Shown here piece after piece: positions 1 through 24,242 of a stretch of DNA of 24,242 nucleotides. Each line of letters opens with the position of its first letter. Position 1 is the first letter of the stretch. Source of the stretch: a virus; IMG/VR virus record IMGVR_UViG_3300009181_000327, positions 1 to 24,242 of that record. One strand, 5' to 3'. Position numbers and translations under genes: made by a program. The notes below the pieces were generated by a model. The model did not search any database, was not told the origin of the DNA, and saw nothing but the letters and a program-made list of their open reading frames with translations.

Positions 1-159
1 ATCACAGACCTAGAGTACGCTACACTATGTAATGCTAGTCCTATGAAGATTGATTGGAGTAGGCTGTCTGAGTATGAACTAGAAGATAATACGGATGCTA
101 GTCAGACGCTTGCTTGTTCCGCAGATGGTTGCGAGATAGTAGACATATCGGCTAAATAA
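1..159 (+). CDS. 3' end of an unidentified plus-strand gene (partial)
   Basis: Frame 1 is open from the first base to TAA at 157-159 and gives 52 residues, so the 5' part of the gene lies outside the window. The segment is acidic (stretches such as SEYELEDNTD) and has three cysteines. I do not recognise a domain. It is the only gene on the plus strand and converges on the late operon, so it probably belongs to a different transcription unit (early or middle genes). Its codons look ordinary and the stop is followed directly by the shared hairpin at 168-194. That the frame is real rests on its position, the lack of any competing gene on the other strand and the clean terminator after it. Confidence 0.6.
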   Translation: MTDLEYATLCNASPMKIDWSRLSEYELEDNTDASQTLACSADGCEIVDISAK

Positions 160-167
160 ACATAAAA

Positions 168-194
168 AAGGGGAGCGGCTTTGCCGCTCCCCTT
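168..194. terminator. bidirectional intrinsic terminator between convergent genes
   Basis: A perfect 12-bp stem, AAGGGGAGCGGC against GCCGCTCCCCTT, closes over a TTT loop. Read on the minus strand the hairpin runs into six T residues (complement of 164-169), a textbook Rho-independent terminator for the late operon, whose last stop codon is at 199-201. Read on the plus strand only TT then AATATT follows, so termination of the gene ending at 159 may be weaker. Confidence 0.9.
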
Positions 195-198
195 AATA

Positions 199-1650
199 TT
201 AACCACCTTTTCCAAAATTAGTCTTACCTAACATTGCAACTAAATTATCTAAGGTATTAGCACCACCTTTTTTAAGCGAAATATTATGGTCTAATGTAAG
301 CCCATAATGTGCCATATTTCGTCCTTGAGAATCCGCAACCCTATGATGCCCGTGGTAACTTTCTAGTATTCTATCTACAAAGTCATCTGGTATATCGTCG
401 GGGCTATTAGGCAATTCATCTATAGGATTTCCATACTTTTTTTGTCTTTCTGCACCGCCTACTAAGGTATTATAAGCAGCCATTTTAATACCCTCTCTAT
501 CTAACTCTCGCCCAGTTATTTCAATTGTATAAGTTTGAGTCTCTGGGTTATAAACATGTGTATCCCAAATAGTACCAGTTGCCCTTTCACGCATTTTAGT
601 AGCAACATCACTAATAGGAATTCCTTGTTTATTAGCCATTGTTTCTGTACTTCTACTTAATTCGTCAATTGCTGCGTTTTCAGAAGCCCTTTCAGCGTCA
701 TTAAATACTTCTGTGCCGTCGTCTAGAAAACTATTAACCCTTGCTTTATTAACTTTTCTTGCTAAACCTAATGGTACGCCTCCAATGCCTCCAGTACCAA
801 AACCACCAACCATGCCTAATCCCATTTTAGTACCTCTACCAAAATCGCCAGCAAAACCAGCAGCCTTAGAAGCAGCCAAAGCAGTACGAGCATCCTTAAC
901 TGTTTTACCAACAGCAGCCCCAGTCTTAACGCCAGTCTTAGCAAACTTACCAAGCATACCCGGACCGGGAATAAACCAAGAAGCAGTATCAGCCGCATCA
1001 CCAGCAGTAAAATCACTAGTAAAATCAGGTTTCATACTTTTAATAATTTCTTGATTCATCATAAACGCTTCAATACGTTTCATTTTATCATCATAAGAAC
1101 CCGTACCAACTTTACCCAAAGACTGACCCATCCCTGTTGTTGGATCGTCCATATTTTTCTGCTTATTCCAACTTTCTATGTTGCCTTGATTAACAGAATT
1201 AAAAAACTGTTCAGACAAATCGTTCTGATAATTATCATTACCCCTAGCCCAAGTAGCCTCACCAATAGCACCAACCGCCTTAACAGGTGATTGCAGTATA
1301 CTTAAATCAAATACATTTTTAAAAGTCTTAGGGTCCTTAGCGGCAAACGTAGCCATATCTTTAAGAATATTAAGATCATTTTGTTTACTAACAACAGCAG
1401 GATGAGGCTTTTGACCACGCCCCATACTAACTAACCTAACTTCTTTTTCATCCACCACATTAGGATCATAAGTAGTAGGCAAAGATGTATTGCTAATCTG
1501 TTGTTGCCTACCCATCTCCATCATATAATTCATCAAATCGCGTTGTCTTTTCTTTTGAGTAGACTTTTTATACTCTTTTGCAACATTCGCACCAAAAGCA
1601 GTTGTTTGACCAAGAACAAAATCCTCAGCACCACTATTTCCAAACGGCAC
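199..1650 (-). CDS. virion-operon protein with C-terminal HNH nuclease-like motif
   Basis: This is the last gene of the late operon, 483 residues. The GTG start is supported by AGGGGGTG at 1655-1662, four bases upstream. The N-terminal ~60 residues are polar and Lys/Gln-rich. Residues ~215-300 are glycine- and alanine-rich with a hydrophobic stretch (TASWFIPGPGML) that might contact a membrane. The last ~35 residues read LDHNISLKKGG, then NTLDNLV, then TNFGKGG, matching the HNH/Endonuclease VII-like pattern: Asp-His 454-455, a Gly-Gly turn, an Asn-Leu-Val helix (N469) and a final Asn...Lys (N478, K481). The upstream HGHH cluster could add metal ligands. The nuclease domain ends only about three residues after its last motif residue. 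The architecture resembles toxin-like proteins with a terminal nuclease, but a structural protein with a homing-type HNH graft is equally possible. Codons in the last ~170 residues use more A (AAA, TTA, GGA) than those of the N-terminus. The HNH call is fairly firm; the role is inference. Confidence 0.75.
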   Translation of the reverse strand: MPFGNSGAEDFVLGQTTAFGANVAKEYKKSTQKKRQRDLMNYMMEMGRQQQISNTSLPTTYDPNVVDEKEVRLVSMGRGQKPHPAVVSKQNDLNILKDMATFAAKDPKTFKNVFDLSILQSPVKAVGAIGEATWARGNDNYQNDLSEQFFNSVNQGNIESWNKQKNMDDPTTGMGQSLGKVGTGSYDDKMKRIEAFMMNQEIIKSMKPDFTSDFTAGDAADTASWFIPGPGMLGKFAKTGVKTGAAVGKTVKDARTALAASKAAGFAGDFGRGTKMGLGMVGGFGTGGIGGVPLGLARKVNKARVNSFLDDGTEVFNDAERASENAAIDELSRSTETMANKQGIPISDVATKMRERATGTIWDTHVYNPETQTYTIEITGRELDREGIKMAAYNTLVGGAERQKKYGNPIDELPNSPDDIPDDFVDRILESYHGHHRVADSQGRNMAHYGLTLDHNISLKKGGANTLDNLVAMLGKTNFGKGG

Positions 1651-1654
1651 AATA

Positions 1655-1662
1655 CACCCCCT
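1655..1662 (-). promoter_or_regulatory. Shine-Dalgarno site deciding a GTG start
   Basis: AGGGGGTG lies four bases before GTG 1650. It lacks the central A of AGGAGGT but can still pair with the 16S tail through a G-U wobble. The same variant precedes the GTG starts at 9867 and 17703. Confidence 0.65.
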
Positions 1663-1665
1663 AAC

Positions 1666-2145
1666 CTACTTACCTTGATTTTTACGAATCCACGCAGTCC
1701 GTTGACGAAGAGGCATACCCTCGCCATTAGGGCCAAACATAGCCTTACCAGTAGCCTTTTCAAACGCGCTCTGCCCAGCAGCAGTAACCTGATGACGATC
1801 ACCCTTACCCAACTGAGGAGCCTTAGGACCCGTACCAGCAGGACCAGTATAAGGCTTAATCTTAGAAGCCTTCTGCGCCTCATAAAACTTTCTACCACGA
1901 CTAGCCTTAGCAGTAGTGCTCAAACCAGCATGAGCAGCCTTACCACTATTAGCCAAAGACACCTTAGCCTTCATATCCGCCTCAGCCGCCTGAGCAAGCC
2001 TCTTAACACGAGCACGAGTACCAAGAGAAGCAATAGCCCTAAGTTCAGCAGCACGAGCCAACCCTGACGCACGAGCAGCCATCTCCGCCGACCTCGCAAC
2101 CCTTGCAGCCTTAGCAGCCGCCGCCGCCGCACTAGCAGCACTCAT
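1666..2145 (-). CDS. Ala/Lys/Arg-rich basic protein, unknown function
   Basis: 159 residues. The first ~65 residues are almost entirely Ala, Arg, Lys, Glu and Leu and should form a long basic or amphipathic helix. The C-terminal half is Gly/Pro/Lys-rich and ends in a basic tail (RQRTAWIRKNQGK). The ATG at 2145 shares one base with the TAA of the gene before it (TAATG), so translation is probably coupled. No catalytic motif is visible. The composition suits a DNA-binding or membrane-active virion component, or a protein packed with the genome, but this is inference. Together with its two upstream neighbours it forms a run of small basic unknowns after the holin. Confidence 0.65.
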   Translation of the reverse strand: MSAASAAAAAAKAARVARSAEMAARASGLARAAELRAIASLGTRARVKRLAQAAEADMKAKVSLANSGKAAHAGLSTTAKASRGRKFYEAQKASKIKPYTGPAGTGPKAPQLGKGDRHQVTAAGQSAFEKATGKAMFGPNGEGMPLRQRTAWIRKNQGK

Positions 2146-2666
2146 TATTTTAACTTACCAATAATATTAGCAGCCTTCTTAACATCAGTAACCATAGTAC
2201 CAATCGGCGTTTTAGGACGCACAACAGTCACATTCGGCCTACCACTAAGATGCTTAGAAAAATCACTAACAAAATCGCCCTTAGCCGTCGAAATCATAGG
2301 CTGACCCTTCCAAGTCTGACCACCACGATTACCCTTACCAAGACGATCCACCATACCATCTAAACCACGACTAATATAATTCTTAGCAACCTTAGGCTCA
2401 ACACCCCAATTATAATCAACAGCGTCACGCACAGTCTCACTCAACGCTTTAGTAGCCTTAATTTTACTTCGCCCAGTACGCTCAGCATAAGACCGCGTAG
2501 CCCTACTAGCACGCTTATATTTAGCCATGTTAACCCTAGCATCATTAAGGTCTGCTTCCGCTTTCGAACCGTAACCCGGCGTTTCAATACTGTTATGACT
2601 AGGCGTAGCAAGGAACTGAGCCGGAAGGTTCCTTGTCCATGCGCCTTTAGCATCCATTCTACTCAT
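2145..2666 (-). CDS. basic hypothetical phage protein
   Basis: 173 residues, basic, starting MSRMDAKGAWTRNLPAQF. Residues ~35-75 are helical and charged (DLNDARVNMAKYKRASRATR). A middle Gly/Lys-rich part (GKGNRGGQTWKGQP) is followed by a segment with a possible beta-strand (NVTVVRPKTPIGTMV). I recognise no family. The ATG at 2666 lies two bases after the TAA of the upstream gene, and GAAGGGATG just upstream can serve as the ribosome site. It ends in TAATG shared with the next gene, so the pair is probably co-translated. Codons follow the T/G-ending style of the operon. Confidence 0.65.
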   Translation of the reverse strand: MSRMDAKGAWTRNLPAQFLATPSHNSIETPGYGSKAEADLNDARVNMAKYKRASRATRSYAERTGRSKIKATKALSETVRDAVDYNWGVEPKVAKNYISRGLDGMVDRLGKGNRGGQTWKGQPMISTAKGDFVSDFSKHLSGRPNVTVVRPKTPIGTMVTDVKKAANIIGKLK

Positions 2667-2668
2667 GA

Positions 2669-2929
2669 TTAAGACATCCCTTCGCGGCGCTTTCGCGTCT
2701 TTGTTGTTGTTTTTCCTTGAGTTTGAGCCAACCTTAAACGCTGCTTATCTAAACGCTCTTTAGCAGTAGCAGCCGCAGTTTGACTATTCTGTCCCCTAAT
2801 AATTTCGTTTTTTGTAATTTCACTTTGTACTCTTTGCCGAGCAGCCGGTGTGTTTTCACGATCACTCTGCGCCGCTCGCTCCCTTGCTGCCTTAACAGTA
2901 GCAGCGGTTTTATAAATAGGCATTCCCAT
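2669..2929 (-). CDS. small basic hypothetical protein after the holin
   Basis: 86 residues, rich in Ala, Arg, Gln and Thr, predicted mostly helical, with a basic C-terminus (KTTTKTRKRREGMS). No membrane segment or known motif is visible. The ATG at 2929 overlaps the holin stop by one base (TAATG), and AAGAAGG lies upstream, so expression is tied to the holin. It could be an accessory lysis factor, a DNA-binding protein or a minor virion protein; nothing in the sequence decides between these. Confidence 0.6.
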   Translation of the reverse strand: MGMPIYKTAATVKAARERAAQSDRENTPAARQRVQSEITKNEIIRGQNSQTAAATAKERLDKQRLRLAQTQGKTTTKTRKRREGMS

Positions 2930-3123
2930 TACAGACCTTCTTTCTTAACCATCTGATTAACAACATTATAAACAAACGACAACAATGCCGCAACAGCAGC
3001 CACACCCGCAGGCTTCAACGCGCCCCACGAATCAAGATTCTCCACACCCGTAACAACAAGCACAGCCAACCCAGCCTGAAGAAACGTCAACACAGCACGA
3101 ATAAAAATATTCTTCCAATCCAT
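2929..3123 (-). CDS. holin, r1t-like, two transmembrane segments
   Basis: 64 residues. An open frame extends further upstream, but ATG 3123 is chosen because AAGGAG sits six bases before it and the upstream part overlaps the preceding gene. The short N-terminus (MDWKNIFIRAVLTFLQAG) leads into a first membrane helix at ~8-26. A polar loop around 27-37 (ENLDSWGALKP) is followed by a second helix at ~38-56 and a short basic tail. The arrangement and motifs match small class II holins such as the phage r1t family of Gram-positive and actinobacterial phages, which open the cytoplasmic membrane for the endolysin. The XhlA-like gene just upstream supports a lysis role. No endolysin gene is recognisable nearby. 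Confidence 0.75.
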   Translation of the reverse strand: MDWKNIFIRAVLTFLQAGLAVLVVTGVENLDSWGALKPAGVAAVAALLSFVYNVVNQMVKKEGL

Positions 3124-3133
3124 AATAATCTCC

Positions 3134-3373
3134 TTAATTAATCGAGTTAGTAAAAAACCACACAACACCAGCAAGCACACAACCACTAGCAACAGTCGTA
3201 AGAATCATATGAAACATACGACGAGACTCCACACCACCCTGCCACTTAGCATCACTCATCTCCAACTCAGTCACACGCCCATTAGTACGCTTAACCTCCT
3301 CATGCACAGAAACCAGCATATCCTCCAAATGCTGCAACTTAACCATAATAACATCTACCTCAGAAGTAGTCAC
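3134..3373 (-). CDS. XhlA-like lysis/membrane protein with coiled coil and one TM helix
   Basis: 79 residues from GTG 3373. A soluble heptad-like helix (~10-45; VKLQHLEDMLVSVHEEVKRT) is followed by a single C-terminal membrane helix at ~54-74. This order is typical of XhlA/haemolysin-type proteins that accompany holins in Gram-positive phages. GTG 3373 lies one base after the TGA of the giant gene, with GGTGGTGG just upstream, suggesting coupling. Other starts in the same frame are ATG 3388, inside the giant gene with no clear ribosome site, and ATG 3346, preceded by GAGGT at about ten bases. The gene ends just before the holin ribosome site. Assignment rests on topology and neighbourhood rather than a diagnostic motif. 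Confidence 0.6.
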   Translation of the reverse strand: MTTSEVDVIMVKLQHLEDMLVSVHEEVKRTNGRVTELEMSDAKWQGGVESRRMFHMILTTVASGCVLAGVVWFFTNSIN

Positions 3374-3374
3374 A

Positions 3375-6300
3375 TCATCCACCACCATTCATAATCTGAT
3401 CATAAAGATCCTTAGGGAAACTATCAGGGAGTTTAGGAAACTCCTTCTGCAACTCAGCCAAAGCACGAGCAGACAAAGCAGCACTAGTCTCACCAAACTG
3501 TGGCAGATACTTATTCATAATAAAATCACGCTTACGCTTCCAATTAACAAGACTATTAATATTCTTAACAAGAGCAGAATCAGTCATCTTAACATCACCA
3601 GTAGACACACCACGATCCTTCTGATCCTGCTTATACTGCTTAAGAAGAGCCTCAGCATTAAGACTCATAGCCCTAACAGGACTAATAAGATTAAACACAC
3701 CAGCCCTAGTACCAGTTGGGAAACGAGTACTAAGTTTATCGCCGGGAATACTCAACTTAGAATTAGGATCATCAGGATTAACAAAAATATCTTCAGGATT
3801 ACTCATACCACGAAGAGCATTCATCTGATCAGGAGACTTAAACAAATCAGTAATAGCCTTCAACGCCGGGAACCCAAGCATAATATTACCGCCCTTAGCA
3901 AGAATACCAGCATCCTTCTCCTCCTGCGACAAAGGAGCACCCGTAAGCGTACTATTACCAGTAAACTGTTCAATAGTAGCATTAATAAACGGATTAGTAT
4001 AATCAAACAAACCCTTACTAGAACCCATAAAACCCTTACCAGCAAGAGCACTAGTACCAGCAACAAGAGCATCAGTAGTAGCACTAAACGGATTCAACCC
4101 ACCAAGAATAAGCCTATTAGACTGCTCAGGATCCAACTCTAAGAAACGCATAAGCGCATCCGGCATAGGAATAGATTCGTACATCCAATCAGGAAGACCA
4201 GCAGCAGCAAGAACCTTCTCAAAACCATACTGCCCAGTATTATAAGCAGCATTAGCAGCCAACGGACGCTCCTGAACAAGACGCTTACTAAACAAAGCAC
4301 TATGACGCTGCCAAGCATAGAACGGCACCAGATAATTACGAATAGCCGTTTCCCAAGGACCAAAGTCACGATAATTACCAAGCACACCATCAGCAGTAAA
4401 CCGAACATGATGCATAAAATTAGGATCATGCACAGGACTATTAGGATCACGAAGCGACTCAAACGCAGCCTGAAAAGGACTCATACGCTCAATACCCACC
4501 TCAGGAATACCAGCAGCCGCTCGCTCCTGAATAGCCTTAGAATTCATAAGACTCTTAAAACCCGGATACTTAAGAGCAGCAGCACGAATAAGAGCAACAC
4601 GCATATTAGTCTCAAACCCGAAAACAACCGTATACCCACCAAACAACGTATACTTAGCCAACTTAGAATCACCAAGTTTACCACCAATACCCTCAGCACG
4701 ATCCATAGCATAAGCATTATCAAGAAAATCATGAGGCATCATACGAGTAAGATAATTAAAATCACTAGCATGATTAGAAAAAATATTCCGATCCTCAGCA
4801 CGAGCACCCTTAGAACGCGCAGCCTTCTGCCACAACCCAGACATAATCTGAGGAAACAACTCTGGCGTAGCCAACCCAACCATCATACTAGAACCAATAA
4901 CATTTTGAGGAATAAACTTAGGATTCAAACTAAGAGTCGTAACCTTAAAGATCTGCGACAACAAACCACCAGTCTTACCAGCAAGAGTATCCTTAAGAAG
5001 AGCATCAATACCCCGCTGAGTAGAAGCAAACCTATCATACGTCTTCCTAGGAACAGCCATAACAATATTATTAGGATTAGAAGTATCAATCTTACTAATA
5101 TCCTCCAAGTAAGCCTTCTCATAATCAGCAGTACCACGAACAACCTTAGTACGCTGCTCAATAACAGTATTAAGCATCACATCAAAATAACGCATCTTAG
5201 TAACAAACTTAGGTTGACCAGCAACCGTAACCTCATCAACAATACCCGGCTCAACCGCGCCAACCTCATTATAATTCATAGCATACCTATACGCCTCATC
5301 GTAAGTATCAAAAAACTTGTGTGTCCTAAGAGCCACAAAATTCTTATTATCAAACTTATCAGCACGAATAGGAATAGCAGTCTCATCAAAGAATTGTGTC
5401 CAACCCTCCGTAGACCTACGACGAAGATAAGAAGCATGAGCATCCAACTGAACCTTCAAATGATAAGACTGAATACCACTAGAAGCAACAACATTATGAT
5501 TAGCCCGTTCCCTATAAGTCTCATTAGCATTAAGACTATGAGTACTCACCTTATCAACCATATCACGAACATTAGGATAAACCTTATTAAGAAAATTAAC
5601 AGCACCAATATGAAGTTGTTTAGCAGCCTGAGCCTTACTCAAAGTAAGAACACCCTTACCATTCTTAGAAGGAACCATAGCACTATAAGGAATAGTAAGA
5701 ATCTCAGGATCCAACAACGGCAACCGCTCATGCGTAGCAGTCTTACCATCAATAATTAGACGCTGACCACGCACAGCAACCGGCTGACCAGCAACCCTAA
5801 CAATCTCATTAACAGTAAAAAACGGCAAACCACCAAGATCCCTAAACGCAAGATCATCCTTAATCTTATTAGCACTATCCCGAATCTCCTGCATAATACC
5901 AACCATCTGATCAGCAGCACCCTTACGCCTACCATACTTACCATCCTGCAAAACAAAATCTTCAGCATAAAGACGCAACTGCTCATTAACATGAAAATTA
6001 GGATTAAACATACCAAGATTCTCACCACTAGCACCCAACTCACGCATAATATCACTAGGATTAAGACGAGTAGCAGTAGTAATAGGACCATACGCCCTCA
6101 AAGCAGCCTCAATAGTAATCGGATCATCAAACGCAGTAAGAAGACGATTCTGCTTCTCAAGCAAACTAACCATAACATTATGCACTTCAGCCAACTGTTT
6201 ACCACGAGGACTAACACCCTCAATAAGATCATTAGTAGTATTAGCATAATCACGCAAAAACTCTGGATCCTCATACCGACGAAGATCAGCAAGATGCATC

Positions 6301-8963
6301 TCCAACTGTGCAGGATCCATACCCTTAGCCTCATCAGCCAACTTACGACGAATAACACTAGCCAGCATAGCAGGAGTATACGGAGCGCCACCAGTAGCCT
6401 GATCCATAATAACCTGTTGTTCTATATCAGTAAGACCCATCTCCTCAATAGCCTTATCATACAGGTGAAGCATACTCATCTCACGACGCACACCCTCAGC
6501 AACACCAAGATGCTGCTCCTTATACGCTTTATCAAACCTATAATTAAAACCAAGCAAAGGAAGATTAGCAATACGAGGAGAAAGTTTACCACCACGAGTT
6601 TGAGCACTAAAAAACGCATTCTGAATACCACGAGCAATAGGACTACCAGCAAACCTCAAAGCAATAGGAGCATCAGGAGCAACAGCCTCAGCGCGACCCT
6701 GATCAACAACACTATGATTACCATCAGAACGCTGCACAATCTTATAACGAGGCTCAAACATACCAGCAACATGGTCCATCAGGCTAGGACGAAGCAGACT
6801 ATTAGAAGCATTAGTACCTTTAGGAAGCAAAAACTCGAGAGTTGCTTTAGCAGAAAGATCCCCAGCAGCAACCTTACGCATAAGAGCAGCATACTCTAAA
6901 CGACTAATACCATAACCATTAGTAGGATGCTCTGTTACAAGACCTTCAACAACCGCCTCATCGCCAAGCGCAGCAGCCTCCCTTTCGGCAAGATCCCGCT
7001 GTCTTTCAGCAACCCCAAAATCAAGCCTAGCGCCAGCCCGATCAAGAATACCACTATAGCCAAGCGGCGCACGAGCCTTACTAAGCCTACTAGTAGCAGA
7101 AACAATCTGACCACCCTTACCAAGCAAACCAACACCATCAACAAGAGCCAAACCATCCAACGCAACAGCAAACGGATCATTAGACAAGTGAGCCTTAAAA
7201 CCATCCCAAGTACCATAATTATGCTTATACTGCTCAACCATATCACCAGTAGTAGTAACAGGATCAGTAGCAAGATAATACAACCCCGGCATAAAACCAG
7301 TACCAGCACGACCAGCACCCTTCACCCAGTTACCAAGCCACCCAGCAAGCCCAGAATCCTCCTCATACGCCAAATAAGACGATTGAGAAGCCAACTCTTG
7401 TGTTTTAAGACCAGCCTGCAAACCCTTACTAAGAGCCTCCACACCACTAGGCAAAACAATATTAGGCGACTGACCCGGATAAGAAACACTATCATCACCC
7501 TTACCAGCAACACCATAAAGCATATCAACAAAATTACCAGCACCAGAACCATCATGCTGATTACCCTCTTTAACCTTAAAGTCACCAATAATAGCCTCTA
7601 AGTAAGGACGCAACGCACCCGGAATAGGATAACCTTTATCCTGCGCGTCAACCGCAGCCTGAATAAGACTAGCCTTCTGAGCCTCCGTAAAACCACGCAT
7701 AGGAGCAGGCTCAAAACGCTTACCACCAAGCACACTCTTATCCTCAACCATACGACCAACACCATCACGCATAATCTGCTCAATAACATTAGCAGGAATA
7801 AGATTACCCATACCAGTCTTAAAAGTCTCACCACCAGACAAAGCATCAAGAAGAGAAGTAAACTGTTGCTCAGGAGTAGCAGGAATCTTACCAGTACCAA
7901 AATAAGTATCAGTAAACTCTTTCTGAGCCTTACCCTGAACCTCTAAAGCCTTAATATCTTCCTTATCATTCTCAGCCATAAGATCCTGAATATTAGCAGC
8001 ATCATTAGCGCGAATGCTCTCCATAGGATCAAAAGCCTTCTTAAGAAGCGACTCTTGAATAAAACGCTCCTGACTAGGACCATAAGTACCATTAGGAGAA
8101 TACATATACTGTCGAAGATTATCAACATCAGCAGCACTATACTTACCAGACATAATCTTATTCCAAAGAGCAGAACCACCTTCACTAGAAATCTTCTTAG
8201 TAATCTTAGACTGCCAAAGAGCCATATCCTTATTATCCTTAGCATAAGAATCAGCCATCTTATTATAATTAATAACAGCGGCTTTACCCTTACCCGTAGT
8301 AGGAACATTAGTAAGATTACCAGCAATACCAAGATTACTCCGCACCCGCTTACCGGCAAGAAAATCTCGTTGAGCCTCAGCAGGAGAAATAGTTTGATCA
8401 ACACCACCATAAGTAGCATACTGAATAGCAGTATCCGTCAAGGACAACTTAGCTGTTTTACGCTTCCACTTACCATCAACATTATTATAATTATCTTTAA
8501 GGAACTGGTTAAGTGCAGGAGTATTAATACTCGTAACAGTCGTATCATACTTACCATCAGGAGTCTTACCGTACGACATAAGACCAGCACGAATCATCTG
8601 CTCACGCTCATCAGTAGTCTGATTAAACGCCATACCCTTAGTATCATACCACGCACGAGCACCAGACAAACGATCCTTAAACAACATCGTATCTACATTA
8701 GCAAATTGCAAGCCAGCAAACGTATCCTTCCGAACAGGAAGCGGAGCAGGACCAATATTATTACTACCCGCATAACCACGATTAGACAATGGTGGAGAAA
8801 CTTGAGTAGGACGAATCATATTTGGAGGAGTATAACCAGCCGTCCCCGGACCACCCGCCCTTAAACGCTTCTTTTTAGCGGCAAGTTCAGCGCGAATCTG
8901 AGCACGGGATTTGGTACTTGGAGTAGCACTACCCGGACCAATGTTAGAAAGATCTAAAGCCAA
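3375..8963 (-). CDS. giant 1862-residue internal virion / polyvalent-type protein
   Basis: The largest gene in the window. The start is TTG 8963, five bases after AAGGAG, and the preceding gene stops at 8998. The N-terminal ~80 residues are disordered and Pro/Gly/Lys-rich. Residues ~540-640 contain hydrophobic, Gly-rich stretches (FAVALDGLALVDGVGLLGKG). Residues ~1330-1700 hold a region I associate with the large polyvalent proteins of phages and plasmids (LPD38-like from memory): hydrophobic helices (TLSLNPKFIPQNVIG), the RNYLVPFYAWQRHS motif near 1538 and a later LILGGLNPFSATTDAL segment. No lysozyme, peptidase or polymerase motif is obvious. Its place after the tail and fibre genes and before the holin, and its size, match the ejected internal proteins of podoviruses. 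A tape-measure role is less likely because long coiled-coil repeats and tail-tube genes are absent. Confidence 0.75.
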   Translation of the reverse strand: MALDLSNIGPGSATPSTKSRAQIRAELAAKKKRLRAGGPGTAGYTPPNMIRPTQVSPPLSNRGYAGSNNIGPAPLPVRKDTFAGLQFANVDTMLFKDRLSGARAWYDTKGMAFNQTTDEREQMIRAGLMSYGKTPDGKYDTTVTSINTPALNQFLKDNYNNVDGKWKRKTAKLSLTDTAIQYATYGGVDQTISPAEAQRDFLAGKRVRSNLGIAGNLTNVPTTGKGKAAVINYNKMADSYAKDNKDMALWQSKITKKISSEGGSALWNKIMSGKYSAADVDNLRQYMYSPNGTYGPSQERFIQESLLKKAFDPMESIRANDAANIQDLMAENDKEDIKALEVQGKAQKEFTDTYFGTGKIPATPEQQFTSLLDALSGGETFKTGMGNLIPANVIEQIMRDGVGRMVEDKSVLGGKRFEPAPMRGFTEAQKASLIQAAVDAQDKGYPIPGALRPYLEAIIGDFKVKEGNQHDGSGAGNFVDMLYGVAGKGDDSVSYPGQSPNIVLPSGVEALSKGLQAGLKTQELASQSSYLAYEEDSGLAGWLGNWVKGAGRAGTGFMPGLYYLATDPVTTTGDMVEQYKHNYGTWDGFKAHLSNDPFAVALDGLALVDGVGLLGKGGQIVSATSRLSKARAPLGYSGILDRAGARLDFGVAERQRDLAEREAAALGDEAVVEGLVTEHPTNGYGISRLEYAALMRKVAAGDLSAKATLEFLLPKGTNASNSLLRPSLMDHVAGMFEPRYKIVQRSDGNHSVVDQGRAEAVAPDAPIALRFAGSPIARGIQNAFFSAQTRGGKLSPRIANLPLLGFNYRFDKAYKEQHLGVAEGVRREMSMLHLYDKAIEEMGLTDIEQQVIMDQATGGAPYTPAMLASVIRRKLADEAKGMDPAQLEMHLADLRRYEDPEFLRDYANTTNDLIEGVSPRGKQLAEVHNVMVSLLEKQNRLLTAFDDPITIEAALRAYGPITTATRLNPSDIMRELGASGENLGMFNPNFHVNEQLRLYAEDFVLQDGKYGRRKGAADQMVGIMQEIRDSANKIKDDLAFRDLGGLPFFTVNEIVRVAGQPVAVRGQRLIIDGKTATHERLPLLDPEILTIPYSAMVPSKNGKGVLTLSKAQAAKQLHIGAVNFLNKVYPNVRDMVDKVSTHSLNANETYRERANHNVVASSGIQSYHLKVQLDAHASYLRRRSTEGWTQFFDETAIPIRADKFDNKNFVALRTHKFFDTYDEAYRYAMNYNEVGAVEPGIVDEVTVAGQPKFVTKMRYFDVMLNTVIEQRTKVVRGTADYEKAYLEDISKIDTSNPNNIVMAVPRKTYDRFASTQRGIDALLKDTLAGKTGGLLSQIFKVTTLSLNPKFIPQNVIGSSMMVGLATPELFPQIMSGLWQKAARSKGARAEDRNIFSNHASDFNYLTRMMPHDFLDNAYAMDRAEGIGGKLGDSKLAKYTLFGGYTVVFGFETNMRVALIRAAALKYPGFKSLMNSKAIQERAAAGIPEVGIERMSPFQAAFESLRDPNSPVHDPNFMHHVRFTADGVLGNYRDFGPWETAIRNYLVPFYAWQRHSALFSKRLVQERPLAANAAYNTGQYGFEKVLAAAGLPDWMYESIPMPDALMRFLELDPEQSNRLILGGLNPFSATTDALVAGTSALAGKGFMGSSKGLFDYTNPFINATIEQFTGNSTLTGAPLSQEEKDAGILAKGGNIMLGFPALKAITDLFKSPDQMNALRGMSNPEDIFVNPDDPNSKLSIPGDKLSTRFPTGTRAGVFNLISPVRAMSLNAEALLKQYKQDQKDRGVSTGDVKMTDSALVKNINSLVNWKRKRDFIMNKYLPQFGETSAALSARALAELQKEFPKLPDSFPKDLYDQIMNGGG

Positions 8964-8997
8964 GAAGACTCCTTAATCGAATAATTATAATAAAAAA

Positions 8998-9867
8998 TTA
9001 AGCGCCAGTAGGACCAGCAGGACTAGTAGCGTTAGGAGCGCCACCACCAGCACCCATAAACGACTTGTACGACTTCTTACCACCAGCCTTCTTATACGCA
9101 GCATAAGCAGCCGCATTATTAATATTACCACTAATATACGCCTGCTGATTGCCAGCCATCTTAAAAGGATCATACGCAGCACGCTGCTGATCACGCAAAC
9201 CAGCAATACCAGTAAGAAGCCCCTGCCTACCTTCCATCATTTGAGTCTGCAAACCAGCCGCTTCCGTACCAGCCTGAGTCTTCATCTGATTTAAACGACT
9301 CAACGCTCCACCACGATCAAGCGTCAACTGCATACGAGTAGCAGACTGATTCTTAACATCCTCAGCACCAAGACGAGCAAAATCACTAGCAGCACCACCA
9401 AGAATAGCATTAGAATACACATCACCACCCTGACCACCCATACCAGAAACAGTACCAGCAGTAGTAGCAAGATTAGCCGTCTGCGTAGCATCCGCACCAA
9501 TAGCACCCCCCATAGCACTAGTAGCAGCAGAAACATTAGCGCCACCCTGACCATAATTAGTACCCTTAATCAAAGCAGAAACTTTAGCCAACTGATCAGA
9601 ATAATTTTTATTAATAGCATCATTAGACTGAATACCACTAAGAGCCGCATTATAACCAGCCACACTAGGATCAGCATTAACATCCATACCAGCGCGACGC
9701 TGAGCCTCTAACAAAGCCGGATTCTTAGTAGGATCATACAAATCACTATTAAGAGCATTCTTAGAAGCCTTAATACTACTACTCATACCAAACCGCTGAT
9801 TCTTAATAAAAGCCTTATAAACCGGACTCTTAGGATTCATAAACCACGGAATATTATTTTTAGCCAC
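8998..9867 (-). CDS. putative internal virion protein, Ala/Gly/Gln-rich
   Basis: 289 residues from GTG 9867, which has AAGGGGG (9874-9880) six bases upstream. A TTG six bases further up is in frame but too close to that site. The N-terminus reads MAKNNIPWFMNPKSPVYKAF. A long low-complexity helical middle rich in Ala, Gly, Gln and Thr follows. The C-terminus has a basic patch (YKKAGGKKSYKSF) and a Gly/Pro tail. No enzymatic motif is seen. Composition and order, next to a similar protein and immediately before the giant gene, suggest a member of the set of small ejected or internal capsid proteins. The function is inferred from context only. Confidence 0.6.
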   Translation of the reverse strand: MAKNNIPWFMNPKSPVYKAFIKNQRFGMSSSIKASKNALNSDLYDPTKNPALLEAQRRAGMDVNADPSVAGYNAALSGIQSNDAINKNYSDQLAKVSALIKGTNYGQGGANVSAATSAMGGAIGADATQTANLATTAGTVSGMGGQGGDVYSNAILGGAASDFARLGAEDVKNQSATRMQLTLDRGGALSRLNQMKTQAGTEAAGLQTQMMEGRQGLLTGIAGLRDQQRAAYDPFKMAGNQQAYISGNINNAAAYAAYKKAGGKKSYKSFMGAGGGAPNATSPAGPTGA

Positions 9868-9873
9868 GTTCAA

Positions 9874-9880
9874 CCCCCTT
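9874..9880 (-). promoter_or_regulatory. AAGGGGG ribosome site deciding GTG 9867
   Basis: The site lies six bases before GTG 9867 and directly abuts the alternative TTG at 9873. Spacing favours the GTG. Confidence 0.6.
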
Positions 9881-9891
9881 AAATAGTAACA

Positions 9892-10593
9892 TTAAATTGT
9901 TTTCCACTTTTTACCATTCCACCGATATTTAACACCAGCAGCATTCTTACGAATCTCTCCAACCTTTTTACCCGGAGTAGCAAGAGGATTAGCAGGAGAA
10001 GTAGGAGCAACAGGAGGCGTTATAGTAGCCTCAACAGTCGCAGGATCCGCAGGAGCGACAACAGTAGCAGCACTTGTTTTCAAAGCGTCAGCCTCCGCAG
10101 CCTTAATCTTATCCTCAGTAATAGCAGTCTGAAGAGCCTGATACGCACTACCAATAGGCTGATTAGCCTGAGCAAACTGAGACAAATAATCACTTTTAGC
10201 AGCACCCAACTGACCCGCAGTCTGACTCTCAGCAAGCATACGCCTCTGATTAGCCAAACCACCTAAACCAGTACCAGTAGCAGCACTCTGCGCCATAGCA
10301 TCAGCCTCAGCAGAACCACCACTACGCATCACATCACTAAGAATACCCTGACCACCAATACGCATTTGACTTGCCGCAGCATCAAACTTAGCCTGATCAA
10401 GAATACCAGTTGTTTTATCGTACAAGTTATTTGGATCAAACGCAGTACCCGTAGCGTTGGTATCATAACCACCAGTAGCATTAGGCATAGTCCAACCATA
10501 CTGAGCAAACAAACTATTCTGAGCATTACGCGCTTGATTTAAAGAATCTTGATAAAGAACAGCCGCACGACCAGCATTACCTTCAATACTCAT
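9892..10593 (-). CDS. putative virion structural protein, Ala/Gln-rich
   Basis: 233 residues. ATG 10593 overlaps the TGA of the upstream mini-fibre gene (ATGA), so translation is coupled. The N-terminal ~170 residues are Ala/Gln/Gly-rich helices (e.g. MAQSAATGTGLGGLANQRRM), a composition shared with the next gene. A Pro/Ala linker (~185-210) separates this from a short C-terminal motif, GVKYRWNGKKWKTI, a compact Tyr-Trp-Gly-Trp module seen at the end of various phage structural proteins. It is probably an internal or tail-associated protein. The similarity of style to the following gene suggests a paralogous pair, but I cannot align them convincingly by eye. Confidence 0.6.
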   Translation of the reverse strand: MSIEGNAGRAAVLYQDSLNQARNAQNSLFAQYGWTMPNATGGYDTNATGTAFDPNNLYDKTTGILDQAKFDAAASQMRIGGQGILSDVMRSGGSAEADAMAQSAATGTGLGGLANQRRMLAESQTAGQLGAAKSDYLSQFAQANQPIGSAYQALQTAITEDKIKAAEADALKTSAATVVAPADPATVEATITPPVAPTSPANPLATPGKKVGEIRKNAAGVKYRWNGKKWKTI

Positions 10594-10841
10594 AATGCAG
10601 TCTTCTTAATATACACATAAGTACCGCTAAGCGTAGGAAGACCAGCAACAGTATTAGTAAGATTAGACCAGTTAGCGGGAACACTAGCCACACTAGTATC
10701 AAAAATCATAATCATACCAATAACATTAGTCTTAGTATTCAACGCAGTATCAACACTCTGAATAACAGTATTAATACTAGAATACCCAGCAGTATCACTA
10801 CCATTAAGGAGAGTAATACCAAAATTAGTTGTAAGTGCCAT
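10590..10841 (-). CDS. 83-residue mini-fibre / collar-like tail protein
   Basis: 83 residues, with a near-perfect ribosome site AAGGAGGTG (10846-10854) four bases before ATG. The N-terminus (MALTTNFGITLLNGSD, then INTVIQSVDTAL) resembles the short attachment segments of phage tail fibres. The second half, GMIMIFDTSVASVPANW, follows the opening pattern of phage collar domains (G-x-I-x-x-F..P-x-x-W), and the end YVYIKKT mirrors the YIIKT end of the larger collar protein at 12273. The CDG and LPDMRG core of a full collar domain is missing. It may be a shortened fibre tip or adaptor that lets different fibres attach. Confidence 0.6.
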   Translation of the reverse strand: MALTTNFGITLLNGSDTAGYSSINTVIQSVDTALNTKTNVIGMIMIFDTSVASVPANWSNLTNTVAGLPTLSGTYVYIKKTAL

Positions 10842-10855
10842 TATTCACCTCCTTC

Positions 10856-12262
10856 TTATAGTTCGGCAGACCAGCCCAAATAGGCTGCGGTAGTAGAGTT
10901 GGCTAGTGCCATACTGCTATTTCCGGCAGTAAGACTTGCAGCCGCAACAGTATAATTTACATTACTTCCTTGAGGGGTAGCGCTATTAAAAGTAGGTATT
11001 GCAGTACAAGCAACTACTGTTCCCGAAGCATTGTATAATGCATAGTTTGCTGCTGTACCAGATTGTTCTAATGTGGTAGGCGGAGTACGCATTGTTGTTG
11101 GATAAGGAACAAAAATTACCGCCGAGGTTGCCGCTGTTGCAAGTCCTGTCCCAAAAACATGCGTGTTAGCACTAGCATTTTGGCTGGTATTTCGATAATA
11201 GTATCTTTGACAACGACGCAACTCATTACCATAATCATAAAACTCAAACTCGCTAGGAGCAGCGCCTTTTTCTAGTTGAACACCAGAATAAGTAATTGTT
11301 TGCGTACTAGCGTTGCCACCCGTAGCAAACACAATTTCAATACCCGTAGTAGCCGCAGACGGAATATCAAAAGTAGCAGAATAATAAGCGTCAGTAGCCG
11401 TAACACCACTAAACGTACCAGTAGCAATTTGTGTACGAGTAGGAACATTATAAGTCCCAAAACTATCCGTAGTTGTCGCGTAATACGCCGTCCAAATAAC
11501 ACTAGTAATGCTGCTTGCAGAAATAGTTGCCGACAATGTTGCCGTCTTACCCGCCAAATAGTTTGTATTGACAGCCTCCAAACGAGTGCCAAGGCGCGTA
11601 CCCGTATTACCAAGACCACCCGTAAAACGAATAGCATTAGTATACGGAGTGGTACCAGCAATACGCTGAATACTATTATTAGCACCCACAGCAACCGCAT
11701 ACCACCTATCAACCGTATACGCAAGAACAGTACCAATAGCAGTAAGAGTCTGACTAGCACCATTATTACGCTGATCAACCGCAAAACCACCATTAATAAT
11801 CGCATTACGATTAGGCTTAACGTCTGCCTGCATCCAACGATTAGCACTACCATAAGACACATACTTAAGCAACTCGTCAGTATCAGTCTGATAAATCATC
11901 TGACCAGCAATAGGACTAGCAGGACGAGCAGCAGTATTAGCCACAACCGTATGCCCAGCATAACCAGAAAGATCCAACTTACTAGAAACAATAGCAGCAT
12001 TAGTATTAACCATAGCATTAGTAATAACATTAGCCACAGGCGTACCAGCAGAAACACTACCAATAAGAGCATTAACATAAGCAGTACTAGCAATCTTAGT
12101 GCTACTATCACTAGTACTAGGCGTAATACCAAGACTATAAGTATTACCAATAGTTTCCATACGATCCGCTAACTCTTTAATCCTTGTTGCAACATTAGAC
12201 AGACTATCCCCACCTAAGGGGTATGGGTACTGGTATGTTGTTGTTGTGGCTGTTGTTGCCAT
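10856..12262 (-). CDS. tail fibre / receptor-binding protein
   Basis: 468 residues. The site GAGGAGGT precedes ATG 12262. The N-terminal ~70 residues (Thr-rich start, then IKELADRMETIGNTYSLG) form a short attachment helix. At ~105-130 is the ARPASPIAGQMIYQTDTDEL stretch typical of fibres that carry a sampled-parameter linker. From ~150 the pattern NAIINGGFAVDQRNNG followed by YTVDRWYA starts a beta-sandwich, closing at ~325-350 with GVQLEKGAAPSEFEF and ELRRCQRYYYR. This is a common phage receptor-binding or carbohydrate-binding fibre module. The last ~110 residues are Thr/Ala/Ser-rich beta sequence. Codons switch from T/G-ending to more A/C-ending near 11200, in the C-terminal tip, suggesting an exchanged host-range segment. 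Confidence 0.8.
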   Translation of the reverse strand: MATTATTTTYQYPYPLGGDSLSNVATRIKELADRMETIGNTYSLGITPSTSDSSTKIASTAYVNALIGSVSAGTPVANVITNAMVNTNAAIVSSKLDLSGYAGHTVVANTAARPASPIAGQMIYQTDTDELLKYVSYGSANRWMQADVKPNRNAIINGGFAVDQRNNGASQTLTAIGTVLAYTVDRWYAVAVGANNSIQRIAGTTPYTNAIRFTGGLGNTGTRLGTRLEAVNTNYLAGKTATLSATISASSITSVIWTAYYATTTDSFGTYNVPTRTQIATGTFSGVTATDAYYSATFDIPSAATTGIEIVFATGGNASTQTITYSGVQLEKGAAPSEFEFYDYGNELRRCQRYYYRNTSQNASANTHVFGTGLATAATSAVIFVPYPTTMRTPPTTLEQSGTAANYALYNASGTVVACTAIPTFNSATPQGSNVNYTVAAASLTAGNSSMALANSTTAAYLGWSAEL

Positions 12263-12272
12263 TTATACCTCC

Positions 12273-13085
12273 TCAGGTTTTAATAATATAATTAAGTGAT
12301 ATACTTGGTTGGACAAGACTTACGGCTACCGGAGTTGAACCATTATCGCCAGTATTTGCAGGGAGAGTATGGGAATGGTCAAGGCTTCCGCCCGTACCAG
12401 AACTTTGGGAGGTAATAGAACCAGTAATACTCCCAGAAGCAGTAAATAGGTTTGCTCCACTTTGAAGCGGAATAAGAATACTGCCTGCCGATGTTCCTCT
12501 TTGAGTATTGGCAAAAGCAATGATAGTTGAAGCACCAAGGCTATGAGCATGACTATGACTAGCATTAAAACTACCCGTAGTACCACCCAAAGAGTGCGTA
12601 TGGTTAGGCAAATCATTGTTATTCAAGGTTCTTGTATACGCACCGGGATTTTTATTAAGCGTACTAATGTCAGGATTACTAGTCTGCGTAGACTTCACAC
12701 CAACAGGAACATTACCGCGCATATCAGGAAGATTAAACGTAGTAGAACCATCACCAACACCATAAGTAGTACCAATAATAGTAAACAAAGCAGAATAAGC
12801 AGTACGACTCACAGCAGCACCATCACACAATAACCAACCATTAGGAACATCCTGACGAGTACCCGGATTAGGCGTAACACCCGGACCACCAGCAAAAGGA
12901 ACAATAACACCACTAGGAAAAACAACACCAGTTGTTAAAGAACCAGACGCACCAGAAACACTAGAAGAAGCATTATTAACTTGTGACTGCTTAGTATACG
13001 AGTTAATCTCATTACGAACATTATTCATAATATAATTTTCGTACTCCTGCTTACCCTGCTCACTAGTCAAATCGCCAGTAAACAT
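12273..13085 (-). CDS. tail fibre with phage collar domain
   Basis: 270 residues. ATG 13085 lies two bases after the stop of the nozzle gene. Residues 1-35 form a charged helix (EYENYIMNNVRNEINSY). Residues ~53-130 are a clear phage tail collar domain: GVIVPFAGG, then NGWLLCDG at 82-89, then YSALFTIIGTTYG, then FNLPDMRG. His-rich motifs follow (LPNHTHS ~159, HSHAHS, LDHSHT), as in trimeric fibre tips where they bind metal, and the protein ends in the conserved LNYIIKT. It probably forms trimeric short fibres attached to the nozzle. Codons in the last ~85 residues (12273-12530) shift towards A/C endings compared with the rest. Confidence 0.88.
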   Translation of the reverse strand: MFTGDLTSEQGKQEYENYIMNNVRNEINSYTKQSQVNNASSSVSGASGSLTTGVVFPSGVIVPFAGGPGVTPNPGTRQDVPNGWLLCDGAAVSRTAYSALFTIIGTTYGVGDGSTTFNLPDMRGNVPVGVKSTQTSNPDISTLNKNPGAYTRTLNNNDLPNHTHSLGGTTGSFNASHSHAHSLGASTIIAFANTQRGTSAGSILIPLQSGANLFTASGSITGSITSQSSGTGGSLDHSHTLPANTGDNGSTPVAVSLVQPSISLNYIIKT

Positions 13086-13087
13086 AA

Positions 13088-16000
13088 CTAGACCCTACTC
13101 GCTCGCATAGGCTTAAACCCAATATCCCACGACTCTAACTCAACCACAAAAGGACGCTCACCCAAACTAAACTTAGGCGCACGATAATTATTCATCTGAT
13201 ACAATCTAAAACCCATAGTAGGATACCTCCAAGACATACGCTGCTTACGCCGCTCATACAACGTATTAGTAACATTATACCAAGACGACACAAGTAACTC
13301 AACATTACTCCAAGTAGAGCGATTAGGACTAAGTTTAGCAGGCAGAATTAAATCCTCAAACTTATCCCAAGTAAAAGACACGCCACCAAAAGTCTCCCAA
13401 TTAACATGCCGCTTCTTAGTAATATCAATCTCATCATTATCCTCATTATCAACAATATCAAGCCGCACAGCACCATCAATAAGATACAAGTTTAAAAATA
13501 ATTGTCTAAACCACTTTTTAAGAATAGGATCCCCCATGCTATAATGCTTGGTTTGCATGTAGAAGTCTGGTCCTTTAATATAATTATTTGGACTCATTCC
13601 TAGATTTTCGATTAGAACTTCGTCTGTTCCAGTTGTGTAGTTTGCGTTGATGTTTAAGATTGCATCTACGTCGATTAGTCGTGCGTATACGCCTGTTTGT
13701 GCGACTGTTCCGTTAGGTGCTACGTTGATTGTACTAAACGTACTATTAACAGGCTTACTATAAGTAAGCGTTGTTGTAGTAGGAACGGTAGCAATAGTGT
13801 AAATACCATTAAACTCAGCGTCAATACCCGACACAGTAATACTACCACTAGTAAGACCATGAGGAACACTAGTAGTAATAGTAGCAACAGTACCAGCACT
13901 AGACTTTTTAACCACACTAAACTCTGTAGGATTAACAGCATTAGCAGCAACAACTGCTTTAAGGCCAGTAAGAGACTCTTGTTTAATAACTCCTCTAAAC
14001 CCAAAGTTACTAATAACACTAATAGCACCCGTAGGGAGGTAGACCGCAAACGTTAAGCCTTCCGTCTGGTTGAGCGGTCCCCAAATATACTGATACCCTA
14101 ACGCTCCCCAAAAGAAAGAAGCAGGAGCATTACTCATTTGAATATTAGCCGGATTAGGCGTATCAGTAAAACTAGACGAAGCAGCAGTAGTATTAACATT
14201 CATAGTTAAACTTGTTGGACGCTTTTTATCAATAACAGTACCAGCAACCGTTTGAGCACCAGTAGTAGTATTAGCATAAGTAAACGTTGTTGATGTAGGA
14301 ACAGTAAGAATAGTATAAGTACCATTATACCCAAGCGGTGTTACACCTGAGATAACAACATTAGTTCCAACAGTAAAACCGTGGGCTGTGCCTGTTGTAA
14401 TTGTTGCTATTGCGCCTGTACCACTAGTAACTGTGGTTGCAAAGAAAGGTACTGGAGGGCTTGTAACACCCGCGCCTGTTGCCAAGACCTGCGTAGGCGT
14501 TGTAGCACTATACGGCATTCCTTGTCCTGTAAAGTATGGTCCGTTAGGAAGAACAAAAACATTACCTGCAACTGTTTGTGCTCCAGTAGTAGTATTAGCA
14601 TAACTAATTGAACCCGTTCCAGCAGCCGTAGTAGGAACAACCCAACTTGTAACAGGATAAATACCATTATACCCCGTTGGTGTAACACCAGTAACTAGAA
14701 CATACTCACCAGCAGCACGAACACTATGAGTCACACCAGCAGCAAGAGTAATTGTAGCCGTCGTGCCTGTTCCCGCAGTACCAGTAGTAGCATACCCAGA
14801 CGTTAAAGCAGTAAGCCCACCATTAGAATCAGAAATAATAGGACCCGTAGGAAGAAACTCAATATAAACATTACTATTAGCAACAAAACCAACATTAGAG
14901 TTAGTAGTATTATCATATGCAATTGTAGTAGGAGTAATAGCACTAACACGATAAGTACCATTATACCCGTTAGGAGTAACACCAACCACCCTAATCCACG
15001 AATTAACATTAACACCATTAGGATTAGTAGACGCATTATAAGTAACGCCAGCAGGCACAGTAAACGTACCAGTACTAGCAGTAACCGCTAATGCGGTTGG
15101 AAAAATATTGGATTGAACATTAGCAACAAGACCTGTAAGATTAGGACTAGCCGCTGTAAAAGAAACATTATTAAAAGACACACCCTGCTGCCAAGCACCA
15201 ATAAGACCACTACCAGCACCACTAGAATTAGAATACAACACATTACGATTCCAATAAATAGGCGTATTACTATTAGGACTAAGATCATCAAACGTAAAAT
15301 CAGGATCCCAATCATCATAAGTAAACCCACTAATAGCAGCCGTACCATCAACAGTACCAGCATAAATAGGCTCATAACGAATAGGATTATAAATACTCTT
15401 CCAAGCATTAAAATGCATAAACAAGTAATCCTTATGAAAAAATCCGTAAGCCCTATTAACCTGAGGATCATAATTCTTAATACTCTCAGGATAATACAAA
15501 CCAAGATTATCCTTACTAAGATTACGAACCGTAGTACCATCAAACAAGAAGATACCCGTTTTACTAGCCCAGAAAACACCACCACCATACTCAACAATAC
15601 TCATACTAGACAAGCAGCCCTCGGGATACAATTCTTCTAGACTAAAATTAAAACGACTATTACCTCGAAGACGATACGTTTTATCAGACATAAAAATAAT
15701 TAGTCCACTAGCAGAGGTTGCTAATCCGCGCATCTCTGAGAGGCCGGGAATAATAATACTGTCTGCGTCGTTGGCAGATAAGTCTACGGATTCAGGATCA
15801 TTATAAGCACTAAATACAATACGATTACGATTAGTTGTGTCTCCAGCATTGCCGTACCATTGTAGTCCGGCATACGTTGCTGTGAAGATTCCGGCTACGT
15901 TTGTTGCTGATCGTCCTGTTATATTAGCAGAAACAGTTGCTGTTGTGTATGGTCGTGCAGTATACTCGTCTGCTTTAAGAGTAATAGCAGTAGCAGGAAA

Positions 16001-17035
16001 AAACGTTGCATTCATAGTAAGCGTAGTATTATCTGCCACACTAGCAACATCACCAAGCCAAGCACCATCATTAGCCCTATATAAAGCCCAACCAGTATCA
16101 ACACCAGCACTCTTCCAATGCCCCTCAGCATCACTACCAGCATTACCACTAACCATAACCTGCGTAGCACCAGTCACACCACTAATAAGTCCACGACCTT
16201 GATTTTTAATAAAAGGACGCACATTATACGTTTTAAGGGTAGCGCCAGCACCAATCATTGTAGCAATAGTAGTGTTTGCTTGTGTACCATAAACAGGACG
16301 AATCAAATCTTTCTCTAAAGTAATACTTGTAGCCGTAGCACTAAGAACCGTACCAGCATAATATTCTACACCAGTAGTACCATTAACAAGAAAAACAAAC
16401 ATGCCGGGAGTAGGAATAATATTATTATTAGCAGTAAAAGTAAGTCCCGTACCAAAAGAACCAGTATTAGTACCGCTAGTACCAGACCTAAAAGTACCAG
16501 CAAGCGGAGCGGCATACGTTGTCTCTACACCACAACCACCACGCCAATAATACTGAGCATAATCATTACTACTAGAAACATAAGAATACCCTTGCTCAAG
16601 AAAACTAAGCCACATACCAGTAGTAGAAGCATTCTTAACATCAAAAATCGCATCCTGAGGCATAGGAATAACAGTAGAAACCGTATTAAAACCAGCAGTA
16701 TTATGCGTACCACGATTATTAGCATCAAGAAAAAGAATACGACTAGTAACATTATTAGTAACAAGCATACCACTAATACGCTGACCAAGAGGATTAAGAG
16801 TAGAAAAAGCGGAAACAACACGCTCACCAGCAACACTAAACTGAGTAATAGTAGGCGTAGCAGCCTGATTATAAACAGGAAAAACCGTATGCGGAGCGCG
16901 ACGACGAAGAAGACCATTACGATCAAAAAGAATATCCTGCCCCCAACGAACAAAATCCTCAGGAATACTAACACCACTACCCGACTGGTTCAAACCACTA
17001 ATAGCACCAATCTGATTAGCATAAGTCAACGCCAT
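13088..17035 (-). CDS. tail nozzle/tubular protein with inserted Ig-like repeats
   Basis: 1315 residues from ATG 17035, seven bases after GGGGGTG. An in-frame GTG six bases up is too close to that site. Residues ~400-510 carry the signature of short-tailed phage nozzle (tail tubular B / P22 gp10-like) proteins: FSAYNDPESVDL, LATSASGLIIFMSDKTYRLRG broken by strands, then GGGVFWASKTGIFLFDG. The C-terminal ~120 residues (KKWFRQLFLNLYLIDG, then WRYPTMGFRLYQM) look like the end of the same fold. Between ~650 and 1100 lie four modules with the pattern VSGVTPxGYNGTYTI..VPT..TFTYANTT, an Ig-like repeat seen in phage tail proteins. Without the insert the length would be close to the ~800 residues usual for the family. 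Codon use switches several times inside the gene. Confidence 0.75.
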   Translation of the reverse strand: MALTYANQIGAISGLNQSGSGVSIPEDFVRWGQDILFDRNGLLRRRAPHTVFPVYNQAATPTITQFSVAGERVVSAFSTLNPLGQRISGMLVTNNVTSRILFLDANNRGTHNTAGFNTVSTVIPMPQDAIFDVKNASTTGMWLSFLEQGYSYVSSSNDYAQYYWRGGCGVETTYAAPLAGTFRSGTSGTNTGSFGTGLTFTANNNIIPTPGMFVFLVNGTTGVEYYAGTVLSATATSITLEKDLIRPVYGTQANTTIATMIGAGATLKTYNVRPFIKNQGRGLISGVTGATQVMVSGNAGSDAEGHWKSAGVDTGWALYRANDGAWLGDVASVADNTTLTMNATFFPATAITLKADEYTARPYTTATVSANITGRSATNVAGIFTATYAGLQWYGNAGDTTNRNRIVFSAYNDPESVDLSANDADSIIIPGLSEMRGLATSASGLIIFMSDKTYRLRGNSRFNFSLEELYPEGCLSSMSIVEYGGGVFWASKTGIFLFDGTTVRNLSKDNLGLYYPESIKNYDPQVNRAYGFFHKDYLFMHFNAWKSIYNPIRYEPIYAGTVDGTAAISGFTYDDWDPDFTFDDLSPNSNTPIYWNRNVLYSNSSGAGSGLIGAWQQGVSFNNVSFTAASPNLTGLVANVQSNIFPTALAVTASTGTFTVPAGVTYNASTNPNGVNVNSWIRVVGVTPNGYNGTYRVSAITPTTIAYDNTTNSNVGFVANSNVYIEFLPTGPIISDSNGGLTALTSGYATTGTAGTGTTATITLAAGVTHSVRAAGEYVLVTGVTPTGYNGIYPVTSWVVPTTAAGTGSISYANTTTGAQTVAGNVFVLPNGPYFTGQGMPYSATTPTQVLATGAGVTSPPVPFFATTVTSGTGAIATITTGTAHGFTVGTNVVISGVTPLGYNGTYTILTVPTSTTFTYANTTTGAQTVAGTVIDKKRPTSLTMNVNTTAASSSFTDTPNPANIQMSNAPASFFWGALGYQYIWGPLNQTEGLTFAVYLPTGAISVISNFGFRGVIKQESLTGLKAVVAANAVNPTEFSVVKKSSAGTVATITTSVPHGLTSGSITVSGIDAEFNGIYTIATVPTTTTLTYSKPVNSTFSTINVAPNGTVAQTGVYARLIDVDAILNINANYTTGTDEVLIENLGMSPNNYIKGPDFYMQTKHYSMGDPILKKWFRQLFLNLYLIDGAVRLDIVDNEDNDEIDITKKRHVNWETFGGVSFTWDKFEDLILPAKLSPNRSTWSNVELLVSSWYNVTNTLYERRKQRMSWRYPTMGFRLYQMNNYRAPKFSLGERPFVVELESWDIGFKPMRASRV
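14244..14279 (+). repeat. 36-bp direct repeat, copy 1
   Basis: Matches 14568-14603 at 33 of 36 positions and encodes the end of an Ig-like module (YANTTTGAQTVA). The shared core is CCAGTAGTAGTATTAGCATA. Confidence 0.7.
14568..14603 (+). repeat. 36-bp direct repeat, copy 2
   Basis: Second copy of the repeat at 14244-14279, with three differences, two of them silent-type changes. It marks the same place in the neighbouring module and suggests a fairly recent module duplication. Confidence 0.7.
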
Positions 17036-17058
17036 ACACACTCACCCCCAATCATAAA

Positions 17059-17703
17059 CTAATAAGACCAATCATACGAATCCGTAATAACACCAATACG
17101 CTCAGGACGATCATACTGATTCATCCACACATCCGCTCGCATCTGCTGATAACGAGACTCAAACATATTCTGAAACACAGCAGCCTGCGGATCATCATTA
17201 ACAAGAAACGCTTTAACAAGCGCACCATACACAATAATACTATGATGACGAGCAGGTAAATAAAACTCTGTAGACGCAGTAACAGCAGCAACTGGAACCT
17301 TAGTATAATACAAACGATACGTCGTATCACCACTAGTAGCAGGATACACCATCAACTCATCACCAAGAAAATAATACTTAGTAGGAGTACCAGTATAAGC
17401 ACCGACAATAAATTGTTTCTCCATAACATCAGCACGCTCAGGAGTCATAACAAGCATATTAGTCATATCCGTAAAACTAAGAACACTATTAACATCAGTA
17501 ACATTATTAGTCACAAGAGTATTATTAGTAATCTGCGTCTGACCAGAAGGAACAATAATAGTCTTCATAGCCTCAAGAAAAGGCCACGGCTCACGAGTAG
17601 CAATATCAAAATATGCCTCATTAAGAAGCGTAAGTTTCTGCGAATCCTCAAGATCATCAAAACCATACAACTCCATCTCAGTATACATCTCATCAAGCGT
17701 CAC
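17059..17703 (-). CDS. head-to-tail adaptor / connector protein
   Basis: 214 residues from GTG 17703, chosen because AAGGGGGTGG (17710-17719) lies six bases upstream and the product begins MTLDEMYTEMELYGFDD. The start overlaps the previous gene by 11 bases. The opening continues with KLTLLNEAYFDIATREPWPF. This helix with the ExWPF ending is the hallmark of small connector proteins that sit under the portal (SPP1 gp15 / P22 gp4-like gateway proteins). The middle has beta-hairpin segments (KYYFLGDELMVYPATSG) and the C-terminus a helix (FQNMFESRYQQMRADVW). Its place between capsid and nozzle genes agrees. Confidence 0.75.
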   Translation of the reverse strand: MTLDEMYTEMELYGFDDLEDSQKLTLLNEAYFDIATREPWPFLEAMKTIIVPSGQTQITNNTLVTNNVTDVNSVLSFTDMTNMLVMTPERADVMEKQFIVGAYTGTPTKYYFLGDELMVYPATSGDTTYRLYYTKVPVAAVTASTEFYLPARHHSIIVYGALVKAFLVNDDPQAAVFQNMFESRYQQMRADVWMNQYDRPERIGVITDSYDWSY

Positions 17704-18121
17704 TCTTAACCACCCCCTTCTTATCATTAGGAAACACCTTAACAACAGGACTCTTACCATTATTACGAAGCATTTTCTCAATACGCTCAGCAGCATCACT
17801 ACTAGCCTGATCCGCCAAATAACGCTTCTCTTCCTTCACCTTATTCTGTTCTTTAACAATCATATCAAACAGTTTATCACCATGAATACGAACATCAGAC
17901 TCACGCAAACGCTTACAAATATAATCAGGATGCGGAACATTCTTACCCACACCAAGAACAGCAACAGGCTCCTCAGGAAACGGCATACGCATATAAACAC
18001 AATAATCACCAGTATCCTCATTCAACTTAAAACTAAGATTCTGATCATACGCATTAACAGCACAATGCACCCTATACACAGAACTATCAACAGTCCCCTC
18101 ACCCGGAATATAAATCTTCAC
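17693..18121 (-). CDS. conserved-looking hypothetical head protein
   Basis: 142 residues from GTG 18121, one base after the stop of the upstream gene. The N-terminal ~60 residues are beta-rich (MKIYIPGEGTVDSSVYRVHC...). The middle (~75-115) is a charged helix (FDMIVKEQNKVKEEKRYLAD) and the tail is basic (VFPNDKKGVVKSDA). I recognise no family. Its place between the capsid and adaptor genes suggests a minor head or neck protein. Its 3' end overlaps the adaptor start and contains the adaptor's ribosome site. The GTG has only GTGGGA at about eight bases as a candidate site, so coupling to the preceding gene is likely. Confidence 0.65.
   Translation of the reverse strand: MKIYIPGEGTVDSSVYRVHCAVNAYDQNLSFKLNEDTGDYCVYMRMPFPEEPVAVLGVGKNVPHPDYICKRLRESDVRIHGDKLFDMIVKEQNKVKEEKRYLADQASSDAAERIEKMLRNNGKSPVVKVFPNDKKGVVKSDA
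17710..17719 (-). promoter_or_regulatory. Shine-Dalgarno site deciding GTG 17703
   Basis: AAGGGGGTGG sits six bases before GTG 17703 inside the end of the preceding gene. It rules out the long upstream extension of this frame as the real N-terminus. Confidence 0.7.
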
Positions 18122-18122
18122 C

Positions 18123-18380
18123 TTAACAATCCCACTTCCTCAGACTTTTATTAATACGACTATTAGGATCATTCGCAGTCTTAGCACTAGTCAACTTAGA
18201 CTTCATACCACTCATGCGAGCACAAAAACTTTTACGCCTACCAGCAGCAGTAGGACTCTTTTTAGCCTGCTTAGCAGACACAGGCGGCCTCAAAGTACCC
18301 TTAGTGTACGAAGCGCGACCCTTAGCATTCAAACCACCACTAGGATTCTTACCCTCTTTACGAGTCCACGCCTCACTCAT
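18123..18380 (-). CDS. small conserved phage protein (DUF6321-like from memory)
   Basis: 85 residues. ATG 18380 is preferred because its ATGA overlaps the stop of a 21-codon leader frame; a longer form from GTG 18407 has no ribosome site. Distinct motifs are visible: MSEAWTRKEGKNPSGGL, then KGRASYTKG, GRRKSFCARMSGMK and a final RINKSLRKWDC. I recall these motifs from a small conserved family in tailed phages and marine viruses, which I believe is DUF6321; its function is unknown to me. The conserved Cys, Arg and Lys suggest nucleic-acid or metal binding. It directly follows the capsid gene terminator, so it is likely expressed with head-completion genes. Confidence 0.7.
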   Translation of the reverse strand: MSEAWTRKEGKNPSGGLNAKGRASYTKGTLRPPVSAKQAKKSPTAAGRRKSFCARMSGMKSKLTSAKTANDPNSRINKSLRKWDC

Positions 18381-18442
18381 AATCCGCGACGACGCTTCCA
18401 ACGACACATAGCATAACGATTATACGCAGTAATACTCATCAT
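18377..18442 (-). CDS. 21-codon leader micro-ORF coupled to the next gene
   Basis: ATG ATG at 18442-18437 follows AGAGAGGAGAG, one of the best purine-rich ribosome sites in the window. The frame encodes 21 residues, starting MMSITAYNRYAM and ending in a basic CRWKRRRGL tail, and its TGA overlaps the ATG of the following gene (ATGA). It begins ~20 bases after the capsid terminator. It may be a real micro-protein or may only deliver ribosomes to the weakly served downstream start. Existence as a translated frame is likely; function is unknown. Confidence 0.5.
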   Translation of the reverse strand: MMSITAYNRYAMCRWKRRRGL

Positions 18443-18463
18443 ACTCTCCTCTCTATAGAAGAA

Positions 18464-18490
18464 TGGGAGAGGGGCAAAGCCCCTCTCCCA
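18464..18490 (-). terminator. hairpin terminator after the major capsid gene
   Basis: A perfect 12-bp stem (TGGGAGAGGGGC paired with GCCCCTCTCCCA) with an AAA loop begins nine bases after the capsid stop. The tract after it on the minus strand is ATTCTTCTAT, a poor U run, so it is probably a leaky attenuator. It would lower expression of the downstream genes relative to capsid protein, or protect the capsid mRNA 3' end. Confidence 0.75.
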
Positions 18491-18499
18491 AACAATCAC

Positions 18500-19831
18500 T
18501 TACACACCAGTATCAGCAGAACCATTAACAGTAATACCCGAAAGCACACCATTCTTACCACGGTTCGTAGCGCCAAGATTCATGTAACGAGTCATGATAG
18601 CCTCATAAGCATCATAACCAATCACCTGACGAAGCGTCTGACCATCAGCATCAAGAAAATGCCAATCCTGATCCGAAAATACCTTAAGAGTAGATTCGTC
18701 AATAAAGTACATGTTACCAAAAGGAGCGTCAATATCGCCAACAACAGGAACACCATTGTAAGAGACACTATTGAAGCCTGCCTTAAAGTCCATCGTGCCG
18801 TCCGAAACATCATAGATAGGAGTACTAGAACCATTAACAAACGTTAACAGGCGATAGAACTCGCGCATGACACCCAGCGTCGTAATAATCATACTAGTCT
18901 GTCCACCCTTAGTGCGAACAGTATTAGCCATCGTCTGCATAGCCTGAAGCGACAACGCTCCACCAACAGCAGTACGCTGATTATCCCAATACTGATCAGC
19001 ATTAGCGTCAATCTGACCAAGCGTCTGATAACCAGAGTTACCAACCGTCGAAGACGACGGAGCAGACGTAGTAATAATACGCTGCAAACCATCAACCTCA
19101 TTAGAACGCGCAGCAAGCGCATTCTTATTAAACCCGGTCGTAGTAGCACCAGTACGAGTCCAAGACTGACTAACTGCTACAGTACCAGCACCACCATAGA
19201 CACTAATAGTAGACGTTGCCGCACCAACAATACTAACACTCTTTACCGTCCAACCAGTAGCCGCAAGCGTAGGCGTACCAGAACTGTAAGTAACCCCATC
19301 AAGAACCGAACCAGCATAAATCTGGCCCTTCTTAAGAGATTCCCAACTTGCAAGTTCAACAACATACGGAGCCGCAAACGTACCCGACCCAGTAATAGCC
19401 GTAGAAGTACCGACAGCAATAATAGCGTCACCAGTACCATACGTCTGACGAGCAAGATCCTTACCAAGATCGGCACGGATACCATCCAACTCGGCCTTAA
19501 GAATCTGCAAGAACGAGCCTACATCACTCTTAGTCTTAGCCATCGACGGACCAGTAACCTGAATCCGACCATACAAGTACTTAAGATCGTACTGCGCCTT
19601 AGCATACGTCTGATTACCCGCAGAGGGCAACGCAGCCGACTCTGAAACGGCACCAATACCACCAGAACGACCCGTATGAAGCGGCACAATAGCCACGCGA
19701 CCAACAAGATCCTCAGAACGCGCCTCAAGACGCTGAACGAGGAGCACCTCATTATTCAACTGTTCCTGAACAGGACCAAGATAATACTCCTTAAGAATAT
19801 TGTCAACAGTTGTTAAAGTTCCACCAGCCAT
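18500..19831 (-). CDS. major capsid protein
   Basis: 443 residues from ATG 19831, with GGAGGTG (19838-19844) six bases upstream. The N-terminus MAGGTLTTVDNILKEYYLG leads to LVGRVAIVPLHTGRSGGIGA, with a glycine loop, and then YDLKYLYGRIQVTGPSMAKT. These are features of HK97-fold capsid proteins of podo- and siphoviruses of this type. A Thr/Ser/Gly-rich insertion (~170-240) may be a surface Ig-like domain. Downstream motifs include MIITTLGVMREFYRLL and YNGVPVVGDIDAPFGNMYFI, the usual P-domain end region, and a final YEAIMTRYMNLGATNRGKNG. It follows the scaffold gene and is closed by its own terminator, as expected for the most abundant protein. Codons for Asn, Tyr, Ile and Asp end in C more often than in neighbouring genes, fitting high expression. 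Confidence 0.9.
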   Translation of the reverse strand: MAGGTLTTVDNILKEYYLGPVQEQLNNEVLLVQRLEARSEDLVGRVAIVPLHTGRSGGIGAVSESAALPSAGNQTYAKAQYDLKYLYGRIQVTGPSMAKTKSDVGSFLQILKAELDGIRADLGKDLARQTYGTGDAIIAVGTSTAITGSGTFAAPYVVELASWESLKKGQIYAGSVLDGVTYSSGTPTLAATGWTVKSVSIVGAATSTISVYGGAGTVAVSQSWTRTGATTTGFNKNALAARSNEVDGLQRIITTSAPSSSTVGNSGYQTLGQIDANADQYWDNQRTAVGGALSLQAMQTMANTVRTKGGQTSMIITTLGVMREFYRLLTFVNGSSTPIYDVSDGTMDFKAGFNSVSYNGVPVVGDIDAPFGNMYFIDESTLKVFSDQDWHFLDADGQTLRQVIGYDAYEAIMTRYMNLGATNRGKNGVLSGITVNGSADTGV

Positions 19832-19837
19832 AAAACA

Positions 19838-19844
19838 CACCTCC
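19838..19844 (-). promoter_or_regulatory. strong Shine-Dalgarno of the capsid gene
   Basis: GGAGGTG lies six bases before ATG 19831. It excludes an in-frame TTG five codons upstream as the start. Confidence 0.8.
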
Positions 19845-19856
19845 AAAATAATTTAA

Positions 19857-20666
19857 TTAAGAATTATTACGAAGGGCCTCCATTGCAGCCTTATGCGCGT
19901 CATCCAACGAAGCAAAGCCCCGATTAGGTTGACTAGATAAAGCCGTAGGAACAGACGTAGCACCCAAAGGCACCTGCTTAGCCTGAAGATAATTACCCAA
20001 AAGATGCTGCTGAATAGCATGATACTGTTCAGAAGCCGCAATAAGATCACCATCAGTAGAATAAGCCAGATTATAAATAACAGACAAATCCTCATCACCA
20101 TAAGTAGGATTCATCGTTTTAATAGTCTGTTCCTGATGTTCTAACTCGCCAATATACTCTTGCTGAACGCGCTCCTGTTCGAATTGCGCTCTAAACTGTC
20201 GCATATCCTCTAACTCTGCGGCTAGAGAAGGCGGAAGACCCTCATAATCACTAAACTCTGGAGCGTATTCCTCAACCTGCTGCTCATCATAACCCATTTC
20301 TTGTAAGCGATTCTGCATAGCGGAAACAAACTGATGTGCAACATCAGGGTCCGTATCCATAGCCTGCCACATCTGGAGAATATTATTCGCCTCAGTAGGA
20401 TCAACTCCAGTATCCGAAAAAGCCTCGTAATTACGACGCAAATCGGCAATCTCCTGAGTCTTACGAGTGTAATCAGCCTGCATAGACCGATAAACTTGCT
20501 GCATATCTTCAGGTAAAACATTCGGATCAAACTTAGTAAACGATTCCACTTCTGGATTGTCGTCAAACACAGCGTCCGAAACAGTAGACTCATCTACACC
20601 CTCGTAAGAGTCAGGCAGATCAGCCTGAAGAGCGCTCATAGCACCCTCCACATCAATTTCACTCAT
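19857..20666 (-). CDS. scaffolding protein
   Basis: 269 residues, very acidic at the N-terminus (MSEIDVEGAMSALQADLPDS...). A helical, Gln/Glu-rich middle (~50-180; MQADYTRKTQEIADLRRNYE and similar) leads to a C-terminal helix with basic residues (FASLDDAHKAAMEALRNNS), the usual capsid-binding end of scaffolds. It lies directly before the capsid gene and three bases after the HTH gene. The ribosome site is AAAGGGGT, five bases upstream. No protease motif is seen. It would guide procapsid assembly and leave before packaging finishes. Confidence 0.82.
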   Translation of the reverse strand: MSEIDVEGAMSALQADLPDSYEGVDESTVSDAVFDDNPEVESFTKFDPNVLPEDMQQVYRSMQADYTRKTQEIADLRRNYEAFSDTGVDPTEANNILQMWQAMDTDPDVAHQFVSAMQNRLQEMGYDEQQVEEYAPEFSDYEGLPPSLAAELEDMRQFRAQFEQERVQQEYIGELEHQEQTIKTMNPTYGDEDLSVIYNLAYSTDGDLIAASEQYHAIQQHLLGNYLQAKQVPLGATSVPTALSSQPNRGFASLDDAHKAAMEALRNNS

Positions 20667-20669
20667 TAA

Positions 20670-21218
20670 CTACCCCTTTAATACTAAGAGTCCAGATGAT
20701 TCTGGTTGCTCTTCTACCTCCACATCAATAATCTCCCCAGCACGATTCTCAGCCGCACCAACAAGACCATCAACAAACCCGCCCATAAGTTCCTTCATAT
20801 CCTCACGCGAAGGAAGAATCTGAACGGTTTCAGTACGTTTAGTAGCCAACCCAGTAGCAAGACGAATCTTATCATCCATAATGCCCACTACCGTAGCAAT
20901 AGCACTCAATTGTCTAACTTCAGCCTGAGGAATTAACTCCTCCAACTTATTCATAGCATTCTCACGAACACGATTAGCATGATGAACAAACTCGTATAAT
21001 TGTGCCGGAAGTTCATCCATAACCGCATCTGGCGGCCCATCCTCATTCCAACCCTTAACCCAATAACGAAGAGTATTAGCCGGAATCCCACACTCACGCG
21101 CAGTCTTCTTAACATTCTTATCATTAGACACCCAAAGAACATACGCCGCAGCACGATCCTTATCGTCCCACTCAACTCGTTTATAAGCCAACCTTAGCCG
21201 CCTTCTGTTCAGCCGCAT
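20670..21218 (-). CDS. helix-turn-helix protein, terminase small subunit-like
   Basis: 182 residues if started at ATG 21218, which overlaps the portal end by 38 bases; the true start could also be a nearby TTG at about residue 10. A DDKDRAAAYVLWVSND helix leads to VKKTARECGIPANTLRYW at ~36-53, a helix-turn-helix like those of small terminase and transposase-type DNA-binding domains. A middle helix (LPAQLYEFVHHANRVREN) and an acidic tail (EIIDVEVEEQPESSG) follow, as in oligomeric small terminases. Small terminase genes usually lie before the large subunit, so its place between portal and scaffold is unusual. The large subunit's upstream neighbours are outside the window, so another small subunit could exist. 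Alternatively it is a regulator. Confidence 0.65.
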   Translation of the reverse strand: MRLNRRRLRLAYKRVEWDDKDRAAAYVLWVSNDKNVKKTARECGIPANTLRYWVKGWNEDGPPDAVMDELPAQLYEFVHHANRVRENAMNKLEELIPQAEVRQLSAIATVVGIMDDKIRLATGLATKRTETVQILPSREDMKELMGGFVDGLVGAAENRAGEIIDVEVEEQPESSGLLVLKG

Positions 21219-23511
21219 GACGCATCTTCTGCTGATGAAGCAACTCCTCCTGCTGCATCTTAGCAAGATTAGCATTAGCAGCCGCATCACCGCCCTCAAC
21301 ACCAGCCGCATTTGGCTTATCCTTATTATCAATAACCACCGTATCAAGCGGCGGCTCCAACAACTCTTCAGGAGTAACATCCGTAAGACCAGACTGATTA
21401 AGAATCTTAGAACCAACAGTCGGACCAACAGCACCACGCAACTGAAGACTAATCTTAGCAGGATCACCCGGAGGACTAGCCTCTTCCTGAAGCGCCTTCT
21501 GCGTCAACTCGTAATGCTTATAAAAACGCTCCTTCACAGCAGGATCCATAGTCTCAAACTCGGCACTCTTCATAAACGAAGCATGAGCCTCCAAATGAGC
21601 AGTCTTATTCTCATACGCCAAAGGCTTCAAACCCTCACTAGCAAGATCAGTAAGCATCTGCGGATCAGGCGGCTGTTGCAAACCAGTATTAGGATCAACC
21701 GGAGGATTCTGAAGAATCTGCATAAGTTGCTGTTGAGCAGCCGCAGCCGCACTCTGATTAATAATACCACCATCCATAAGCACCTCGTGCTCACGATCAG
21801 CCTGCTCCTCATCAGCCTCAAACTGCATCTGAAGCGACTTAAAATCAGCCATATCCATATACTTATACGCCTTAGCAGGAGTCAACATACCCATCTTAAG
21901 CATTTCCATCACACGAGCCTGCTTACCCGCACGAGTACGCGGCAACCCAGAACCAGCCTCAACCTTAACAGTAATACCAGAACCAAGATCCGCAGCCTCA
22001 AAACGCTCAACCTTAGGCTTAGAACCAGAACCATTAATAATAAGCATACGCGGCTCCTGATAATACTTTTGCGCCAACTGCAACATAAGATTACCACAAC
22101 GCTCCAAACTCTTCTCCATAAGAAGAATCTGAGGAGCCAAACGATCCGTAGCAGCCTCCTGAAGCAAATCAATAGCAATACCCGCCTCAACATTAGGAGG
22201 AACACTACCCTCCATAATCTCATTCAAACCAAACGTATCCTTCAAACGAATACCAAGATCCTGAAGATGCTCAAAGACGTAACCCGGAAGACTAGGAATA
22301 GGAATAGCCTCAGGAACCTTACCAGCGACAGGATTATACTCAAAAATAGCACCCGGCTCATCAGTCATACGCTGACGCAAAGAACCAACCGGAGCCAACA
22401 TCTGCGGCTTCAACGTAAGATTCTTATACTCAACCATCTGACTAAGCGTACGATTAAGTTCCTTCTGCAACGGAATAGCCTGCTCCACAACACTCGTATC
22501 CCACAACTGACCCGGAATACGCATACCCGGAAACTTAACAAGCGGCAACTTCTCAAACGGATAAGGCCACGGAGCATCATACAACACAATATCAGGCGAC
22601 TTAGTAAACACAACAAAACGACCATCAGGATACTTATGCCCCGGAAGGAAATAACCATAATAAACAACACGAACATTATTCTTAGTCTTAGACTCCAAAC
22701 TACCAAACTGACCCGGAAGAGTCTCATCAGGATACCGATTAACAGCATTAGCCGACAACTCCACACCATACCGCTCTTTAATCTCATGCGGATTCATAGA
22801 ATGCAAACAAAACGCAAACTTACAATCCTCAAACACCTGAGCAGAATCATCCAACAAAACCTCAAAAGGAGACAACACATCAACCTTAATCTCACCCTGA
22901 TAAATACGCCTCTCAAACTCGGCAGAATCAATCCCATTATCCTCAAGGCTCTTCTCAAAAAAGTGTTTAACCATAGGATCAACAATAGGCTGACCATCAG
23001 GATTCATAAGAACCTTCATCCCCGGACCAGCCTTATCATCCCAAGTAATCTTCCAAAAACCATTACCACAAATAATACTCCACATCATCGCCTCTTCACG
23101 CTTTTCACTAAGATGAAACTCGTCCCACCAATAATCAAGAAGATTCTCAGCAACCTGAACAGCCTTACCAGCCTCATAAGAAGCCTGCTGCGGAGTAGCA
23201 TAAAACTGTGGCTTAGACTTAACAAGACGAGCCAAAAGAGACTGAGTATTAGGAGCAATCTGATTAGCAACAAGACGCACACGATAACGAGGCTTATCAC
23301 CATCATCCGTAGGCATACTCTCAATACGCCGCGACTTACGATTAAAAAAGACGTACTGCTTACCCTTATAAAAAGAAAGATTCAACTTCCATTGACGAGC
23401 CATTAACTCGCGCTGTTGCTCTAATTCTGTAACCTTTTTAACAAGCGAACCCGCAGAAGCAAAGCCAGCAGGCACAACGCTATCCGAATAACTAGAATCC
23501 TCAATACCCAC
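21181..23511 (-). CDS. portal protein
   Basis: 776 residues from GTG 23511, seven bases after GGAGGTG. The pattern is typical of P22-type (podovirus) portals: a helical N-terminus (KKVTELEQQRELMARQWKLN), then FYKGKQYVFFNRKSRR, then RVRLVANQIAPNTQSLLARL. Later come MMWSIICGNGFWKITWD, GEIKVDVLSPFEVLLDD, LVKFPGMRIPGQLWDTS and LQKELNRTLSQMVEYKN, the stem and clip helices. The C-terminus (~620-776) is Gln/Ala-rich with a DPNTGLQQPPDPQ segment and probably forms the barrel or flexible end. The dodecameric ring is the DNA entry channel and docks terminase and adaptor. The length is within the usual 700-800 range of this type. Confidence 0.85.
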   Translation of the reverse strand: MGIEDSSYSDSVVPAGFASAGSLVKKVTELEQQRELMARQWKLNLSFYKGKQYVFFNRKSRRIESMPTDDGDKPRYRVRLVANQIAPNTQSLLARLVKSKPQFYATPQQASYEAGKAVQVAENLLDYWWDEFHLSEKREEAMMWSIICGNGFWKITWDDKAGPGMKVLMNPDGQPIVDPMVKHFFEKSLEDNGIDSAEFERRIYQGEIKVDVLSPFEVLLDDSAQVFEDCKFAFCLHSMNPHEIKERYGVELSANAVNRYPDETLPGQFGSLESKTKNNVRVVYYGYFLPGHKYPDGRFVVFTKSPDIVLYDAPWPYPFEKLPLVKFPGMRIPGQLWDTSVVEQAIPLQKELNRTLSQMVEYKNLTLKPQMLAPVGSLRQRMTDEPGAIFEYNPVAGKVPEAIPIPSLPGYVFEHLQDLGIRLKDTFGLNEIMEGSVPPNVEAGIAIDLLQEAATDRLAPQILLMEKSLERCGNLMLQLAQKYYQEPRMLIINGSGSKPKVERFEAADLGSGITVKVEAGSGLPRTRAGKQARVMEMLKMGMLTPAKAYKYMDMADFKSLQMQFEADEEQADREHEVLMDGGIINQSAAAAAQQQLMQILQNPPVDPNTGLQQPPDPQMLTDLASEGLKPLAYENKTAHLEAHASFMKSAEFETMDPAVKERFYKHYELTQKALQEEASPPGDPAKISLQLRGAVGPTVGSKILNQSGLTDVTPEELLEPPLDTVVIDNKDKPNAAGVEGGDAAANANLAKMQQEELLHQQKMRHAAEQKAAKVGL

Positions 23512-23533
23512 TAAACATCACCTCCACCAATCA

Positions 23534-23746
23534 TTATAAGAAAGTTAAATCAGAAGGAACTAACCCGGCACTATCAAGCAGTTCTTTATACTCAGCCGGA
23601 TTAATAACCCCATTCTTCAAAGCCCAATCAGCGTCCTGCTGATCCTCATCAACACGCAAATGCCCCAAAGGAACATCACTTAACGGTTTTATTCCCTCTA
23701 GGCGAAACCTTTCTAACTTTAGTTTCTCCTCCTCCACCGCTAACAT
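23534..23746 (-). CDS. small acidic helical protein before the portal gene
   Basis: About 70 residues, beginning MLAVEEEKLKLERFRLEG and ending in an acidic helix (NPAEYKELLDSAGLVPSDL). The frame is open much further upstream, but that part is the shadow of the neighbouring gene. ATG 23746 has AAAGG with no spacer. GTG 23737, eight bases from that AAAGGA, is an equally good start and gives a protein beginning MEEEKLKLER. It overlaps the 103-residue gene by 71 bases (about 62 from GTG 23737). I do not recognise a family; the helical acidic character suggests a small accessory to portal or packaging. Confidence 0.55.
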   Translation of the reverse strand: MLAVEEEKLKLERFRLEGIKPLSDVPLGHLRVDEDQQDADWALKNGVINPAEYKELLDSAGLVPSDLTFL

Positions 23747-23987
23747 CCTTTCGGTCCACGACCGCTGCGTCAACAGGATCTCCTGCATCACGCTTAACAA
23801 CATTGTATCCCGCCTGTTCAGCCAACCAAACAATTGTAGACTCCTTAATAAGTCGATAAGAATTCTCAGACATATATGGCGTATCCATATTGTCAAAACC
23901 CGTATTAAGAAAAGAATCGCCCGGAACAAGCCGATCCCCCGTAACACAATCAGCACCATAATCAACATCTCTAAAAATACTAATCAT
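23676..23987 (-). CDS. hypothetical protein after terminase
   Basis: 103 residues from ATG 23987, which overlaps the terminase TAA by one base (TAATG). A GTG six bases upstream gives only two extra residues. The sequence MISIFRDVDYGADCVTGD opens a compact beta-like region. A helix (SYRLIKESTIVWLAEQAGYN) and a disordered basic, Gly-rich tail (VSGGGGETKVRKVSPRGNK) follow. The helix and the GYNV motif look ordered and could bind DNA or protein, but no family is recognised. The last 71 bases are shared with another frame of the next gene. Confidence 0.6.
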   Translation of the reverse strand: MISIFRDVDYGADCVTGDRLVPGDSFLNTGFDNMDTPYMSENSYRLIKESTIVWLAEQAGYNVVKRDAGDPVDAAVVDRKDVSGGGGETKVRKVSPRGNKTVK

Positions 23988-24242
23988 TACCACATACTCC
24001 CCATAAACTCGTCAACATACATGTCTTTTTTATCATTACCCGGCCTATCACTCAAAACGTAATCAGGCAAACCACTAGGATGAGGCGTATCATTATCAAA
24101 AAACGAGTTAGCCAACAACGCACCAGCAGTCCTCAAAGCAATCTCCACACTATCCAAACAGTCATCCCTAGGATTAGAAATACTAGCATCATAATTAATC
24201 CACTCATCAATAAAATCCTTATGATCCTTCTTAATACGAATC
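23987..24242 (-). CDS. terminase large subunit, C-terminal end (partial)
   Basis: The frame is open at the window edge and ends at TAA 23987-23989, giving 84 residues in view. The stretch NYDASISNPRDDCLDSVEIA contains the last acidic motif of the RNase H-like nuclease domain of large terminases, where an Asp pair before Cys/Ala-Leu-Asp contributes metal binding. The DEWINY and RTAGALL segments flanking it and the C-terminal tail (GLPDYVLSDRPGNDKKDMY) fit. The ATPase part lies outside the window. Position directly upstream of the portal module supports the assignment. Confidence 0.8.
   Translation of the reverse strand, partial: IRIKKDHKDFIDEWINYDASISNPRDDCLDSVEIALRTAGALLANSFFDNDTPHPSGLPDYVLSDRPGNDKKDMYVDEFMGSMW

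Follow-up and report, generated by a model that had tools for sequence, protein, structure and literature searches.

What causes one phage gene to switch codon style abruptly, several times over, while its reading frame stays open? The question is raised by a putative tail nozzle gene on an IMG/VR virus contig of 24,242 bases (the window, in which all the genes studied lie on the minus strand), where codons ending mostly in T or G are interrupted by patches of codons ending in A or C. Genes or replichores are the scale at which strand skew is usually interpreted, and transcription-associated skews, too, extend over genes or replichores, whereas here the sign changes within a single gene, over stretches of tens of codons. 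No report of sub-gene runs of T/G and A/C style in phages was found in the open-access literature, covered mostly as titles and the opening lines of abstracts. Transcription-associated strand asymmetry is treated, in the available part of a review, as damage to the exposed non-template strand (PMC10030826). The available part of a study of phage codon-usage landscapes describes tail genes as mosaic, and proposes recent recombination for differing codon usage (PMC2266997); the landscapes given there use codon adaptation and GC3, while here it is the T/G-A/C axis that has runs and the GC class has little.

Here we report that the patches are real, and that patch-like runs extend through the related phages. 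Our preferred, still tentative reading, with a probability of roughly 0.43, is that they are short tracts in which the coding-strand T/G asymmetry of the clade at silent sites is reversed to A/C, and which were moved by recombination. If the sign of a strand skew can flip over tens of codons, silent-site style would record a strand-oriented process in fine detail for phages known from contigs alone, and an abrupt change of codon style within a gene need not mean foreign DNA.

Gene set and identity of the nozzle protein

The gene that carries the patches (positions 13,088-17,041, minus strand) encodes 1317 amino acids and matched PHROG 3287 (E 1.6e-12). Its upstream neighbour is an SU10-type adaptor gene (17,059-17,799, minus strand), and a P22-like portal gene lies at 21,181-23,511 (minus strand), a neighbourhood as known for the tail nozzle of podoviruses and crAss-like phages. 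One window gene matched a PHROG major head family. Relatives are named by their contigs (L001, L002 and so on). The fold of the 944-residue nozzle of L002 was predicted at moderate confidence (mean pLDDT 64), and the model aligned with the phicrAss001 tail protein (7qol_P; Z 20.9, rmsd 3.5, 396 residues aligned), P22 gp10 (8eap_D; Z 19.6, rmsd 4.1, 389 residues) and the SU10 nozzle (7z4b_DW; Z 19.4, rmsd 3.7, 408 residues). The first 14 rows of this fold comparison were phage tail proteins, with unrelated propeller proteins close behind (Z 17-18), and Foldseek TM-scores were low, at most 0.29 for the first phage matches of the model. The nozzle profile gave no match to solved structures up to E=1, and tblastn of the nozzle against annotated phages gave no match. 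The name nozzle, which a sequence-only reading of the window had used, is nevertheless reasonable for the 1317-residue protein, backed as it is by the predicted fold of a relative and not by sequence. SU10 gp17 is built of a platform, a seven-bladed propeller and a nozzle domain, according to the available part of its description (PMC9509320), and the L002 model resembles it in fold, although profile matching did not. The patches are a feature of the DNA and not part of this SU10-like fold.

Two further observations concern the coding content. A module of about 70 amino acids (residues 866-937 of the window's nozzle, 14,230-14,446) is repeated or moved among nozzles, with an extra copy in L001 and one near the N-terminus in L002. 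The 1862-residue protein encoded at 3375-8963 matched nothing in Pfam or PHROG at E 0.001.

Blocks of A/C-ending codons in the nozzle gene

Third bases of the nozzle gene were T in 63%, G in 17%, A in 13% and C in 7% of codons, giving 80% T/G and 20% A/C, and the A/C codons were packed into blocks, which were delimited by two-state segmentation of the third bases. Patch 1 comprises two such blocks on the minus strand, 1a at residues 356-402 (15,836-15,976; A/C fraction of third bases, A/C3, 0.72), which is T/G-coded in L001 and in four other aligned relatives, and 1b at residues 417-447 (15,701-15,793; A/C3 0.68). Patch 2 (residues 833-887; 14,381-14,545, minus strand), the weakest of the three main patches, is interrupted and consists of sub-blocks at 14,519-14,545 (A/C3 0.89) and 14,381-14,488 (0.67); its region is present in the window and L001 and mostly absent from the four other aligned relatives. 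Patch 3 (residues 1104-1164; 13,550-13,732, minus strand) is the strongest, with A/C3 0.80, and is common to L001. A minor block was called at residues 988-1002 (14,036-14,080, minus strand; A/C3 0.60).

The longest A/C run was 16 codons and the densest stretch held 28 A/C codons in 30, while 2000 shuffles that preserved the amino acids reached at most 9 and 18, respectively. The nozzle frame is intact throughout. The blocks are thus far beyond chance, and the abrupt A/C patches that the sequence-only reading had described within a T/G gene are borne out by segmentation and shuffling alike. Its limits for patches 1 and 3 were right to within about 20 bases; the middle block is interrupted and stops 75 bases short of the end that it had proposed. 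All three blocks that it listed were recovered, but the list was incomplete, lacking the minor nozzle block and the blocks in other genes.

Blocks in other genes and in relatives

The A/C fraction was 5% in the portal gene, 7% in the gene for the 1862-residue protein and up to 31% in the gene at 199-1650. Segmentation placed minus-strand blocks in the collar gene (12,276-12,413 and 12,447-12,503), the tail-fibre gene (12,215-12,262, 11,180-11,209, 11,015-11,149 and 10,859-10,927), the gene at 199-1650 (622-792 and 352-468) and the gene at 19,857-20,666 (20,178-20,225). It found none in the genes for the portal (uniform in T/G style, A/C3 0.05, and our internal control), the major capsid and the 1862-residue protein, or in the genes at 8998-9873 and 9892-10,593. 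One more call, at 17,704-17,787, was read as an over-extended start and rejected; it sits in the overlap with the frame at 17,693-18,121. Across the related loci, in which the genes were named from place and size only, 18 of 26 loci had a block inside the gene just downstream of the nozzle (tail-fibre region), and the portal-size gene had none in any of the 27 loci where it was present.

Among 38 nozzle frames, some of them near-identical, A/C3 ranged from 0.04 to 0.21 and no frame was A/C-style overall. A further scan gave 37 nozzle loci, of which the three on new contigs stand outside that tabulation. Near-identical nozzle loci were removed before lineages were counted and segment trees built, the trees also leaving out two incomplete loci. 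Besides the window and L001, seven lineages have blocks of their own (L012, L013, L019, L021, L023, L024 and L043). The blocks of 26 other lineages pile up at positions equivalent to residues 977-996 and 1130-1152 of the window's nozzle, where the minor block and patch 3 lie. These peaks were reached by none of 1000 circular shifts (28 lineages, 853 core columns, corrected for amino acids), a p-value that is optimistic because the lineages are partly dependent.

A/C blocks even stronger than those of the nozzle were seen in a terminase gene (L090, 12,675-14,141, minus strand) and its 57 relatives, 49 of which were aligned together with 6 other loci, 8 being left out. In the main terminase clade (23 lineages), many lineages have blocks within the first 345 residues, and residues 349-489 stay T/G (mean A/C 0.03-0.21 per 12-codon bin), with a style boundary near residue 345 common to lineages. 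An outgroup of terminases, 50-59% identical, has an A/C fraction of 0.50-0.57.

Comparison with the closest relative

Between the window and L001, the portal has a protein identity of 0.98 and a codon identity of 0.95, and residues 451-1000 of the nozzle have 0.94-1.00 and 0.88-0.96. Codon identity, counted where the amino acid is shared, is 0.30 at residues 351-400 and 0.58 at residues 401-450, that is, at patch 1. This patch lies in an island divergent from L001 (residues 151-450; 15,692-16,591, minus strand), in which 50-residue segments have an amino acid identity of 0.46-0.90 and a codon identity of 0.30-0.85. Its downstream edge is sharp and its upstream edge blurred, residues 51-150 standing at 0.78-0.80 in amino acids and 0.85-0.90 in codons. 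The two phages share patches 2 and 3, with codon identity near background (0.82-0.94), and a bounded rise in silent divergence was found at patch 1 only.

Because its low codon identity falls inside a protein-divergent island, patch 1 was probably exchanged or replaced after the window and L001 split. In segment trees L001 was the sister of the window in six of seven segments, and at patch 1 the window stood beside L001 plus L002; at patch 3, L002 left the clade of the window and L001, weakly (identity residual z -0.9 to -1.2). The mosaic recombination suggested by the sequence-only reading is supported for patch 1 only. A single recent import does not explain the nozzle patches. The sequence-only reading was also right that swapping of the nozzle tip cannot account for every patch.

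Evidence for an effect on DNA

Decoding seems less likely than DNA as the level at which the cause acts, since the first bases of leucine codons flip along with neighbouring third bases. With rising A/C content of the neighbouring third bases, the ratio CTR/(CTR+TTR) rose in four long records (0.17 to 0.68) as well as in the window plus L001 (0.06 to 0.30); as controls, the outgroup was flat (0.90, 0.91) and T7 plus lambda fell (0.71, 0.63). A silent effect beyond the wobble base, as in transcription-associated asymmetry, is thus present at the first base of purine-ending leucine codons. In the window plus L001 it is limited to these codons, all CTN falling from 0.59 to 0.46. The window has no tRNA gene, and tRNA genes occur in all four long relatives, mainly for Leu (caa, taa) and Gln (ttg) (L083, L084, L087, L089, L093, L094). 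A decoding effect is not fully set aside, owing to the purine-only leucine effect in the window plus L001 and the Leu tRNA genes of the relatives.

The style also runs along genes in the clade at large. After correction for amino acid and gene mean, nine clade sets (the window, and four records divided according to A/C content) had a lag-1 autocorrelation of A/C versus G/T third bases of 0.08-0.22; for T7, lambda, ctEw122 and six outgroup contigs it was between -0.03 and 0.03. Purine/pyrimidine and GC classes of the clade gave -0.04 to 0.06, and seven plus-strand genes of the opposite arm of L089 gave 0.17-0.33, uncorrected. Clade frames above 55-60% A/C had been dropped before the autocorrelation and leucine tests. 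This run structure is clade-wide, and the nozzle patches are its most extreme case. At 4-fold sites T:G was 0.67:0.24 in the T/G (K) state and A:C 0.44:0.22 in the A/C (M) state, roughly a mirror composition in which the M state keeps 22% T; the mirror spans 4-fold, pyrimidine and purine boxes alike.

In four records of 43-45 kb, the T/G fraction of third bases (K3) was 0.78-0.81 on the late strand and 0.58-0.72 on the other, spurious antisense frames included. The T/G bias tracks the coding strand on both gene arms, which is like transcription-associated asymmetry as far as the accessible text of the review describes it (PMC10030826), and a skew due to replication only was set aside on this ground. 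Nearby style flips shared their direction more often (0.62, n=215, within 3 codons; 0.65, n=226, at 4-10 codons) than distant flips (0.51, n=249, beyond 20 codons), in counts where one genome pair entered twice and some pairs share members. In its strand-oriented runs of changes this is like kataegis, although the kataegis papers, in the parts available, deal with deaminases in tumours, yeast and animal viruses.

Silent differences followed the style in part. At 4-fold sites in T/G regions of close pairs, G-T was the commonest difference (141 of 267); in A/C-rich regions, transitions made up 13 of 22 and A-C only 3 of 22. In the A/C blocks of the main terminase clade A-C was the commonest silent difference in each of three distance bins (0.42 of 12, 0.27 of 26 and 0.29 of 107), and G-T led or tied in the T/G blocks across these bins. 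Within the second terminase clade, the leading difference in A/C blocks was A-G, with A-C making up 0.17 of 6 and 0.14 of 21. The transitions in close pairs and the A-G differences in the second clade resemble erosion more than a mirror regime still at work. Amino acids drifted toward A/C-rich codons in the main terminase clade (0.195, SE 0.07) and showed no drift in the nozzle (-0.018, SE 0.063); the genome-wide amino-acid correlation was slight (0.025 in the four records, 0.006 in the window plus L001, 0.016 in T7 plus lambda).

Alternative explanations

The main rival, which we hold possible but doubtful, is mosaic import, with the patches as fragments of an unsampled lineage with A/C-ending late genes that are eroding toward T/G. 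It accommodates the position of patch 1 inside the divergent island, the internal blocks of the tail-fibre region genes, the weak departure of L002 at patch 3, and the predominance of transitions in A/C-rich regions of close pairs and of A-G in the second terminase clade. The choice between A and C over all terminase pairs, which agreed at 0.695 against 0.508 by chance, is also in its favour, but agreement was only 0.33-0.41 in the five least similar pairs (15-27 sites each). The relative of different strand bias invoked by the sequence-only reading did not appear among the 38 nozzle frames, and terminase relatives at least 69% identical reached a maximum A/C3 of 0.45. A strict pattern for a fully A/C-coded nozzle motif gave 0 matches in the viral collection, and a search of bacterial genomes for the nozzle C-terminus gave 135 pattern stretches, none of them confirmed. 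Silent cassettes on the opposite strand were rejected as a source, the nozzle matches in 15 records each lying on one strand in one open frame. Any donor must moreover have had a near-identical protein, for in one 30-codon block the terminases of L090 and L086 share 0.93 of their residues and only 0.07 of their codons. Also against import, no 12-codon bin after residue 348 reaches 75% A/C in the 23 main-clade terminases.

Selection that acts on certain domains, through translation speed or the choice of codons (tRNA supply), would agree with blocks at recurrent homologous positions, with the shared terminase boundary near residue 345 and with the tRNA genes of the four long relatives. We consider it improbable, and the translation speed raised by the sequence-only reading is disfavoured, as the leucine first bases flip too; the mirror extends across all three kinds of codon box, and L109 and L120 are nearly block-free (A/C 0.05 and 0.02) despite a terminase 83-87% identical. 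Recurrent positions would likewise be expected of a conserved RNA structure or an overlapping gene that fixes the third bases, an explanation to which we give very little credence. All three antisense frames hold stops in 10 of 11 blocks tested, one antisense frame being open across a 26-codon block in L019, and no same-strand frame of at least 80 amino acids extends past the edge of patch 1 or 3. Folding of the sense strand was unremarkable, with a mean z of -0.52 over 8 patch windows and -0.31 over 41 keto windows, and lends no support to the mRNA structure that had been offered as a cause; the antisense strand gave -0.77 and -0.20 in the same windows. Rfam gave 0 matches, and patch 1 is missing from L001. 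An assembly chimera could be suspected in a record that is a single IMG/VR contig, but is hardly credible when patches 2 and 3 recur in the separate contig L001, other lineages have blocks of their own and the frame is intact.

Proposed mechanism and an antisense promoter candidate

The common cause looks like a reversal of strand asymmetry at the DNA level. Under our preferred reading of reversed tracts moved by recombination, the T/G style would have been left by mutation on the coding (non-template) strand, exposed when genes are transcribed. Such damage to the non-template strand fits the way T/G tracks the coding strand on both arms, and a local flip then asks for exposure of the other strand; A/C tracts would form where this happened, the simplest setting being a local antisense transcript. 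Relatives would then exchange such tracts by homologous recombination, and ordinary T/G pressure would erode them. The more specific proposal that short antisense transcription units in late genes left the blocks behind as fossil footprints, spread by recombination, we regard as unlikely; if it were true, past antisense RNAs could be read from third-base style.

For patch 3, the antisense start may be an extended -10 promoter-like site on the plus strand (13,518-13,545; TTAAGA, 16 bases, TATAAT, with TG before the -10; 10 of 12 matches), which points into the patch and ends 5 bases before its block. Its score was unmatched by any of 6136 keto control windows, and its -10 is kept in L001. No plus-strand promoter-like site is listed for patches 1 and 2. 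Over 96 edge clusters, with frames above 45% A/C removed beforehand, the antisense promoter-like score stood at 5.18 for the predicted (3') edge and at 4.49 for controls (p=0.0003), with no rise at the 5' edge (p=0.56). Sense-strand scores at the 3' edge were also up (p=0.008), the antisense effect had p=0.07 in the 41 long blocks, and the overall enrichment was small.

At the patch 3 site, TATAAT goes with a raised A/C fraction (0.45-0.75) in the window, L001, L012, L024 and L043, and 11 lineages with TAAAAT have 0.05-0.19. The exceptions are L030, with TATAAT and no patch, and L013, L021 and L031, with A/C and no TATAAT. TAAAAT is itself a fair -10, so that the contrast is not a clean one. 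Antisense sequences at the terminase boundary, inspected by eye, showed no -10 by which A/C and T/G lineages could be cleanly told apart. At the end of patch 3 away from the promoter-like site, a hairpin weakly resembling a terminator (13,753-13,769, plus strand; 7 pairs, 3 of them G-C) was rejected, such hairpins being at chance level (3 against 3.4 expected) and the stem being lost in L001. These data hint at antisense transcription at patch 3, which we treat as a lead and not as a result.

The major capsid gene

The major capsid gene (18,500-19,846) has 10% C-ending codons, above most T/G genes of the window, and the gene at the capsid position in L004 has 23%; the raised share is possibly due to translational selection. 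With the capsid as query a single relative was found. Against L001 the capsid protein contains an island of low identity (0.40-0.46) at residues 151-250 (19,097-19,396), and the rest is more similar.
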